Shown: positions 1 through 64,000 of the stretch, in pieces | Layout of the letters: every line of letters starts with the position of its first letter | Numbering within the stretch: position 1 is the stretch's first letter | Source of the DNA: Halorubrum sp. CSM-61 | Lineage (GTDB): Archaea > Halobacteriota > Halobacteria > Halobacteriales > Haloferacaceae | DNA: 64,000 nucleotides | Direction: 5' to 3' | Assembly: GCF_003781945.1 (NCBI RefSeq) | Contig: NZ_RJJW01000007.1 | Coordinates: forward strand, 62,001 to 126,000 | The notes under the pieces: model-generated | The model's database searches: none | What the model was told of the DNA's origin: nothing | What the model saw: only the letters and a program-made list of their open reading frames with translations | Translations under genes and position numbers: made by a program

Positions 1-1696
1 GGTCGAGGTTGTCCGTGTGACTCTCGGGTACGTCGCCGTCGTATAGTTCGATCTCGTCGGTCGTCGTGTTGTGTTCGCCGGCGAGGAAGACGGTGTCGTC
101 GGGGATGTCGAAGCCGCGTTCGCGCAGCTCCGTCTTGACCTTAGCGTCGTTGCAGATCGCTGCGAGGACGCGGGCACTCGGGCCGCCGGGGTTGCCGGCG
201 CAGGCACCGCAGTCCAGACTCGAGTCGTAGGGGTTATTGGCCGTCTCGCTGGCGTGGCCCGTGAAGACGACAAGGCGACTGAACTCTTCCCAACCCATCT
301 GCTCGAAGGCGGCCGCGGCGTAATCGACTTTCTCCTCGCGAGTCAGTCCCACCCGGAGATCACCGACGTATTGATGCTGGTATTGGACGATCTGCGAACA
401 GAACTCGTGGTCGTCGGGCACCGCGTCGTCGGCGGTATCGAACAGATCGTAGACACGACCGGGAACGAGCGTGCGGGCTGCAAGCGCCAGCCCGTACCCA
501 CTGCCAGCGTTCTCGACGAAGCCAAAGGCGGTGGCAGGGTTTGTTTTCAGTGTCTCGACGGCCTCACTCGCGGCCTCGCGGAGACTCGACCAGCGGTCGT
601 GGCTCGCCTGCGTGTCCCTGTCGGTTGGAATCTCGGTGATATGGTGCTGTGGATCGAGAATTGGTGGGCAGGCATCGACCGCCACCTTGGCATCGTATCC
701 CTGGTACTCCATCGGGATGCCGAAGAAGCCGGCGTAGCCGTGGGTTTCGTAGTCGCCCGTGGCCTCGATGTGACGACGGATGATCTCCGAACGGGTGTCG
801 ATACAGAAGACCAGTTGTGCATCCGGGCGACCCGATGGATCGCTCTCGGCGAGCGACTGGCTCTCGGCGGCGACGCGCTCGACGACTTCGGTGCGGTAAC
901 TCACCTCCCACGCGTTCAGGAACGCTTCGGCGAGTTCGTCGGCCGTGTCGACCTCGGTTCTGTCGGGGCCAGTCGAGGGCTCGATTGCGACGCCGAAGCC
1001 GTCGAGCAACGAGAGGCGGACTGCGAGATAGCCCGCGAGCGTGATCGGGTATGCCGACTGCCACACGTCCTCGTTGTCAGCGCGCTGCTTGATGAAGCCG
1101 GTCCAGCCGGGGAGCGCGGCCAGTTGCTCCTCGAAGATAGGTACCCATTGGCTCTCCGGGTATGGCTCCAGTACGGCCTCGATGGCCTCGACTGGCGTTT
1201 CGGGCAGATCAGCGACGACCCCTTCGTCGGGGATTTCACTGTCGTAGTCGGCCACTACACGGAAGGCGGCGTAGAATCCGTCCTCGCGGTTGGGCATCGA
1301 CCATTGTGCATGGCCCTCGTCGAGGAAGGCCGACAGCCACTTCGTCAGTACGTGGTCGGCACGCTCGGCGGCGGTATCTTGGGTATTCGAATCGGCGGCG
1401 GTGTCTATGCGCTCAAGCAGCGTTTCCGGGTCGGCCTCGTAGCCGTGCTCTGCGAGTTCCGAGTCGAGTATCTCCGGGTCGATTTGGCCCTCGTCGAGTG
1501 CCGCCTGGAAGGTCTCCGGGCTCGGGTAGCCGCGACCACCCAGCAAGTCGGCGGTCTGTGTCACCGCCTCGCCGAACGGCAGGTCCTCGAATCCCGAGAG
1601 GGGGTTTGCCGTCACGAACGAGTGGATAGGCCAAACCGATCCGACGGTGGTCGCTGCTTGGTCGATGCTGTCTTCGATAGTGGGTTCAGTACTCAT
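1..1696 (-). CDS. dabA: DabA inorganic carbon transporter subunit (UPF0753/DUF2309), C-terminus cut by window edge
   Basis: DabA is the zinc-containing, carbonic-anhydrase-like cytoplasmic subunit of the DAB inorganic carbon accumulation complex. It is thought to hydrate CO2 vectorially while bound to the membrane subunit DabB. Reading the minus strand from ATG 1694-1696 gives 565 residues before the edge. A Cys-Ile-Asp motif (C298, D300, in CIDTRSE), H481 (GHASETANNP) and C496 (DCGACAG) match the C-D-H-C zinc site, and the 15-residue H-to-C spacing is as in known DabA. The start overlaps the dabB stop by 11 bases, so the two are translationally coupled. The reading frame continues past base 1. 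A 610-codon frame on the other strand is only its shadow. Confidence 0.93.
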   Translation of the reverse strand, partial: MSTEPTIEDSIDQAATTVGSVWPIHSFVTANPLSGFEDLPFGEAVTQTADLLGGRGYPSPETFQAALDEGQIDPEILDSELAEHGYEADPETLLERIDTAADSNTQDTAAERADHVLTKWLSAFLDEGHAQWSMPNREDGFYAAFRVVADYDSEIPDEGVVADLPETPVEAIEAVLEPYPESQWVPIFEEQLAALPGWTGFIKQRADNEDVWQSAYPITLAGYLAVRLSLLDGFGVAIEPSTGPDRTEVDTADELAEAFLNAWEVSYRTEVVERVAAESQSLAESDPSGRPDAQLVFCIDTRSEIIRRHIEATGDYETHGYAGFFGIPMEYQGYDAKVAVDACPPILDPQHHITEIPTDRDTQASHDRWSSLREAASEAVETLKTNPATAFGFVENAGSGYGLALAARTLVPGRVYDLFDTADDAVPDDHEFCSQIVQYQHQYVGDLRVGLTREEKVDYAAAAFEQMGWEEFSRLVVFTGHASETANNPYDSSLDCGACAGNPGGPSARVLAAICNDAKVKTELRERGFDIPDDTVFLAGEHNTTTDEIELYDGDVPESHTDNLD

Positions 1697-3176
1697 TGTA
1701 ATCCTCCATGGAGGTCAGCAGGGTGCTGGACGCTGGTTGGCTCGCGTTCACCAGTGCCACGTAGAGACGCTGGCTGCGTTCGTGGACGCCGGTTTCCATG
1801 GCGACGTAGGCGGCGAGGAAGACGGCGGCGACGACGCCGTGAAACACAGTCAGTTCGGTCGGTGCCGTCACTGCCGGGAGTCCGGCCAAGAGAGACGAGA
1901 TAGCCGTATAGACGAGAGCATAGACGGTGATGGCCGGGAGGAAGACTAACGGAACTGCCCCGTAGCGGACCGTCGCCGGTAGCGAGGTGTTCTGGACGGC
2001 ACTGCGAGCCGCGTGGAGCGTAGTGAGCACCACGAACAGGGCAAGCAGGAGGCCGCTGTCGAGGCTCGTTCCCTTCCCCGTCAGCACTGCGAACAGCGCG
2101 CCACCGGCCATGCCGGTCAGGAGCGTGACGGCGACACCACCCACGCTCGTCGCGTGCCTGGTCGTCTCTGTCGGGCTTGTGCGTGCGATCTGTCCCCCTG
2201 CGCTGAGAAAGTTATAGGCTTTGTAGAATCCGTGCAGGATGAGATGGGTGATTGCGGCCCCGAAAAATCCGAGGCCAGCCTGCATTATCATGAAGCCCAT
2301 CTGTCCCACCGTCGAACAGGCCAGTTTGCTCTTGACGTCCGGCTGGACAGATTTGAGGAGTTTCCCGAGTAACGCGCTGGCCGCGCCGACGCCGACGACC
2401 AAGAGCATAAGCGTTGCGTCGACGGTGATGACCGGCGCGAAACGGGTCAGCAGGATGCCGCCTGCGTTGACGAATCCCGCGTGCATCAGTGCCGACGCCG
2501 GCGTCGGTGCGGTCATCGAGGAGAGGAGCCAGTTGTGAAACGGGACGAGCGCGGACTGGATCATCGCCGTGAGGACGAGGGTTCCAGCGGCAACAAGCCA
2601 CACTGGCCCCGCGAGCGTGTCGGTCGCCGTGGCGATTCCAGTGATCGTCGTCGCACCGGTCGTCCACCACAGCATCGTCAGCGCGACAGCGAGGAGCGCG
2701 CTGCTGGCGAGGAAGTACTTACTGGCCACCGTCGCAGCCTCCTGTGCCTGTTCCCAGCCGCTGACGATGCCGATGAGTTTCGCCATCAACAGACCCATCG
2801 CCAGCCATAGGAGTCCGAACAAAGCGATGTGGTCGGCCGCGACGAGTCCCATCACGGCTACAGTGAAACCGAACACCGCGACGAAGAAGCCTGTTTCGTG
2901 GGTGCTACCTGCCATGTAGCGGCGCGAGTAGCTAAGGACGATACCGCTGAAGAAGGTGACAACCACCCACATCAGTACCGTCAGTCCGTCGATGGCGACC
3001 ACGCCGGAAATCTCCCAGCCGCCACCGAACTGGACTCGGGCGGCAAGTACGGCGATACTCGCGGCGAACAGTGACCACACGAGCCACGTGAGTGCCACGG
3101 GCACGAACGGCGACTCCACCGTTGTGTCCGGAAGCGCTCCGACAGTCGTCTTTGAGGTGCGTCCTGACATCGTCAA
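1686..3176 (-). CDS. dabB: DabB, proton-translocating NuoL/ND5-like membrane subunit of the DAB complex
   Basis: This 496-residue protein is hydrophobic throughout, with about 13-14 membrane segments. It carries the NADH-quinone oxidoreductase subunit 5/MrpA-type signature region (QSALVPFHNWLLSSM, then TPASALMHAGFVNAGG). Next to dabA this identifies DabB, the ion-conducting partner that couples a cation gradient to bicarbonate formation. Length fits DabB rather than full NuoL (over 600 residues). Start ATG 3176 or the ATG two codons on (3170) are both possible. A TATA-like stretch lies about 85 bases upstream on the minus strand (near 3258-3268), implying a short leader. An orphan Mrp subunit is the alternative, but the 11-base overlap with dabA makes that unlikely. 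Confidence 0.9.
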   Translation of the reverse strand: MTMSGRTSKTTVGALPDTTVESPFVPVALTWLVWSLFAASIAVLAARVQFGGGWEISGVVAIDGLTVLMWVVVTFFSGIVLSYSRRYMAGSTHETGFFVAVFGFTVAVMGLVAADHIALFGLLWLAMGLLMAKLIGIVSGWEQAQEAATVASKYFLASSALLAVALTMLWWTTGATTITGIATATDTLAGPVWLVAAGTLVLTAMIQSALVPFHNWLLSSMTAPTPASALMHAGFVNAGGILLTRFAPVITVDATLMLLVVGVGAASALLGKLLKSVQPDVKSKLACSTVGQMGFMIMQAGLGFFGAAITHLILHGFYKAYNFLSAGGQIARTSPTETTRHATSVGGVAVTLLTGMAGGALFAVLTGKGTSLDSGLLLALFVVLTTLHAARSAVQNTSLPATVRYGAVPLVFLPAITVYALVYTAISSLLAGLPAVTAPTELTVFHGVVAAVFLAAYVAMETGVHERSQRLYVALVNASQPASSTLLTSMEDYNEY

Positions 3177-3360
3177 TCAATTTACGACCCATCACAGCGA
3201 CCGAGACGAGCTCGGGATACCGGTTCTGGTCGTCTTCATCCGAATTTGAGAACGGGATGCCTATTAAACTTGTCTATATTCACAAATCGTTCGAATAACG
3301 CCCATTATAGAACATTATGGTCTTCCAGGTCGTGCGGACGGGGGTACTCGACAGTGAGGG

Positions 3361-4044
3361 TCAGGTTAGTAGACCTGCGACGTGGACCGAGGTGTCTTCG
3401 GGGAGATGGGTCCGGATGGTAGTCGGTTCAGTCTCACCATCGAGGGTGACCAGATACCATTTGTCAGGGAACGAACTGTACTCCCCGTCTTGATCGTGGA
3501 CGTAACCAGCGATCGTGACCGAAGGAGGGAGTGCCTGCTGGAGAAACCGAACCTGTTGCCGGACGTTGTACTCAACAAGTCGATTCCGTACTGTCCGAAG
3601 CGGCATCGACTCCGCCAGAAGCCCCCTCTCAAACCCATCTTCGACGAGTGAGACAAGCGGATCTAACCGTGCTTCGATCCCTGCGGGTGAATCTGAATCA
3701 GGGGCAACCCACCGCTCGTACGCGTCTTCGAGAACCTCGCACCTCGTGTGCCCAACGACGAGTACTGCTGTGATCTCGTACTGAGTTCTGAGGTGTTCGA
3801 TGTTGCTGTCCAGAACTGTTTCGCCCTCGTATCGTTCCCGCGTCTGGTTCCCGAGTGTCTGAACGCCGACGACGTTCCAGGTGGCGTCAACCGGCCACAG
3901 TGACCCCTGGTGTTTGCAGTTGCTCATCGAGCATGAGACGACGAGGGCCGTCTGAGCATCCGATTCGTGTACCGAGTCCCGACGAGACTCGGTCCAGTCC
4001 TGAACTGATTCGATGACGGATGCGATATCATCCTTTTCATCCAT
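3361..4044 (-). CDS. beta-carbonic-anhydrase-like protein lacking the Asp-Arg dyad
   Basis: The 227-residue protein has the fold landmarks of beta-class carbonic anhydrases: Cys38 in a VVSCSMSNC segment and His99/Cys102 in VVGHTRCEV, matching the three protein zinc ligands (C, then H-x-x-C). The canonical CxDxR is replaced by C38-S-M40-S-N42, so the Asp-Arg pair that activates the zinc-bound water is missing. It lies 184 bases upstream of dabB on the same strand, suggesting a role in inorganic carbon handling. What I see is a likely zinc protein; that it is catalytically weak, or a sensor or binding protein, is inference. A short Thr/Asp-rich tail follows the core. Confidence 0.7.
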   Translation of the reverse strand: MDEKDDIASVIESVQDWTESRRDSVHESDAQTALVVSCSMSNCKHQGSLWPVDATWNVVGVQTLGNQTRERYEGETVLDSNIEHLRTQYEITAVLVVGHTRCEVLEDAYERWVAPDSDSPAGIEARLDPLVSLVEDGFERGLLAESMPLRTVRNRLVEYNVRQQVRFLQQALPPSVTIAGYVHDQDGEYSSFPDKWYLVTLDGETEPTTIRTHLPEDTSVHVAGLLT

Positions 4045-4182
4045 AGACAGTTCACCTCTGTTCGCACGGGTCGATATCGGTCAGCGATACCTAAGAGAGA
4101 TTTGTTTCCCGGGATATCGTTACCGAAGCGTTCGATATATGGATTCAAAAAACCATATCGTTATCGAGCACGGAGTGTCCGT

Positions 4183-5199
4183 ATGGAAGCAGTCAGCGGG
4201 ACCCTTCTCGTCGGGCAGTCGTTCGAGCCGACCCGTGGCCGTGTCGTCCTCGAGGAGGGTCGAATCGAGGCAGTCGAGGAGATGGAGACGACGTCGACCG
4301 ACATCGTCCTCCCAGCATTCGTCAACGCTCACACGCATCTGGGGGATTCCGTTGCAAAAGAAGCGGCTGTCGGATTGTCACTCGACGAGGCAGTGGCACC
4401 GCCGGAGAGCCTAAAACACCGACAACTGGCGGCCGCTGACCGGTCCGACCTCGTGACGGCGATGCGTCGTACCCTTCGATTCATGCAGCGAACCGGCACA
4501 GTCTCATGTCTGGATTTCAGGGAGTCCGGGACTGCCGGAGCACGCGCGCTCCGTGAGGCGGCAGCGCCCGTTTCCCTCGACCCGTTCATCTTCGGGAGCG
4601 GAAAACAGTCCGTCCTCGATGTTTCCGACGGGTACGGCGCCTCCGGGGCAAACGACGGCGATTTCACCGAACAGCGTGCTGCCTGCCGGAAACGCGACGT
4701 GCCCTTTGCGATCCACGCTGGCGAACCCGACGCGACCGACATCCACCCCGCGCTCGATCTGGAGCCGGACCTCCTCGTCCACATGGTGCACGCAGAACAG
4801 GACCACCTGCAGCGAGTTACAGAGCAATCAGTCCCGGTGGCGGTCTGTCCGCGTGCGAATACCGTTCTCGACGTCGGAATCCCCCCAGTACGGGAATTAC
4901 TCGACCACACGACGGTCGCACTCGGGACTGACAACGTCATGCTGAATCCCCCGTCGATGTTCCGGGAGATGGCGTACACGGTGAAACAGTTCGACGTGAC
5001 CGCCCGAGAGGTGTTACGGATGGCGACGACGGCCGGTGCTGATATCGTTGGACTCGATTGTGGTGTCATCGCTCCCGGCCGGCACGCAGCACTCCTTGTC
5101 CTCGACGGTGACTCGGACAATCTGACGGGCTCTGTTGATCCAGTACAGGCAGTCGTTCGTCGCGCGACCGAGTTGGACGTCAAACGTGTCCTCGTTTAG
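4183..5199 (+). CDS. amidohydrolase-superfamily deaminase-like enzyme
   Basis: A metal-dependent amidohydrolase of the chlorohydrolase/deaminase branch, 338 residues. Ligands are in the usual order: H50-T-H52 (NAHTHLGD), H178 (AIHAGE), H203 in HMVHAEQ (H200 is also present), and D250 (LGTDN). The N-terminal strand (GTLLVGQSFEPTRG) and C-terminal segment (APGRHAALLVLDGD) form the typical composite beta-domain. I start at ATG 4183. An upstream ATG at 4102 would add 27 basic residues that fit poorly, and an AT-rich TATA-like stretch (about 4134-4160) sits just before 4183. Substrate cannot be read from sequence; guanine, cytosine, SAH/MTA or related deaminases are candidates. It converges with the Lrp-type gene, overlapping it by 4 bases. 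Confidence 0.85.
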   Translation: MEAVSGTLLVGQSFEPTRGRVVLEEGRIEAVEEMETTSTDIVLPAFVNAHTHLGDSVAKEAAVGLSLDEAVAPPESLKHRQLAAADRSDLVTAMRRTLRFMQRTGTVSCLDFRESGTAGARALREAAAPVSLDPFIFGSGKQSVLDVSDGYGASGANDGDFTEQRAACRKRDVPFAIHAGEPDATDIHPALDLEPDLLVHMVHAEQDHLQRVTEQSVPVAVCPRANTVLDVGIPPVRELLDHTTVALGTDNVMLNPPSMFREMAYTVKQFDVTAREVLRMATTAGADIVGLDCGVIAPGRHAALLVLDGDSDNLTGSVDPVQAVVRRATELDVKRVLV

Positions 5200-5681
5200 G
5201 AATCGTCGCCTGTCTGAGTCTTGGAATTGAACTTTCCGAAGGGCGTCGTCTCGTGACTCCGAACGAGGACTTCGTCGGCAACGGTGAGCCCCATATCGAG
5301 AAGTTCCTGTGCAACGGGTGTAATGTCGCTGTCCGTCTCGCCGACTGCAGTGACGAGGAGGTTCTGTTCACCAGTGACCAACTCCTGAACTGATACCACT
5401 CCATCGATGTCCAGAATATCGGGGACGAGGTCACCACGTTCGGGAATCGCAGCGGTACAATAAAGCAGCATTCGGAGCGGATAGCCTGATTTCTGATAGT
5501 CGACGCTAGCGCTGTATCCTTTGATTACGCCATCGGATTCGAGACGCTGAATGCGCTTGCGGACAGTACTGTCGGAGGTACCGGTCCGCTCCGCGATGTC
5601 TCCGGACGACATGTTTCGAGCGTCTTCTTGGAGTGCATACAGGATCGCTTTGTCGACATCGTCGATCTCCTCGTCAGTCAT
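5196..5681 (-). CDS. Lrp/AsnC-family transcriptional regulator
   Basis: A 161-residue regulator with an N-terminal AsnC-type winged helix (LDxxDxAIL-like start DVDKAILYALQEDARN, then SGDIAERTGTSDSTVRKRIQRLESDGVIKGY, residues about 8-55) and a C-terminal RAM-like ligand/oligomerisation domain. I start at ATG 5679-5681 because the preceding 17 codons (to 5732) do not look like family sequence. Haloarchaea use many such proteins to control amino-acid and redox metabolism. It overlaps the convergent amidohydrolase by 4 bases, so the two may share a terminator region. The target is unknown; autoregulation from the long upstream region is common in the family. Confidence 0.88.
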   Translation of the reverse strand: MTDEEIDDVDKAILYALQEDARNMSSGDIAERTGTSDSTVRKRIQRLESDGVIKGYSASVDYQKSGYPLRMLLYCTAAIPERGDLVPDILDIDGVVSVQELVTGEQNLLVTAVGETDSDITPVAQELLDMGLTVADEVLVRSHETTPFGKFNSKTQTGDDS

Positions 5682-5834
5682 ATCAGTGTGTCCGCGACAA
5701 AGCCACTTTACCTTTGTACGCTGTTCGGGCATTCAACAGAACTCTCTGCTCTTTCTTCCCTGTGCCTCCCAACAGAGTCTATCATACAGTAAAATACTAT
5801 GCGGTCGTGGAGGAGTCGGTCCAGTGTAGATGCC

Positions 5835-5862
5835 TATGCATTGAGAAGGCCGGTCTCAACTT
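5835..5862 (+). repeat. 28-nt segment shared with 11754-11781 (copy A)
   Basis: The segment beginning TATGCATTGAGAAGGCC matches 25 of 28 bases of the coding sequence at 11754-11781, in the same codon phase (C-I-x-x-A-x-L-N). It may be a decayed remnant of the 5' end of a gene like the one at 11696. Confidence 0.6.
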
Positions 5863-5885
5863 CCATGGGGTCTGGAAGTTGAGAC
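5853..5885. repeat. 12-bp perfect inverted repeat with 9-nt loop
   Basis: GTCTCAACTTCC (5853-5864) is followed after 9 bases by GGAAGTTGAGAC (5874-5885), a perfect 12-base-pair stem. There is no following T-run, so it is not a textbook terminator. Its left arm lies in the 28-base segment shared with 11754-11781. Confidence 0.75.
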
Positions 5886-6020
5886 TACAACAGGTTTAGC
5901 GGGGCTGTGATGCGTAGTATCGGACGTTTCAGTGAACAGGACTGACTCAGATTGCTCTCCAAACGGCCAATCTTGTTGAGCCATCAATCATATACATGAA
6001 TTTCGACGACTTCCGGCAGC

Positions 6021-7755
6021 GTTGCCACTCAGCCGCCGCGCTACCACGGAGAGAGTCACACCACTATCCGATTCCCGTTTCCTTCTTCAACAGCGTTAGC
6101 GTGTTGTCAGCTGTCACAATTGGCGAATGCTCGTACTCGTCAGTTACCTCGACTTGGACGAGCAGATCGACAGCCCGCCAGATCGAGTACAGCAGGCAAG
6201 CGAACGCGAAGTAGAAGAACCGCAGCCCGAAATTCTTCGACGTGGTGGCGGCCATAAATCGCTTGATCGATTTGTAGCCGCTCTCGATCTCCCACCGATA
6301 GCCGTACTCAGTGAGATGCCCGCTCCCCCGATTCCTCATGAACACCGAATACTGCCGGTGATCGTCGTGCTCTGAGTTCTCTTTTCGACGGTAGATCAGC
6401 GTTGTCTCGTGCCACTCGTTCTTTCCGAGGTGGAGCTTCCTGTCAGTCTCGTACCGGTCTTGATCACGTCGAAGCAACCGCTTTGCTTGGGCTTTCTCGC
6501 TGGTCTGCATCCGCTTGGGCACGACATACGACAGTCCCCGCTGGCCGATCATCTCCAGAACGTGCTGGCTGTCGAACTCCCGGTCCATCAGGACGTTGTC
6601 GACGTGAACGGCCGCTTCAGCAGAGTCCAAGAGATCCTCAACGATCTCCTTCCGTGACTCACCCCGCCGCACAGGTCGCGCATCGAGTACAATCGGGACA
6701 GCATTCCCGACTAACTGAACCGTCGCCCACTGGTACGCGTATTCGTCGGTCTTCTCTTTCGTGCCGATGATCTCGTCTTCGTGGCCCGTCCTATCGCCAG
6801 TAAACGGGTCAGCTTCGGTGATGTCTATGGCGACGATCCCCGCGCGGAAGAACTCCTCCGTCTCCGCAACCTCGTCGATGAGCTGTCGGACCGCCTGTCG
6901 GTACATCTCGCGAATCTGCTCGATAGGGAGGTCACGAATCTGGTCGCGATGACCGTGTCCGAGCGGTGTTCGATCACGCGTAGACTCGTGAATGAAGCTG
7001 CGAGCACCCTCGTTAGCTGCCAAGTTCTCTCGGAGCCCGAGATAGGTCTGTAAGCCCCAGTATGCGTTCTCGGGAATCTCACAGCCCTCACCACGATTGA
7101 GCGAGAACGCAGGGAACACGACGCGACTGACGTGCTTTGTAATCGTCCCTGCTTTGTCGAGGAGGGCCTGGTCGTCAGGGTCCGATCCAGTAGCGTCGTC
7201 GCCTCGATCCGGGAGGGTTCGGTCTGGCTCCCGTGGTACAGCGACATCCGCGTTCTGCGCTTTGATGAGAATCGTTCGAGCCGCTTTCTGGACCGTTTCG
7301 CGGAGATCTCGCGTGAAGCGCTCGTTCCAGCTGCGCCACAGTGTCGATTGATTGGGGACCGACCCCAATCCTAGGCGTTCGCAGAATCCGGAGTTGCTAT
7401 CGAGGTATTCTACGAGAGATGTTTCGTGCTCCCACCCGTAGAGTTCTTTCAGCACGAACACTCGAAAGAGGGTGGCCATCTCGTAGCGTGTCGAACTTCC
7501 GTAGCAGTCGTGAGCCCCAAATCTAAAGTAGGCTATCGGAAGTTCGCAGACGAGCCCTTCGAGTGAGTTATGATCAGGGTGCGTAAACCAGACTCCTGAG
7601 ACGACTCTAATATCCGATTCTAACCCGGCGAGCGAGGTTCGATCGTACAGCGGTGTCGAGTCATAAGCTGGCCACTCCACGTACGGCTGTTGGGCGATTC
7701 GTTGAAAGACAGTGCGTCGAGACTCGTGATCCGCGACCACTGTATGAGTTACGAG
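6021..7755 (-). mobile_element. IS4-like insertion sequence (ends approximate)
   Basis: The element holds one large transposase gene. The left limit is placed at GTTGCCACTC (6021-6030), 33 bases beyond the transposase stop. The identical ten bases occur 32 bases beyond the stop of the related transposase at 14213, so this looks like a conserved terminus. The matching right end is poorly conserved; GAGTTACGAG at 7746-7755 is the best partner. Target-site duplications were not found by eye. Confidence 0.55.
6064..7740 (-). CDS. IS4-like DDE transposase
   Basis: This 558-residue transposase has the landmarks of the DDE_Tnp_1 (IS4) group: an aspartate in GIVAIDITEADPF, a second in VDNVLMDREFDS, and the Y-(2)-R-(3)-E signature in YGYRWEIESGYKSIKR. 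The C-terminus has a hydrophobic FFYFAFACLLYSIWR helix typical of these enzymes. The start codon is GTG (7738-7740). It is related to the transposase at 14213 (same DREFDS, RWxIESxYKSIK and FFYF-AxLLYxIWR blocks) but clearly not a recent copy. The frame is intact, so it is probably functional. It sits between the Lrp gene and the MntR-like gene, whose stop is only 8 bases away. Confidence 0.9.
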   Translation of the reverse strand: MVADHESRRTVFQRIAQQPYVEWPAYDSTPLYDRTSLAGLESDIRVVSGVWFTHPDHNSLEGLVCELPIAYFRFGAHDCYGSSTRYEMATLFRVFVLKELYGWEHETSLVEYLDSNSGFCERLGLGSVPNQSTLWRSWNERFTRDLRETVQKAARTILIKAQNADVAVPREPDRTLPDRGDDATGSDPDDQALLDKAGTITKHVSRVVFPAFSLNRGEGCEIPENAYWGLQTYLGLRENLAANEGARSFIHESTRDRTPLGHGHRDQIRDLPIEQIREMYRQAVRQLIDEVAETEEFFRAGIVAIDITEADPFTGDRTGHEDEIIGTKEKTDEYAYQWATVQLVGNAVPIVLDARPVRRGESRKEIVEDLLDSAEAAVHVDNVLMDREFDSQHVLEMIGQRGLSYVVPKRMQTSEKAQAKRLLRRDQDRYETDRKLHLGKNEWHETTLIYRRKENSEHDDHRQYSVFMRNRGSGHLTEYGYRWEIESGYKSIKRFMAATTSKNFGLRFFYFAFACLLYSIWRAVDLLVQVEVTDEYEHSPIVTADNTLTLLKKETGIG

Positions 7756-8468
7756 TCATTCAGCGGCGAAACCAGTATCTGTGAGGCCAGTCTTTTTGGG
7801 AGACTCGTCTGTTCACTGGCGTCCCCGATAGTAATGACCATCATTCCAATCGGTGTGATTTCGTCGAGGTGGAGGCGTTCAGTCGGTTCCAGCCCGATCG
7901 AAACGAGATACTCCAGCACTTCGTCATCCTGCGTCAAGATCCGCGTGACTTCCACACTCGCTGACTCTTCAATCTCAACCAGCGAGGCAACATCTTCTGA
8001 TTGAGGGAGATCAAGGTTACTGTCGGGAATGGGATCGCCGTGGGGATCGGTTTCTGGCATGTCGAGCGTCCGTTCGATCTCTCGACAGAGCCGCTCGCTG
8101 AGGTGATGTTCCAGGATATCGGCCTCGGCATCGACTTCACTGATCGCGTACTCGAACAACTCCGCGAGCATCGTCTCGACGAGCCGGTGTCTGCGGACTA
8201 CTCGTAGTGCGAGTTCTTCACCCTCGGTCGTGAGACGAATGGGGCGATACCGTTCTCGGTCGATCAGCCCCTGGTTCGATAGCGTACTGAGCATACTCGT
8301 TACTGATGATCGGGTAACGCCGAGCTGCTCTGCAATCTCTGAGTTGGACACCCGGCCGTCGGTTTCCTGCTCAAGGCGGTAGATGCGACGGAGATAGTCT
8401 TCCATCTTCGGCGTGATCACTGGCAACGATTCCGGCGCATTTGGGGTGTCAGAATCTGATGAATTCAT
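7749..8468 (-). CDS. DtxR/MntR-family metal-dependent repressor with C-terminal FeoA-like domain
   Basis: A 239-residue regulator. Residues about 18-85 form the DtxR winged helix (MEDYLRRIYRLEQ, then SNSEIAEQLGVTRSSVTSML). The dimerisation and metal-binding part includes H94, E98, D117, E120 and H121. An acidic residue (D117), where DtxR has Cys102, is the MntR pattern and suggests Mn response. A FeoA/SH3-like domain ends the protein. It is 65 bases downstream of znuB on the same strand, so it probably reports on and represses that transporter operon. The last codons and stop lie at or inside the right end of the adjacent IS element, so the natural C-terminus may have been altered. Confidence 0.88.
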   Translation of the reverse strand: MNSSDSDTPNAPESLPVITPKMEDYLRRIYRLEQETDGRVSNSEIAEQLGVTRSSVTSMLSTLSNQGLIDRERYRPIRLTTEGEELALRVVRRHRLVETMLAELFEYAISEVDAEADILEHHLSERLCREIERTLDMPETDPHGDPIPDSNLDLPQSEDVASLVEIEESASVEVTRILTQDDEVLEYLVSIGLEPTERLHLDEITPIGMMVITIGDASEQTSLPKRLASQILVSPLNDS

Positions 8469-8533
8469 TTCGTCTGGAATGATCGAACGCTTATCTTACG
8501 GGTCACCACACAGGTTCGTTGTGGAAGCAGTCG

Positions 8534-9544
8534 TCAGTCGTCACTCGGGTTGGCTTCGCCCATGTCGATACTTCCCATCTCAGGGGTGTCCTCCTCACTG
8601 AAGGCAGTCTGGAGTTTTCCAAACACGACGGCGGCGACGTAAATTGCGACTGCGAGGAGGACGATCACGCCTCCAGCAGTTGCCTCCGCGTAATACGAGA
8701 CACCGATGCCGAGGATGACGGCCAACTCAGCGAGTACAACCGACACGAGTATCGATTCGTTGAAGCTCCGAGATACTTGTGATGCGCCAGCTACAGGCAC
8801 GACCAGCATCGCGGCCACGAGGATGACCCCCATAATTTGCATTGCGCCGACCACGACCATCGCTGTCAACAACACCATGATGCGGTTGTACCAGCTGACC
8901 GAGAGCCCGGAAACAGCCGCTGCCGTCTCGTCGAAGGTGACGTACAGCAGTTGGTTGCGCGTGAGCGCGACCACGCCAATGATCATGACGAACAGCAGCA
9001 GGAGTATCGCGGCACTGTCCTGCGACACCGTGGCGAGGTTCCCGAAGAGGAACTGGTTTACCCCGACAGAAAGCCCACCGGCGTTGATGCTGATTAGTGT
9101 CGTTCCCAACGCGAAGCCCGTCGAGAGCACGATTGCCATCGAGACGTCGTTGTAGGCGTCGGTCGCCTCCGAGATGAGCTCGATGAACAGCGCAGCTATC
9201 ATCGACACGACGACTGCCGTTAGGTACGGCGAGACCCCGAGTTCGAAGACGGCGTTGATGAACAATCCCACGGCGACGCCGGCGAACCCGGTGTGGGCGA
9301 GCGCGTCACCGATCAGTGCCAACTGCCGATGAACGAGGAAGGTTCCGATCAGGGGTGCCATCACCCCGATACAGAGCCCGACGAGGATCGCCCGGTGCAT
9401 GAAGCCATACTGGAGCAGTTCCAGCCCGGTCGTCCGAGCCACCCAAGACATGAACCCCGACCAGAGTTGCAGGAACCAGTACAGTGGTTCGAAGATGGGA
9501 GACAAGGGTCCCGCCTGAAGTGGAATGTTGGGAGGGTACGTCAT
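8534..9544 (-). CDS. znuB: Zn/Mn ABC transporter permease (ABC-3 family, ZnuB-like)
   Basis: A 336-residue integral membrane protein with about 8-9 hydrophobic segments. It carries the ABC-3 metal permease hallmarks: FLVHRQLALIGDALAHTGFAG near residue 75 and the IMGVILVAAMLVVPVAGA block near residue 220. It forms the channel of a high-affinity divalent metal importer with the ATPase and binding protein upstream. Its ATG overlaps the ATPase stop by 4 bases (9541-9544), indicating coupled translation. Length is slightly above the 270-300 usual for the family because of a longer N-terminus and an acidic C-terminal tail. Confidence 0.92.
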   Translation of the reverse strand: MTYPPNIPLQAGPLSPIFEPLYWFLQLWSGFMSWVARTTGLELLQYGFMHRAILVGLCIGVMAPLIGTFLVHRQLALIGDALAHTGFAGVAVGLFINAVFELGVSPYLTAVVVSMIAALFIELISEATDAYNDVSMAIVLSTGFALGTTLISINAGGLSVGVNQFLFGNLATVSQDSAAILLLLFVMIIGVVALTRNQLLYVTFDETAAAVSGLSVSWYNRIMVLLTAMVVVGAMQIMGVILVAAMLVVPVAGASQVSRSFNESILVSVVLAELAVILGIGVSYYAEATAGGVIVLLAVAIYVAAVVFGKLQTAFSEEDTPEMGSIDMGEANPSDD

Positions 9545-10329
9545 AGAGAACCACCCAGCAGGTTCGCTGTGGTGCCAAATGCGCGAGCCAGGGCGTCACT
9601 CTCGACGAACTCTCTGGCTGGTCCGTCGAAGTATATTTCCCGGTTGAGACAGATGACGCGTTCGGCGTGTTCGGTGACCGCGCCCAGGTCGTGCTCGATG
9701 AGTAGGACCGTGATACCGTCCTGATTCAGTGCATCCAAGAGATCGTAGAACGCCTCGACAGATTCGATGTCGACACCAACGGTCGGCTCGTCGAGCACGA
9801 GCAAGTCGGCCTCGCTGGCGAGCGCACGGGCGATGAATGCCCGCTGGCGCTGGCCGCCAGACAACTGTGTCACACGACGATTGGCGAAGGCTGTCATGCC
9901 GACAGTGTCGAGCGCCCGGTCAACGATGTCCCAGTCCCCGCTGGAGAGGCGACCGAAGCCGACGTGTGGGAACCGACCCATCTTCACGACTTCTCGGACG
10001 GTAATCGGCATCTCTTTCGAGGCGCTGGCGTGCTGGGCGACGTAGCCGATCCGGGAGCCATCGTCAAACTGGTGTGAGGGTTCGCCGAACAGCCAAGCAA
10101 CTCCCTCGTCCGGTCGGAGCAACCCTAACATCAACTTCATCAGCGTCGACTTCCCCGATCCGTTCGGACCCACGACTGCAGCGTACTCGCCGGGGTCGAT
10201 CCGAAGCGAAATGTCCTCGACGACCGGGGAAGACGTGTATCCGAAGTCGACCCCGGATAGTTCAATGACCGACTCGGTGCTGCTCGCCGTCCCCGAACTC
10301 GTGGTACTCGCAGGGTATTGTGTGCTCAT
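9541..10329 (-). CDS. znuC: Zn/Mn ABC transporter ATP-binding protein (ZnuC-like)
   Basis: A 262-residue ABC ATPase with Walker A GPNGSGKST, a Q-loop (GYVAQHAS), signature LSGGQRQRAFIARALA, Walker B LLVLDEPTVGVD and switch His in LLIEHDLG. It energises metal import through the permease it overlaps by 4 bases. It follows the binding-protein gene after only 7 bases. The first 18 residues are a Ser/Thr-rich extension, common in haloarchaeal ABC proteins. Gene order (binding protein, ATPase, permease, regulator) fits a znu/mnt operon. Confidence 0.93.
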   Translation of the reverse strand: MSTQYPASTTSSGTASSTESVIELSGVDFGYTSSPVVEDISLRIDPGEYAAVVGPNGSGKSTLMKLMLGLLRPDEGVAWLFGEPSHQFDDGSRIGYVAQHASASKEMPITVREVVKMGRFPHVGFGRLSSGDWDIVDRALDTVGMTAFANRRVTQLSGGQRQRAFIARALASEADLLVLDEPTVGVDIESVEAFYDLLDALNQDGITVLLIEHDLGAVTEHAERVICLNREIYFDGPAREFVESDALARAFGTTANLLGGSL

Positions 10330-10336
10330 TGGAAGT

Positions 10337-11431
10337 TTACTCGAAGTTCATCCACTCGTCGGCCCAGCCGTCGGGCCCAGCTTCCTCCGGGGTCTTGGTA
10401 CCGAGGACGACCTCGAGCGTGGGGCCGTTGATGTTGTACGCAACCTCCTCGTAGCCCCAGTTGTTCTCGACCCAGTCCTCCCGAACGCCCGCGTACGGCG
10501 TCACCGGGAAGTACCCCTCGACCTGGGTTTCGGCGAGCAGTTGCTTCGCGGGCTTTCGCGATTCGAAGACGCCGTTGGCGATGTACTTGATGTCGTTCTC
10601 TTCGATGAACTCCTTCGCCTCGGCGATGTCCGAGGGCTTGACGTCGCCGCTGGCTGCGAGGTTCGTGACGAGGGGCTCCATCTGTGCGCTGTACCTGACG
10701 CCCCAGTACTGGAAGGCGTTGTGCGCGGCCAGTTGCACCGCATCCCGCTCGGACTCGTCGAACATGGCCTGGAAGTCCTGATCGATCTGTTCGAGAATCT
10801 CGGATTTGTACGTCTCGGCGTTGTCCCGAAGCGCGCTTTCCTGCTCGGGCACGAGTTCGGCGAGTCCCTCGGTGATGTTATCGACCGATATCATCGCCCG
10901 CTGTGGGTCGAGCCAGAAGTGCGGGTCCTTGCCTTGCTGCTCGCCGACGCCTTCTTCTTCAGGATCGAGAGTGGCCGCGAGATCGACCAATTCGACGCCC
11001 TCGCGGACGTTGATCAACTGCGTGTCGACGTTGTCGTCTTTGAGCGTCTGAATCGCGCGGTCGGCCCACGGCTGGAACCCCGGACCGACGTGAAGGAAGG
11101 CGTCTGCTTCGATGATGTCTTGCGTGACGCTCGCATTCGGCTCCCAGCCGTGACCGTGCAATCCCGTCGGAACGAGGTTGCTCACTTGGATAGGCGTCCC
11201 GTCGACGATATTCCGTGCGAAGTCGTAGAAACTGAAAAAGGACGCAACTGCGACGGCAGGGCCGTCTCCATTCGCACCCTCGTTGCCTGAGTCGGTCGTG
11301 GGTTCAGGATCGTTGCTACTGCCACTACTCGTACATCCGGCGAGGCCAGTGGCGAGAACTCCCGCACCGACAGTAATGGCTCTTCTGCGTGAGAAACTGT
11401 GCTTCGCTTTCGACTGTTGCGTATCGTCCAT
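10337..11431 (-). CDS. znuA: Zn/Mn ABC transporter substrate-binding lipoprotein (ZnuA-like)
   Basis: A 364-residue cluster A-I metal-binding protein. The N-terminus has a twin-arginine stretch (SRRRAITVGAGVLATG) followed by the lipobox LAGC, so it is probably Tat-exported and lipid-anchored. An acidic linker follows. Predicted metal ligands are H92/H94 (GLHGHGWEP), H171 (DPHFWLDP) and H237 (AAHNAFQYW). Histidine at the third position favours zinc over manganese, where Glu is usual. A long acidic segment (PEEEGVGEQQ) sits where ZnuA has its His-rich loop. It is first in its operon; a TATA-like box about 32 bases upstream suggests a nearly leaderless transcript. Confidence 0.92.
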   Translation of the reverse strand: MDDTQQSKAKHSFSRRRAITVGAGVLATGLAGCTSSGSSNDPEPTTDSGNEGANGDGPAVAVASFFSFYDFARNIVDGTPIQVSNLVPTGLHGHGWEPNASVTQDIIEADAFLHVGPGFQPWADRAIQTLKDDNVDTQLINVREGVELVDLAATLDPEEEGVGEQQGKDPHFWLDPQRAMISVDNITEGLAELVPEQESALRDNAETYKSEILEQIDQDFQAMFDESERDAVQLAAHNAFQYWGVRYSAQMEPLVTNLAASGDVKPSDIAEAKEFIEENDIKYIANGVFESRKPAKQLLAETQVEGYFPVTPYAGVREDWVENNWGYEEVAYNINGPTLEVVLGTKTPEEAGPDGWADEWMNFE

Positions 11432-11458
11432 CGTCGGCTAGTCGGTGATGGGACAAAG

Positions 11459-11468
11459 GATATAATAG
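11459..11468 (-). promoter_or_regulatory. TATA-like promoter element of znuA operon
   Basis: On the minus strand the sequence reads CTATTATATC, centred about 32 bases before the znuA ATG. This is the expected archaeal TATA distance for a transcript beginning at or just before the start codon. No competing Shine-Dalgarno is evident. Confidence 0.6.
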
Positions 11469-11487
11469 TTCCTATCAAAAATAGAGT

Positions 11488-11501
11488 TTAGACTAGTCTA
11501 A
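11488..11501. promoter_or_regulatory. perfect 14-bp palindrome, candidate DtxR-family operator
   Basis: TTAGACTAGTCTAA is a perfect palindrome in the shared upstream region between znuA (minus) and the plus-strand four-gene operon. Its TTAG...CTAA ends resemble the general shape of DtxR-type operators. It sits just upstream of the znuA TATA box. Binding by the MntR-like or the short DtxR-like protein encoded nearby is inference. Confidence 0.55.
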
Positions 11502-11533
11502 TTCTGTGGCTGTCGTATCTCGCGTCGAGATCT

Positions 11534-11554
11534 TACTGTTAGCAGTACTGTTAG
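11534..11554. repeat. direct repeat TACTGTTAG, 12-base period
   Basis: TACTGTTAG occurs at 11534-11542 and 11546-11554, nested in a TTACT...AGTAA framed block. Its place in the divergent znuA/11696 control region makes it a possible second regulatory site. Confidence 0.45.
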
Positions 11555-11695
11555 TAATGTGAGGGGAACAGCGTCCACAACTACGGTTTCGAAACTTTCC
11601 TCGCTCGTGTTCTCGAAGGTGTCTCGACCAATGGATATGCTTGAAGGGAGGTTCGTCGCTCACCATGACATGTGTTCGAAGTGAAAACGACGATA

Positions 11696-12616
11696 ATGAC
11701 GAAGCCAATGGTGGGTGACGAGTACTCTGAGCCACAAATAGATTCGAGGACCGTATGCATTGGGACGGCCAGTCTCAACTTGTGCACGGGCGACCGGCCG
11801 ATCCCAGCAGCTGGCAACCGATTCCCGGACCGGGCCACTGCGCGGGCCGCCGCTCGCGCCACCGAGCAATACCGGTCGGCGCTGCGCCGCTATGACCCAC
11901 AGGTCCCCTACTACGACCTGATCGTCTGTGAAGAGACATCCCGAGACGCGACAATAGTACAGCCACAGGAGACGGCGACCGAGACACCGAAGCACAGTCT
12001 GTCTGAGCCCGCCATAGCCGACAGCACCACGCCCGAGCGTCGCGACCTCGTCGAGTTCTGCCACCGCGTCGCCGGTGCTGTCTTCGAGACGCTTTCCGAG
12101 GGAGGCTATGACGGCATCGAGAGCGGCGTCATGGACGCGTATTTCCAGCACGCCGAGACCGTCGGCGATCCCGACGAACTCTGTCTGTGCCTCCTCGAGA
12201 GTATGACGAGTGAACTCCACGAGCGTCTGTCCCCTGCCGACCAGGCCAAGGTGCTCACCGACGCCGCAGCCCGACTGGAGTCGCCCAGCGACGACGACAG
12301 CGCGCTCGATGCGAGCCTTACTACACTCGAACAGCGGGGGCTCATCGAGAGCTACACGCGCTCGCCGTACTCGGTCGACCTCGATGGCGGTGCCGGTGCC
12401 GTCGTCGTGCAGATCTCTGGGTACGCGCTTTCAGCGCACGAGGACCGCCTCCCCGTGTTACCGCTGACGCTCGAACTCTGCCGGCACCACACGGAGCAGT
12501 CCCCACAGTCCGTCCAGGTGGCCGCCGTAGACGACGGCTGGCAACTCACGTTCGGCCTCGCGGACACGGGAGACCAGAACGGCCTCGTGAGTGCGCCAAT
12601 CGACGGGGAGGCGTAA
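11696..12616 (+). CDS. haloarchaeal conserved protein of unknown function (I believe DUF7551-type)
   Basis: About 306 residues from ATG 11696; a GTG at 11672 in the same frame would add 8. The N-terminal half has a conserved-looking block (ARAAARATEQYRSALRRYDP, then VPYYDLIVCEE). The middle is helical and acidic (residues about 110-225) and contains HTH-like wording (TTLEQRGLIESYTRSPYSV). The C-terminal part looks like a beta-rich domain. I know this arrangement only as a haloarchaea-restricted family without assigned function. It is first of four tightly spaced genes, with the next ATG one base after its stop, and is divergent from znuA. Co-regulation with metal uptake is inference. Confidence 0.75.
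   Translation: MTKPMVGDEYSEPQIDSRTVCIGTASLNLCTGDRPIPAAGNRFPDRATARAAARATEQYRSALRRYDPQVPYYDLIVCEETSRDATIVQPQETATETPKHSLSEPAIADSTTPERRDLVEFCHRVAGAVFETLSEGGYDGIESGVMDAYFQHAETVGDPDELCLCLLESMTSELHERLSPADQAKVLTDAAARLESPSDDDSALDASLTTLEQRGLIESYTRSPYSVDLDGGAGAVVVQISGYALSAHEDRLPVLPLTLELCRHHTEQSPQSVQVAAVDDGWQLTFGLADTGDQNGLVSAPIDGEA
11754..11781 (+). repeat. 28-nt segment shared with 5835-5862 (copy B)
   Basis: This copy lies inside the gene starting at 11696, encoding the stretch around CIGTASLNL. It matches 25 of 28 bases of the intergenic copy at 5835-5862, which is in phase but not in a recognisable gene. Confidence 0.6.
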
Positions 12617-12617
12617 G

Positions 12618-13409
12618 ATGGCCGTCGACACCTACATCGAGCAAGCACGAACCCGAGCTCGATCCGAGCAGGAGGCCGTCGCCGAGATGCGGGACGCCTA
12701 CGAGACGTTCATCAATCGGGTACAGCAGCTACAGCCCGACCAGACGCCGTCGTCGATGGCTGGCCTCACAACAGCCGGTGGGGTCACCCACCTCTCCGCA
12801 GACGCGTCCAGTGCCGATGGCTGTCGGCCTGTCCGAAGGGCGTTCGCTGAGACGATTCGGCCCCACAGCGTCGCCGATCTCGACGAGACCGAGTCCTTGC
12901 TGGAAACGATTCGCGAGGAGTTCACTGATGCAATCGCAGTAGCACTCGCCCCGACGACGGAGGCCTCGTTCACTCCCGACCTCAAGCGGATGGTCCTGGT
13001 CGAAGCACAATCTCGGCGGGCGGAAGCGACCGCGTTACAGAAGGCGCTCGGTCGGGAGGACGCACACCTCGACGAGGCGAGTGCGGCGGTCGACGACATC
13101 ATCGCCTGGATCGTCGACGCGAACGAGACGCCGTTGACCGACCTCGGGTTCGACGCACTACAACAGCGCCACAAGACGTTGGCCAGCCACCGCGACCGCT
13201 GTGAGGAGGTGGTTCGCGACCGCCAAGAATTTCTCCAGAAGACGACGAACAACGGTGTCGACGCCGGCGTCCGCCACCGAAGTCTCATGCCGTACCTCTA
13301 TCAGGATTTCCCGGCCAACCATCCGGTCTTAGCGACAGTCGCACGACTCACTGAAACGTGTCAAGAATGTCAGCGAGTAGTCCGTGACCATCTGATTCGG
13401 AGGGTGTGA
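12618..13409 (+). CDS. haloarchaeal alpha-helical protein (DUF7260-like)
   Basis: 263 residues from ATG 12618. The gene is largely alpha-helical and charged, beginning MAVDTYIEQARTRARSEQ, with a central loop region (residues about 40-75). The N-terminal pattern resembles the haloarchaeal family I know as DUF7260, of unknown function. Near the C-terminus are two cysteines (TCQEC). It starts one base after the preceding stop and ends three bases before the next ATG, so it is part of a compact operon. No signal peptide or membrane segment is seen. A structural or regulatory role is possible but cannot be shown from sequence. Confidence 0.75.
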   Translation: MAVDTYIEQARTRARSEQEAVAEMRDAYETFINRVQQLQPDQTPSSMAGLTTAGGVTHLSADASSADGCRPVRRAFAETIRPHSVADLDETESLLETIREEFTDAIAVALAPTTEASFTPDLKRMVLVEAQSRRAEATALQKALGREDAHLDEASAAVDDIIAWIVDANETPLTDLGFDALQQRHKTLASHRDRCEEVVRDRQEFLQKTTNNGVDAGVRHRSLMPYLYQDFPANHPVLATVARLTETCQECQRVVRDHLIRRV

Positions 13410-13412
13410 CCG

Positions 13413-13571
13413 ATGGGTGACGGGCCTCGTCGACAACGAGCAAAGGCGTCGGCATGGGTGTACCTCGCGCCCTTCGGGACCGATAGCGAAGCGACGGACA
13501 CCGAGACGAAGTCAGGTGATCAGACTAGGAAGTCAACCCAAAAGACATCAGACGGCCCTGAGACGAGATGA
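13413..13571 (+). CDS. small hypothetical protein, 52 aa
   Basis: ATG 13413 opens a 52-codon frame (MGDGPRRQRAKASAWVYLAP...) with a basic start and a hydrophilic Thr/Asp-rich tail. It starts 3 bases after the preceding stop, and its TGA overlaps the ATG of the following regulator in an ATGA junction. This spacing argues that it is translated. No family recognised. Confidence 0.6.
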   Translation: MGDGPRRQRAKASAWVYLAPFGTDSEATDTETKSGDQTRKSTQKTSDGPETR

Positions 13572-13948
13572 GCGGGACAGACCAATACCTGCTGGCCGTG
13601 TACATCGAATCACAACGTAGTGGGGTACCAGTCTCGTCCGGAGCTGTAGCTGATCGACTCGACAAATCCCCGCCGTCAGTGACGGAGATGCTCCAGCGAC
13701 TCGACGACCGTGGGTTGGTGACGTACGAGCCATACGAAGGGGCGACGCTCACGGACGCGGGCCGGGAACGGGCGACAGCCCTGCACAAGTCGTACGTGAC
13801 GCTCTCGTGGTTCTTCCGGAGTGTACTGGAACTGGAGACACACGAGTCGGAGGCGATGGAGCTGGCCGGGGTGATTGACCCGAGCGTGGCCGACCGGCTC
13901 ACGACCGTGCTTCCGGTCGAAGAACTACAGGAAGAAGACGTTATTTAA
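13568..13948 (+). CDS. short DtxR-type winged-helix regulator
   Basis: A 126-residue protein starting with a DtxR/SirR-like winged helix (QYLLAVYIESQRSG, then SSGAVADRLDKSPPSVTEMLQRLDDRGLVTYEPYEGATLTDAG). The dimerisation helix is present in part (residues about 60-110: WFFRSVLELETHESEAMELAGVID). It lacks the His/Glu metal cluster in the usual place (ELETHESEAME only partly fits) and has no FeoA domain, so it is a shortened family member. It is last of a four-gene operon divergent from the metal transporter, the obvious candidate target. Start overlaps the upstream stop by 4 bases. Confidence 0.82.
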   Translation: MSGTDQYLLAVYIESQRSGVPVSSGAVADRLDKSPPSVTEMLQRLDDRGLVTYEPYEGATLTDAGRERATALHKSYVTLSWFFRSVLELETHESEAMELAGVIDPSVADRLTTVLPVEELQEEDVI

Positions 13949-13982
13949 ACCAATTCTATACGGCCCGTGAAGGCTTGGATAT

Positions 13983-14015
13983 AAGGCACGCATCAAATCC
14001 ATCCTCCGAAGTTGT
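13983..14015 (+). repeat. 33-nt dispersed repeat (copy 1)
   Basis: AAGGCACGC followed by TCAA and TCCATCCTCCGA matches 29 of 33 bases of 27523-27555. Both copies lie in intergenic DNA next to accessory or mobile DNA. Confidence 0.65.
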
Positions 14016-14040
14016 GAAGTTCCCACAGTCTCGGAGGATG
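14000..14040. terminator. 10-bp inverted repeat, possible terminator or element end
   Basis: CATCCTCCGA (14000-14009) pairs with TCGGAGGATG (14031-14040) across a 21-base loop, shortly after the operon ending at 13948. It overlaps the dispersed 33-base repeat. It could serve as a transcript end or as part of a mobile-element remnant. Confidence 0.45.
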
Positions 14041-14170
14041 AGCTAGTTTTGGGTTGAATCGTCATCTATTCATGGTTATTCTCACCACTCAAGGACCGTT
14101 TTTGAATCTCTGAGTTTGAACTACCGGACAAGCGTACGAAATTGTATGGATTCTAGCGCTCCTGAATAGA

Positions 14171-15857
14171 GTTGCCACTCCCGAACGGCAGACTCAGCGA
14201 GATTTTAGCGGGTTAGTCGTGTGGAATCAATGCTGAGGCAACGAGCTCAACACACTCACCCGCAGTAATCACAGGTGCGTAGTCCATCTCGCCGTCAACG
14301 TCCGCTTTCAGCAGGAAGTCGGTGAGCCGCCAGATATTGTACAAGAGGACCGCGAACACGAAATAGAACAAGCGAACGCGGTAGTCTTTTGAGGAGGTCT
14401 TCGCGAGAAAATCACCTTTGATCGATTTGTACTCACTTTCGATCTGCCACCGGCGGCTGTAACGCTGACAGAACGCCTCGGCTTCCTCGGGACCGACTCG
14501 AAGATTCGTCGCGAAGGCGGCCGTTCCCTCTCCACTCGTCGACGGTACGTACAGGAGCCGCATTGGATGCGATCCAGATTCCACATGGATAGAAGCCGAC
14601 TCAACGGCCACCTCTTGGTCGTCTTCTTCCATTTGTTCGAGTACATCCTGTTCGGAGCTGGAGACCCGCTTCGGAATGAGGTAGTTCACATCAAGGTTTG
14701 AGAGCGTCTGGAACACTTGTATCGAGTCAAACTCTCGATCACACAGCACTGTCTCGATTGGAACGTGTTCTTTCGCTCGTCGAACGAGTCGTCGCACAGT
14801 ACGATGGATCTGATTCGACGGGTTCTCATCCCACTCAGAACTCTCTTGAACCGGCTCGACAGCTAAGATCAGCGGGATGTTCTGCCCGATGATCGACAGC
14901 GTCGCAAATTTGAACGCTCGACCGTCCCTATCTTTCGTCCCGCTAACCATCGGCATCCCTTCGACATCCCCGTAATAGGGGATGGTCGTGATGTCGATCG
15001 CCGCAGTGACTGGACGGCGGAATGAGGATTCAGAAGCGATCACAGAAAGCAAGCGATCCATTGTCTCATTGAAACTGTTCACGAGCTCTTCAGGATCGAA
15101 CTGCTTGATGGTGCGAAGGTGAGTGTCGCCATGTGGGCTGTACTCTTCACCGCGCCGGTACTGGAAGCGAGTTGCTCCCTGCGCGGTACCACAGCGGACC
15201 ATCCCCAGGAATGTCTGTAACTCGAAAAATTGCGTGTCCTCGTACGAGGCATTCGACGCTCGACCAGAGTCGAAGTGTCCGTAGGCGTGATCACGCGCTA
15301 GGCGCGTGGTCTGGACAATCTCCTCCTGTGAGAACGATTCGTCTTCTACTGGGTCTGTATCTTCTTGCGTATCGTCAACGATCTCTGCTTTTGGCCGCAC
15401 CCCCGGCGCTGAGATGTTGCGATCGTGGACTTCTTTGATAACGAAGTGGGCGGCAGCGTGGACGTATTCGTGGGCTGCGTCGTCGAATCGATTTCGCCAT
15501 GCCCGCGAGAAGGCCGATTCGTCGGGCACTCGGCTGAAACCGAGGATAGTCGCCACTTCGGGTTGCCGGGTGAGTCGTCGAGAGAAGTCGGCGTACGAAT
15601 CCCCAGTGATCTCCATGAACACGAATGAGAGGATCATCGCGCGAAAGGAGAGTGGCGCAGGATGCCACGCTGGATACCCGTCTTCGATCGTGTCTATCGA
15701 GTGGTCGAGGGTCTCGAACGCAGTGATGAGGTCTGATCCTGAGAGTTCGTTCCGGATGGCGATCCCGAATTGGTACGCTCCGCACAAAGAGCGCATTCGC
15801 GGATGCTCATCACAAGCCTGGCTATCAAAACCGTTCATAGGATTGCTGAAGTGGAGA
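14171..15857 (-). mobile_element. IS4-like insertion sequence (ends approximate), related to the one at 6021
   Basis: The left end is set at GTTGCCACTC (14171-14180), the same ten bases at almost the same distance from the transposase stop as in the first element. The right partner is imperfect (AGTGGAGA around 15850-15857). The element lies directly against nosL. No clear target duplication was found. Confidence 0.55.
14213..15838 (-). CDS. IS4-like DDE transposase
   Basis: 541 residues, intact. The catalytic blocks are AAIDITTIPYYGD, ETVLCDREFDS and YSRRWQIESEYKSIKG, followed by the hydrophobic LFYFVFAVLLYNIWRLTDF helix. It belongs to the same branch as the transposase at 6064, with a different N-terminal half and an insertion of acidic residues (about 165-190). 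Its stop lies 32 bases inside the conserved terminus motif. Start is ATG 15836-15838. Only 38 bases separate it from the nosL stop, so the insertion happened at the edge of the nos region. Confidence 0.9.
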   Translation of the reverse strand: MNGFDSQACDEHPRMRSLCGAYQFGIAIRNELSGSDLITAFETLDHSIDTIEDGYPAWHPAPLSFRAMILSFVFMEITGDSYADFSRRLTRQPEVATILGFSRVPDESAFSRAWRNRFDDAAHEYVHAAAHFVIKEVHDRNISAPGVRPKAEIVDDTQEDTDPVEDESFSQEEIVQTTRLARDHAYGHFDSGRASNASYEDTQFFELQTFLGMVRCGTAQGATRFQYRRGEEYSPHGDTHLRTIKQFDPEELVNSFNETMDRLLSVIASESSFRRPVTAAIDITTIPYYGDVEGMPMVSGTKDRDGRAFKFATLSIIGQNIPLILAVEPVQESSEWDENPSNQIHRTVRRLVRRAKEHVPIETVLCDREFDSIQVFQTLSNLDVNYLIPKRVSSSEQDVLEQMEEDDQEVAVESASIHVESGSHPMRLLYVPSTSGEGTAAFATNLRVGPEEAEAFCQRYSRRWQIESEYKSIKGDFLAKTSSKDYRVRLFYFVFAVLLYNIWRLTDFLLKADVDGEMDYAPVITAGECVELVASALIPHD

Positions 15858-15876
15858 TGGGGGTGAAGAGGCTGAC

Positions 15877-16506
15877 CTACTCCATCCCAATCATTTGGAT
15901 CCCCTCAACGAGTGATCTGTCGATATCGTCGTACCCGAGAGTGCGCCCACCGTGATTATTCGCGAACGTTTCGGCTTCATCACTGTCAGAGAACGGCAGT
16001 AGGTCCGGACCCATTCCCCCCATCACGTCCGTTTCGACGGCGTAGGTGAGATTAGTCGCATCCGCAAAGGTATCCGGTGCGGTCGGTGCTGGCATCTTCT
16101 TTCGTTCCGTTCCTTCAGGGATCCCCCAGTTGATGCGAGAGTAGTCCGTGACGTAGATCGCGGTCGCCTCCGCACCGTCATCCACCATGTCAAAGTGATA
16201 CGGAAAAAGCCCGTGCGCGAGCGTGTGAAACCAAGCGAGGTGGGCTGTGTCTTCAGTGTCCTCGGCGGGTCCCTGTCTGGGTTCCGGCTCTGCGTCGGCG
16301 TAGAAAATCTGTCCATTAGGCCCGCCGTGATCTCCGATCACCATTCCGCCTTGGTAGTCCGTTTTCTGCTCCGACAGATCTACTGGATTAGGAACCGACT
16401 CGGCAGAGTTTCCGAGACAGCCGGCGAGACCCATCGCGACTCCTGTACCGATCGCGTGAACAGCGTGTCGACGCGACACCGAACGCTGGCCAAACTTGAG
16501 GTCCAT
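15877..16506 (-). CDS. nosL: NosL-like copper lipoprotein for nitrous oxide reductase maturation
   Basis: 209 residues. The N-terminus has a twin-arginine segment (SVSRRHAVHAIGTG) and lipobox LAGC, so Tat export and lipid anchoring outside the membrane are likely. The body has the NosL pattern: a Met-rich lead (GGMVIGDHGGPNGQIFYAD), a substrate-like loop (LFPYHFDMVDDG), a YVTDYS strand and the terminal LPFSDSDEAETFANNHGG motif. NosL delivers Cu(I) for the copper sites of NosZ. A SafE-type membrane gene precedes it on the same strand 95 bases away. The same fold is repeated at the N-terminus of the NosD encoded at 17563. Confidence 0.85.
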   Translation of the reverse strand: MDLKFGQRSVSRRHAVHAIGTGVAMGLAGCLGNSAESVPNPVDLSEQKTDYQGGMVIGDHGGPNGQIFYADAEPEPRQGPAEDTEDTAHLAWFHTLAHGLFPYHFDMVDDGAEATAIYVTDYSRINWGIPEGTERKKMPAPTAPDTFADATNLTYAVETDVMGGMGPDLLPFSDSDEAETFANNHGGRTLGYDDIDRSLVEGIQMIGME

Positions 16507-16601
16507 ACGCTACCGTTCGGCCACATACGGAATTCCATTCTGGTGCGGCCGTCGAACGCCATCTCCCCAGCGAAGCGAGTGACCCACAGAACGTGTCAGT
16601 G

Positions 16602-17393
16602 TCACATCCCGCCGAGCGGCTGGTAGTGGGGGAACATCGGGTGCGGGAGATGGACGCCGAGCGCCATCAGTCCGTGTGCGAACAGAACGTACCCCAGCAC
16701 GACGAACACGACACCGAGCAGGCGATGAACGCGACGCCGGTGGGTGACATCGATCGACTGGATGACGGTTCCATAGAGGAAGACAGCCGGAATCGTTCCG
16801 ACACCGAGAGCACCGAGAGCGATCCCGCCGGTCGTTGGGGAGCCGCTCGCGAAAGCGAACAGGTACGCAGGATACAGCATCGGGCAGGGAAGAAATGCGT
16901 GAACAGCGCCGAGGCCGACGATACTCGGGCTGTTCACGTGGCGGTGAACTCTCGCCGCGAGCCACGACGTTACGCGCTGTACGCCGGGTATGCGAATATC
17001 GCCGCCGCTTCCTCCGATAACGTACCGAACCCCTGTCGCCACGATGAACCCGCCCACCACGAGGCCTACAGTACCTCGCAGGACATCGGCGACCGGCGTC
17101 AGCTGGTCGGCGGTGACGAACACGACGCTCCCGAGCGCACCGAAGGCGGCCCCGAGAACCGCGTACGTCGTCGCCCGGCCGATGTTAAACAGGAAGTGCT
17201 GTCGAACTTCGTAGGTCGTGAGATGCCCGGCCCGTCCATCGTTGACCGTCGTGGTTCCGCCGTCCGGTTGCGGCGTCATCTGTTTCGAGTACATCGTAAC
17301 GAGCGGGCCGCACATCCCGATACAGTGTGCGCCGCCGAGGACGCCGATGAGAACGAACAGCGCGACGTCGATCCGGAACAGCGACTCGATCAT
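16602..17393 (-). CDS. SafE/urease-accessory-type membrane protein (COG2836), probable copper-handling partner
   Basis: 263 residues with six or seven membrane helices. The first helix carries GGAHCIGMCGP (residues 20-30, with H23, C24, M27, C28), and a second polar-in-membrane block reads AVHAFLPCPMLYPAY. This is the sulfite-exporter TauE/SafE-like family commonly found beside copper ATPases and cytochrome oxidase or nos assembly genes. The His/Cys/Met set suggests metal handling, but substrate is not proven. It lies between nosL (same strand, downstream) and nosD (divergent), which supports a part in copper delivery. The 169 bases to nosD should hold both promoters. Confidence 0.8.
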   Translation of the reverse strand: MIESLFRIDVALFVLIGVLGGAHCIGMCGPLVTMYSKQMTPQPDGGTTTVNDGRAGHLTTYEVRQHFLFNIGRATTYAVLGAAFGALGSVVFVTADQLTPVADVLRGTVGLVVGGFIVATGVRYVIGGSGGDIRIPGVQRVTSWLAARVHRHVNSPSIVGLGAVHAFLPCPMLYPAYLFAFASGSPTTGGIALGALGVGTIPAVFLYGTVIQSIDVTHRRRVHRLLGVVFVVLGYVLFAHGLMALGVHLPHPMFPHYQPLGGM

Positions 17394-17562
17394 ACGTAGT
17401 GTCAGTTACCGACTGGCTTGTGTCGTCTGGTGCGATCCTCGACAAACAGATCCGATCGAGTGCTGCGACGACAGTTGAGAATTCTTGCTTTGCGGACCCG
17501 CAATCGCGCGCGTTCGAGAGTCACACCAGATTCGATAAGTCACCACAGACCGACGTAACCGT

Positions 17563-19620
17563 GTGGCAGTTTTCGCTCCCGATGACGACCGGTCGCGACG
17601 CGTTCGCCTCGCGATCGCCGCGATCATGACCCTCGCTGTGGTCGTAACTGCGGGCGCGTTCGTCATTGATCCGGCCGAGTCGGTTCCCGATCCGGTGGCG
17701 TACGACGACACCACCGAATTGGGGCTCTCGTCGGAGACCGACGCGATGATGGCCGGAAACGCAACGCTCCCGCGGACGCAGGTGTTCTACTCGCAGCTAC
17801 AGTACGTCGTCGGATACAACGGGATCAGCTCGTTCGTAGCGTCGCTGTCGGACGGACGAACCGAGCGCCAGTTCGGCTATCCGCTTGTCGCGTACGTCGA
17901 AACCTTCGATCACCGCAATCCGGACACGACCGACGGCGGGCTGTTCACGGCGACCGGGGCCGGCGGGTGGACTCCGGCCGAGGAGGCGTACTACGTCGTC
18001 GACAGCGACGCTCGCACACCGGCGGGCGAGGCCGTGATACCCTTTAGAAACCGAGAAGTGGCTGAGTCGTTCTCGGCCGACCACAGCGGAACCGTAGTCG
18101 ACTGGGAGTCGATTCGAAACCGCTCGTTCGACGTCGACTCCGCGGCGACGGTGCGATCGCTCGCACCGAGTCGGTGGCAGACGGCCAACGATCGGATTTC
18201 CGAGGCGGAACGAACCGCTGACCGTCCGGTCTCGGTAGTTGTCGGGGAGGACGCGCCGACGATCGACGCGGCGGTCGAGGCAGCACCGTCGAACACGACG
18301 GTCGTCGTCCCTAAACGAGTCTATCACGAGACGGTGACAATCAATAAATCTGTGACCATTGCGGGCGACGACGCACGGATCAGTGGCGACGGCAACGGAT
18401 CGGTCGTCACCGTTCGCGCGGCCGATGTAGCCATACGAGGACTCCGGATCGACGGTGTCGGAAACCGGACGCGAGACCCGGAGGCGGCGCGTACCTCTAG
18501 GGACGAGGAGAGCGAGGCGTGGGACGCGAACATCCAGAGCGGGTACGGCCACGGTGATGCCGGGATCCGAGCGATCGCTGCGCCGGGGCTCGTCGTCGAC
18601 GACGTCGTGATCGAAACGAACGCGAGCGGGCTCCTGTTGCGCGATGGATCGCACGCGGTCGTCCGTGACCTCCGCGTCGACGGGTCCGAGACATGGCAGA
18701 ACGGATTCATGGGGATCACGGGGATGAAGTCGCGTGTAACCGTGACTGACAGCCGGTTCGAGGGCGGTCGTGACGGGATCTACCTCCATCGCGCGGACGG
18801 ATCGGTCATCCGGAACTCGACGTTCAAGGACAATCGGTACGGCATCCATCTCATGTACACCGGTGACGCGCTGGTCGCGGACAACACCGCCCGCAACGAA
18901 CTGTTCGCGGGGATCACCGTGATGACCCGCCCGTCGGGGAACACGATCGTCGGCAACGACGTGCGCAACTCCGGTGCGGGGATTCAGTCGTCGGGGACCC
19001 GGACGTACATCGCGTACAATACGCTCGTCGGCAACGAGCTCGGGTTCTCGACGAGCGCACGCGGGTCGCTGTACGAACACAACGTGGTCGTCGACAACGA
19101 GCTCGGGGCGCGTGCGACGACGATCGTCCCGTCGAGCCGCGTCGTCGCGAACGACTTCGTCGGCAACGACGACCACGCCGCCGCCGGCGCGGGTGCGCTC
19201 CGCATCTGGGCGGACGGCGACCGCGGTAACTACTGGGAGGGAGCGAACGTCGGACCGCGGCCGTCCAGCGAGCGGGCGTACCGTCCGACCTCGCCGGTCG
19301 ACGCCGCGCTCCACGGCGAGATCGCGGCCGTCGCCGTGCGCGAGTCACCCGCGTCGGTCCTGCTCAACCACCTCCGTGGTACCGTGCCCGGTGCCCGCTC
19401 CGGGAGCATCATCGACCCAGTACCGGCGTCGGCACCGTACCATCCCGAACGGATCGACGCGGTGACGAGTCCAGACTCCGAACGCGCGGAGCCAGTCCAT
19501 GTGGACTGGAGAACCGAACTCGGCTCGCTCACCGACGATCAAGACACGACCCATGAGAATACGACAGATCAGAATACGACAAATCCGAACACCGGCAGCG
19601 CAGTGGGTGACAACAGATGA
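17563..19620 (+). CDS. nosD: NosD copper-maturation protein with N-terminal NosL-like domain
   Basis: 685 residues from a GTG start. Residues about 10-32 are a signal/anchor helix. Residues about 45-180 mirror NosL (RTQVFYSQLQYVVGYNG; later VIPFRNREVAESFSADHSGT, matching the NosL at 15877). From about 215 onward is a parallel beta-helix of NosD/CASH repeats (VVRDLRVDGS, RDGIYLHRADGSVIRNSTF, RYGIHLMYTGDALVADNTA, NTIVGNDVRNSGAGIQSS), typical of the periplasmic-side NosD. NosDFY assembles the CuZ site of nitrous oxide reductase. The C-terminus is an Asn/Thr-rich tail. Its stop overlaps the nosF start by 4 bases. Confidence 0.9.
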   Translation: MAVFAPDDDRSRRVRLAIAAIMTLAVVVTAGAFVIDPAESVPDPVAYDDTTELGLSSETDAMMAGNATLPRTQVFYSQLQYVVGYNGISSFVASLSDGRTERQFGYPLVAYVETFDHRNPDTTDGGLFTATGAGGWTPAEEAYYVVDSDARTPAGEAVIPFRNREVAESFSADHSGTVVDWESIRNRSFDVDSAATVRSLAPSRWQTANDRISEAERTADRPVSVVVGEDAPTIDAAVEAAPSNTTVVVPKRVYHETVTINKSVTIAGDDARISGDGNGSVVTVRAADVAIRGLRIDGVGNRTRDPEAARTSRDEESEAWDANIQSGYGHGDAGIRAIAAPGLVVDDVVIETNASGLLLRDGSHAVVRDLRVDGSETWQNGFMGITGMKSRVTVTDSRFEGGRDGIYLHRADGSVIRNSTFKDNRYGIHLMYTGDALVADNTARNELFAGITVMTRPSGNTIVGNDVRNSGAGIQSSGTRTYIAYNTLVGNELGFSTSARGSLYEHNVVVDNELGARATTIVPSSRVVANDFVGNDDHAAAGAGALRIWADGDRGNYWEGANVGPRPSSERAYRPTSPVDAALHGEIAAVAVRESPASVLLNHLRGTVPGARSGSIIDPVPASAPYHPERIDAVTSPDSERAEPVHVDWRTELGSLTDDQDTTHENTTDQNTTNPNTGSAVGDNR

Positions 19621-20432
19621 GTGACCACACACTCGCAGAGGTCGTCGACCTAACTCGGACTTACAGCGGGGTTCGGGTTCTCGATGAGGTTTCGCTCTCG
19701 ATCACCCCCGGCATCACCACAGTCATCGGTCCGAACGGGTCCGGGAAGTCGACGCTGCTCGGCGTCCTCGCGGGGGCAGTTGAGCCGACCGCGGGAGCGG
19801 TACGATACGCTCACGAGGGGAGTGATGACGGCGAGAATGACAAGCAGATCGGCTACCTCCCGCAGCGGGTCCCGTTCCGTGGGGAGTTCACGGCCCGAGA
19901 GACCCTCGGCTTCTACGCAGCGCTCGTCGGTGACGATCCCGACGCGGCCCTGGCGGACGTGGGACTTGCCGACGCGGGCGACAGACGAGTTGCGGCGCTT
20001 TCGGGCGGAATGCGACGCCTCCTTGGGATCGCACAGGCGACACTCGGCGATCCGACCGTTGCCGTACTCGACGAGCCGACGAGCGGACTTGACCCCGAAA
20101 TGCGCGAGCGAGCATTCCGAGCCGCAGCGGCCCGTGCGAGCGACGACACTGCCGTCGTCGTCAGCTCCCACGACCTCGACCTCGTCGACACGTACGCCGA
20201 CGACGTCATCGTACTCGACCGCGGTCGCGTGGCCGTGGCGGGCTCCCGCGATCGTCTGATCGATGACTACGGGGTCGACGACGTGAAGGATCTGTACCGC
20301 GCGGTCGTCAGCGATAGAGCGAGCGCCGAGAGCGATATCGATAGCGGTGACACAGACGGCGACGAGGGATCCAAGGGTGCGGATGAAACCACGTCGGAGT
20401 CCGTCCACGTCACGGGGGTATCGGACCGATGA
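19617..20432 (+). CDS. nosF: NosF-like ABC ATPase
   Basis: 271 residues with Walker A GPNGSGKST, Q-loop GYLPQRVPF, signature LSGGMRRLLGIAQ, Walker B AVLDEPTSGLDPE and H-switch VVSSHDLDLVD. It powers the NosFY transporter that works with NosD in copper-site assembly. The C-terminal tail (after about 220) is acidic and of low complexity, a usual haloarchaeal feature. It overlaps nosD and nosY by 4 bases each, so the three are one translationally coupled unit. Confidence 0.92.
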   Translation: MSDHTLAEVVDLTRTYSGVRVLDEVSLSITPGITTVIGPNGSGKSTLLGVLAGAVEPTAGAVRYAHEGSDDGENDKQIGYLPQRVPFRGEFTARETLGFYAALVGDDPDAALADVGLADAGDRRVAALSGGMRRLLGIAQATLGDPTVAVLDEPTSGLDPEMRERAFRAAAARASDDTAVVVSSHDLDLVDTYADDVIVLDRGRVAVAGSRDRLIDDYGVDDVKDLYRAVVSDRASAESDIDSGDTDGDEGSKGADETTSESVHVTGVSDR

Positions 20433-21295
20433 GTCGGTTGCTCGCGGACATCGGGACCGTGTTCCGTCGCGAACTGGTAACCGTTCGGCGGACTCCCGGC
20501 TACGTCGTCCTCGCGGTCGGAATTCTCATCGTGCTCGGCGGATTCGTCGCGGTCGGTGGTGGCGGGGGGACAGGGTTCGTGCCGGCAGTCGTCGACCTTC
20601 TGCTCCCGACAGAGATACTTGTCCCGCTTCTCGCGATAGTGCTCGGGTACCGTGCGCTGCTCATGGACACCACGAGCGGCGAGTTCGCCGTGATCCGGAC
20701 CTACCCCGTGAGTACCGTCGACTACGTTCTCGGCGTGTTACTGGCGCGTATCGCGGCGCTCGTCGCCATTGTGGGCGTTCCCTTCGCACTTGTCGGGCTG
20801 TACGTCTCGTTGACTGCGGCGCCGGACACGGGAATTTTCGCGACGCACAGCGGAGTAGACTCGCCGCTTCTGTTCGTGCGGTTCCTCGCGTTCGTCCTCC
20901 TCTTTGGGACCGCGTACCTGTCGCTGTCGGCAGCGGTCTCGGCGCTGGCGTCGAGCCGCCGGAGCGCGATCGCGCTCGGTCTCCTCGCACTGCTCGTCGG
21001 CGTCCTCGGCGGTGACCTCGCGATCCTCCGATCGCTCTCGGGTGGTGCTTCTCCCAGTGAAATCCCCGGGCTGCTCGCGCTCACGCCGAACGGAGCGTTC
21101 CGTGGGCTCGTGTTTGAACACGTGATCGGCGTCGCCTTCGCACCTGACGGCGGGTTCGTTCAAACTGGTCGCGCGGTCGGCTCACTCGTCAGCTGGATCC
21201 TCGCCGGAATCGTGGTCGCTGTCACGACACTCACGTACGCCGCCCGGGTCGATGTCGTTGTCGAGCGGGCACGGGAGCGGCTCGGAGAATACTGA
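20429..21295 (+). CDS. nosY: NosY-like ABC permease
   Basis: 288 residues, six predicted membrane helices. The N-terminal cytoplasmic amphipathic start (LLADIGTVFRRELVTVRRTPGY) is typical of ABC-2 type permeases, and a DTTSGEFAVIRTYPVSTVDYVLG coupling helix follows (residues about 75-98). It completes NosDFY. Located directly after nosF with a 4-base overlap. Two conserved-looking Gly-rich hydrophobic stretches (GGFVAVGGGGGT) are peculiar to this copy. Confidence 0.9.
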   Translation: MSRLLADIGTVFRRELVTVRRTPGYVVLAVGILIVLGGFVAVGGGGGTGFVPAVVDLLLPTEILVPLLAIVLGYRALLMDTTSGEFAVIRTYPVSTVDYVLGVLLARIAALVAIVGVPFALVGLYVSLTAAPDTGIFATHSGVDSPLLFVRFLAFVLLFGTAYLSLSAAVSALASSRRSAIALGLLALLVGVLGGDLAILRSLSGGASPSEIPGLLALTPNGAFRGLVFEHVIGVAFAPDGGFVQTGRAVGSLVSWILAGIVVAVTTLTYAARVDVVVERARERLGEY

Positions 21296-21335
21296 GACGA
21301 AATTCTATTCCCAGTCATTTCGGCAAGTATCGTGT

Positions 21336-21731
21336 TCAATCCGAGACGGTGTCGTTACCGACCGATCCCGGCGCATGTGTGTATACTGTGTAGAGAATGA
21401 TCGCTGCGATCAAAAAGTCGAGACTATGTCCGAGGAAGTGGTGGACCGGCATCGGTACGATACCGAGAATCGTTCCAGTGCCCAAAATCGATCGGAACAA
21501 CAGCATGCTGACCGCGACAGCGATCAGCTGGTACTGTGCCCCTTGACGACGACGATACGCGACGACGCTGACGACGAAGAGGATACCCGTACCCATTCCG
21601 GCGACGAGTGCAGCCGCGAGCAGCAGTAGTGATCCCTCCACGGACCACCCATCGAGCGCGGACAACAGGAGGGCGATTGGCTGCGTCACAACCGCCTTTG
21701 AACGGCGATGAATAAGAAAACGACCCTTCAT
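21336..21731 (-). CDS. small haloarchaeal membrane protein (I believe DUF7471-type)
   Basis: 131 residues from ATG 21729-21731; an ATG 14 codons earlier (21773) is possible but adds a poorly fitting stretch. Four hydrophobic segments can be seen (ALLLSALDGW; SLLLLAAALVAGMGTGILFV; LIAVAVSMLLFRSILG; HHFLGHSLDFLIAAIILYTVY). Paired histidines (MPVHHFLGHSLDF) in the membrane recall cytochrome or metal-associated families. Such proteins often lie near halocyanin, denitrification or copper genes in haloarchaea, which fits its place convergent to nosY. Function unknown. Confidence 0.65.
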   Translation of the reverse strand: MKGRFLIHRRSKAVVTQPIALLLSALDGWSVEGSLLLLAAALVAGMGTGILFVVSVVAYRRRQGAQYQLIAVAVSMLLFRSILGTGTILGIVPMPVHHFLGHSLDFLIAAIILYTVYTHAPGSVGNDTVSD

Positions 21732-21928
21732 CGAGACTCCCGTGTAGTTCTGACCCGATTTGTCGGCTAACACCGCGGTTTCGTCCGTTCGGCTCTGTTG
21801 AAATCCTCAGCAAGTGATACATTCTGACCCGGTTGCGGTCAATACAGGTCAAGCACGTATCGTTTAATTTGGAATATATTCATCAACTAATATTCAATTT
21901 CTATTTGATTACCGCAGTGGGGTTTGCC

Positions 21929-22105
21929 CTATTCCTCCCGAGCATCAAGAAAACGGTTGACGAGTAGAGGGACAATCATTCCGAATACAATGAGAACTAC
22001 AAAATTGACCCCTCTTGGGTACTCAGTGAAGCCTACGAGGGCAAAGAATATGACGAGGGCTGACGCTCCAAATGCGTAGAATATCTTATTTTCACGGGTA
22101 ACCAT
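21929..22105 (-). CDS. two-helix small membrane protein, 58 aa
   Basis: ATG 22103-22105 opens a 58-residue frame (MVTRENKIFYAFGASALVIF...) with two membrane helices separated by a short GFTEYPRG turn and ending LVNRFLDAREE. The positive-inside charge distribution and clean length argue for a real gene. No family recognised. It is AT-richer than the nos genes. Confidence 0.6.
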   Translation of the reverse strand: MVTRENKIFYAFGASALVIFFALVGFTEYPRGVNFVVLIVFGMIVPLLVNRFLDAREE

Positions 22106-22190
22106 ACGCAGAGCGATGCTTCTGAGGGATATAGTTCCACCGGCCTTGTTTAGACGTTTTGAAGGACAGCTAACTCGGTAAACTAACTGA

Positions 22191-23054
22191 CCTCTGAGTC
22201 AGAACCGAGTTGTATGTCTTCTCGTCTCTCGCACTTCACAGATCGCCTGGTAACACTGGCAAAACGCGCAGTCTCTGACGAGCCTTCACCAGCAGTCAAG
22301 AAGGGTGACGGTGGCTACGCCGACTGGGTGATCGTTGCGATCCACGGCCTCCGCGAGTACCTTGACCTTCCGTACCGACGGCTCCTCGATGTGCTTCACG
22401 AAATGCAGGGAATCATCAAGAAGATGGATCTCAAGCCGAGCGAGCTGCCGGACTTCACAACCGTCTGCGCACGGAAACAGCAGCTCAAGATGTCTGTCTG
22501 GAGAGTTCTTCTTCGGCTTTCCGCTGATCTTCACGATACCGGAGAAGTGCAGGCCATCGATGCAACTGGCTTCGACCGTCATTCAGCCAGCCACCACTAC
22601 GCAAACCGGACAGACTACACCATCAAATCGGTGAAGACGACAGCGTTGGTAGACTGCGAAACCAGTATTGTCTTGGATATTCACTGCTCGACGAGGCAGC
22701 CGCACGATACCCACGTCGGGCGGCAGGTACTCACACGAAATCTTAGCCACTTACAGACTGTTACCGCTGACAAAGGGTATGACTGGGACGATCTGCGTCA
22801 AGAACTTCGGGAGGCTGACATCCGACCAGTGATTAAACACCGAGAGTTCTCTCCACTTGATGTGGCTCACAATGCTCGGCATGACGATGACATCTATCAC
22901 CAACGGTCAGTGGTGGAGTCCGTCTTTTTCGCACTTAAACAGCGGTATGGAGACACACTCCGGGCTCGAACGTGGTTTGGGGAGTTCCGAGAACTCGTTT
23001 TGAAAGCGGCGGTCAGAAATGTTGAAGTCGCTATCTAACAGTTCAACTCAGATG
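22191..23054 (+). mobile_element. IS5-family insertion sequence
   Basis: The single transposase gene is bracketed by an imperfect inverted repeat: CCTCTGAGTCAGAAC (22191-22205) and, on the opposite strand at 23041-23054, CATCTGAGTTGAAC. These differ by one base change and one short indel. The exact outer limits and target duplication could not be fixed by eye. Confidence 0.7.
22214..23038 (+). CDS. IS5-family transposase (ISH1/ISH9-like group)
   Basis: 274 residues, intact. DDE blocks: first Asp in QAIDATGFDR (with the SHHYANRTDYT segment characteristic of haloarchaeal IS5 members), second Asp in TVTADKGYDWDD, and the Glu region YHQRSVVESVFFALKQRYG. The N-terminal region (GGYADWVIVAIHGLREYLDLPYR) is the usual helical DNA-binding part. 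It is likely active as there is no frameshift. It separates the nos region from the small regulator patch. Confidence 0.9.
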   Translation: MSSRLSHFTDRLVTLAKRAVSDEPSPAVKKGDGGYADWVIVAIHGLREYLDLPYRRLLDVLHEMQGIIKKMDLKPSELPDFTTVCARKQQLKMSVWRVLLRLSADLHDTGEVQAIDATGFDRHSASHHYANRTDYTIKSVKTTALVDCETSIVLDIHCSTRQPHDTHVGRQVLTRNLSHLQTVTADKGYDWDDLRQELREADIRPVIKHREFSPLDVAHNARHDDDIYHQRSVVESVFFALKQRYGDTLRARTWFGEFRELVLKAAVRNVEVAI

Positions 23055-23061
23055 TTAGCAT

Positions 23062-23457
23062 TTAGGTTGTAATTGACCGTTGACTCCCTTCTATTGTTGC
23101 TCTCTGTATACCATGTATGTATGCTGCGACAACGATGGCGATGAGGCTGAACGTACCAAGAATGCGAACAACTGGGATTTCGGCTAACGGAGGCACATCT
23201 GCTTGAAGAACAATCTCAGCTACCGCTCCAATCACAACGAGGCCGAGCACACCAGCCCATAACCACATTGTTGCATATCCAAGTTTGTTGAGATTGGCAG
23301 TTTTTACAGCGTGACCGAGGAGAATAGCACCGGTCATAAGTGGTACAATAAGAAGGAACCGAGCAGAGTTTACCACTAAGATACCAGCACCGAGAGAGAT
23401 TGCGGTAAAATACACAAAAGCCGTGACGGTCAGACGGATTGAGGGGAGGGCACTCAT
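23062..23457 (-). CDS. four-helix membrane protein of unknown function
   Basis: 131 residues with four membrane helices: residues about 8-28 (LTVTAFVYFTAISLGAGILV), 32-50, 60-82 and 95-118. It has loop charges consistent with an inner-membrane protein and a C-terminal RATIEGSQRS tail. It ends 8 bases beyond the IS5 element. No family recognised; the AT-richer composition resembles the small membrane gene at 21929, so both may have belonged to one segment that the IS entered. Confidence 0.6.
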   Translation of the reverse strand: MSALPSIRLTVTAFVYFTAISLGAGILVVNSARFLLIVPLMTGAILLGHAVKTANLNKLGYATMWLWAGVLGLVVIGAVAEIVLQADVPPLAEIPVVRILGTFSLIAIVVAAYIHGIQRATIEGSQRSITT

Positions 23458-23642
23458 AGAGAATGGTCAGTCGCACAAATAGTTAATAATTTCCTCGGTT
23501 GCCACACCGCACATCAAGTGAGTGCGTTATATGTCGAGCCATTAATTGAACTAAAACAGTAGGTATCTAGCGTCTAAACAAGGCCGTGTGCGCGGATCGT
23601 AGCCGGATACACCACTTAGCAGGCAACCGACTACTGTGGCTC

Positions 23643-23891
23643 CTATTCTTCCGATTCGTCGGTCAGAACGTCGACGCTGTCCGGTGTGACAGCCAACCGG
23701 ATTCCGTCGACCGTAAACCGTACTTCTACGTCTCCATATGGCGCGTTCACGAGCTGGTCAAGGGCGTCAACGTCGACGTAATCCTGGAGATGGAAGGCGT
23801 CGGCATCGAGCCCACGCGCCTCCAGCGTCTCAATAATATCGACAAGGAGATCATTCGGCTCGGCCGGGCTGTCCACTGGTGAAGAACTCAT
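23643..23891 (-). CDS. stand-alone HalOD1 (halobacterial output domain 1) protein
   Basis: 82 residues. The pattern of an N-terminal helix (NDLLVDIIETLEARGLDADAF), a middle helix (VDVDALDQLVN) and two beta strands (VEVRFTVDGIRLAVTPDSVDVL) is the HalOD1 domain, which haloarchaea use as an output module of signalling proteins or as free-standing small proteins. No partner kinase is seen nearby. Upstream on its side lies the divergent PhiH1-like repressor at 24012. Confidence 0.75.
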   Translation of the reverse strand: MSSSPVDSPAEPNDLLVDIIETLEARGLDADAFHLQDYVDVDALDQLVNAPYGDVEVRFTVDGIRLAVTPDSVDVLTDESEE

Positions 23892-24011
23892 CTGTACGCT
23901 CAGAATGTCGGATGGCAGCCGTTTAAAGGTTTGTAGTCAACTACAGAAGCGATTAGCTTTGCTACTTGACGTAGCGCGTTCGAGATAGCGTCGGCGCAAC
24001 CACAAGCGATT

Positions 24012-24275
24012 ATGCGCTTTGATGCTGACTGGATGTCTCGCGCTGATGATCGGATTCTGGAACATCTCGCTGAAGAGGGCCCCGACACTCCCAAGGAAAT
24101 GGCAGATAGCGGTCGCGTTCGCTTTTCTCGCCAACACATCAACGCTCGCTGCAAAACGCTAGTAGCCTACGGGCTTCTTGTCCACCTCGGTAACGGTGTC
24201 TACGACATAACCCGAGAAGGGGAACAGTACCTCAATGGCGATCTAGACGCTCGAGAATTAGTACGTGGAGGATAA
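24012..24275 (+). CDS. PhiH1 repressor-like winged-helix protein
   Basis: 87 residues, a single winged helix: DWMSRADDRILEHLAEEGP, recognition region FSRQHINARCKTLVAYGLL and wing HLGNGVYDITREGEQYLNGD. This matches the PhiH1/archaeal phage-repressor-type family that is plentiful in haloarchaeal chromosomes, plasmids and viruses. It is divergent from the HalOD1 gene, with the 120 bases between them as the probable joint control region. Target not known. Confidence 0.8.
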   Translation: MRFDADWMSRADDRILEHLAEEGPDTPKEMADSGRVRFSRQHINARCKTLVAYGLLVHLGNGVYDITREGEQYLNGDLDARELVRGG

Positions 24276-24632
24276 ATTCCCTCTTCTGGAGCTTGGAGTC
24301 AACAGGGCAGCGTAATTCCGAGTGGTAACTAGGTTGAGGAACGATTCCAATGCGAGTCTCATATAGAACCTCCTACGGAACAAAGTGGAATATGAGCCTA
24401 CAGAGAATCGGTGACGACAGGTGAAGCTGGCCTTGCGATGCGAACGTTAGATAGCGGAATCACCATAGATGAGAGGCAGTCGGTTCCGTTCACACCAGAG
24501 TCCAACAGTATTTTGAGCGGCTTGCACCCGTAGACCGCTTCGTTCTAGATAATGCGTCTGGATTCTCCCCTGTCACACAGGAATATGCCCAGAATCGCCG
24601 GATACAGATCATCAAGGTTCGCACATAGTACG
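24276..24632. other. non-coding stretch with no recognisable feature
   Basis: Both strands were read. Only very short frames occur, the longest plus-strand one being about 40 codons from a GTG near 24410 without family resemblance. No hairpin or repeat stood out. It may be decayed accessory DNA. Confidence 0.5.
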
Positions 24633-25094
24633 CTAATATCCGCACTCTTCACACTCCCACCGGTACCCCTCACTACGTCTTTTATCACTAACCGGCACTT
24701 GTAGAGATCCGCATCGGTAGCACTCATCAAAATTATCCTCGGGGAACGCCTCCTCGAATTCGTCTATACAAGCCTCTAACTGCCGTCGTCGTGTGGATTT
24801 TCTAAACCATTCGTTCGAGTCCAAGATTCTCTTATCCAGTTCGTTTGCCTCCTTCCGCCAATCCGCTAACGATTCTAAGAACTCATCTATCGAGCTACTC
24901 TCTTCGAGATCCTCAATACAGTCCTCTATGGCTTTCCGTTTTATATCTGGTTCTGCGCGTTCACGGGCAGCATCCCAACTCCCTTTGTAGAAGCTGTCTT
25001 GCTGTTCTTTAATTTCCTCAGGTCTATCCTCCAGTTCACCAGCTTCCTTACGCCACTCCTGACAAAGAGAGTCTACGACATCCGATACACTCAT
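24633..25094 (-). CDS. hypothetical protein with two helical repeats and C-terminal zinc ribbon
   Basis: 153 residues. Two similar helical units are visible: LCQEWRKEAGELEDRPEEIK... (residues about 10-60) and LADWRKEANELDKRILDSNE... (residues about 76-118), both with WRKEA-ELxxR, so it probably arose by internal duplication. The C-terminus is a zinc ribbon (CYRCGSLQVPVSD...WECEECGY) with CxxC pairs. This points to nucleic-acid or protein binding. Start ATG 25092-25094. Not recognised as a named family. Confidence 0.65.
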   Translation of the reverse strand: MSVSDVVDSLCQEWRKEAGELEDRPEEIKEQQDSFYKGSWDAARERAEPDIKRKAIEDCIEDLEESSSIDEFLESLADWRKEANELDKRILDSNEWFRKSTRRRQLEACIDEFEEAFPEDNFDECYRCGSLQVPVSDKRRSEGYRWECEECGY

Positions 25095-25144
25095 ATCAAG
25101 AACTGTGTTTTCAAATGAAATAAGAATCCGGGTGAAAATACTGC

Positions 25145-25300
25145 TCTACCCTGCCTAGGCGAAGACTGCTAACTCCGGTGACTCCAGCTCCCATTCGCAG
25201 GCTTCACCAGCAAATAAATCGTTCTCGTCGATGAGAAATACCAAATCGATCCTCTGGAAGTGTGATGAATTGTTTTGAGGGATACTGCTTGATGAGGGGA
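25145..25300 (-). pseudogene. possible remnant of a truncated minus-strand gene
   Basis: The minus strand encodes a frame ending ...FQRIDLVFLIDENDLFAG...SPELAVFA then TAG (stop at 25154-25156). It has acidic, coding-like composition for roughly 50 codons but no ATG; only a TTG near the upstream in-frame stop is available. It looks like the tail of a gene whose 5' part is gone. A tiny genuine gene with a TTG start is the alternative. Confidence 0.3.
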
Positions 25301-25338
25301 GAACACTCAATTATTCATGGTATCTATTACCATGCGGA

Positions 25339-25746
25339 ATGGCGGCATTCTACCGAGGCGGCGAGGAACGGGTCAACGTCTTTGAGGTCGATGAGAGGTA
25401 TCTGTTCAAGCATTATTTTGACAACGAGGAGGTGTTCGATCGCCTCAAGCACTACTACAACAACCAGCATTATCGCTTCGAGGTCCCTCCGGACGAATTT
25501 ACCCAGCTCCGATCGTTCCTCAGTGATCAAGGATACGGGCTAGTCATCGTCGATACGATCGAAGAATTCGTCGTCGTGGTGCAAAAATACACGACCCATC
25601 CCGACAACATCTTTAAACAGTCCGTGATCCAGCGCAGCGTCAGTAACTACAATTGTTTCTTGCTCACAGACCAAGAAGCGGTCGAACAGGCAACCCGTGA
25701 CCACGCGACTCGGCTCATTGACACCGACCTAGCCAATCCATTCTAA
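25339..25746 (+). CDS. hypothetical protein, 135 aa
   Basis: 135 residues, acidic and rich in aromatic residues (FKHYFDNEEVFDRLKHYYNN). It has a predicted alpha/beta arrangement and a hydrophobic strand pair (GYGLVIVDTIEEFVVVVQKY, residues about 62-82). No motif for a known enzyme or DNA-binding fold is seen. A TATA-like stretch (about 25318-25330) precedes the ATG closely, implying a short or absent leader. It ends 17 bases before the convergent TRAM gene. Confidence 0.6.
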   Translation: MAAFYRGGEERVNVFEVDERYLFKHYFDNEEVFDRLKHYYNNQHYRFEVPPDEFTQLRSFLSDQGYGLVIVDTIEEFVVVVQKYTTHPDNIFKQSVIQRSVSNYNCFLLTDQEAVEQATRDHATRLIDTDLANPF

Positions 25747-25763
25747 ACGAGAAACAACAGGAA

Positions 25764-26204
25764 TCACAGCGTTCGAGGGTCCGGCTCAACGATACTGGCA
25801 AACGCAACGTTCTGTTGTACCTGTTCGATCTCGACAGTCGGTACCTCACCGGGCTGAGCCTCCGGAACGATCACGACGTACCCGCGGTCCACCTTCGCGA
25901 TGCCATCCCCCTGGTCGCCAACCGCCTCAACCGACACTTCTCGAATCTCACCCTCCTCAACGGGTGGCTCAAAAGAACCGTGTTCACCGACAACTGAGGA
26001 AGGTCCTGACGACGAGTCTGAAGGTTGGGTCTCGGATCGGGCTGTTATATCCTCGGCTTCGAGAACGGCGATTCGATACATCTCAACGGGCTGGATAGCG
26101 TCGTGGCACACCTCACTCTCTGGAACCTCGAATGTGTAGCTCCCGTCGTCGGACTCAACAGTCGCAGTGAATACCGAGCGAAGTGTGTCAGGGATCTCGA
26201 CCAT
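25764..26204 (-). CDS. TRAM-domain protein
   Basis: 146 residues from ATG 26202-26204; an upstream in-frame start at 26279 would add 25 residues unlike the family. The N-terminal half is a small beta-rich part (LRSVFTATVESDDGSYTFEVPESEV). A Ser-rich linker follows. The C-terminal 60 residues are a TRAM domain (IREVSVEAVGDQGDGIAKVDRGYVVIVP...VASIVE pattern). TRAM domains bind RNA; in haloarchaea small TRAM proteins are abundant and thought to act as RNA chaperones or translation modifiers. It lies 46 bases after the gene at 26251 on the same strand, so they are probably one unit. Confidence 0.8.
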   Translation of the reverse strand: MVEIPDTLRSVFTATVESDDGSYTFEVPESEVCHDAIQPVEMYRIAVLEAEDITARSETQPSDSSSGPSSVVGEHGSFEPPVEEGEIREVSVEAVGDQGDGIAKVDRGYVVIVPEAQPGEVPTVEIEQVQQNVAFASIVEPDPRTL

Positions 26205-26250
26205 CACGAGAAGATTCAGCGTCCGACGCAAATAGTCGTTCCTCACGTCG

Positions 26251-26826
26251 TCAGTCGGGCGCATAGGCGTCCGCCACATAATCGCGAAGTTCCTCGGGCG
26301 TCATCCACGTGTACGCACGATCCACACGATCCATTGAAAGGAGATAGTGTGCGAACATCCCGTCGTAGGCCGCGTACTGTTCCTCCTCGGTCTCGTACGT
26401 TCGATAGAAGGCTCGCGTTCGCTCCCGATAGGTCGGCTGATCGATGTAGCCTGCTTCCCACGCGTGCCCGCCTTGGGAGTGTTCGTACACCCCGACGATA
26501 TGATCCGCGTAGCTGACCAACAGCTTGAATTTCGACGTGAAGAACTCCGATACATCCAGAATATCGTCCATCAGGAACGCGTCGACCCCGTCATCGGAGT
26601 TCGAGGCTGCGGCATCGCTCGCGAGTTGGTCGCGAACAGCCTCCAATCGTGGTCGCTCCTCCTCCCCGTAGGAACCGAGAACGAAGTAGGACGTGTTGTT
26701 GATGAACCGTCCGAGATCCTCGTGCATCGCGGTCTGGATCGCCTCGACCCGTTCGGGTGTGAGCGCCTCACCGGGCTGGTCGCCCAATTTGTCGATGACG
26801 GCACGGGTAGCGTCGTCGTTGGTCAT
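26251..26826 (-). CDS. conserved-looking haloarchaeal protein of unknown function, 191 aa
   Basis: 191 residues, highly acidic, with a mainly helical prediction and several Tyr/Trp-rich stretches (QGGHAWEAGYIDQPTYRERTRAFYRTYETEEEQYAAYDGMF). No cofactor or catalytic motif is recognised and no signal peptide or membrane helix is present. It is divergent from the winged-helix gene at 26960 (133-base gap) and upstream of the TRAM gene. The divergent arrangement suggests the regulator controls this gene. Confidence 0.65.
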   Translation of the reverse strand: MTNDDATRAVIDKLGDQPGEALTPERVEAIQTAMHEDLGRFINNTSYFVLGSYGEEERPRLEAVRDQLASDAAASNSDDGVDAFLMDDILDVSEFFTSKFKLLVSYADHIVGVYEHSQGGHAWEAGYIDQPTYRERTRAFYRTYETEEEQYAAYDGMFAHYLLSMDRVDRAYTWMTPEELRDYVADAYAPD

Positions 26827-26959
26827 ACTGGGTAGGATTCACTACCGCCACCTAACGGTACGGAAATACGACCGGAAGTGGAATGCCCCCGGCACTCTGG
26901 ATACCACTTCGAGCTTCACCGAAATGGTTATCTGACCAGGGGACAAACACTAAGACACA

Positions 26960-27391
26960 ATGTCCCGGCCTGACGCCACCCCGCTCACGCCAGCCGAGAA
27001 CGCGGCCGGCCTCGATCCGATCGCAGCGTTGAGTGCCCTCGACGACACGACCCGCGCGAATATCATCGGGACGATCGTTGGTCATCCGAAAGGCGCGCCC
27101 TCGAAGAAGGAACTCGAATACTACAACCCGAGCGTCGCCGCGTCGACGCTCACCGACCACCTCATTCGGCTGGAGGAGGTGGGGCTGATCAAGGCCATCG
27201 AGCGAGATCGTGAGGGGCTCGAGCGGGGCCAGCCATACCGGTTCTTTCAGCTCACCAATGCCGCCCGCGAGCTGTTCGACCGGAACAACCTCTTCGAGCG
27301 CGACGCATATCGAGAGCTATTCGCCGAAGTCGAGAAAACAGACGAAATCAAGACCGCCGAAGACGTCGACCGTCCGAACAGACAGAACTGA
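26960..27391 (+). CDS. ArsR/winged-helix transcriptional regulator
   Basis: 143 residues. A winged helix spans about 20-105 (DPIAALSALDDTTRANIIGTIVGHP, recognition region SVAASTLTDHLIRLEEVGLIKAIERD, wing RGQPYRFFQLTNAARELFDR). The C-terminus is short and charged. It looks like the ArsR-like subgroup that haloarchaea use for local control. ATG 26960 is used; a TATA-like element is not obvious. Divergent to the 26251 gene, its likely target. Confidence 0.78.
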   Translation: MSRPDATPLTPAENAAGLDPIAALSALDDTTRANIIGTIVGHPKGAPSKKELEYYNPSVAASTLTDHLIRLEEVGLIKAIERDREGLERGQPYRFFQLTNAARELFDRNNLFERDAYRELFAEVEKTDEIKTAEDVDRPNRQN

Positions 27392-27522
27392 TACTCACCT
27401 CGGGGCATACGTTTTACCGGACTGCGAGCGCGACATCCGGGATATTTCGAAAGCATACCCAGGGCAAAACCACCGAGAAAGATCTGGCTCTGTTTCGATT
27501 CAGAACAGATGAATCGTAACAG

Positions 27523-27555
27523 AAGGCACGCCTCAATTCCATCCTCCGAGGCTGT
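27523..27555 (+). repeat. 33-nt dispersed repeat (copy 2)
   Basis: Matches 29 of 33 bases of 13983-14015 (core TCCATCCTCCGA). Here the downstream arm of the hairpin seen in copy 1 is degraded. It marks the left boundary of the defence island, 72 bases before the first gene of the island. Confidence 0.65.
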
Positions 27556-27626
27556 GTGAGATTGTGGTCACAATATGTCATCTTCTCCGATAGACATTTG
27601 ACCACGGCTATTATTGAATTACAAAA

Positions 27627-28643
27627 ATGGTGGATGTCGAGTCTGTTGCCGTATTCAGTTGCGAAATGGGTGAGGAAATCGAAAAACCGACCCCGGATCT
27701 TGTTGGCACGCTTGATGAAGACGATCTAGTTACTGACGCTGGTGCAGAAGCCGAGCGGATTGTCGCAAGTATGCTGCGGGACACACTTGGGCGACGTTAC
27801 AATAGTGACGACACGAAGAATGCTCGCAACCACATCTTCACGGATGCTGCTCGTAGTGCATCGGTAAACCTTGAGGGTGAGGACCGTACGACTGTAGAAT
27901 TACTCGAAAGAGTTCGAGATGGGAGTGACATCGAAAGTGTTGGAGAGTCTCTTTCCCAGCTCTACCTTAATGAAGCACGCTCTGTATCGGATCTTCTCAT
28001 TTATACTCAATTTAGCGAGTACGACGAAACCTTCGCTGCGATTCTAAAGACTCCCTACTTAGAAGGCGCTCACGAAATTGACCTCGACCACGAAGACACA
28101 GAAGCAGTATTCACCGAAAACGAGCGCGTTATCCAAGAAGAGACGGACAAAAGCGTCGTCTATCCTAAGTACGACAAATACGAGGAGCTAATTGACGAAG
28201 ATAGTGCACAGCTGTATCAGGAGGGAGGGGCACAACACTACGCCAAGTATTGGTACGGGTTCCTGAATCTCAAAGCAGCTCCGCATCCGGACGAACTAGT
28301 TGAGTCTGCAATCAAGCAACGTGCCAGCGAAAATGAAACCTCGGCTGCTTATTCCACGTATCAGGACTTCACTGATGGGGGCCCAATTACGTTGGATGAT
28401 GCCGATGGAACGGAGGTAGACGTTGATCAGGGAGACGTTAGTGTTCGAATTGCAGGGAAATCGATCCGTGTATCAATAAGTGAGTTGCGTGAAAGTGATA
28501 ATGTCCAACTCGCACGAGACGGTGATCAGTTCTATATGCTACTGTCTGACCTACAGCCAGAACTCACAGTCGGAAGTGGGAATGGGAAGCGCTCCTTAGT
28601 AGACGACCTGTCTAATGTTCCTGACATCCGCGACCTGTTCTAG
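27627..28643 (+). CDS. unknown acidic protein, first gene of a two-gene unit with a membrane protein
   Basis: 338 residues, soluble and acidic, without signal peptide or membrane helices. The N-terminal third is helical and charged. A central block (LLIYTQFSEYDETFAAILKT, then DLDHEDTEAVFTENERVIQEE) has a faint look of nucleoid-associated or Kiwa-B-like proteins, but I cannot assign it. The C-terminal 80 residues seem to be a small beta domain (EVDVDQGDVSVRIAGKSIRVSISEL). It is 9 bases upstream of the membrane protein gene, so they are almost certainly co-expressed. The codon use is AT-richer than that of the helicase genes downstream. Defence function is inference from location. Confidence 0.7.
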   Translation: MVDVESVAVFSCEMGEEIEKPTPDLVGTLDEDDLVTDAGAEAERIVASMLRDTLGRRYNSDDTKNARNHIFTDAARSASVNLEGEDRTTVELLERVRDGSDIESVGESLSQLYLNEARSVSDLLIYTQFSEYDETFAAILKTPYLEGAHEIDLDHEDTEAVFTENERVIQEETDKSVVYPKYDKYEELIDEDSAQLYQEGGAQHYAKYWYGFLNLKAAPHPDELVESAIKQRASENETSAAYSTYQDFTDGGPITLDDADGTEVDVDQGDVSVRIAGKSIRVSISELRESDNVQLARDGDQFYMLLSDLQPELTVGSGNGKRSLVDDLSNVPDIRDLF

Positions 28644-28652
28644 CCTATTCAA

Positions 28653-30485
28653 ATGACGCCTCGTGAGTTCATTCAAAGGATAGTCGCAGTTTCGAGTACC
28701 GGATCAGTCAATGATGAAGCCATCTCTAATCTCTCGATAAATACTGAGGCCAGCTCTCTGTCCGAGGACACATTCAAAAATCTATTCGAGGCTTGGGATT
28801 CGTTTCCTGCGTATTTTAGCGGATTTCGCTTGATAGCTGATGATCAGCGGTTGTTCGAATTGTCTGGGAGAGAACTCAGCGTAAACGACGAAGGTCTAGA
28901 GGCGCTCGCAGACCGCGATCTGGATCCTGCCGTCGACGTAGATTTTTATCGCCGAGGGTTTGACCGGTACTATCCAGATGAGATCCGGAACGCTGCTGGC
29001 TTGCTTTATGAATTTGCATCAGAACTCGACGATGCGAACACTACCGTCACCATCGAACTTGGCCTTCAGAAGGGACGAATTGCTTCGGACCTCCTCAGCG
29101 AGGAGTTCTCCTCCGGATTAAACTTGAATCCTCTCCTTTGGTGGTCGCCATCGGATTTGTTCAGATGGATCGGAAGTCACAGCCCACATGAGGTTGCTGC
29201 TGAGCTATTCGAATACGAATCCTTCCCTGTATTTCTCTTTCTTCAGGATGCTCCTGATGAGGTCTTTCCCGTTACAATGTGGACCGCGAGTAGCGTTGAA
29301 GGACTCCCAAAGGAGGAGCTTGAGGAGGCTGCCGACCAGTACTTTGACTCTATGTCTGCTTCCCGAAAGTTCACTCACTGGCGTGGAGACCTTTCACCAA
29401 TCCACCCTTCGATAGTTGAGGGTCTTTGGGAAACCTGCGATAGCGAACAAGTTTCTTCTCTCTATGCATACTCTCTGTTAGGTGTTCTCTCCGCAGCTGT
29501 TGACCATGACGGCCAGATGATGCAGTTCCAATTCTCTAGTGAACCTGAATTCAATCCTCGGATTGACTTGTCTGAGCAATGTGTAGAGTGGGGCAATGAC
29601 GGCATATGTGCAATTCGAGATCTCCACCAATCGTTTGAAGCTGAAGAGAAAAAAGATGCATTTCGAGATCTCTGGCAGTTAGCTATAACTGAACACTGTC
29701 GAGGTACGGAGCGTGGCATCGAAATACTTCCAGAGGTCATTGAGGATGTTAAATCAAGTTACCAGAACCTCCAGGTATCTGCTGTCGAAGAAAACTTCGA
29801 AGCACTAAGTGACGTACTTGAAGACACGCAGACTTTGATGGCTGGATTGACCGATCGGCTTTCGTCGGCAGCCAACGAAACTTCTCAAGATATCCAACGA
29901 TTGACGTTCACACTCCTTGGTGCAATCGTCGCGAACATCTTCTTGGTACTTCGATGGAGCGACCGAGATCTGGTGCCACCGTTTTCGATTTTTGTTCTTA
30001 TTGTGATCGTTGGGTTCTACCTCCCCCTCATTCAAGGGAGAATTGAGGACCTGAACGACACAATCACTGAGGTGAAGAACGACTATGAATTCTACGAGAA
30101 GCACATCCGCCGGTTCAACAAGGATCTATTCCGGTTTGGTGATCTAGAAGACCGGAAATCAGCATACGTGGGGTTGGCTGAAACGCAACGTCAGCGGGCA
30201 CAAACCCAGCTTCGAAGGGTCTTCTACGCTCTACTCACCGTCTGGTGCGGATTGGCAATCTGGTCTGGGTTTGCATTTTCGTTCGGACAACCGCAGTCAC
30301 TTGCGTTAGCGGTCTCTGGTGTAGTGCTTGCAATCCTTTCTTTTGCTCCCACTGATGGACCGTTCGGCCACGGTGGTTACGACTATTTTAGCAGAGGGGC
30401 GGCGGTAGTCACTCTTGTCATCATCTCCCTTTCGTTCGTTTACCCCCTACTTCCGCTGTCTATCGGAATCATCCCGAACTTCTGA
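28653..30485 (+). CDS. unknown large protein with C-terminal membrane domain, partner of 27627 gene
   Basis: 610 residues. Residues 1 to about 410 are soluble and acidic with no family I recognise (landmarks LLWWSPSDLFRWIGSHSP; THWRGDLSPIHPSIVEGLWE). Membrane segments follow at about 417-434, 444-460, 523-545, 550-567 and 583-605. Between the second and third is a helical cytoplasmic or exterior stretch (NDTITEVKNDYEFYEKHIRRFNKDLFRFGD) resembling a coiled coil. A soluble sensor joined to a membrane effector is a common layout in abortive-infection systems, and the neighbours are defence genes. That use is inference. The downstream helicase/nuclease pair begins 51 bases later, so a four-gene operon is possible. 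Confidence 0.7.
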   Translation: MTPREFIQRIVAVSSTGSVNDEAISNLSINTEASSLSEDTFKNLFEAWDSFPAYFSGFRLIADDQRLFELSGRELSVNDEGLEALADRDLDPAVDVDFYRRGFDRYYPDEIRNAAGLLYEFASELDDANTTVTIELGLQKGRIASDLLSEEFSSGLNLNPLLWWSPSDLFRWIGSHSPHEVAAELFEYESFPVFLFLQDAPDEVFPVTMWTASSVEGLPKEELEEAADQYFDSMSASRKFTHWRGDLSPIHPSIVEGLWETCDSEQVSSLYAYSLLGVLSAAVDHDGQMMQFQFSSEPEFNPRIDLSEQCVEWGNDGICAIRDLHQSFEAEEKKDAFRDLWQLAITEHCRGTERGIEILPEVIEDVKSSYQNLQVSAVEENFEALSDVLEDTQTLMAGLTDRLSSAANETSQDIQRLTFTLLGAIVANIFLVLRWSDRDLVPPFSIFVLIVIVGFYLPLIQGRIEDLNDTITEVKNDYEFYEKHIRRFNKDLFRFGDLEDRKSAYVGLAETQRQRAQTQLRRVFYALLTVWCGLAIWSGFAFSFGQPQSLALAVSGVVLAILSFAPTDGPFGHGGYDYFSRGAAVVTLVIISLSFVYPLLPLSIGIIPNF

Positions 30486-30536
30486 TTGGACCGTTCCGAC
30501 GACACATTTTTGAAAGCCACCTGAGTCCGATAGTCC

Positions 30537-33125
30537 GTGTCAATTACACGAGCGAAGTCTATTGATTCTCTCTACGAGGAATGCAAGGATTTCGACCTTG
30601 TGCTCGTGCCGGATGCGCCGATGGCGAGTGCCCTGAACCGGCGTCTTGACCAACCCCACTTCGGGCCATTCGCGATCACACCACGGCGCCTGGCTGCCCG
30701 ACGCCGAGAACAGGCCGAGGATCGACTCGCGTTCCTCGAAATCATTCAGACAACTGACCTCAACTGGAAGGAGACGTCCTATGCGGTCGGGAACATCCTC
30801 CAGTGCTGGGAGTATCAGGGGACGGCTGACGCTGTTCTGGACTACGAGCAGTTCGCGACGACGGCAACGCACACTGCTGTCGACTGTATTGCAGAGATGG
30901 ACACGACGTCTAACCGTCTCACTGAGTACAGTATCGAAGCCGACGCGTCGGTCGCTGTCGTCGGCTTCAAGCAGCTTACCGAACTCGAACGCTCGATCCT
31001 TCCCCCAGACTACGAGACGGTCGACCCGTTCACCGAGGAGTCATTCGACCATCCATCGTTCCGCATTCTCGACTCACCGGCCGCAATCGTCGACGCGGTC
31101 CTCGATACGGTCACACCGGAGAACGCCGACGACGTGGCTGTCGTCCTCGATGCAGCTAGCCAGTATTCCCCGCTCATTGAGTCGGCGCTGGAAGCTGCAG
31201 AGATTCCATACTACGGTGGTCCGGGGTTCAGTGACGATGCTCGTCACCGCGCATTCTTACAGCTCCTTCGAAGTGCCCACGCTGGTCGGGATACACGAGT
31301 AGGCGACGTTCGACCACTCCTCACCCAGCTTGGGATGCCTGTCGACATCGAGCACGACGAGAAGCGTCTCTACGACCTCGACCGCCCGGAAGTAGACTGG
31401 CTCCTCGAGTTCCGCGATAAAATCCGTTCCCGCACATTCGAAGAGGCCATCGACGAATACGAAGCAGTCACGGACGCCTCTATCGACGCCTTCAGAAAGG
31501 AACTCGCGACGCTCGGTCTCCTTGACGACGCCGTCACCGAACCGGCAGTTGACCGTCTCGAGTTCTACCTGCAGTCGTACGAAGTGCCTGTGGATCGGGA
31601 GAACGAAGGTGTCCTATTGGCAGATGCAAAATCAGCCGCTCACGTCGACCGTGCCGTCGTGTTCTATCTCGGCCTCGACGAAGGTTGGACACATTCGTCG
31701 CCTCGTCGCCCGTGGGTCGACCGAGATCAGGAGTTCGAGCGAAACATCCGGCAATTCCAACTCCTCCTGCAGAACGGTGTCGACCAGTACTACCTCGTAC
31801 AGGACACCGCCGGCGGAACGCCCGTCACCCCGTGCCTATACTTCGAGGAACTGTTCGACGAAGAGTTCGACCGATTCAGTGACTTGGACTCACTGCGGCA
31901 CTTACGGGCGTCTCGAACGACACAGGACGGATTCGAAAAAGAACCACTCGATGTCTCCCCCGAAGAAGTCACTGCACTCAGCCAATCGAGCCTGAACACC
32001 TACGTAAACTCCCCCCGCGACTACTTCTTCAGTCGACTCGTCGACAACCCGGACAAGGACCACTTCAGGGAAGGGAACCTGTTCCACGACTTCGCGGAGT
32101 TCTATGTCTCGCATCCAGACATCATCACGTCTGATACACTCGACGATGTAGCCGCAGTCATTCTCGACGAAGTCGACCCGCTCCTCCGGGGCGTCGACCG
32201 GGAAGTCCGACTCACCAAGTACCACGTCGGTCTCCAGACCATCGTTGAATTCCTCGATGCAAACTCACCTCACGGTGACGGCCTGGTGACGCCTGACGGT
32301 GGTTGGGGAGAGAACTTCTTCGCCGAGTATTACGACCGCCCCATCGATGCGTCGCACACTGAACGTTGGTTCGAGAACACTGATCTTGGGTTGAAGGGCA
32401 AGATCGACCTCGTTCACAGTCCGACCCGACTCCTCGACTACAAGAGTGGCTCAAAGAAGTCAGCATACTCGATTGTAAAGCATTCGGCGCTTGATCCACC
32501 GAGCGACAAACCAAACTTCCAGGCGTTGCTGTATCTCGCCCACCAGCGAACTGAGCACCCGGATGAGGAACTGCGATTCACGTTCTTCCACTTCCTCGAA
32601 ACGCTTGATGATGTGGTGACTGGGAATGGGTCTCTCGAAGACTGCCTCACTACGGTGACCTACTATCCAGTCACCTTCGAGGAATACATCGCGAGCCCAG
32701 CTGTCTTCACGGAACTGCAGGAAGACGCCGCGAACGACTGTAACAAGACCTTCTCGAAGTCGACGTACGAAATCTACCGGGCTGTGTTGGATAGGTATGA
32801 GTTTCCGGACACCAGCGACAGCGACGAACTCATCGAATCGGAATTCGGCGACGCACTCACCGAGCGACTGATCGCTGATGTCGGGGACTACAAGTATGTG
32901 AAAAAGGGCTGTAAGCAGGCACTACGACACTTGCTCCGGATCCGCAACCAGAACTACTTCACCGGCGACGTGGACGCATTTGAGCAGTTCGTTCGAGAGC
33001 GCCTATCGGAACTGAACACCCGCCGTGCGGGTAACGAGCGCTTCCCGGTTCAGGGACTCGGTGGCGATCCAAACTATCGGTACGTGGACAACCGCGATTG
33101 CATCCTGGAGGGTGAGTCACGATGA
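30537..33125 (+). CDS. AddB/RexB-like inactivated helicase with PD-(D/E)XK nuclease
   Basis: 862 residues from GTG 30537. The N-terminal half has helicase-like organisation without a Walker A lysine (LVLVPDAPMASALNRRL at the P-loop place; HVDRAVVFYLGLDEGWTH as a late helicase motif), as in AddB. The C-terminal part is a RecB-family nuclease: SLNTYVNSPRDYFFSRL, GNLFHDFAEFY, then D624 (GKIDLVH) and D634-Y-K636 (LLDYKSG). Its stop overlaps the start of the UvrD-type helicase gene by 4 bases (ATGA), and the pair mirrors AddAB/RexAB end-processing enzymes. A role in DNA repair or phage DNA degradation is inferred. It lacks the iron-sulphur cysteines of bacterial AddB. Confidence 0.8.
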   Translation: MSITRAKSIDSLYEECKDFDLVLVPDAPMASALNRRLDQPHFGPFAITPRRLAARRREQAEDRLAFLEIIQTTDLNWKETSYAVGNILQCWEYQGTADAVLDYEQFATTATHTAVDCIAEMDTTSNRLTEYSIEADASVAVVGFKQLTELERSILPPDYETVDPFTEESFDHPSFRILDSPAAIVDAVLDTVTPENADDVAVVLDAASQYSPLIESALEAAEIPYYGGPGFSDDARHRAFLQLLRSAHAGRDTRVGDVRPLLTQLGMPVDIEHDEKRLYDLDRPEVDWLLEFRDKIRSRTFEEAIDEYEAVTDASIDAFRKELATLGLLDDAVTEPAVDRLEFYLQSYEVPVDRENEGVLLADAKSAAHVDRAVVFYLGLDEGWTHSSPRRPWVDRDQEFERNIRQFQLLLQNGVDQYYLVQDTAGGTPVTPCLYFEELFDEEFDRFSDLDSLRHLRASRTTQDGFEKEPLDVSPEEVTALSQSSLNTYVNSPRDYFFSRLVDNPDKDHFREGNLFHDFAEFYVSHPDIITSDTLDDVAAVILDEVDPLLRGVDREVRLTKYHVGLQTIVEFLDANSPHGDGLVTPDGGWGENFFAEYYDRPIDASHTERWFENTDLGLKGKIDLVHSPTRLLDYKSGSKKSAYSIVKHSALDPPSDKPNFQALLYLAHQRTEHPDEELRFTFFHFLETLDDVVTGNGSLEDCLTTVTYYPVTFEEYIASPAVFTELQEDAANDCNKTFSKSTYEIYRAVLDRYEFPDTSDSDELIESEFGDALTERLIADVGDYKYVKKGCKQALRHLLRIRNQNYFTGDVDAFEQFVRERLSELNTRRAGNERFPVQGLGGDPNYRYVDNRDCILEGESR

Positions 33126-35983
33126 CTGCACCAAACGACCAACAGCAAGACCTCATCGACAGCAAACAGGGCATCCACGTTGTCGACGCCGGCGCAGGGA
33201 CTGGAAAGACGTTCACCGTCACCCGTCGCTACGCCGAAATCGTCGACCAAGACGACGTCGAACCTGAGGACGTCCTCCTCGTGACGTTTACCAACAACGC
33301 GGCGACGGAGATGAAGGACCGAATCGTCGCCCACTGTGACTACGGGATGCGTGAACTCTCGGACGCACCGATCCAGACGTTCCACAGCCTCTGTCACGAC
33401 ATCCTCATGGAACACGGCTTCGAGGCACCGACACTCCTCGGCATCGACGACCGCATCACGGGGTCCACACGTGTCCTCGAAGACGAGAACGTCGAGAAGG
33501 CGCAATTCCGCGAGTTCATCCGTCGGTTCAGCGACGACCATCCCGAGTACGACGACTTCTTCCGCGCTATCGAGGAACCAGTCGAACTCCTCGGGTTAAT
33601 CAATCAGCTCGCGGCGAAAGGTGTCTTCCCGACGGCCGATGGCTGGTACCGGAACGGCGAGCGGCATCTGGACGGTGATTTCGAGACGTTCCGCGGGATC
33701 TTCGACGAGCTGAACCAGCCCCGAAACGACGGGAACAAGCAGTCGAAGCTTCGCTCGAAACTCGGCGGCTACGGAGACGGCAAGTGCTACCTCCCAGACG
33801 CGCCCGAGGAGGACGAGATCCGTGGCGGATGGGGTGAGAAGCAGGTTCCTGATGGCGTCGCACAGCTGGTGTTTGACGAACAGCGAGAGGGCCTCAAGAA
33901 CTTCGTTCACGACGTCTACCACGAGTACCTTGAGTTCGCACTCAGTCGGAACTACCTCAACTTCAGCTTTCTTCAACTATTTGCGTTCGTCCTGCTCTGT
34001 GACGACCATCGACTCCGCGACGATGTCGCGTTCGAGTACGTAATGATCGACGAGTTCCAGGACTCTAGCGAGATCCAGTTCAAACTCGCTCTCCTGCTCG
34101 CGAACACGAACAACGTCTGTGTCGTTGGCGACTGGAAACAGAGCATCTACTCGTTCCAGTATGCTGCCGTCGAGAACATCACTGAGTTCGAATCCCGGCT
34201 GGATCGGTTCGTCGACGAACTCAACGAGGACCACGAGCGAGTGTCGTGGGCGACCCGCCCGATCATCGATATCGAACTCGTCGAAAACTACCGGTCGACG
34301 CAGGACATTCTCGACTTTTCCGAGCACAGCCTGGTGACGTCCGCGGCGAGCACGGACGACGTCGACGAGACGGCCGTGCGAGATAGAATTGTGTCGCTCT
34401 CCTCGAACGCAGCGCACGAGAACTCTCAGATAGCGGCGATTCAACACGAAGACGAACACGAAGCCGTTCTGACCAAGATTCAGGAGATCGTCGGGAACGA
34501 CGCGTATCAGGTCGAGGAGGATGGGGAACTTCGTCTGCCAGAGTACAGTGACATCGCCGTTCTCACCCGAACTCGTGACTTCGGCCGAGAACTCCTCTCT
34601 GTCGCCGAGGCGTATGGGTTGCCGATGGCGTACGAAGGAGGCATCGAGTTGTTCCGGTCTGACCCGGCGAAGCTTCTCCTGGCGTGGCTGCGAATCCTCG
34701 AATCCGACGCGGAGCGGGGATGGGCAGTCGTGCTTGAGGAAGCTGGCTACACGCTCGACGAGGTCAAACACGTGCTCGATAGCGAGGAGTACCCCACCAA
34801 CATGCAGGCGTTCAAGTCCGAGCTTGCGTCACTGGAGACGGTCGGTGGGATTGCCCAGCGCGTGTTCTCCCAGTACGACTACGACGGGGCCTACGCTGAC
34901 GTGCTGCTGACGACGATTCAGTCCGTCCACAGCGCGACAACATTGACACGAGGTGACCTCATCCGATTCATCGAACGCGGCATCGAGGACGGAAGCACCC
35001 ACGAGGTCCACGCGAGCGCCGGTATGAATTCGGTGACGGTCCAGACCATCCACGCGGCCAAGGGACTCGAGCACCCCATTGTCGTGCTCGCGAACATGAA
35101 CTCCCATTGCTTCCCACCGTCAGGCGGGAACAGTAACGCGATCACGTTCGACGATCCGATTGGACTACGCCAGCGAAAGCTCTACGCCGATGATCACGGG
35201 TATCCACATATTCACGATAACTGGCGGACTGACGTCCTCCGGAAGTGTCTGCCGCGTGGATACGACGAAGAGCGACGCTTGCTCTACGTCGCGATGACGC
35301 GGGCTGAGAGCCATCTCGTGTTCGCTGCAGGCGAGAGCCCGAACACGTTCATTGAAGAGCTCCCGGTCGACCTCGAGGAGCTGGAACCCAACGTTCAGGA
35401 AGACGATATCGACGAGACGACGCAGGCACACTTGCAGATTTCCGTGCCGACACCGGACGGCCCGGTCGGACACTCGCCGCACACGCTCATGCGCGACGAT
35501 GTGTTCGAGGACGTCGACGACGGAAGAGGGACCGCGTTCGGAACGCAGACCCACGAATTCGCTGAGCGGTACGTACTGGAGGGAGACGTCGAACCCTCGA
35601 ACGACGACGAGCGTCACATCAAGTCGTTCATAGACTCGCTCGATGGAGAATTCCGAGTCGAGGAGGACGCCTATCTGCCACTCACTGTCGACGGCGAACA
35701 GGTCACCATCTCAGGAATCGTCGACCTCGTTCACATCCGTCCCGATACCGTCGAGATCATCGACTTCAAGACTGACCTCGGACGGCATGCTGAGGATGAG
35801 TATCGGAAGCAACTCAGCGTGTACTATCACGTGTTGGCTGAATGGTTCCCTGGCCGAGACGTGACTGCAGGTATCTTCTATACCGCCGAAGGGGATCGCG
35901 TTAACATCGACCCACTCACGAAAGCGGATCTAGCCGCACTAATTGGTCAAGAACAGCGTTCGGAAGCCAGCGTTCTCGAGTAG
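33122..35983 (+). CDS. AddA-like UvrD/Rep helicase with C-terminal RecB-type nuclease
   Basis: 953 residues. Helicase motifs in order: Walker A AGAGTGKT (23-30), TFTNNAATEM, Walker B VMIDEFQDSS, GDWKQSIYSFQYA, VENYRST, TIHAAKGLEHPIVVLANM and RRLLYVAMTRAE. The C-terminal nuclease has GTAFGTQTHEFAERYV, D868 (GIVDLVH) and D881-F-K883 (IIDFKTD). It is therefore an active ATPase plus nuclease, the AddA counterpart to the preceding gene. Overlap of 4 bases indicates coupled translation. AddAB pairs are unusual in archaea, which rely on HerA-NurA and Mre11-Rad50, so acquisition with the island is likely. Confidence 0.85.
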   Translation: MTAPNDQQQDLIDSKQGIHVVDAGAGTGKTFTVTRRYAEIVDQDDVEPEDVLLVTFTNNAATEMKDRIVAHCDYGMRELSDAPIQTFHSLCHDILMEHGFEAPTLLGIDDRITGSTRVLEDENVEKAQFREFIRRFSDDHPEYDDFFRAIEEPVELLGLINQLAAKGVFPTADGWYRNGERHLDGDFETFRGIFDELNQPRNDGNKQSKLRSKLGGYGDGKCYLPDAPEEDEIRGGWGEKQVPDGVAQLVFDEQREGLKNFVHDVYHEYLEFALSRNYLNFSFLQLFAFVLLCDDHRLRDDVAFEYVMIDEFQDSSEIQFKLALLLANTNNVCVVGDWKQSIYSFQYAAVENITEFESRLDRFVDELNEDHERVSWATRPIIDIELVENYRSTQDILDFSEHSLVTSAASTDDVDETAVRDRIVSLSSNAAHENSQIAAIQHEDEHEAVLTKIQEIVGNDAYQVEEDGELRLPEYSDIAVLTRTRDFGRELLSVAEAYGLPMAYEGGIELFRSDPAKLLLAWLRILESDAERGWAVVLEEAGYTLDEVKHVLDSEEYPTNMQAFKSELASLETVGGIAQRVFSQYDYDGAYADVLLTTIQSVHSATTLTRGDLIRFIERGIEDGSTHEVHASAGMNSVTVQTIHAAKGLEHPIVVLANMNSHCFPPSGGNSNAITFDDPIGLRQRKLYADDHGYPHIHDNWRTDVLRKCLPRGYDEERRLLYVAMTRAESHLVFAAGESPNTFIEELPVDLEELEPNVQEDDIDETTQAHLQISVPTPDGPVGHSPHTLMRDDVFEDVDDGRGTAFGTQTHEFAERYVLEGDVEPSNDDERHIKSFIDSLDGEFRVEEDAYLPLTVDGEQVTISGIVDLVHIRPDTVEIIDFKTDLGRHAEDEYRKQLSVYYHVLAEWFPGRDVTAGIFYTAEGDRVNIDPLTKADLAALIGQEQRSEASVLE

Positions 35984-36177
35984 TAATACCGCAGATCCAG
36001 ATATCTCTTGGACATAACCGGAATTCGTTTGGGGCCAAGTTGTTCGGCGGCAACAGATTCCTCAGAGCAGAGAAGAACATCCGCTCAGCACCGACCGAGA
36101 TGAACTGAGGCTGCGTGTTACTTGTCCGACGCCATGCATGCGTTTATAGGGTAGAAGAGTCAAAATTAGGTCGACCA

Positions 36178-36282
36178 ATGAGTCTTGATGAGGCGGTTGA
36201 AGAAGCGCTCGCGGCGTACAATATGTCGCGCAGCGAAGAGGCCGAGGAAACGGGCCGAACAGTCGCCACCCTCCAAGACTAA
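36178..36282 (+). CDS. very small putative protein, 34 aa
   Basis: ATG 36178 opens MSLDEAVEEALAAYNMSRSE..., ending at TAA 36280-36282. A TATA-like TTTATAGG lies near 36143-36150, about 28-30 bases upstream, the right distance for a leaderless archaeal transcript. The remaining intergenic DNA on either side (35984-36177 and 36283-36456) shows nothing else I can name. Could be a genuine microprotein or a truncated remnant. Confidence 0.35.
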   Translation: MSLDEAVEEALAAYNMSRSEEAEETGRTVATLQD

Positions 36283-36456
36283 CAGCGCCACTTCACCGAG
36301 GTTTCGAATCTTTTCAGCAAATTCTCACTTCGGTAGCCCTGGCGTTGCCTTCAGTTCCGGATATCCAGCTCGTTCGGTGGCTTCCTTGACGAATCAGTGT
36401 ACTAGCTCTATTCGCTCCGCGGCTTTGCTCTATTGAACTATCGAGGGGTCGCCGTA

Positions 36457-37620
36457 TCACCGCTCTTTGGTACAACTTTGGCATTCGAGACCATCTGAAA
36501 TCGTTTGAAGCGGGTTGCGTTCGGTGAGTTCCCGTTCACACGACGAACATCGAACAGTATCGGCTACACCGATCCCACTCCCGTATCCGAGAGTAACGGT
36601 TTGATGGATGCTACCGTCGATAAGTTCGAAATCGATCTCGCCTCGCTCGTACTCAACTTCCGTCAGAGTAAGCGGTGTGACCTGCACGTCGAGTGAGTGC
36701 CGCTCTCGGATTTCTCGTTGTCGATTGGGAAATCCACTGTCACGGCGCTCCTGTAATTCGTTGAGCGTCTCGTCGAGTTCCTCGTACTCCGATTTGAGTT
36801 CTTTCCGTTCTCGCAACGCTTGGACACGTGAATCCTCGTCTCCTGTGTTGATCTTCTCACTCAGATCGTTGATCTTCGACGACAAGTTCGAGTGTTCTTC
36901 CTGTAGCTCCTGGATACGCTGTTGTTGCATCTGACGGTACTCTTCAACTTCTGAATCTGCCGCACGCGAGGCTTCTCGATGAATGTCGTCGAGCTGCCCC
37001 TGTACGCTTTCCAGCAACAGTTCCCGGGCTGTTTCGAGGAGAGGCCGCACATCTGTCTTGGTCAGCTGTACAGCGCCACTAGTGGCCGACTCGCTCTCTA
37101 CTGTGGTGGTCCCGAGGAATGTCTCCGCCAGTTTAGGAAGGCTCTCCTCTGACCGCGTGTCTACAGCGACGGCGCGGAGAAGCTGTTGCTGGTATTCACT
37201 GACGGTCTCGATACCGACACGAAAGAGAACCACGATGGCTGTGCGGTCGTAATACGGAGTGAACTGTGCGCTCTGCACCTCGACAGAGCTGTTTTGGATC
37301 CACTCCGGACTCTCGATGTCAGATTCACTCTCTATCGACAGCTTGCCAGACGGCGATCGTTCACCCGCCTCACGGAGTAGCTGTTGAAAGAACGCACTCT
37401 CCGGATGCAGCCGTTTCGTTCTATCATCGTCATCGTCTGGAGTACCCTCCCCCCGGATGAGTGTGTGTCTCCCGTGGGTGATCTCGGTGTCTATGTCATC
37501 GGGTACCGACACCAGCCAGTGATCGTCACTTCGCTCGATGGAACAGCCGATAGATCGGAGATACCGTTCTGTGAACTGCTCTACCACAGATTGCGTGACA
37601 GAAATCGAAGCGTCAGTCAT
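36457..37620 (-). CDS. coiled-coil protein with C-terminal zinc ribbon, partner of SNF2 helicase
   Basis: 387 residues. The N-terminal 190 residues are alpha/beta. A long coiled coil covers about 195-290 (ADSEVEEYRQMQQQRIQELQ..., VQALRERKELKSEYEELDETL). The C-terminus has a CxxC...CxxC zinc ribbon (VRCSSCERELTERN...LECQSCTKER). It overlaps the SNF2 helicase gene by 8 bases (37613-37620), its obvious partner. A helicase plus such a coiled-coil protein is part of the helicase-methylase-ATPase defence type I recall as Hma; the assignment is by memory and neighbourhood. It may bridge or target the helicase on DNA. Confidence 0.75.
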   Translation of the reverse strand: MTDASISVTQSVVEQFTERYLRSIGCSIERSDDHWLVSVPDDIDTEITHGRHTLIRGEGTPDDDDDRTKRLHPESAFFQQLLREAGERSPSGKLSIESESDIESPEWIQNSSVEVQSAQFTPYYDRTAIVVLFRVGIETVSEYQQQLLRAVAVDTRSEESLPKLAETFLGTTTVESESATSGAVQLTKTDVRPLLETARELLLESVQGQLDDIHREASRAADSEVEEYRQMQQQRIQELQEEHSNLSSKINDLSEKINTGDEDSRVQALRERKELKSEYEELDETLNELQERRDSGFPNRQREIRERHSLDVQVTPLTLTEVEYERGEIDFELIDGSIHQTVTLGYGSGIGVADTVRCSSCERELTERNPLQTISDGLECQSCTKER

Positions 37621-39367
37621 CGCTTTCCCCTAGGTCGAATCCTTCGAACACGCCGCTATTGAACTCCTCAAGTTTGTCGGCGAGTTCACGCTGTTCTTGG
37701 AGGTCAACTGCCATCGCATCGAAGTCGTTCTCAAGATCGACTTCGGAATCAGCGGCCACCAACCGTTCGAAGATCTCGTCTTCGAAGCTTGTCCCCGACT
37801 CTTCCAAGCGGCTCAGGATTGAGCTCAGTTCTCCGACGCTCTGCTGGAAGAGATCGATCTTGTGGTACAACCGTTCCAGTACGTACTCTTCGACCGTATC
37901 TTTCAACGCCATATTGAAGATGAATACGTCTCGCTTCTGGCCGATCCGGTGTACGCGTCCGATACGTTGTTCAACACGCATCGGGTTCCACGGCAAGTCT
38001 AAATTGACTAATATATTGCAAAACTGTAGGTTACGGCCTTCACTCATAGCGTCGGTTGAAACGAGGATTCCTCCTTCTTCTTCGAAGTCCTCGACAATTT
38101 GCTCCTTCTCGCTGCTTGAGTGCCCGCCGTGGAATGCGTGTACTGTGTATCCCTCCGAGGCAAGCCTGTCGAGGATCTGCTGTTGGGTTGCTCGGAACTG
38201 AGTGAAGACGATGACTCTCCCCATCTCGACGTTGTCACGGGCTTCTTCGACGATATCCAAGAGTCGTTCCTGTTTGGTCACGGTATCGATCTCATCGATC
38301 AGATCTAAGATCGACTCCAGTTCGTCTGCGTGCGTGAGCTCCGACTGGTCGTAGAGTCGCTTCTCGATGGTCTTCTTGAGCGCGACCGGGCTGCTGACGA
38401 CCTCCTTCTGGAGGAGCATCAGTACGAGCTTTTGACCCTGGTCCTGACTGTACGCCCCTTTGACGTAGTCGGAGACTGCCTGGTAGAGTTCGCGTTCCTT
38501 CGGGGTGGGATCGAACGTTCGTGTGTCGATAGTCCGATCTGTGAAATCGATATCCGTGTCTTCGCGTCGGTTCCGGATCATCACTTTGTTCAACCGATCC
38601 TGTAGCTCGTCTCGATTCACCAGTGTCTCCTGATTGCTGTTCACGAAGTAGTGATGGAAGACGTCGCGTGTACCGAATAGCCCAGGGCGGAGTAGCGAGA
38701 CGACGTTGTAGAGGTCAGTCAGTTCATTCTGAATCGGCGTCGCCGTCAGGAAGAACGCGTAGTTGTAAGAAAGCCGGTCAATCAGGTCGTAACGGTCCGT
38801 CTCTTCGTTTTTGACGTAGTGGGCCTCGTCGAGTACCAGAACGTCCCAGTCGCGATCAAGAACCGTCTGACGATGTCGCTCGCTCTTCGCAGTGTCGATG
38901 CTCGCAATGATGTAATTGTGGGCGTCGAAATCCTCGAATTCATCGTCGTAGTTGCAGACGAAGTCGAGACCGAATTTCTCTCGGAGTTCAGCCTGCCACT
39001 GTTTGGCCAGCTGTGCGGGAGTGAGGATGAGGACGGATTCGTCCGTTTCACGGAAGTGCATCTCCTTGAGAATCATCCCGACCTCGATGGTCTTCCCGAG
39101 GCCGACTTCGTCAGCCAGGAGTGCTTTTCCATCCATCTCGAAGAGAGCCCGGTAGGCTGCATCCACTTGGTGTTCGAGAAGTTTGACGGCGTTCTCGTCC
39201 AACTCCTTCAGTGACCGGAGTTCTGAATCAGGCTGGCCTGCTTGCAGACGGACTGCTTGGATACTCTGCAGGTGACTCCCATCAGTACCGTCCTCAGACA
39301 GCGAATCCAGAAGATCGTCAGCAGATTCGTGTGTGACCTCGATATCGACGAGGTCGTACCCGCTCAT
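37613..39367 (-). CDS. SNF2-family DNA helicase/translocase of Hma-like defence system
   Basis: 584 residues from ATG 39365-39367; an upstream in-frame start at 39421 would add 18 residues with unlikely Cys/His content. ATPase domain: ADEVGLGKTIE (K92), VLVLDEAHY (D180-E181-A182-H183), FLTATPIQNELTDLYN. Helicase C domain: RVIVFTQFRATQQQILDRL, LVSTDAMSEGRNLQFCNILVN, and LDLPWNPMRVEQRIGRVHRIGQ. This is the HepA/RapA-like branch. Encoded divergently from the DUF499-type ATPase group, with which I take it to form a multi-gene defence system: the translocase would act on foreign DNA that lacks the host methyl mark. Confidence 0.9.
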   Translation of the reverse strand: MSGYDLVDIEVTHESADDLLDSLSEDGTDGSHLQSIQAVRLQAGQPDSELRSLKELDENAVKLLEHQVDAAYRALFEMDGKALLADEVGLGKTIEVGMILKEMHFRETDESVLILTPAQLAKQWQAELREKFGLDFVCNYDDEFEDFDAHNYIIASIDTAKSERHRQTVLDRDWDVLVLDEAHYVKNEETDRYDLIDRLSYNYAFFLTATPIQNELTDLYNVVSLLRPGLFGTRDVFHHYFVNSNQETLVNRDELQDRLNKVMIRNRREDTDIDFTDRTIDTRTFDPTPKERELYQAVSDYVKGAYSQDQGQKLVLMLLQKEVVSSPVALKKTIEKRLYDQSELTHADELESILDLIDEIDTVTKQERLLDIVEEARDNVEMGRVIVFTQFRATQQQILDRLASEGYTVHAFHGGHSSSEKEQIVEDFEEEGGILVSTDAMSEGRNLQFCNILVNLDLPWNPMRVEQRIGRVHRIGQKRDVFIFNMALKDTVEEYVLERLYHKIDLFQQSVGELSSILSRLEESGTSFEDEIFERLVAADSEVDLENDFDAMAVDLQEQRELADKLEEFNSGVFEGFDLGESDD

Positions 39368-39521
39368 ACGTTCGTAGAAGCAGGTGTGCGTGAAATACGT
39401 TTTGTGACTACCAATCAGCAACCAGGCAGCTGTGTCTCCATTTCGGAAGTGTACATATGCAGCTGAGCTCCCACCGAATCACTAAGTGGATGTGAAATAA
39501 CATTAGGGTAGGTAATCAAAG

Positions 39522-40094
39522 ATGACCCAGTGGGCCAGTCACTACTTAGAAATCCCCGAAGCAATCCGAAGTAACGATGCCCTTCAAACGCAGATTGCCG
39601 ACATCATTCCTGGTCGCCCAATCTATGGAAAGAGGGTAGAAGGTGGTAACCGAGAACAAAATGCACGAGATATTCTCATCGACTTCTTTGACTGCAAAAT
39701 CGAATATCAAGAGGCATATGAACGTGTTCTACAGGAGCTTCCACGGCGCGAATCTCCGCATTCACACAATAATAATACGTTTAGCAGCGATTGGAATGAA
39801 GCCTTGATTCGGATGCAAGCTGTTCGCTTCTACAACCACGGGGCATTTCTACAACTGAAGGAACTCGGGTACTCAGAATGCTATATTCCACATTCGCCAC
39901 ACGAAAACAGAGGGTCAGAGTGTACCAGGAAACTAGCTGGCGACACGTGGGAAATTGACCCGCTACTTAACCGATTGAAAGAACGGTATGATAACGAGAA
40001 CTACGACACGCCCGTAACAATCCCTAGTCGACCGAATTGTACCCACACTCCGATTCCCCCCGATATGTCTGAAGACGACTCACAAAGCCGCTGA
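39522..40094 (+). CDS. unknown protein, 190 aa, in the Hma-like locus
   Basis: 190 residues. The C-terminal half has a Cys/His pattern (YSECYIPHSPHENRGSEC..., and RPNCTHTPIPP near residue 175) that faintly resembles the PxHPNCRC end of Mu-F-type phage head proteins. I would not assign it on that. It starts 155 bases from the divergent helicase and ends 55 bases before the DUF499-type gene, which has its own upstream AT-rich element. Base composition is AT-richer than the ATPase gene. Possibly an accessory or regulatory component; could also be a stray insertion. Confidence 0.6.
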   Translation: MTQWASHYLEIPEAIRSNDALQTQIADIIPGRPIYGKRVEGGNREQNARDILIDFFDCKIEYQEAYERVLQELPRRESPHSHNNNTFSSDWNEALIRMQAVRFYNHGAFLQLKELGYSECYIPHSPHENRGSECTRKLAGDTWEIDPLLNRLKERYDNENYDTPVTIPSRPNCTHTPIPPDMSEDDSQSR

Positions 40095-40149
40095 ATTCGC
40101 GGGACCATAGTGTTTATTGGGTGCCACTGAGGTTTGTTTAAGTATCAAG

Positions 40150-43100
40150 ATGGCACAGACGGGATCCTTACCAAATACGCTCGAAGACACGGTGACCCTC
40201 AGCCGCGAGCTTAGGGAAGAAGGACAGATCGATGGGCAGGTAAAACTCTACAATGTTGACGACGACGACGAGTTCGAGTCTGACGCAGCACTCTTTTTCG
40301 AACGGACGCTGATGACTCAGGGCCTTCGAGAGGCCCTCTCGATTCTTCGTGATTCCTTGACTGGGGACGACCCGCGAGGCACGCACATCCTCTATGGCCC
40401 GTACGGTAGTGGGAAGTCTCACCAGATGGTGGCACTGTACCACTGTTTCGATGATCCCGACGCCGCAGGTGCGTGGGCAAATGATTCGGTTGAAGGGTTC
40501 GACGCTTCGCTTCCGGAGTCGGCAACGCCGATCACGGTTGCGATGCAGAACGAACAGTACGAGTACCTCTGGGAACCGTTCTTCGAGGCGCTTGATTACG
40601 ATCCTGGGACGTTCGAGTCGGGTGGCTATCCCGATATGCAGACGATTCAGGAGGCCGTCGGCGACACCACTGTCGCATTCTTCGTGGACGAATTAGAGGA
40701 TTGGTTCGATACGCTTCAGGGTGATCGAAAGAGCGCGAACAAGGCGTTCCTCCAGTCACTGCTCGAATCGACCGCGCTTTCGGATCTCGAACTCTACACA
40801 ATCGTCTCTGTGCTCCGCGAAGGATCTGAGGTTCACGACATTCTGAATCGGGAACAGGCGGTCGAGGTCAATATGAACAACCAGGTGGACAAGCGCGAGG
40901 TCCTGCGCCACCGCCTGATCGACTCCGTAAACGAGAGTGCGGCGCGAGAGATCGTCAACGGGTACTTCGACGCGTATGACCAAGCCGATGGGCACGTGGA
41001 TCTCCCCGACGACTTGCTGTCGGAGATGCACGATCTCTATCCATTCCACCCTGTGCTTCTGGATGCCCTCGAGACACGCTACTACGCTGATGAGGGCAAC
41101 CAGAACACGCGCGGGATGATCTACCTCTTCTCGAAGGTTCTCTTGCAGATGCAGGATCAGACGGACCTGATCACACACGGCGACATCGACGCCATTGAGT
41201 TCGAGGACGAACTGGCGAAGATCAACTACGAACGACTGAATGCCGCTACCGGTGACATCAAAAGTCGTGTTGACACGGATGAAGTGCCCCACGGTCGTCG
41301 CATCCTGAACACGATCCTTCTCTACTCGTTGAAGCCGAGCGAAGGCGAAGGTGCGGAGGTCTCGGAGATTGTGATGGGTGCCTACCAGACAGGTGACCTC
41401 GTTTCCGATGTCGTCCTCAACCTCGAACGATTGCACGGCGTTGCATGGCACCTCCACAAGCTGAACGGGAAGTACGCCATTCGTGACCGGCAGAACCCGA
41501 ACGCACTCATCCGGAACGCAGCTGTGGATGTGTCGGAGACGTCGGCGAAGGCCGAGATCGCGGACTTCATCACGGATATCTTCGGCTCGAACGCGCACCC
41601 AGTCGGGTTCCGGACGAACGATATGCGGGACATTCCGGACGACCGTGAGGTGAAGGTCGTCGTGAAGGACGGCCAGTGGACCCAGGACGAAGTGAAGAAG
41701 GTCATCACGAACGACGGTCGCGGACGCGAGTGGCGCAACACACTCGTGTTCGTCCAGCCCTCGGGGGACAAGGCCATCGAGTCCGGCACACGGTACATCG
41801 ACAAGGCGCGGTATATTGAGGGCGCGCGACAGGTACTCGCCGACGAGTCTCTCGACGACGAAATCCGCACCTCGATTCGCAGTATGATGGAGCAGGAGGA
41901 GAACGAACTCCGTGAAGAGCTTCAACTCCTGTACGGCGATGTGATCGACGGCGACAATCTGATGGACGATGACGAGTGGGCGAAAGTGGAGCCGATGGAT
42001 CTCGATGTCTTCGTCCTCGACGAGGCGGAACTCGACGCCTCGAACATTGCGGACTCTGCGGCAGCTGACCCGTTCGACCTCCAGTCGCACGTCTGGGACA
42101 TCGCCGAGGACCTTCTGGAGCGACGTGGGGAAATCTCGGTCGAAGACATCTACGAGCAGTTCCTCCGTGACCCGGAACTCCCGATTCCCGGCAGTGCCAA
42201 CGACGTGTTGAACGCAACCGTCGAAGCGCTCGACGGCAAGCCGGTACTCGCCCGTGATACTGGTGGGTTCCGTGACGACCTTTCCGGAAGCTCACTGGAC
42301 ACTGTGCTCGTTCAGCAGGACGACGTGGACGTGTGGGGCGTCGATGACACCGAGCAGGAACTCCGCCAGCGCTTCGGCAGCGGTACGACTGCACTCGATA
42401 TCGGTGACTTCGAACTGGAACTCGTCGAAGACGGTGAAATCTGGATCGATGGCGACAGTCACGACGTCGTGATGCGGGCTATCGGCCGGCTCGCCCGTGA
42501 GGACCAGTACGTCATCGTGAAAGGGAACGAGATCCTCGACAAGCCACAATCCGACGCGACGCTCCGCGACGTCGGCGGTGCGGAGGTCGTCGGTGCGTCG
42601 TCCCTCGTGGACCGTATCGAGGAGCATATCAACGACGACGGGTACGCGAATCTCGACACGATCATCGGAGAGGTTCGGTCGGACGAAGCGGTGTTCCTGC
42701 CGCCGGACGAGACCGAATCGGTTGCTCGTGAGGCGGTCAACGAGTTCCTCGTCGACGACTACGTGCTGGAGGCCGGCGGTCGGTATCTCGGATCGCTCGG
42801 CGACCGGGAGCCGACGACAGTCAAGATTGTCCCGACGGTATCCGACCGAATCGGTGACCAGATTCTGGCGTACATAGAGGACTTAGAACCGGGTGACCAG
42901 TTCACCGTCAACAAGGTCACCGACCGCTTCGACGACAGCGTCACCGAGTATATGGTGCGGACGTTCCTGCTGGAGAACATCGGGAAGGACGAGGAACCGG
43001 AGTACGTTGTCAACACGACCGGGTCGGACAAGGCCACCGACTGGGTTCCCGGCTATCCGTTCCGGAAGGCTGACACAGAGGCTGATACGTGGCGCTTCGA

Positions 43101-43365
43101 GTACAACGGCGACGACGTCGCCGCGATGCGGAGCAAGTGGCGGAACAACCACCAGACGGGGAGCGTCGAATACGGCGACGTCACGTTTATGCTGCCCGAC
43201 AGGGAGGGTGTTCCCAGTGCTCTTCAGGGGACCGCCGACGTCGAGCGTACGCAGGTCAGCTTGACGTTGCGGTCCGAACAGGACTACACAAAAGTGCAGG
43301 ACCTATTCGAGCGGATGCCCGAAGAGGCGTCGAGTTTGAAGGTCGAGATTAGCTTCCAAAAATAA
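40150..43365 (+). CDS. DUF499-type large AAA+ ATPase of Hma-like defence system
   Basis: 1071 residues from ATG 40150; an alternative start 11 codons upstream at 40117 lies before a TATA-like GTTTAAG. P-loop GPYGSGKS (residues 83-90), probable Walker B VAFFVDELEDW and a sensor-like TIVSVLREGSEV. Then a long helical region with YPFHPVLLDAL and QNTRGMIYLFSKVLL, the typical DUF499 middle. The C-terminal third is acidic and contains winged-helix-like segments. DUF499 proteins occur with DUF1156 methyltransferases and a helicase in archaeal and bacterial defence loci, related in style to BREX PglY/BrxC. It is the presumed central ATPase of the set. Confidence 0.88.
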   Translation: MAQTGSLPNTLEDTVTLSRELREEGQIDGQVKLYNVDDDDEFESDAALFFERTLMTQGLREALSILRDSLTGDDPRGTHILYGPYGSGKSHQMVALYHCFDDPDAAGAWANDSVEGFDASLPESATPITVAMQNEQYEYLWEPFFEALDYDPGTFESGGYPDMQTIQEAVGDTTVAFFVDELEDWFDTLQGDRKSANKAFLQSLLESTALSDLELYTIVSVLREGSEVHDILNREQAVEVNMNNQVDKREVLRHRLIDSVNESAAREIVNGYFDAYDQADGHVDLPDDLLSEMHDLYPFHPVLLDALETRYYADEGNQNTRGMIYLFSKVLLQMQDQTDLITHGDIDAIEFEDELAKINYERLNAATGDIKSRVDTDEVPHGRRILNTILLYSLKPSEGEGAEVSEIVMGAYQTGDLVSDVVLNLERLHGVAWHLHKLNGKYAIRDRQNPNALIRNAAVDVSETSAKAEIADFITDIFGSNAHPVGFRTNDMRDIPDDREVKVVVKDGQWTQDEVKKVITNDGRGREWRNTLVFVQPSGDKAIESGTRYIDKARYIEGARQVLADESLDDEIRTSIRSMMEQEENELREELQLLYGDVIDGDNLMDDDEWAKVEPMDLDVFVLDEAELDASNIADSAAADPFDLQSHVWDIAEDLLERRGEISVEDIYEQFLRDPELPIPGSANDVLNATVEALDGKPVLARDTGGFRDDLSGSSLDTVLVQQDDVDVWGVDDTEQELRQRFGSGTTALDIGDFELELVEDGEIWIDGDSHDVVMRAIGRLAREDQYVIVKGNEILDKPQSDATLRDVGGAEVVGASSLVDRIEEHINDDGYANLDTIIGEVRSDEAVFLPPDETESVAREAVNEFLVDDYVLEAGGRYLGSLGDREPTTVKIVPTVSDRIGDQILAYIEDLEPGDQFTVNKVTDRFDDSVTEYMVRTFLLENIGKDEEPEYVVNTTGSDKATDWVPGYPFRKADTEADTWRFEYNGDDVAAMRSKWRNNHQTGSVEYGDVTFMLPDREGVPSALQGTADVERTQVSLTLRSEQDYTKVQDLFERMPEEASSLKVEISFQK

Positions 43366-43595
43366 ACGATACTCTCTGTGGATTACTCTGAAGGCGAGCG
43401 CTCTATAATATCCCCGTTCCGCTTAAGTCCTCTTTAGGAGGGGTCGCCCCTTACCGTATTTCTGTTAAGTAAGTTGCATCCATGTACAAATGCCGACGCA
43501 TCTCTATTTACCTGGTTGATAATCCTTCAAATGGGCAATTGATAATTAAGCGAATATATTATTACAATCCCCATTCATGATGTGGAACAATCAGT
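43366..43595. other. AT-rich junction before the embedded McrBC-like pair
   Basis: No gene found. Composition changes abruptly to A/T-rich. The stretch GAATATATTATTAC (about 43552-43566) lies some 30-45 bases before ATG 43596 and is a likely promoter. It marks where the McrBC-like module was probably inserted. Confidence 0.5.
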
Positions 43596-45557
43596 ATGTC
43601 CGACGAACGTGTTCCAGTCTCGGAACGTCATCAGGCCTTTGTTCAGGTTTTAGATTCGCATATTATAGATCCTGGAGAGCCGAGTGTCCCATTCGAGGTC
43701 GAATTAAAACCTCCACTACCCAAAAACAGCCGGATCTTCCTTCTGAGCCTCACACATTCAACACGAGATAACGAATATAATGTCCAGCCGATAGAACCAG
43801 AAGGAGACGGAGAATTAAATCTTGATATAGACGCATTCGTTGTGTTGGCGGGATATAACGACGAAAAAGACGTATTTGCGCTCTGGGATGCCGATCTTCA
43901 ACGTGAATTCTCCTACTCACAGACGATTCAGATTAAGGAGTCCACGCTAAACAAGGCGGTCAGAGAGGGCATCGCGAGACAGAAACGTCGATTGAGAAAA
44001 ACGCCGCACACAGAAGTCGCGTTAGCTGCTAGACCCGATTCGCTGAAGGAAGCTCTCATTCAACGGTATAAACGAACACGAATTCGATCACTTATTGACG
44101 ACCACTTTCCCGATGGTTGGAAGGATTCGCCCAGCAAACATTACAAGATTGAAGAGACGATTATTCGATTTCTCGAAGACTATGGCGACGACGAGCTAAC
44201 AACCAGTAAACGGCGTCAGTTTGCGCAGGAGGCTGTTGCAGAAGATGAAGATGTGAAAATCGATACGGTCCAGTCCAAATGTACGGAGGATCTTCAAACA
44301 GACCCGGACAGCTCAGACACACTCACAGATGTGTTTGATTCTCGTCTCGAGGAGATTGAAAAGGCATGGAAGGACATCCAAGCGGCGTCAGAATCTGACT
44401 CCTCCGATATCGAAGCTACCGAAACGGATATAGCCACTCCACAATCGTCGCCGGAATCATGGGAGGACGTGGATGAGCTGATTGAGTCGACCGAATCTCC
44501 GTCACAACCGGAGGACTTGTACTTCCCTCGAGGGAATGATGAACGTCCAGTACTCAATCAAATCGACGATGCACTCCGATCCGGAAAACACATTATCATT
44601 ACGGGACCACCCGGATCAGGGAAGACAGCACTCGCCGAGTATGTCTGTCGCCACTACGTTAACGACGACTATAGAGTCGCTACAGCGACCGCTGACTGGT
44701 CAACGTTCGATACAATTGGAGGGTATCGCCCCGAATCAGATGATCAGCTGAGTTTCAAGCCTGGTGTCTTCCTTCAGCGATTGCTTGATCCATCCACTCT
44801 CGAACCGAAAAATGAGTGGCTCGTTCTCGACGAACTGAACCGCGCTGATATCGGGAAGGCATTTGGATCGCTATTTTCCGCGCTCACGCATCGAAACATT
44901 TCCCTTCCCTTTGATATCAAAGGAAACCAAGTGATGCTCTATGGTGATCCCGATACAGTTGACGCAACGCCAGTAACTGCGTACAACTACTACATCCCAT
45001 CCGACTGGCGGTTGCTTGCAACGATGAATACGGCCGACAAATCATCACTCTATCAAATGGGATATGCCTTCATGCGACGATTTGCGTTCATCTCAGTTCC
45101 AGTGCCCGACCCCAATCAAGTGACACCCGACCTCATCAAGCGATATATTAACTGCTGGGATGATATCGAGATTCCCGATGCTGACGCTGACATCTGGCCG
45201 GAAGACGTCACAGATGACGGTGTGGAAAGCCCTGCTGAACAGATTTATGAGGATCTGAGTACCTTGTGGAGCGTTCTATTTGATGAGGAAGAAGGCGCTG
45301 ACCTCCAGATCGGGCCAGCACTGATTAAAGATACAGTTAGCCATACTCTCTTTGAGTTACACACGTCAGGAGAGCTAGACTACGGGAATGCCTTTGCGGC
45401 AAATATACTGCCACAACTAGATGGCATCCCCATTGAAACAGCAACAAGCACAATAGATACACTACATGGAAGGATAGAAGCGAATGGCGCTGGAAGCTCT
45501 CAGTTCTCCAAAGAGGTGCCGATCCGTACTGCTGAGCAAATACTGAGCGATGTCTGA
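43596..45557 (+). CDS. McrB-like AAA+ GTPase/ATPase
   Basis: 653 residues. The first 120 residues form an unassigned N-terminal domain (probable DNA-recognition part); residues about 195-315 are acidic and linker-like. The motor domain has GPPGSGK (337-343), a probable Walker B WLVLDELNRADIGKAFGSLF, RLLATMNTADKSSLYQMGYAFMRRF as sensor, typical of McrB/MoxR. The gene ends with 8 bases overlapping the nuclease gene. Compared with the surrounding Hma-type genes it is visibly AT-richer (more AGA, ATA codons), so it is probably an independent acquisition. Type IV restriction (attack on modified DNA) is the expected role. Confidence 0.85.
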   Translation: MSDERVPVSERHQAFVQVLDSHIIDPGEPSVPFEVELKPPLPKNSRIFLLSLTHSTRDNEYNVQPIEPEGDGELNLDIDAFVVLAGYNDEKDVFALWDADLQREFSYSQTIQIKESTLNKAVREGIARQKRRLRKTPHTEVALAARPDSLKEALIQRYKRTRIRSLIDDHFPDGWKDSPSKHYKIEETIIRFLEDYGDDELTTSKRRQFAQEAVAEDEDVKIDTVQSKCTEDLQTDPDSSDTLTDVFDSRLEEIEKAWKDIQAASESDSSDIEATETDIATPQSSPESWEDVDELIESTESPSQPEDLYFPRGNDERPVLNQIDDALRSGKHIIITGPPGSGKTALAEYVCRHYVNDDYRVATATADWSTFDTIGGYRPESDDQLSFKPGVFLQRLLDPSTLEPKNEWLVLDELNRADIGKAFGSLFSALTHRNISLPFDIKGNQVMLYGDPDTVDATPVTAYNYYIPSDWRLLATMNTADKSSLYQMGYAFMRRFAFISVPVPDPNQVTPDLIKRYINCWDDIEIPDADADIWPEDVTDDGVESPAEQIYEDLSTLWSVLFDEEEGADLQIGPALIKDTVSHTLFELHTSGELDYGNAFAANILPQLDGIPIETATSTIDTLHGRIEANGAGSSQFSKEVPIRTAEQILSDV

Positions 45558-47148
45558 CGACTCACCTCAGAAGCCAAAGCGCGACGAGCTCGTCAACAAT
45601 ATTGCGGAATATCTGGTCGGATACATTGGAGAGGGTATCTCCATAAAACCGGCCCTGAGTGATTTCACCCCAAATATAGACATTAATGATCTCGAGGAGT
45701 TACTGGGATACTACTTCCTACTCACTGGTGAGGAAGTACTCTCAGACAACCTCCCGAGATCGAAGCTCACGATCGGAAATACACCACAGACAGATATCCA
45801 TGGTAATTCGATCGGAGTGCGAGACTTCGTCACGCTACTTGCGTCAAGAGCACGCTCACTTGATATCGAGGTCAAGACAACAACGGAGATCTATAGAGGA
45901 GAAGCCCCCGGCCGAATCGATTGGAACGAGACGATTAAGCATCGATATTCATCTGGTGATTTGACTAAGCAAACATTTGCTTGTCAAACTCAACAGCCGA
46001 CGATCAAATCTGCCCGAAACAAAATCCTCGTTGAACTACTCACTATAATGGAAAATATCTATACACGATTTGATAACCAGGTCGCTGGAGACGACCCTCC
46101 ACAGTGGTTTTACCCATGGCTCAAAGAGCACAATCGAACGCCGCTAAAGGAGCTTCAGCAGCAAGCGACGGCTGTCGGCGAAGTGAATCTCCCAAGCGAT
46201 CTGGGGGAGCTGCCTAATCTTCGCTTGCTCGTTAATACAACACTCAACCAAACACGCCTTTCGAACCTAGAGACGAAATCGATCACTATCTCTGACACAG
46301 AGATACGACAAGTCCGGAGCGATCGGACACCCCTGTATCGAGAGGCCGCAGAATTGTTATCGATGTATCGGCGCTTGATGCGAGAGGATCTAGATGTGGA
46401 CCTAGCGAAATCGATCCTAGGATCGATGCTTATTCAGCCCCCAAACGGGGATCAGGATCTGTCTACACTGTATGAGTTGTATTGGATACTCCGAATATTA
46501 GACACCCACAATGAGTCAAAGCGGAACCTCTTCTCGATGAGCTCAGATGAGCATCTCATTGCTCGATGGACCGAAAAGGGGGCCACGTATCTCCTCTTCA
46601 ATGACTGGGACGGGACATATAATGGGCAAGAATATCTCCATTTCAACACGCCGACTGCGGAAGATCTTTCTCCGCACTCGGAGACAGTTGATGATGATCA
46701 AAATAATACGGACCTCTCTGAAAAAGAAGATCTATACTTGCGAATCCGAAATGTATTGAGCAACCGCTATCGGCTCGAAACGAGTGTTCTGGACTACAGT
46801 CCAGATAGAAAAACGCCGGATATTGTTTTGGTTAAGTTATTAGATTCTGATGATATCCCCCAGATTGAGAGCGTGCTTATCGGAGAGGTCAAGCACTCAC
46901 TGGATACCCCTTATCTTCGAGACGGCCTTCAGCAACTTCTGGAATACGGCGCCTTCGTGAAAATCGGAGAGGATGCCGAACTCCACGCTGGCGCCGACAA
47001 ACCGTTCCTGGCTAGTGACCCGTCCGTCATTGGCTCCCCCGAAGTTGAACTGGGCTACTTTGTTGGCCATCAAGATATCCTCGAGTACGCGGGACCGACC
47101 GGCATACATATCATTGGGTTTGGACAGGAAGAGCAGCAGATTATTTGA
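45550..47148 (+). CDS. McrC-like PD-(D/E)XK nuclease partner
   Basis: 532 residues, overlapping the McrB-like gene by 8 bases. The N-terminal 380 residues are mainly helical and unassigned. Near the C-terminus a restriction-type nuclease core is seen: D424 (PDIVLVKLLD) followed by E446-V-K448 in VLIGEVKHS, the classical D-(X)n-ExK. It does not match standard McrC closely in the N-terminal region, hence McrC-like rather than McrC. With the upstream ATPase it should form a modification-dependent nuclease. The composition is again AT-rich relative to neighbours on both sides. Confidence 0.78.
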   Translation: MSDDSPQKPKRDELVNNIAEYLVGYIGEGISIKPALSDFTPNIDINDLEELLGYYFLLTGEEVLSDNLPRSKLTIGNTPQTDIHGNSIGVRDFVTLLASRARSLDIEVKTTTEIYRGEAPGRIDWNETIKHRYSSGDLTKQTFACQTQQPTIKSARNKILVELLTIMENIYTRFDNQVAGDDPPQWFYPWLKEHNRTPLKELQQQATAVGEVNLPSDLGELPNLRLLVNTTLNQTRLSNLETKSITISDTEIRQVRSDRTPLYREAAELLSMYRRLMREDLDVDLAKSILGSMLIQPPNGDQDLSTLYELYWILRILDTHNESKRNLFSMSSDEHLIARWTEKGATYLLFNDWDGTYNGQEYLHFNTPTAEDLSPHSETVDDDQNNTDLSEKEDLYLRIRNVLSNRYRLETSVLDYSPDRKTPDIVLVKLLDSDDIPQIESVLIGEVKHSLDTPYLRDGLQQLLEYGAFVKIGEDAELHAGADKPFLASDPSVIGSPEVELGYFVGHQDILEYAGPTGIHIIGFGQEEQQII

Positions 47149-47272
47149 GTGGCCTCAAGACTCTCGGGATATTGCTTACTCAACAGTTCACCACGATATA
47201 CGCGTTGACACCCCTGCCAACGGTCGAGTCGACCCAAATCCTTATGCGAGTATACACTCCTCTAATTGAGGT

Positions 47273-49930
47273 ATGGACGGTTCATCTCTAGAGGAACAAT
47301 CTACCAAAGAGGGGCGTCTTCCTATCGAGAAAGGATTTCCGATAGAACGAGTTAATGAAATCGCCGCGAAGGAGGGTCGGGCGAAGATGCATTATCGGCC
47401 CATCTACACGATGCACAAGTGGTGGGCCCGGCGTCTCGGCTGTGTCTTCCGCTCTATTTCGCTGTACTCACTACTTGATGATCCAGAGAAGGTAGATGTC
47501 TTCGAACCCGGGCATGAGAACGAGACACTTGCCGGGTTTAGTGATGGGGACGGCGCTGACTTCGATATCGAGTCGGTGCTTGAACAAGTTGATATCACTA
47601 ACCCGCACAGCCTCTGGGAACTCTATCCCAAAGACGTCCGAGTCGAGGATAAGAAGATTCTCGATCCATTTATGGGCGGAGGCACCTCGCTCGTTGAAGC
47701 CTCACGATTTGGCGCCGAAGTTGTCGGCAATGATCTGAATCCAGTTGCGTGGTTTGTCACAAAGAAGGAACTCGAGGCGGGGCAGACGGATGTCGAGGAG
47801 CTCAAGGATGCGTTCGAGCGTGTAAAACAGGATGTGTCTGATGAGATCCTTCAATATTACCGCACCCCCTGCCCGCACGGAGATCACGACGCCGATGTGA
47901 TGTACAACTTTTGGGCGAAGGAACTCGATTGTGTGTCCTGTGGGCACACAGTCCCGCTGTTCAAGGACTACCGTGTTGCACAAGGGCGATACGAGAACGA
48001 TGATCAGTACAACGTTTTGTGCCCCGATTGTGGCGCAATCACACTAGTTGACGACTGGCAGTCGGAGAGTTCCTGCGGGGAGTGTGGAAATGGATTCACG
48101 CCGAAGGAGGGCAATGTCTCGCGTGGGGGGAAATACAATTGCCCAGATTGTGGTCAAAAGTACGCGATTACCGATGCTATTCAGGAACAGAGCGGGTACG
48201 ACACCCGGTTGTATGCCTTAGAGTATTACTGCGAGCACTGTGACCAGGCGGGCGAAGAGCGAAGCAAGTACAAGGGATACAAGCAAGTCGATCCCCAGGA
48301 TGAGAAACTCTACGAGGAGGCCAGCGAAGCGTGGACATCCAGTGACGAGTTACAGGAGTACGCCCCGACGGAGCATATTCCGGAGGGACACATCCCCTCC
48401 GAACGCAACCCTATTTTCGACCATGGATATGAAGATTGGGAGGATATGTTCACCGACAGACAGCTGCTCTGTCTGGCCACGCTATTACGCTCTATTGACG
48501 AAGAAGTCGCAGACGAGAATCTCAAGGAGATGCTGTTGATCGGGTTTTCGGATAGCCTGATGTTCAATAGCACCTTTTCGATCTATAATCTGAATGCGAA
48601 CAAGATCGAGGGCACGTTCCGGATGAATTCGTTCGTCCCGCAGACGGATTTCGTTGAGAACAATCTTTGGGGGACTGAGTTCGGGCGGGGGACCTTCTCG
48701 AATACAATGGAGAAGGTGTTCAATGGCGTGAAATACGCTTCAAGCCCAACTGAACGATATATTTCGAACGGCGAAACCAAAGAATCCGAGCCATTTACGA
48801 AGGAAATCGGTGGCGACTATACCCTTAATTTGGGCGACGCGCGGACGATTGACTTCGGGGAGAGTGAGTTTGATGCAGTCATTACTGATCCACCATATTA
48901 CGATAATGTTATGTACTCCGAAGTGGCAGACTATTTCTACGTCTGGCAGAAGCTTCTTCTAGAAGACGAGTATCCCGGCTTCGGTTCCGACAAAACACCG
49001 CGAGCAGATAGTATTGTCACGAATCCGTTCCTCGATAAAACTGCTGAGGACTTTGAGTCAGAATTGAGTCAGGCCTTCGGCAATATCCACTATCACCTCA
49101 AATCAGAAGGGGTACTAGCTTTTACCTACCATCACTCTGATTCAGAGTCTTGGGGAGAACTATTAGAGTCACTCTGTGAAACTGGGTTTGAGGTAACGGC
49201 TACGTACCCCATCTCATCAGACCTGAACAAATTCATCTCCGGCGAAGCCGTCTCTTTCGACATCGTTGTAGTCGCCCGCCCAATCGACGAAACAGAACCA
49301 GCGTCATGGAAATCACTCCGCCGCGACATCTACCGTACGGCTCGACGCACCCGAACGCAACTCGAAGAGAACCGCGAGCTCTCCCGAGGTGACATCGGCG
49401 TGATGGAGATGGGCGCATGTTTCCGCGAATACTCCAAGCACCACGGGAAGGTTCAGCGTGATGGCGAGATCATGACTGCGAAAGAGGTCGTCCAGGAGAT
49501 TTATGGCATCATTCAGGAGGCCAGCGACATCGGCGTTGAGGACGTGTTCATCGACCTACTCGACACGTCGAACCCCTCGTTCGACGACATCAATAAGCTC
49601 TGTCGCGGGACGAACGCCACCCCGGATGATCTCAAGGATACCTGCCTGTACAACCAAGATGACGGCTTTGAACTCGGAACCTGGGATAACGAGAAGCGCA
49701 GGGCGTACATTGAGGAGCGCGTCAACGGCGACGGTGGCGACCATCTCTCGGACCTCGACAAGCTCCAGTTCCTGCGGTACCGCTACGAGAAGGGCCAGGC
49801 GGTCCAGAACTACGTCGAAAAATGGGATGTCGATGACGATCTGCGCGAACTCGCCGGTCGGCTCGCCGACGTGACCGGCGACGACACGTACACGCGGGTG
49901 CTCGGAGATCGGGATATCACGAGCTACTGA
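47273..49930 (+). CDS. DUF1156-type DNA methyltransferase of Hma-like defence system
   Basis: 885 residues. N-terminal DUF1156 block with KMHYRPIYTMHKWWARRLG (residues 39-57). SAM-binding motif I is DPFMGGGTSLVEA (131-143) with NDLNPVAW, and the catalytic DPPYYDN is at 539-545 (amino-methyltransferase, adenine-N6 or cytosine-N4). Between them sit several zinc ribbons (CVSCGH, CPDCG...CGECG, CPDCGQKY, YYCEHC), residues about 220-345. Permuted methylase order and zinc fingers are characteristic. It presumably marks host DNA so the helicase/ATPase partners can recognise unmarked DNA. It is separated from the DUF499-type gene by the McrBC-like pair. Confidence 0.9.
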   Translation: MDGSSLEEQSTKEGRLPIEKGFPIERVNEIAAKEGRAKMHYRPIYTMHKWWARRLGCVFRSISLYSLLDDPEKVDVFEPGHENETLAGFSDGDGADFDIESVLEQVDITNPHSLWELYPKDVRVEDKKILDPFMGGGTSLVEASRFGAEVVGNDLNPVAWFVTKKELEAGQTDVEELKDAFERVKQDVSDEILQYYRTPCPHGDHDADVMYNFWAKELDCVSCGHTVPLFKDYRVAQGRYENDDQYNVLCPDCGAITLVDDWQSESSCGECGNGFTPKEGNVSRGGKYNCPDCGQKYAITDAIQEQSGYDTRLYALEYYCEHCDQAGEERSKYKGYKQVDPQDEKLYEEASEAWTSSDELQEYAPTEHIPEGHIPSERNPIFDHGYEDWEDMFTDRQLLCLATLLRSIDEEVADENLKEMLLIGFSDSLMFNSTFSIYNLNANKIEGTFRMNSFVPQTDFVENNLWGTEFGRGTFSNTMEKVFNGVKYASSPTERYISNGETKESEPFTKEIGGDYTLNLGDARTIDFGESEFDAVITDPPYYDNVMYSEVADYFYVWQKLLLEDEYPGFGSDKTPRADSIVTNPFLDKTAEDFESELSQAFGNIHYHLKSEGVLAFTYHHSDSESWGELLESLCETGFEVTATYPISSDLNKFISGEAVSFDIVVVARPIDETEPASWKSLRRDIYRTARRTRTQLEENRELSRGDIGVMEMGACFREYSKHHGKVQRDGEIMTAKEVVQEIYGIIQEASDIGVEDVFIDLLDTSNPSFDDINKLCRGTNATPDDLKDTCLYNQDDGFELGTWDNEKRRAYIEERVNGDGGDHLSDLDKLQFLRYRYEKGQAVQNYVEKWDVDDDLRELAGRLADVTGDDTYTRVLGDRDITSY

Positions 49931-50181
49931 TCCCGGTAGTAGCTCTCCGTACTGTAGAATCGAAAAACCGGTGCGTTTCCTGTGCCCACGTCCGTCTTCG
50001 ACGCCATAGGCTTGCGCCGCCGGGCTTCAGGGACATGGTCACACAGGCTCTACGCAGCACCGTTGCGCTCGATAGTTGATTAGCCGCGCCGTGAAATAGC
50101 GCTTTGGATGGCTGACCGAGATACGCTGTTGGAGTGAATACCACCCTGGGAACTTTCTACCTCCTCTGAACACAGGACCAT
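49931..50181. other. intergenic region between the DUF1156-type and DUF262 genes
   Basis: No coding frame or clear repeat. The lack of overlap and the 250-base gap suggest the DUF262 endonuclease is separately transcribed and is not part of the Hma-like operon. Confidence 0.5.
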
Positions 50182-52311
50182 ATGGAATCGGGAAAGAAGT
50201 CGTTAGAGGAACTGACGACGGCAGGGGTGTTCCACGTTCCGGAGTATCAGCGCTACTACTCGTGGACTGAACCGGAGTGGGATGACCTCTGGACTGATCT
50301 CTACACGCTTCCGCCGGACAAACAGCACTACTTCGGGACGATCATCATCCAGAAGACAGACGAAACGGAAAGCGGTGGGAGTACCGGTGGCTACGGCTCT
50401 TCGAGAGAAAAGCCCATCAACCTCCTTATCGACGGCCAACAACGTCTCACCTCGCTTGCGTTGCTGGTTCGCTCGATGACGGAGTGTCTGGCAGAAATCG
50501 CGCCGGAAACGGATCACGAGGCCGAGATACTCGACGACGTCGAAGAGATGCGCGAGACACTTCTCGTTGAGGACAACATCTATCAGCTCCAGCTCCTTGA
50601 CGAGGAGGACAACAAGTACCTCGAATGGCTACTCACGGGCCACGACGTTCACGAACCGGACCGCCCGTCTCAGCGGAAGATGATCGAGGCGAAGGAATAC
50701 TTCGATGACCAACTTGACGACCTCACCGCATCCCCCGATGTCGATCCCGTGGACGTCGCTACGGAACTCAAGCTACTCTGGGAGACCATCCTCGAACTCG
50801 AACTGATGGTGTACGTTGTTGACGCAGCTAATCCCGAGAAAGCGACGCTCATCTTCGATAGCGTCAACGACCGAGGTCGGTCGCTCTCTACGTTCGACAA
50901 GACGAAGTCGTTCCTGATGCGGATGGCATACCTCGCTGCGGATACTGAGAGCGAGGCCCAAGCGACCATCCGCCGAATCCGGCAATCGTTCGGGGAGATG
51001 TACAACGACCACCAGACGATGTTGGAATCACCATACGTCACCGATATTAGCGATGATGCAGTCCAGCGCTACCACTTCATTTCGTATTTTGACTGGTCGA
51101 ACTCCGACGAGTACAGTGATCCCGCCTTCCTTAGCGAGCTGAAAGAGCACATCCGCAAGCTTCGACAGGAAGATCCACGAGCGTGCTTGGAATACATCAA
51201 AGACTACACCAACAGCTTGGAACGCGGATTCAACGCGTTATCGAAGGTGTTAGACTGTACCGCTGATGATGAAATTTCGACCCTCGTTCAGCGAATACAC
51301 CGCCTCCGTCACGCGACGAAGTTCTACCCGTTGCTCCTCAAAGCGTGGCCGAATCTTGATGACGATGGCAGGCAGGAGCTCCTGAACGCGATTGAGACGT
51401 ACATCTTCCGCGTCTACTCGATTGGGAACCATCGAAGTCACACCGGTGAGTCCAGCCTCTACGTCCGCACGCGAAACATCAGCGAAGACAGTCCAGCCGA
51501 TATCTGGGTAAGCAAAGTCGTCTCCCTAATGAACCGGTACGAGGACGACTCGCAGTTCCGACGGTCCCTTTCAGCTGCGGATCTGTATTCGAAAGCGAGC
51601 TCGCAGGACCTCCGGTATCTCTTCTACTTCTACAACGAACACCGAGCTGACGAGAGGGGTGAGCGCGGTGGACCATCGCTCACGGAAGCAATGAGCAACG
51701 AATACACGGTCGAACACATTTGGCCACAGAGTCCCGACGAACTACCCCTCGAGGATGCCGACGAGTATCCCAGTCCTGAAGCGCGGTACGACGCATACGT
51801 TGATCGACTCGGGAATCTCACGCTTGCGAGCAGACCGTGGAACTCGAAGTGGGGGAACGCTACATTCGAGACCAAGTGTGATGAGGGATACGTGGAGTCG
51901 AAGCTCTGGGTGCAATGGGATATCCAGAACGACTACGACGAGTGGTCCGTGGAAAATATCGAAGACCGCGAGGAGACGATAATCGACTTTGTCCTCGACG
52001 AATGGGCGACGCCCGAGACACGTCTTGGAAATGTCGAAGAGCCGGCGGACGCGATTGACCGGCTTACGAAGGAAGAACAGTTCGTTCTCAAGGCACTCCG
52101 CCAGAACACTGGTGGCGCGGTCCGTCGTGTTATCCACGGGGACGCGACCGAGCTTCCAGACTCACCGTTCGAAGAACCGAACTCGAACGGTACAGAACGA
52201 AATGAGGTAGGTTCGATTCTGAGCCGTCTCGAGAACGTTGGCCTCGCTGAGCAGAACAAGCATACCTGGTCGCCCACCGACGAGGCGCTTGGCATTGATC
52301 TCCCGACCTAA
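50182..52311 (+). CDS. GmrSD-like DUF262/HNH type IV restriction enzyme
   Basis: 709 residues. DUF262 (GmrS/DndB-like ParB fold) motifs: VPEYQRYYSW (19-28) and LIDGQQRLTSL (DGQQR 84-88). The middle is helical (DRGRSLSTFDKTKSFLM). C-terminal DUF1524 HNH nuclease: YTVEHIWPQ (H512) and RLGNLTLASRPWNSKWGN. A small winged-helix-like segment follows at about 650-700 (SILSRLENVGLAEQNKHTWS). Single-chain GmrSD enzymes cut DNA with modified (glucosylated or hydroxymethylated) cytosines in bacteria; targets in haloviruses are not known. Possible partner: the small gene at 52430. Confidence 0.88.
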   Translation: MESGKKSLEELTTAGVFHVPEYQRYYSWTEPEWDDLWTDLYTLPPDKQHYFGTIIIQKTDETESGGSTGGYGSSREKPINLLIDGQQRLTSLALLVRSMTECLAEIAPETDHEAEILDDVEEMRETLLVEDNIYQLQLLDEEDNKYLEWLLTGHDVHEPDRPSQRKMIEAKEYFDDQLDDLTASPDVDPVDVATELKLLWETILELELMVYVVDAANPEKATLIFDSVNDRGRSLSTFDKTKSFLMRMAYLAADTESEAQATIRRIRQSFGEMYNDHQTMLESPYVTDISDDAVQRYHFISYFDWSNSDEYSDPAFLSELKEHIRKLRQEDPRACLEYIKDYTNSLERGFNALSKVLDCTADDEISTLVQRIHRLRHATKFYPLLLKAWPNLDDDGRQELLNAIETYIFRVYSIGNHRSHTGESSLYVRTRNISEDSPADIWVSKVVSLMNRYEDDSQFRRSLSAADLYSKASSQDLRYLFYFYNEHRADERGERGGPSLTEAMSNEYTVEHIWPQSPDELPLEDADEYPSPEARYDAYVDRLGNLTLASRPWNSKWGNATFETKCDEGYVESKLWVQWDIQNDYDEWSVENIEDREETIIDFVLDEWATPETRLGNVEEPADAIDRLTKEEQFVLKALRQNTGGAVRRVIHGDATELPDSPFEEPNSNGTERNEVGSILSRLENVGLAEQNKHTWSPTDEALGIDLPT

Positions 52312-52429
52312 CGCCCAACTACCGCGATCGGTATAATGCACTTCGACGCGTTAACTCCCTGCAAGACCTCCGACGGGACGATTGAGGTACCGCACCCCTT
52401 TTTGACCCCTCGGCGACGTGCTATAGGTA

Positions 52430-52813
52430 ATGGCAGCCCCCGGACAAATACCCGGACAGTACAATCTCGTCATTGAAGGCGCCTACGAGACTTTCGAACA
52501 CCAGATCCCCGTGAAGGAGTTCCTCCAGCGGCTCAAGGAAGATGATGTTCCCGAGACAGTGAGTGTCGTCGGACTGTCGGATGCCCTGAGTGACGAAGAC
52601 CTGGCGAACGAACTCGCCCGTGAGATGGATCAACGTGCGAACGATCTGGAGTATCAAAGTCCCACGATACAGTTCGTCATCGAAGGGTCGTTTCATCGAA
52701 GCGGGAAGACCTACGACCTTCGGTACGATGACGAGCTCTACTCGCTTCAGCAGGTCTTTGGTCCACAACTTGAACGAAAAGAAGGTGGGGAGTGGCTCGT
52801 CGCGCCGTTTTAA
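52430..52813 (+). CDS. hypothetical protein, 127 aa
   Basis: 127 residues. It looks like a compact alpha/beta protein with repeated beta segments (YNLVIEGAYETFEHQIPV; IQFVIEGSFHRSGKTYDLRY), the two VIEG-containing units suggesting an internal repeat. A helical acidic middle separates them. It starts 118 bases after the DUF262 gene on the same strand; a T-rich stretch in the gap (CCCCTTTTTGACCCC) may act in termination. Function unknown; may be an accessory to the restriction enzyme. Confidence 0.6.
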   Translation: MAAPGQIPGQYNLVIEGAYETFEHQIPVKEFLQRLKEDDVPETVSVVGLSDALSDEDLANELAREMDQRANDLEYQSPTIQFVIEGSFHRSGKTYDLRYDDELYSLQQVFGPQLERKEGGEWLVAPF

Positions 52814-52886
52814 TCCTCAGCAGTGGTCATAACCGCCGTATGTAGTGTCGTACTATTTCCAGAAGGGGTACAGAATTGACCGCACC

Positions 52887-55247
52887 CTATTCGGTGTGGT
52901 CTTTGAGGGTTCTACTCCGGGTAGTGCCTTTCAAAGCCTGCAGTACTCGTTCTTCGACGGCGTCGCAGGCGTCGGTGTCCACAACAGAGTACCCATCCTC
53001 CCCGCCCCTGATCTTCTCTATGAATGCTCTTCTGAACGCAGCTTTCACTGAGGGGTATTCGATTATCGGATCGTAGTGTCGGTCGAAAATATCGTAAAGC
53101 GACAACAATGATTCGAGAGGGAGGAATGCAACTGGGATATCTTCCTTCTCCACATCCTCACTCTGCTCGAACCACTCCTGTACACGAGAGGCGACATAGG
53201 GGAATTGACCTTCTCGGAAATTATTCGAGACGAAGAGGTGGGCGTCCAGGTTTTCGTCATCTGAGAGCGAAACTGAGAGAGCACCACCGAGATTTTCCGT
53301 AACCATATACCAAGCAGCTTTGTTCTTCTCACCGGCATCGAGATCGTATCCCTTCTTTGTGTAGGTGAGTTTCGGGTCGTAACTTGCGATGAAGTAACCG
53401 TCGTCTTCAGGAATTACGAGACAGCCATCTGTTTCCGTCTCTCCTTCTCGACCCCACCGCTCGGTGAAGAGAAACATAAATTTCAGGAGATAGAACACGT
53501 CTCGTTCAAACTCGTTGTAGTCGTACTCCTCCTTCAGCTCCTTCCGCTCCTCCTGTGAGAGATCGTCGAATTCGCCTGCTGCACCCCGCTGATGTAGGTC
53601 CTGAAGGCGTTCGAACGCTTCGTCAGCCCGACCAATAATTCGGTTTCTGAACTGGGACTTGCTGTCACGAATCGCTGAGGTAAGAAGATCCTCTGGAGAA
53701 TCAGTCATCAACAGGTCGTGTAGGTCAATCGTCCCGAAGTGCTCTCGCCCGTTGAGATACGCTTTCCCATAAACGACGAGAACCGAGTTTAGCAGGTATT
53801 GATTAATTCGTCGAGGAAGGCGGCCATTTCCGAGACAATAGTTGATGTACTCATACCGGTGCGTGTTGGCTTCTTTTCCTGCACTCGCCACTTCTTGGAA
53901 TGTGGCTCGGATGTAGTCGTTGTGTTTCGTCTCATACCCATCGATTGAGACGTCCAAGAAGTTGATGCCATTATCTGAAAGCGTATCACGGATCTCTTTT
54001 AGCGACTCAAATGCTGCTTCATGGATCGCCTCATCGTCAACGCTGACCTCCCGCCGGATGTCGTCTCTGAAACTATCACCTTCACATTCGTCGCATTCGT
54101 CCGGCTTTTCTTCCTCATATACCTCGTGACAGCGATAACACTCATATGTGTCAATCTCGGCTACGTCGATGAATTCGTTCAGAAGTGACTGTTCTTCTTC
54201 CGGTAAATCCTCGAAATATCGGTTATACGTCTCAACTGCCCCCGTGAGAATCTGGTGGAAGATGTATGAATCTCGTAGCTGGACGTCATATGGATAGATG
54301 CTATCGAATGAGATGCCCAGTTTATCCTCGATCAGTAATCGAATTGCCTCCTTTTCTGACTCGGGCAGGTACCGGTCTTGGATCTCAAAGTAAAATCCTG
54401 TTTCTTCACGCTCTACTTTCAGCTCGACCTTCTTCCCCGTCTTGTTGTGGTTGAAGCCGAGATGGGACAGTTCGGATAAGCTCTGAAGATCGACTAGTTC
54501 CTGAAAGACGGCTTCTGAGTTGAGATCATTTCGAACTCCCGTAGGGTTGCTGAGGGAGAGGGATGATCCATCGGGGAGATAGGTTCGTTGGAACTCTACC
54601 TCGGTGAGTGTGAGCGCTTCAATCTCATCGTTGAAGATTGACGCAAGTCCATCGATGACGTGCTGAGTTGTTTGTGATCGCTCTATTCTGTCAACTCCAT
54701 CACTATCTGTAAAGGTCTTTGAGAACTTCTTGATTCGACTCTTTGCACCTCGTACCTCTATCTCACCACCACCATTTTTCCGAACGAATAGTGGGTGGGC
54801 ACGCTCGAACAAGCGACTTCGGACACGATCGTCTTCCCGAGTGGTCACACGAACCTCTTTACTCGGCCACACCAGTGTAAAACCGTCAATCAACTCTTCG
54901 ACGAAGAGACCCTCATCTTCGAGTCGGCGAAGTTCGTCCTCGAAATTAGTTTCCACCTGGAAACCGTTGCCTCCGCTGCTCTTTTGCGCCCATTTTTCTT
55001 CTGCCCAGATGGTGAGTAGAAGCTGTTGTGCAGGATCTTGTGATTGGTCCTTTAATTCTGCGAGTAAGCCGTCGACTGACTCAAACCGAGAGTCAATTCG
55101 TTTCGTTCGCCCAACGTAGAAATCCGATACGAGATTTTCAAGCGTCCGTTCTGACTCCGGGATTTTATCATATTTCTTCCCGAGCAGTAGACCCCAGAAC
55201 CCGTCATCGTTCGAAAGGGGGTCATGTGATGTCATCTCGTTACTCAT
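52887..55247 (-). CDS. unknown 786-aa zinc-finger protein, third gene of an McrBC operon
   Basis: 786 residues, acidic, with an alpha/beta N-terminal domain (residues 1-180), a middle region with several helical blocks, and a zinc ribbon at about 390-410 (YECYRCHEVYEEEKPDECDEC). No nuclease, ATPase or methylase motif is seen. It begins 58 bases after the McrC stop on the same strand, so it most likely forms one operon with McrB and McrC. Composition is AT-richer than McrB/McrC, which hints that it joined the operon separately. Possible roles are DNA recognition or effector, both inference. It ends convergent with the 52430 gene. Confidence 0.7.
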   Translation of the reverse strand: MSNEMTSHDPLSNDDGFWGLLLGKKYDKIPESERTLENLVSDFYVGRTKRIDSRFESVDGLLAELKDQSQDPAQQLLLTIWAEEKWAQKSSGGNGFQVETNFEDELRRLEDEGLFVEELIDGFTLVWPSKEVRVTTREDDRVRSRLFERAHPLFVRKNGGGEIEVRGAKSRIKKFSKTFTDSDGVDRIERSQTTQHVIDGLASIFNDEIEALTLTEVEFQRTYLPDGSSLSLSNPTGVRNDLNSEAVFQELVDLQSLSELSHLGFNHNKTGKKVELKVEREETGFYFEIQDRYLPESEKEAIRLLIEDKLGISFDSIYPYDVQLRDSYIFHQILTGAVETYNRYFEDLPEEEQSLLNEFIDVAEIDTYECYRCHEVYEEEKPDECDECEGDSFRDDIRREVSVDDEAIHEAAFESLKEIRDTLSDNGINFLDVSIDGYETKHNDYIRATFQEVASAGKEANTHRYEYINYCLGNGRLPRRINQYLLNSVLVVYGKAYLNGREHFGTIDLHDLLMTDSPEDLLTSAIRDSKSQFRNRIIGRADEAFERLQDLHQRGAAGEFDDLSQEERKELKEEYDYNEFERDVFYLLKFMFLFTERWGREGETETDGCLVIPEDDGYFIASYDPKLTYTKKGYDLDAGEKNKAAWYMVTENLGGALSVSLSDDENLDAHLFVSNNFREGQFPYVASRVQEWFEQSEDVEKEDIPVAFLPLESLLSLYDIFDRHYDPIIEYPSVKAAFRRAFIEKIRGGEDGYSVVDTDACDAVEERVLQALKGTTRSRTLKDHTE

Positions 55248-55305
55248 TCAACTATCTAATTAGTGTGAAACCAGGTATAAAGAGACTGTCGGACGAAACT
55301 ACTGT

Positions 55306-57066
55306 TCAGAGCAGTTTCAGCGGTCCCTCTTTCTCCACTTCATCGGAACCATTCTGGAGGAAATAGAGGTCGATCCACTCCTGCCCGTGCTCGCGGCAGA
55401 ATACCGGGATGCACGTCGTCGTATGCTCGTAGCGCTGTTCACAGCGCGTCTCGATCTGTTCTCGCGTCCAGTCACCGTCTTGCTCTAGGTCGTACCGATT
55501 GCGAACTTCCCACGAGTGTTCGTCGGCAGCGGCCTTGAGGACGCGGAGCGAGAAATCCCGAGTATCTTTGAACGTGAACGGACCGCTCATCGATGTCGCT
55601 TCGCTCAGGGCAGTCTCTTCGACGCCGTCGAGACACAGGCGATTCTCTGCGACGGCGCGGAAGGCTTCGAGTTCAGCAGATTTCTCGACGAGGACGTCGT
55701 GTAGGTAGTTGTGGACGACGTCGCCGTATCCATCCAGAGTGAACGACTGCTCGGGTGAGACGATCTGCAGTTCAGCTCCGGTCTGGGCGACTCGGCGACG
55801 CTTCGGTTTGAGTAGCGGGCACAGGAACGCGAGCCGGTCAGCATGGAGGAGGTAGGCGTAGCTGAACAACCGAGACCGAGACGGCGATTCCTTCACTGGG
55901 TCGTGGCCCTCTGCGTAGTATTTCGAGTCTAGCACAGCTAGTGTCTCGTCGCCCTCTTGTAGCGCATGGTCCGGTTCGTGGTAGATCTGGCCCTCACCCT
56001 CGAACGGATTCACGGACGGTGACCGGACGGGCGTCACGTCGTCGAGGCCGCCAAGGTGGTCGTATGACTTGATATACGAGAGCTCCCGCTCAATGACGAC
56101 CTGTGAGTACTGCTCGAACAGCGACTCCATATTCAGAACGTAGTCCACGACCAGTTCTCGCGGGCCGTCTCGGAGTTGCTGGCCGAGTGACGACGACATC
56201 ACCGCTTTGGCGACGTCGAACGCCTTCTGGTAATACCGGCGCTGCTTCGGGAGGTCGCTGAGCGAGAGGCGTCGATACGCGTCCATCCGGTCTAACCCGC
56301 TGCTAACACCCATACTCTCCAGGCGCTCCACCTCTCGGTGAACCTCTGAGAAGATACGGTCGTATGCAGGGTGGTCGTTCTCGTGAGAGTTCTGTCGAAA
56401 GAGCCGAAGTAGCGTCTTCCCCGCGTAGTGGAGCAGCGAGTTCGCGGCGTTGTCGTACTCGGTCTCGTTGCGTATCCAGTGTGGCTCCAGCGTCCCCTGC
56501 GCGTGGTTCATAAGCGTCTGTTCGACATCGATCTCTCCCCGACCGTCCAGACTGTCGAACCGTCGGATGACCAAGTCGCGGATGTATCCCTGCCGATGAA
56601 TCGTCTCTAACCCATCGAGGTAGTTGATCGCCAGCACAACGAAGACATCGTCGAGATGGATGTCGTCAGAGAGGAAATCCTGCAGCGGGATCCCGTGATA
56701 TTCGATGGATCGGTTCTGGTCGTAGACCGCCAGCAGCATGTCGAAGATGTGCTCCCAGTCGATCTTCGGATCGACCTGGACCTTTGACGACGGTGTGAGG
56801 CTCACGACGCCGATGATGTCCGTCGCTTCGACGTGGAGTACCTCGTTCTCGTCGCCGTCTACGGTGACTGTGACGACTTCGTACTCCTGCTCGCCGTCAA
56901 GTGCTGCTTGGCTCTTCGTGAAGACGCCGGGACTCTGCTGTGTGAAAGATGCGCGACGAAGCTGATCCCCGATGGACGACGGACAGCCCTCTATCCGGAT
57001 TTCCCCGCGTTCGGGGACGTTGAAGGTGTCCTGCCCGTACTCGTAGACTTCGTCAACAGTGCTCAT
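55306..57066 (-). CDS. McrC-family restriction endonuclease subunit
   Basis: 586 residues. The McrC-type N-terminal region (TDIIGVVSLTPSSKVQVDPKI and MLLAVYDQNRS) is followed by a helical middle and a PD-(D/E)XK nuclease: PD366 in YHEPDHAL, then D380-S-K382 (VLDSKYY), as in the DxK variant of McrC. About 130 extra C-terminal residues (from about 455) contain Cys/His-rich HTTTCIPVFCREHGQEW. Its ATG overlaps the McrB stop by one base (TAATG). With McrB it should cleave modified or foreign DNA. Confidence 0.85.
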   Translation of the reverse strand: MSTVDEVYEYGQDTFNVPERGEIRIEGCPSSIGDQLRRASFTQQSPGVFTKSQAALDGEQEYEVVTVTVDGDENEVLHVEATDIIGVVSLTPSSKVQVDPKIDWEHIFDMLLAVYDQNRSIEYHGIPLQDFLSDDIHLDDVFVVLAINYLDGLETIHRQGYIRDLVIRRFDSLDGRGEIDVEQTLMNHAQGTLEPHWIRNETEYDNAANSLLHYAGKTLLRLFRQNSHENDHPAYDRIFSEVHREVERLESMGVSSGLDRMDAYRRLSLSDLPKQRRYYQKAFDVAKAVMSSSLGQQLRDGPRELVVDYVLNMESLFEQYSQVVIERELSYIKSYDHLGGLDDVTPVRSPSVNPFEGEGQIYHEPDHALQEGDETLAVLDSKYYAEGHDPVKESPSRSRLFSYAYLLHADRLAFLCPLLKPKRRRVAQTGAELQIVSPEQSFTLDGYGDVVHNYLHDVLVEKSAELEAFRAVAENRLCLDGVEETALSEATSMSGPFTFKDTRDFSLRVLKAAADEHSWEVRNRYDLEQDGDWTREQIETRCEQRYEHTTTCIPVFCREHGQEWIDLYFLQNGSDEVEKEGPLKLL

Positions 57067-58295
57067 TACTCGTAGGAGCCCATCTGACGACGTTCCTGTT
57101 CGAGTTCTCGCTCGGCTAGCTCTGCAGCAGGGGCGAGATCGAATTCCTCGAACTCGCCGTTCATCGCGCGGTAGTGTTCCGCGATCCGCTCGATCTGCGG
57201 GAATGCGGCGGCGTTCAGGAGTCGCGGAACGATGTACGTCCGGAACGCCTGTCCGACCGCATCTTTCTGGTCATACTCGTACTCCCCGCCTTCTCGACAG
57301 CCAACGCCAAGGAAGACGGCGACGTCGCGGTAATGCATCGGGCCGAAGCGCATGATCGACCCTTGTGATGTCGATTCGTGGCCGTGGTTGATTCCCTGGT
57401 AGTCCCGCTCAAACAGGCGGAGGATCTCGCTTTCTCCGAGATCCGAGTGGTCGGTGACGTGCGTGGTGATCCAATCTTTGAACAGCTGCCGGCGCTTATC
57501 CTCCTCGTACTCGTCCAGCTCAATCATGGCGAACCGGCGGGTGATCGCGTTGTCGAGTTCGTTCACCGTCCGGTCGGACATGTTCATCGTACAGATGATG
57601 TTCACCCGCTCGTCCAGTTCGATGGTCTCCCCCTCGTCGGTCTCGAAGATAGTCTGATGGGGGTTCTCGATGGCGGTGTACAGTGGGCCGAAGATCTTCG
57701 AGATGTCGGCTCGCGTGATCTCGTCGAGGATGACGCCGTACTCGACGTCAAATCGGCGGGCACGCTGAACGGCTTCGGACACGCATCCGAGTTTCGTTCG
57801 GTAGCTTAGCGAGTCACCGGTGTAGTCTGGGCTGATCCCGCCGATGATGTCCGACGGCGTCCACGAGGGTGTCGCAGTGTTGAGCGCGTACCCGATGCCG
57901 GTCTCACGAGCGAGCTGCTTGGCGAAGGTCGTCTTCCCTGTTCCGGTCGGTCCGTACAGGACGACGGGCTTCCCAGTTTCGAGTGCGACCTTGGCGTTGC
58001 GCTCCACATCGTTTGGGACGAGTATCTCTTCGGGCGTTTCGTCACCGCGGAGACTCACGATACGCTTGAGCCGATCCGACGCGAGTGCCGACTCAAGCAC
58101 GGCACGTCGCACCCGTCCGAGTCCACGCTTCCCGTCGTGGAGTACGTCGAGTTTCTCGTCCTCGATCAGGAACTCCAGTACGTCTTCGTTCTCGGCATTA
58201 CGAATCGCTTCGACGACATCGTCGGTTACACGGCGAAGAATTCCGACTTCGTCTTTTGCGTCCTCAAGCGTATAGTCGTCCGACGAGTCACTCAT
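57066..58295 (-). CDS. McrB/MoxR-type AAA+ ATPase
   Basis: 409 residues from ATG 58293-58295; an in-frame start 14 codons upstream (58337) adds an unlikely stretch. Walker A GPTGTGKTTF (115-124), probable Walker B YGVILDEITRADISKIFGPLY and sensor IICTMNMSDRTVNELDNAITRRFA, all diagnostic of McrB. The N-terminal ~100 residues (DDVVEAIRNAENEDVLEFLIED...) are a helical specificity domain. First gene of a three-gene minus-strand operon (McrB, McrC, 786-residue unknown); its upstream region abuts the plus-strand cluster beginning at 58540, so the 244 bases between hold both promoters. Confidence 0.88.
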   Translation of the reverse strand: MSDSSDDYTLEDAKDEVGILRRVTDDVVEAIRNAENEDVLEFLIEDEKLDVLHDGKRGLGRVRRAVLESALASDRLKRIVSLRGDETPEEILVPNDVERNAKVALETGKPVVLYGPTGTGKTTFAKQLARETGIGYALNTATPSWTPSDIIGGISPDYTGDSLSYRTKLGCVSEAVQRARRFDVEYGVILDEITRADISKIFGPLYTAIENPHQTIFETDEGETIELDERVNIICTMNMSDRTVNELDNAITRRFAMIELDEYEEDKRRQLFKDWITTHVTDHSDLGESEILRLFERDYQGINHGHESTSQGSIMRFGPMHYRDVAVFLGVGCREGGEYEYDQKDAVGQAFRTYIVPRLLNAAAFPQIERIAEHYRAMNGEFEEFDLAPAAELAERELEQERRQMGSYE

Positions 58296-58539
58296 TATCG
58301 AATACAGGTCGCCCACAGTATATAAAAACCCGTTCAAAACAAATTTTGGGACCTGTCCAGGATGCTATTTTAACCGCATAAGTGAGCTCGGTCTGCAGAA
58401 TTTTGCTCCGAAACAACCGATTAGCGATTTCGACTTACAGAACGCCCTCAAGAGCATCCTCAGCCAGCACAAGCATAGATTAGCGATCTGTGACGCGGGC
58501 GTTTTTCACTCCCCTGCCAGCAGGTGGAGGAATCATATC

Positions 58540-59076
58540 GTGAGTTCACACTCCACCGCAGCGACCGGAGACGCATCCGACTCGTCCCCAACGCTGCCCC
58601 AGAGTACTGACCGACGTGACGAACGCGCTCGTAACGAAACGATGGATGTCGCGCTCCTCAAGCAGGGCGGCATCTACTCAGTCACTGGCGAGTCCGGGGA
58701 GACCTACACTGTCGACCTCATCGACGAAACGTGTACTTGTCCGGATTACCAAGACCGCGATCCAGAGGGCGGCTGTAAGCACGTCCGACGCGTCGCTATC
58801 GAAGTCAACGAAGAGACGGTCCCCCGCCCCGACGGGAAACTCCCGACATCGGCACTCACCACATCAATCCAAGAGGACGACGACAACGACGTCCGTGAGG
58901 ACGCTGACTATCAGCAGGCAGAAGCCGCTATCATCGACGCCATCCAAGACCGCGAGGAAGAAATCGCCCGGCTTCAGTCAGAGATTGAGGCACTCGAATT
59001 CGTCACCGACACGCTCGATGCCATCCGCAACCCTGGCGAGGACTTTAGTCTCGACGCGATTCGCGACCAGCGATAA
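58540..59076 (+). CDS. SWIM zinc-finger protein
   Basis: 178 residues from GTG 58540. Residues 1-35 are a Ser/Thr-rich, disordered start. The SWIM motif CTCPDYQDRDPEGGCKH (CxC...CxH, residues about 67-84) follows two beta strands (GIYSVTGESGETYTVDL). The C-terminal half is acidic and helical with a probable coiled coil (AIIDAIQDREEEIARLQSEI). SWIM domains bind DNA or proteins and this type is frequent in haloarchaeal plasmids and integrated elements. It is first of a run of about a dozen plus-strand genes. Confidence 0.8.
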   Translation: MSSHSTAATGDASDSSPTLPQSTDRRDERARNETMDVALLKQGGIYSVTGESGETYTVDLIDETCTCPDYQDRDPEGGCKHVRRVAIEVNEETVPRPDGKLPTSALTTSIQEDDDNDVREDADYQQAEAAIIDAIQDREEEIARLQSEIEALEFVTDTLDAIRNPGEDFSLDAIRDQR

Positions 59077-59098
59077 ATAACTTACAGCTCCACACGCT

Positions 59099-59350
59099 AT
59101 GAATTCGTCCACTCACCACGATCGAACAGTAACCATCGACATACAGATTCCCCTTGGTGCAACAGAGGACCTCGACGAATCAATTCCAGCCGACATCTAC
59201 GCCGACTGGCTTCAAGAACGCCTCAATGAGGGACTTTCCGATCTCTCTGCCACCCCTGACCATCCCGGTGTTCTCGAGGTCGACGTCGACGCCATCACGG
59301 TAACCGAAGTCACGAGGCACGAATCGGGCCCCGCTTACCGCCCCAAGTAA
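59099..59350 (+). CDS. hypothetical protein, 83 aa
   Basis: 83 residues, acidic, with a small alpha/beta pattern (TVTIDIQIPLGATEDLDESIPADIYADWLQERLNE; VLEVDVDAITVTEV). Begins 22 bases after the SWIM gene. No family recognised; high acidity and codon use match the neighbours, so it is probably translated. Confidence 0.6.
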   Translation: MNSSTHHDRTVTIDIQIPLGATEDLDESIPADIYADWLQERLNEGLSDLSATPDHPGVLEVDVDAITVTEVTRHESGPAYRPK

Positions 59351-59410
59351 CTACTATTTCGAGCCCAATTTTTCTTCTCCGTTACAGGCGCGAAGAGGTT
59401 TCAATAACAA

Positions 59411-59875
59411 ATGACAGACAGCACTCGAGACGAGGACTCCGTTGCCTCACTCCTCGTCCCTGACGACACCTCACAAGCCGCACTCATCGAACTTTTCGAC
59501 ACGCTGGAACGTGCCGGCTTTGGTATCGCCCTCCGCGATGGCTACGACTCCCAAGACGCCATCGCGTACGACCTCACCAAGACCAGCTCGCTCAACGATA
59601 TTGTTCCGTCTCCCGGCTCGCCCGAAGACTACGACGCGGCCTATCGAGAGATGCAAACAGGCATCCTCAGTGGCCCAGCCTTTGAAGCCGCTATCGCCGT
59701 TCTCGCAGCCCATACGGCAGTCGCAACGCAACACCTCATCGACGGCGAGCGCGCAGATCCAGACATCGACGATCTAGATGAACGCTCACTCGAGTCGGCA
59801 ATCTCTGAAACCGAGACGCAGATCACTGATGCCCTGTACGAACGGGCCCTAGAGAACGTGGAGGTCGACGTATGA
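59411..59875 (+). CDS. hypothetical protein, 154 aa
   Basis: 154 residues, helical and acidic. The N-terminal part has an alternating pattern (ALIELFDTLERAGFGIALRDGYDSQDAIAYDLTK), and the C-terminal helices include ALAAH-like AAIAVLAAHTAVATQHLID. No catalytic motif. Its stop overlaps the start of the zinc-ribbon gene at 59872 by 4 bases, showing operon organisation. Function unknown. Confidence 0.62.
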   Translation: MTDSTRDEDSVASLLVPDDTSQAALIELFDTLERAGFGIALRDGYDSQDAIAYDLTKTSSLNDIVPSPGSPEDYDAAYREMQTGILSGPAFEAAIAVLAAHTAVATQHLIDGERADPDIDDLDERSLESAISETETQITDALYERALENVEVDV

Positions 59876-60141
59876 CGTCTGAAAAGAACACGCCGGTTCC
59901 GATGACCTGCCCGGAGTGCGGCGGCCGGTCGTTCTCTTGGATCATCGAAGAAGTCCAGTTCGGCGACATCCAGAAGTACGAGGACGGTACTTTCGAAGAG
60001 GTCGGTATGAAGCGCGGTGAGGTTGTCGGAAGTGACGTTGAAAATAAGGGCGTCTACTGTACGAACTGCGATGAGCGCCGCGATCGCGACGAGCTCGTTC
60101 CGGACGACGAGGTGACCGCCATCAACCAAGAGAGCGCGTGA
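59872..60141 (+). CDS. small zinc-ribbon protein, 89 aa
   Basis: 89 residues. Two CxxC pairs (MTCPECGG at about 11-18 and VYCTNCDER at about 61-69) flank a beta-rich middle (FSWIIEEVQFGDIQKYEDGTFEEVG), forming a zinc ribbon. Such small proteins in haloarchaea probably bind nucleic acids or proteins. Start overlaps the previous stop by 4 bases. Confidence 0.7.
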   Translation: MTSEKNTPVPMTCPECGGRSFSWIIEEVQFGDIQKYEDGTFEEVGMKRGEVVGSDVENKGVYCTNCDERRDRDELVPDDEVTAINQESA

Positions 60142-60220
60142 TTATCCCTTTCATCCCGTCGCCGGAGTAGTCCTGACTCACCAACACCCCCGGACTTCCG
60201 TCGTAACCTGATCTGATACT

Positions 60221-60763
60221 ATGTCCAACGCATCCACCACGCCATCCGACGACACCGATTCGGCCGCACCGTTCGCCACTCTCAGCCGGCTTGCGTACGC
60301 CCACGTAACGCACGCCCCACTCCACGAACGCTATATGCCCTCGGGCAACTTCGAGGCTGTCGGCAAGCCCGGCGAATTCGGTCCGGTAGACCCCGAGACT
60401 GGGGCTGAATATTGCGCTCTCGGTGGCCTCAATCATCAGTACAACCGCGACTACAAGGTCGGTAGCTCATATCCAAAGACTGTCTTCGTTTACGCCGAGG
60501 ATGCCTCCGGTGAATCCCTCTCCCACAATGCACTCGAAGCCATCCTTGATGATCGGAATCTCTGGTCGGATGCACTCACAACCGTCCTCCTCCCGAAAGG
60601 TATCGAAGAAGACCAAGCAACCTGGTACTCCGCGTTCCAATTCCGTCCCCCGGAGCGCGCACCGAGCCTCCGCCGGGTCAAGCGCCAGCTCGACCGCGTC
60701 TTCGACGACGCAGAGATCTATCGCGAAGGCCCGTTCCTCGATGCTCGAATCTGGCACGAGTAG
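60221..60763 (+). CDS. hypothetical protein, 180 aa
   Basis: 180 residues with an alpha/beta look (landmarks LSRLAYAHVTHAPLHERYMPSG, YCALGGLNHQYNRDYK, SYPKTVFVYAEDASGES, FQFRPPERAPSLRRVKRQLDRVF). No motif identifies a known enzyme. Intergenic gap of 79 bases to the preceding zinc-ribbon gene, with no obvious terminator. It belongs to the same cluster and shows the same acidic codon style. Confidence 0.6.
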   Translation: MSNASTTPSDDTDSAAPFATLSRLAYAHVTHAPLHERYMPSGNFEAVGKPGEFGPVDPETGAEYCALGGLNHQYNRDYKVGSSYPKTVFVYAEDASGESLSHNALEAILDDRNLWSDALTTVLLPKGIEEDQATWYSAFQFRPPERAPSLRRVKRQLDRVFDDAEIYREGPFLDARIWHE

Positions 60764-60811
60764 TCGCACCACCTGTTGTTTTTCGCCCCCATCAGAAGTG
60801 AGGTGCACAAA

Positions 60812-61297
60812 ATGCGATCGTTCCTTCCACCGTCAGAATTCGATCTCTCGGATCTCCCCGAGAGGCTCGATGTCGAACAGCAACTCAAAAACCGACAGGG
60901 AGTCCATATGGCGTTTGCGACGACAGCCCTCACGGTCGACATACTCGGTCGTGATCAAGGCGAACGCCACGATGCCCTGAAGGGACTCATCCAAGCGTGG
61001 GACTACATCGCCCGCCAACACGGCGAGGACGTCCACGTCGAGTACACCGGGAAGCCGTGGCAGTCACTCAACATCGACGTCGTCGACCGCACCGACGAGC
61101 CCGCAGCAGGAGGCGAGATCAAGCAATACGGTGTGCTCAACACGGAACGAGACGTCCTCCTCAAGCTTGGTCAGTTCGGCCCGACACTCACAACGAACCG
61201 TGAGAAGGCGGCCAAGCAGGCACGGGCGGACAGCCACCTCGAACTCGTCGAGGTCAAGAGTATTCCGTTCGATCAAAAGAACCCACTCTCGCACTAA
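60812..61297 (+). CDS. hypothetical protein, 161 aa
   Basis: 161 residues from ATG 60812, chosen because GAGGTG at 60800-60805 is a good Shine-Dalgarno; the longer frame from TTG 60776 has no such support. N-terminal helix-rich segment (FDLSDLPERLDVEQQLKNRQ), then VHMAFATTALTVDILGRDQGER and a C-terminal part (VLLKLGQFGPTLTTNREKAA). No known motif. It ends 12 bases before the next gene. Confidence 0.6.
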   Translation: MRSFLPPSEFDLSDLPERLDVEQQLKNRQGVHMAFATTALTVDILGRDQGERHDALKGLIQAWDYIARQHGEDVHVEYTGKPWQSLNIDVVDRTDEPAAGGEIKQYGVLNTERDVLLKLGQFGPTLTTNREKAAKQARADSHLELVEVKSIPFDQKNPLSH

Positions 61298-61309
61298 CCA
61301 AAGGAGAAT

Positions 61310-61696
61310 ATGACCTCAGAACCCCAGCGCCAGCTTCCCACCGAAACGTCCGACGCCGTCTCCGCACACATCGCCGCTAGTGAAGAGGCCAGTGACCTCA
61401 CCTTCCAAGACGCCATCGAGGCGCTCCGAGAAGGGATCGATGGCTACGGGGACCGGGTTCACGCAACCGCCGAAGTCCTCCGTGCCGTCGACGACCTCGG
61501 AGTCCCGAACAACATTCTAACCCACCCCCGTGTCGAACAAGGTATCTGGCGATACAGCCACGACGCAGACACCGTCCGCCGCGAGATCGAGATCACCATC
61601 GAGCGCGAGGCAGACGACGACGTCACCGTCGACGAGATTGTCGCCGCTTATCGCGTCGCCGCCGCCCGTCTCGACACGCCTATCGACGTGGACTAA
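61310..61696 (+). CDS. hypothetical protein, 128 aa
   Basis: 128 residues, acidic and helical (TSDAVSAHIAASEEASDLTFQDAIEALREGIDGYGDRVHATAEVLRAVDDLGV). An AGGAG sequence 5-10 bases before ATG 61310 serves as ribosome binding site. The C-terminal half has TVDEIVAAYRVAAARLDTP. No recognised domain. Co-linear with its neighbours. Confidence 0.62.
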   Translation: MTSEPQRQLPTETSDAVSAHIAASEEASDLTFQDAIEALREGIDGYGDRVHATAEVLRAVDDLGVPNNILTHPRVEQGIWRYSHDADTVRREIEITIEREADDDVTVDEIVAAYRVAAARLDTPIDVD

Positions 61697-61766
61697 CCCA
61701 CCACGTCCAAATCCGCTAGTAGCCCCGCGGGGTGTCAAACCCAGCAGCTCCCTTCTCAAGCCTTCC

Positions 61767-62165
61767 ATGACAGTCATCGTCATCAACATCAAAGAAGAGC
61801 GAATCGACTCCGAAGATCAATCCCCCTCAGACGTTCTTGAGTCACTCCTCATCCCCACCAAATCGCCGGACTATGATACTGTCGGTTCCGAATACGTCCA
61901 GAAACTCCTCCGTCAGCTTCCGTCCGACGCACTCAAAATCCGGCAATCAATTCACGAACCGGACTGGGGATTCGGAGAGCCCTGTCCCGTCTGTGGGACC
62001 GAAGCCCTGAGCGCCATGACGGTCAGGGAAGACATTTACAACTCGAGTCACGGCGAGTTCGAGTACGTCGAGACTGGCGACGCGAACGGTCCCGTCTTCT
62101 CGGTTATCTGCCCCGAGTGCCGGACGTACCTCTCGCACGTCCCATACCAAAATCTGACCACCTGA
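61767..62165 (+). CDS. small zinc-ribbon protein, 132 aa
   Basis: 132 residues from ATG 61767; the frame is open upstream to 61530 but that part overlaps the previous gene and is Ser/Arg-rich, unlike halophile proteins. N-terminal strand MTVIVINIKEERIDSED, helical middle, then CPVCGTEAL (C-x-x-C, residues about 73-76) and CPECRTYL near the C-terminus, a split zinc ribbon. It ends 3 bases before the GNAT gene. Function unknown. Confidence 0.6.
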   Translation: MTVIVINIKEERIDSEDQSPSDVLESLLIPTKSPDYDTVGSEYVQKLLRQLPSDALKIRQSIHEPDWGFGEPCPVCGTEALSAMTVREDIYNSSHGEFEYVETGDANGPVFSVICPECRTYLSHVPYQNLTT

Positions 62166-62168
62166 CCG

Positions 62169-62591
62169 ATGGCATCCATCGACACCGATCCCGATATTAC
62201 CGTCGGATACTCACGGCTCTCGCCAAACGCCGTGTGGTGCTTCTTCGACGAGATCGACGATGTCCCGAATCTGACCGCCGCCGAAGAACAGGGAGAGGCG
62301 TGGGAGGCCCTTCTCGACGGCGACCGCATCGGAACGGCAGTCGTCGGTACCGTCGGAACGTCGTTCCTGAGTCGAATCATCATCACACCGAACGCGCGAC
62401 GGATGAGCGTCGCGACCGCAATCTTCGACCGCCTCCAAGACGTGTATTGGTGCCTCCGCTGCCGCGTTCACAAGGATAATCAAGCTGGCATCAGGCTCGT
62501 CGAATCCACCGGATTCCACCGGAAACGGAAGGGTCGCTACGGCGAACTTTGGTGGTACGATACACAACTCAACAACGTCGACGACAAGTAA
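62169..62591 (+). CDS. GNAT-family N-acetyltransferase (probable)
   Basis: 140 residues. The central strand GTAVVGTVGTSFLSRIIITPNARRMSVATAIFDRL holds the acetyl-CoA loop in degenerate form (NARRMSVA in place of Q/RxxGxG/A). NQAGIRLVESTGFHRKRKGRYGELWWYDT matches the C-terminal GNAT pattern (N-x-x-x-I-x-L-y-e-k-x-GF). The substrate is not evident; some plasmid-borne GNATs are toxins or modify antimicrobials. Near-overlap with the previous gene indicates the same operon. Confidence 0.7.
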   Translation: MASIDTDPDITVGYSRLSPNAVWCFFDEIDDVPNLTAAEEQGEAWEALLDGDRIGTAVVGTVGTSFLSRIIITPNARRMSVATAIFDRLQDVYWCLRCRVHKDNQAGIRLVESTGFHRKRKGRYGELWWYDTQLNNVDDK

Positions 62592-62632
62592 CCCCTGGGT
62601 AGCTTTCTCCCGTCCCAGGACCGTGCAGACGT

Positions 62633-62863
62633 ATGAATCCAGAACTCGTCCATCCACGTGGGAACATCACGGCCGTACTCCCGCTGCTTGACCCAGCCCA
62701 GCAGCGCCGCTATCAAGACGCCCTCAAGCGACGGGCCCGCGGCCACCTTCCACAGCGGTTCGACGCTTGTGCCGGCCGCGACGAGGCTCGCACATACTAC
62801 GAGGGAAAGCCGACACCCCCATCCGGACGGCTAAGTGTGCCTCACCGTTACGGATACCGATGA
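62633..62863 (+). CDS. small hypothetical protein, 76 aa
   Basis: 76 residues, basic and Arg-rich (LLDPAQQRRYQDALKRRARGHLPQRFDACAG). Starts 41 bases after the GNAT gene. The basic composition is unusual in this acidic proteome, so it could bind nucleic acid or be a spurious frame. It overlaps the following frame by 29 bases. Confidence 0.4.
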   Translation: MNPELVHPRGNITAVLPLLDPAQQRRYQDALKRRARGHLPQRFDACAGRDEARTYYEGKPTPPSGRLSVPHRYGYR

Positions 62864-63071
62864 AACCCCCGTTGGGCTGGTACTCCCCACTTCCGCTCGA
62901 GACGCGTTTAGGGTACACTCTGAGGCGTTACAGAGGCCCCAGTCACTTATCCAGGGGGGTGACCATCACCTAGTTGGGGTTACCAACGTCTGTCCCGATT
63001 CCGTGTTTGCGCTGGGACCAACGAAGGAGACCACCAACGACTATAACTCGTCGCGATGTTTCGACAAGTAA
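62835..63071 (+). CDS. small hypothetical protein, 78 aa (weakly supported)
   Basis: From GTG 62835, 78 codons running to the ATG of the methyltransferase gene (one base before it). The translation looks coding-like (TVTDTDETPVGLVLPTSARDAFRVHSEALQRPQ) but no family or start signal supports it. It may be a short leader gene of the methyltransferase. Confidence 0.38.
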   Translation: MCLTVTDTDETPVGLVLPTSARDAFRVHSEALQRPQSLIQGGDHHLVGVTNVCPDSVFALGPTKETTNDYNSSRCFDK

Positions 63072-63812
63072 ATGCCGAACAATCTTGAAAATGAGTCAGC
63101 GGAAAAGTCATCCGCAGACTCAGAGGATATCGTACTCTCCTCGTATGTTGCGTATAATCGGAAGGTCTTTCCAAAAATAGTTGACCTCCACGTTGAGGAC
63201 GGGGCAACTATTGCTGACGTGACTTATGGACGCGGGAACTTCTGGACCGACGTGCCGGACGAGAAGTACAAAGTATACAAGACAGATATCGACCCTGAAA
63301 AATCACCAGATAGTGAAGAGGGAGTCGATTGCCGTGACCTCCCCTACGAAGATGGTGAAATCGACTGTGTAGTGCTAGACCCTCCCTATGCAGAAGGATT
63401 CTTCCGGCGAAATAAAGACCACCTTGCAGGGAATGGCTCACATTCCAATTTCCGATCGAATTACTCTACAGGTGATGTGCATACCGGGGGGTCGAAGTAT
63501 CACCAAGCAGTCTTAGACCTCTACTTTGAAGCGGGGAAGGAAGCCAAACGAGTACTTAATGATGACGGTGTGTTTGTGGTGAAAGTTGGAGATGAGGTGA
63601 GTTCAAACACTCAATACTTGACACACATCCAGATAACAAACTTTTACGAGAGAGAGCTGAGGTTCTACACGAAGGATTTGTTCGTCGTAGAACGTCACAA
63701 CAAACCCTCTGTTTCCGGAATGCACAATCAAGTTCACGCACGCAAGAACCACTCTTTCTTTATGGTCTATAAAATGGATGGAGAGCCACAGAATATCCTC
63801 GAAACAAGTTGA
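63072..63812 (+). CDS. small DNA methyltransferase (DPPY type)
   Basis: 246 residues. Motif IV DPPY is at residues 103-106 (VVLDPPYAEGFF), and an N-terminal SAM-binding-like strand with ATIADVTYGRGNFW (motif I-like, DxTxGxGxFW). HQAVLDLYFEAGKEAKRVLNDDGVFVVKVGDEV matches the later methylase helix-strand. Likely a type II-like amino-methyltransferase without a visible restriction partner, a common 'orphan' enzyme of haloarchaeal plasmids and viruses. AT-richer than the cluster preceding it, so it may be a recent arrival. Confidence 0.82.
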   Translation: MPNNLENESAEKSSADSEDIVLSSYVAYNRKVFPKIVDLHVEDGATIADVTYGRGNFWTDVPDEKYKVYKTDIDPEKSPDSEEGVDCRDLPYEDGEIDCVVLDPPYAEGFFRRNKDHLAGNGSHSNFRSNYSTGDVHTGGSKYHQAVLDLYFEAGKEAKRVLNDDGVFVVKVGDEVSSNTQYLTHIQITNFYERELRFYTKDLFVVERHNKPSVSGMHNQVHARKNHSFFMVYKMDGEPQNILETS

Positions 63813-63819
63813 AGACAGT

Positions 63820-64000
63820 TCAGCGGACCGTGAAGATCTCCATCCCGGTATCGAGGGGCATCGGGCTTACCGGGATCTGGAGTAAGTCGGTCACGTCCCC
63901 TCGTAGTGTTGCTTCCCCGTCGCTGGAATTACTCACTTCAGAGAACAACATCTTCCAAAGACGCGCATTGTCGTAGTCGTCAGAGTGCGATGGGATAAAC
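63820..64000 (-). CDS. C-terminal end of a minus-strand gene cut by the window edge
   Basis: The minus strand has an open frame from the right edge ending in TGA at 63820-63822, encoding 59 residues (FIPSHSDDYDNARLWKMLFS...DVTDLLQIPVSPMPLD...). The acidic composition is coding-like. The gene is convergent with the methyltransferase. No function can be given from this fragment. Confidence 0.5.
   Translation of the reverse strand, partial: FIPSHSDDYDNARLWKMLFSEVSNSSDGEATLRGDVTDLLQIPVSPMPLDTGMEIFTVR

Follow-up and report, generated by a model that had tools for sequence, protein, structure and literature searches.

We analyzed a window of 64,000 nucleotides from Halorubrum sp. CSM-61 and identified, between the ATPase and methyltransferase genes of a DUF499/DUF1156 defense system, a pair of genes that comparison with related loci marks as swap-in cargo in a defined slot (slot 1). 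On balance, we favor the reading that the pair is an exchangeable two-gene restriction module of McrBC type, whose MTaX1 domain reads the marks set by the neighboring methyltransferase. The embedding of one defense system in another has already been published; the anatomy of the slot and the link between sensor and methylase appear to be new.

A two-gene module between the ATPase and methyltransferase genes

The features of slot 1 are as follows.

43366 to 43595, plus strand: AT-rich gap ahead of the pair, from composition (GC 0.417)
43596 to 45557, plus strand: slot-1 cargo gene 1, predicted MTaX1-McrB-type GTPase, 653 aa (MTaX1 and AAA_5 matches, E. coli McrB structures, motifs)
43749 to 44057, plus strand: MTaX1 domain of gene 1, aa 52-154, proposed DNA or modification reader (PF20296, E = 1.3e-12; structure)
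44589 to 45083, plus strand: AAA_5 (McrB GTPase) domain of gene 1, aa 332-496 (PF07728, E = 1.5e-17)
45550 to 47148, plus strand: slot-1 cargo gene 2, predicted divergent McrC-type PD-(D/E)XK nuclease, 532 aa (alignment of 17 homologues; AlphaFold model compared with McrC chains)
46816 to 46893, plus strand: codons of the catalytic motif of gene 2, P423-D424 ... E446-V447-K448 (invariant in 17 homologues)
47149 to 47272, plus strand: methyltransferase leader, the right edge of the slot, a second-type leader with CCAAATCCTTATGCG

The two genes overlap by 8 bases and are flanked by the ORF of a DUF499-type ATPase (40117-43365) and that of a DUF1156 methyltransferase (47273-49930), an arrangement that the preliminary description of this DNA had already given. 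Base 43366 is the first after the ATPase stop codon and the pair proper starts at 43596; the gap between them is possibly the site of the pair's own promoter, and CCAAATCCTTATGCG in the leader is a probable promoter. The module had also been described as AT-richer than its surroundings, and the measured GC content of 43366-47148 is indeed 0.483, whereas the ATPase gene has 0.589 and the whole window 0.563; only 0.3% of the window's stretches of the same size have as low a value. Low GC is not unique to the pair, because the methyltransferase gene over its N-terminal two thirds (0.512) and a 786-aa gene at 52887-55247 (0.494) are likewise AT-rich.

From its AAA+ core and three motifs (Walker A GPPGSGKT, Walker B LVLDELNR and the NxxD motif MNTADKS), the predicted product of gene 1 is a GTPase of the McrB family that carries MTaX1 at its N terminus. 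It matches solved E. coli McrB at E = 8.8e-13, and its MTaX1 domain scores 48.7 bits against PF20296, above that family's gathering score of 25. A PD-(D/E)XK-like fold is suggested for this domain. The motif MNTADKS rules out a CoCoNuT, the definition of which (PMC11090510) calls for NxD and long coiled coils.

Gene 2 has no sequence match in Pfam (including PF10117), NCBIfam, PADLOC or the PDB, and searching the PDB with either the protein or its profile returned nothing useful. When its AlphaFold model was compared with known structures using Foldseek, the top three matches were all McrC chains from McrBC complexes, at a weak level of similarity (E = 4.5e-3 in Foldseek; in VIA, Z 8.2 with an rmsd of 13-14 A); neither of the two models searched has a Foldseek match below E 0.001. 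Across the alignment of 17 homologues, P423, D424, E446, V447 and K448 are invariant. From the alignment and the model, gene 2 is predicted to encode a highly divergent McrC-type protein with the putative nuclease motif PD...EVK, in agreement with the earlier proposal of an only distantly McrC-like nuclease with catalytic residues D424...E446-V-K448.

A contig search with the McrC-like protein found only two loci, one in Halorubrum saccharovorum (the contig behind locus L089) and a weak archaeal match. L089 keeps both genes together with an identical 8-base overlap, and nonsynonymous changes between it and the window are few (dN 0.18 and 0.24 for the two genes), with synonymous sites near saturation. 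The AT-richness of the pair relative to its neighbors would suit a chance or decaying insertion without function. We consider this exceedingly improbable and rejected it, given the match to E. coli McrB, the intact ORFs and motifs with their invariant residues, and the conservation in L089.

The host defense system

The other genes of the locus are listed below.

36457 to 37620, minus strand: protein of 387 aa, coiled coil predicted, the helicase's conserved neighbor, host core (adjoins the helicase in most relatives; no confident family)
37613 to 39421, minus strand: SNF2-family helicase, 602 aa, host core (PF00176, 1.4e-35; PF00271, 3.4e-25)
39522 to 40094, plus strand: 190-aa hypothetical protein, accessory (confined to the closest relatives, L063, L064 and L143)
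40117 to 43365, plus strand: DUF499-type AAA+ ATPase, HmaC-like, core (PADLOC HmaC, 6e-18; PF04465, 1.3e-10); the slot's left edge is its stop codon
47273 to 49930, plus strand: DUF1156 adenine-type DNA methyltransferase, HmaB-like, core (PADLOC HmaB, 5e-36; PF06634)
50182 to 52311, plus strand: slot-2 cargo, type IV restriction protein of the GmrSD/HEC-06 family (HEC-06, 1e-57; PF03235 and PF07510)
52430 to 52813, plus strand: 127-aa core protein (kept in relatives; no family match)
52887 to 55247, minus strand: slot-3 cargo, 786-aa protein (common to L064, L072-L074, L143, L152 and L153; other genes elsewhere)
55306 to 57066, minus strand: the host's core McrC (PF10117 McrBC, 3e-10; kept in relatives; in L152 and L154 the annotation is 'McrC family protein')
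57066 to 58337, minus strand: the host's core McrB-type GTPase, without MTaX1 (AAA_5, 1.4e-17; kept in relatives)

From these matches we classify the host as a DUF499/DUF1156 system that is BREX-related and Hma-like, but not canonical Hma, because the helicase has no nuclease domain and the host contains a core McrBC pair of its own at 55306-58337. The preliminary description had the pair nested in an Hma-like operon; nesting within a defense system holds, while the identity of the host had to be revised. PADLOC supports an HmaB-like methyltransferase and an HmaC-like ATPase, both of which fall far under the NCBIfam antiphage equivalog cutoffs. The helicase, in which Pfam finds helicase domains only, is ranked by PADLOC as DrmD (5e-85) ahead of HmaA (just 4e-57).

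The locus resembles the DUF499-centered BREX-related (BR) systems (PMC12839542) in having a DUF499 ATPase, a DUF1156 methyltransferase, an SNF2-type helicase and auxiliary nucleases. It differs from their types 1 and 2. Hma or BR type 1 is ruled out by a helicase that is divergently oriented, lacks a C-terminal PD-(D/E)XK nuclease and matches DrmD best in PADLOC. BR type 2 is ruled out because no HKD nuclease-helicase or DUF3780 was matched by Pfam among the locus genes scanned. For BR type 3, the core locus of which carries PglZ and the fast-evolving iSTAND genes, the window locus gave no match to PglZ. The core McrBC pair is a further difference; the term 'Mcr' is absent from the main text of PMC12839542. 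DISARM was also rejected: only the helicase is DrmD-like, and DrmA and DrmB were not found when ten neighboring genes were scanned with PADLOC models, setting aside the helicase's own cross-matches to the DrmA/DrmB models. A search of phage records for relatives of the ATPase found none.

Exchange of cargo among related loci

Across 41 loci of this host system in haloarchaea, we compared the interval from the ATPase stop codon to the methyltransferase. Slot 1 holds cargo in 35 of these and only the leader in one; in the remaining 5 it is empty, with the ATPase and methyltransferase genes overlapping by 1-4 bases. The cargoes are very diverse and include many known defense families (GmrSD/HEC-06, HEC-05, DitA, SoFic, Ppl, TmtA, PDC-S19 and MTaX1-HNH), and the MTaX1-McrB and McrC pair is present in just two of the 41 loci. 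Because the slot is empty or otherwise filled in relatives, we conclude from this comparison that the pair is swap-in cargo, as had been suggested; invariance of the pair across such loci is contradicted.

Exchange is visible at the DNA level as well. The window and L064 are 95.9% identical up to 43361 and 95.4% identical from 49307 on; between these points the cargo has no DNA match, and the methyltransferase gene matches over just 106 bases in its first part. Within the methyltransferase, aa 321-520 are hypervariable and aa 681-885 conserved, with the L064 breakpoint at 49307. A plasmid of Haloglomus halophilum (L152) is 97.0% identical to the window up to 43355 and 91.7% from 47318, and in its slot MTaX1-HNH replaces MTaX1-McrB plus McrC. 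The slot, with its edges defined by the ATPase stop codon and the conserved methyltransferase leader, thus offers a natural series of defense-gene swapping, from empty and leader-only slots to many cargoes and near-identical backbones with different cargo.

In a sister DUF499 system (L138-L141, L155 and L158), an MTaX1-McrB/McrC pair is fixed at the end of the operon, as might be expected if the pair were an essential core component. For the host system this is very unlikely, and we rejected it on the empty and alternative slots and the host's possession of a core McrBC of its own. The sister system also encodes a 296-aa protein annotated as alkaline phosphatase, with a weak PglZ match.

MTaX1 and the methyltransferase lineage

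We tested ten classes of slot-1 cargo against the methyltransferase and ATPase trees, and MTaX1 gave a strong signal on the methyltransferase tree only. For the MTaX1 cargoes (five loci, the window among them), the methyltransferase tree requires 2 changes (p about 0.0003) and the ATPase tree 5 (p = 1). The GmrSD cargo of slot 1 requires 7 changes for 8 loci (p = 0.45) and follows neither tree, a family of 308-aa regulators follows both, and families of 70 and 93 aa fit the ATPase tree better; a general linkage between slot-1 cargo and methyltransferase was therefore rejected. With the window and L065 left out, the MTaX1 association weakens to p = 0.065, and in L136 the methyltransferase that accompanies MTaX1 lies outside the tight clade. 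The tracking could be hitchhiking, because the labels have common ancestry and are physically linked.

MTaX1 is present in 9 of 391 Halobacteria genomes, in 8 of them near DUF1156 methyltransferases, and a phylum-level survey of 247 drawn genomes found it in the window's genome only; in haloarchaea it is almost confined to DUF1156 loci. The effector behind it differs, being either the McrB GTPase (with McrC) or an HNH nuclease. Since MTaX1 tracks the methyltransferase lineage and keeps to DUF1156 loci, a restriction effector matched to the neighboring methyltransferase is favored. Going further, we propose tentatively, and at less than even confidence, that slot 1 serves as a plug-in socket, receiving restriction effectors that match the allele of the methyltransferase; MTaX1 would co-evolve and co-transfer with the DUF1156 methyltransferase, and the effector behind it would be freely exchanged. 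If so, a McrBC-type enzyme would act in methylase-coupled restriction of unmarked DNA, not as a modification-dependent type IV enzyme.

A somewhat unlikely alternative is that the pair is type IV cargo working independently of the methyltransferase; it would recognize and cut foreign modified DNA and so cover viruses whose modified DNA evades the host system, the role that the preliminary description had suggested. Modification dependence is the classical trait of McrBC, other type IV enzymes (GmrSD/HEC-06, HEC-05) are frequent in slot 1, and there is a precedent in the GmrSD-type BrxU beside BREX, for which complementarity was shown experimentally (PMC8565348). However, MTaX1 follows the methyltransferase tree as same-slot GmrSD does not, the pair's McrC clade lies at DUF499/DUF1156 loci wherever its context is readable, and that clade does not include the stand-alone McrBC pairs of haloarchaea.

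Proposed mechanism and relation to known systems

In the module that we favor, by analogy with McrBC, the MTaX1 domain would load rings of the McrB-type GTPase onto DNA, the loaded rings would use GTP and translocate, stimulated by the McrC partner, and the partner's PD-(D/E)XK nuclease would cut. The methylation state that MTaX1 senses is most likely the one produced by the neighboring methyltransferase; we infer that host DNA would be spared and DNA without the right mark, or with a wrong one, cut, by which the pair would contribute to defense. A methylase-matched sensor would equally suit a guard or abortive effector, restrained by normal methylation and attacking DNA, the host's included, once a virus disables the methyltransferase or the host system, and second-line auxiliary or backup nucleases have been proposed for BREX-related systems (PMC12839542). 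This is improbable, as the pair has no specific regulator or antitoxin-like partner and sequence alone does not tell such an effector from ordinary restriction.

The pair shares with E. coli McrBC the Walker A, Walker B and NxxD motifs (MNTADKS, aligned with MNTADRS in E. coli McrB) and the two-gene order, here with a predicted McrC-type partner downstream that bears a putative PD-(D/E)XK nuclease. It differs in its N-terminal reader, MTaX1 in place of the E. coli domain, and in a putative McrC that is invisible to sequence profiles, has a catalytic EVK and is embedded in a methyltransferase operon. The census of CoCoNuTs (PMC11090510) mentions a methyltransferase-associated NxxD McrBC branch, deferring it to a forthcoming paper; by that description, the branch resembles the pair in its NxxD signature and genomic tie to predicted DNA methyltransferases. 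The proposed module bears on the question of why enzymes of McrBC type, known from textbooks for destroying methylated DNA, so often adjoin methyltransferase genes.

Hma-embedded candidates (HEC; Payne et al. 2024 preprint, cited in PMC12988326) are defense genes inside an ATPase/methyltransferase/helicase system. Relatives of HEC-06 and HEC-05 occupy slots of the host loci studied here, and the slot-2 GmrSD matches HEC-06. The pair differs in that neither gene matches an HEC model in PADLOC-DB 2.0.0 (gene 2 matches no model there at all) and in that its host differs from Hma. MTaX1 itself (PF20296), for which a role in modified-DNA discrimination has been proposed (PMC10853773), adjoins methyltransferases, as its name says; here, in contrast, its fusion partner is either a GTPase of McrB type or a nuclease of HNH type, and behind the sensor the effector has been exchanged. 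The link to the methyltransferase provides a testable lead on the function of the domain.

The pair and its host system

The two open reading frames named in the preliminary description are real: gene 1 (43596-45557, 653 aa) and gene 2 (45550-47148, 532 aa) overlap by 8 bases and are flanked on one side by the gene for a DUF499-type ATPase (40117-43365) and on the other by that for a DUF1156 methyltransferase (47273-49930). The module is indeed AT-richer, as had been claimed, with a GC content of 0.483 in the pair region against 0.589 in the ATPase gene and 0.563 in the window. Because the methyltransferase gene, over its first two thirds (0.512), and a 786-aa gene at 52887-55247 (0.494) are likewise AT-rich, composition alone does not single out the pair.

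The gene order of the host system is fixed in its relatives: minus-strand genes for a coiled-coil protein and an SNF2 helicase come first, followed by plus-strand genes for the ATPase, the methyltransferase and a 127-aa protein, and finally a McrC/McrB pair (55306-58337, PF10117) that is convergent to the operon. This fixed order identifies the pair at 55306-58337, and not that at 43596-47148, as the core McrBC of the system. Three variable slots lie between the core genes.

Variable slots of the host system and their cargo in the window
Slot 1, between ATPase and methyltransferase: the pair, 43596-47148
Slot 2, between methyltransferase and 127-aa gene: a gene of the GmrSD/HEC-06 type IV restriction family
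Slot 3, between 127-aa gene and McrC: a 786-aa protein, 52887-55247

The slot 3 protein, for which no family match was found, is 97-98% identical in the related locus L064; elsewhere other genes stand in its place.

PADLOC labels the ATPase HmaC-like and the methyltransferase HmaB-like, and matches the helicase, in which no nuclease domain was found, better to DrmD than to HmaA. With this HmaC/HmaB-like core and nuclease-less, DrmD-like helicase, the host system is Hma-like and falls among the BREX-related systems centred on DUF499 that PMC12839542 describes, although the defining extras of types 1 and 2 in that paper do not fit it. Type 3 may still apply; no match to its PglZ was found in the window locus. 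A PD-(D/E)XK nuclease gene and a UvrD helicase gene (30537-35983) adjoin it; comparable nuclease/UvrD pairs flank the host system in loci L152 and L154 and a sister system in L155. In Salinigranum rubrum (L143), the ATPase gene is broken into two overlapping frames at 5750-8997 (ATPase orientation), where PLSDB lists no gene; this is probably a frameshift. The genome of the window also has a second, distant DUF499/DUF1156 locus (G000 contig C11:424642-430839; ATPase 31%, methyltransferase 35% identity).

Proteins encoded by the pair

Gene 1 encodes an MTaX1 domain (PF20296, E 1.3e-12, above cut-off) and an AAA_5 domain. It can be aligned to E. coli McrB of solved structure (E 8.8e-13). Its motifs are Walker A (GPPGSGKT), Walker B (LVLDELNR) and MNTADKS, the NxxD form of the McrB signature. 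For an AlphaFold model of the MTaX1 region (43596-44495), the top matches were PD-(D/E)XK-fold proteins, with I-Ssp6803I at Z 8.9 (132 residues, 4.1 A) and SPARDA chains at Z up to 7.3, scores near the level of common arrangements. Since D98 in this region is invariant while the later lysine is not, MTaX1 may be an inactive nuclease fold serving as a reader.

Gene 2 had no match by sequence in Pfam, NCBIfam, PADLOC or PDB. Across 17 homologues, P423, D424, E446, V447 and K448 are invariant, as is an N-terminal G...G...W..T.K.R pattern. The first Foldseek matches of its AlphaFold model (mean pLDDT 74) were the McrC chains of McrBC complexes 6ut6, 6ut7 and 6ut5, at E-values that are weak (0.0045 to 0.13). 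Re-alignment with VIA placed E. coli McrC chains at the top (Z 8.2) but at 13-14 A rmsd, and superimposed 126 residues on T. gammatolerans McrC at 3.3 A. We regard gene 2 as McrC-type; our confidence in this is good but falls short of complete.

Slot 1 as a cargo socket

We compared slot 1 in 39 loci and two named plasmid loci, L152 (Haloglomus halophilum) and L153 (archaeon DL31). It is filled with cargo in 35 loci, holds a leader alone in L092, and is empty in five flush loci, where the ATPase and methyltransferase genes overlap by 1-4 bases. Cargo genes lie on both strands (48 minus and 32 plus in the 39 loci), and the recognised cargoes include GmrSD/HEC-06, DitA, PDC-S19, SoFic, Ppl, HEC-05, TmtA, PDC-S05 and MTaX1-HNH. 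The suggestion that the pair is swap-in cargo is borne out by the same interval in other loci, which holds alternative cargo or none; the pair occupies it only in the window and L089 (71% and 65% identity).

The left edge of the slot is the ATPase stop codon, and DNA similarity of the window to L063, L064, L065, L089 and L152 stops at 43355-43384. At the right edge, a 49-base leader with the consensus GAGAACGCACACTTATGWGG...ATACTGAATA precedes the methyltransferase start in 28 of the 34 non-flush loci, whatever the cargo, matching at 35-48 of 49 bases compared with at most 24-28 for shuffled sequence; flush loci do not have it. In the window (47149-47272), L071, L073 and L152, the leader is of a second type, with AATCCTTATGCG. 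Our inference is that the leader acts as a dedicated promoter and would keep the protective methyltransferase expressed regardless of upstream cargo; in flush loci, the methyltransferase gene would depend on read-through and translational coupling.

Cargo differs between near-identical backbones. Between the window and L064, a locus from another family, DNA identity is 95.9% over 35488-43361 and 95.4% over 49307-57488, but the cargo differs and the first part of the methyltransferase is mostly unalignable as DNA. Across loci, methyltransferase residues 321-520 are hypervariable (about 50% mean pairwise identity), while residues 681-885 are conserved (mostly above 90%). The Haloglomus plasmid matches the window at 97.0% along 12.9 kb on the upstream side and at 91.7% along 11 kb on the downstream side, with MTaX1-HNH in place of MTaX1-McrB plus McrC. 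Only the MTaX1 part of the two cargoes can be aligned (34% aa); the sensor was therefore retained and the effector exchanged.

That defence genes are embedded in Hma-type systems is already published ('guilt-by-embedding', Hma-embedded candidates or HECs), as cited in PMC12988326, and methyltransferase-associated McrBC branches are mentioned in PMC11090510. Our literature search, of incomplete coverage, found no description of this haloarchaeal system with its core McrBC pair, nor of the slot's edges, the leader or the MTaX1-McrBC/HNH exchange.

Association of MTaX1 with the methyltransferase

MTaX1 is rare, occurring in 9 of 391 Halobacteria genomes. Four cases are in slot 1 of the host system, four are in the sister DUF499 system (L138-L141), whose operon has a convergent set of MTaX1 and McrBC at its end, and one (L137) adjoins an SF2 helicase and an ABC-type ATPase. 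Additional plasmid cases (L152, L155, L157, L158) are likewise next to DUF1156 or DUF499-system methyltransferases. In the McrC tree, the window protein clusters (100/100) with those of L089, L110 (at a contig edge), Haloplanus rallus (sister system) and L109 (a DUF499 locus); stand-alone McrBC pairs, two of them with MrcB_N, fall outside this group.

In the tree of methyltransferases, one clade holds four of the five slot 1 MTaX1 loci and the label requires 2 changes (p 0.0003), compared with 5, the maximum, on the ATPase tree. Physical linkage alone would act alike on MTaX1 and GmrSD cargo, but the methyltransferase tree requires 7 changes for the 8 loci with GmrSD in slot 1 (p 0.45). The MTaX1 value is 0.004-0.005 without the window, without L152 or without near copies, and climbs to 0.065 without both the window and L065. 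Because ten cargo classes were tried, the result is suggestive, not conclusive.

The best reading of these sequences is MTaX1-guided loading with McrC-type cutting: MTaX1 would load the McrB-type GTPase onto DNA depending on methylation state, and the McrC-type partner would stimulate GTP hydrolysis and cleave the DNA. A match to the methyltransferase would be expected if cutting is either blocked by host marks or must not be set off by them. The main rival, put forward in the preliminary description, is that the pair is an independent modification-dependent enzyme covering modified DNA that escapes the first system, for which BREX plus BrxU provides a tested parallel (PMC8565348).

The sister DUF499 system (L138-L141, L155, L158) also contains a 296-aa gene, annotated as alkaline phosphatase in two plasmids, and a 284-aa D12 adenine methylase, with the MTaX1-McrB/McrC pair at its end. 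On a Halosegnis marinus plasmid (L157:543-14395), a 14-kb stretch contains three DUF1156 methyltransferase genes, and between them lie an HNH gene and an MTaX1-HNH gene.
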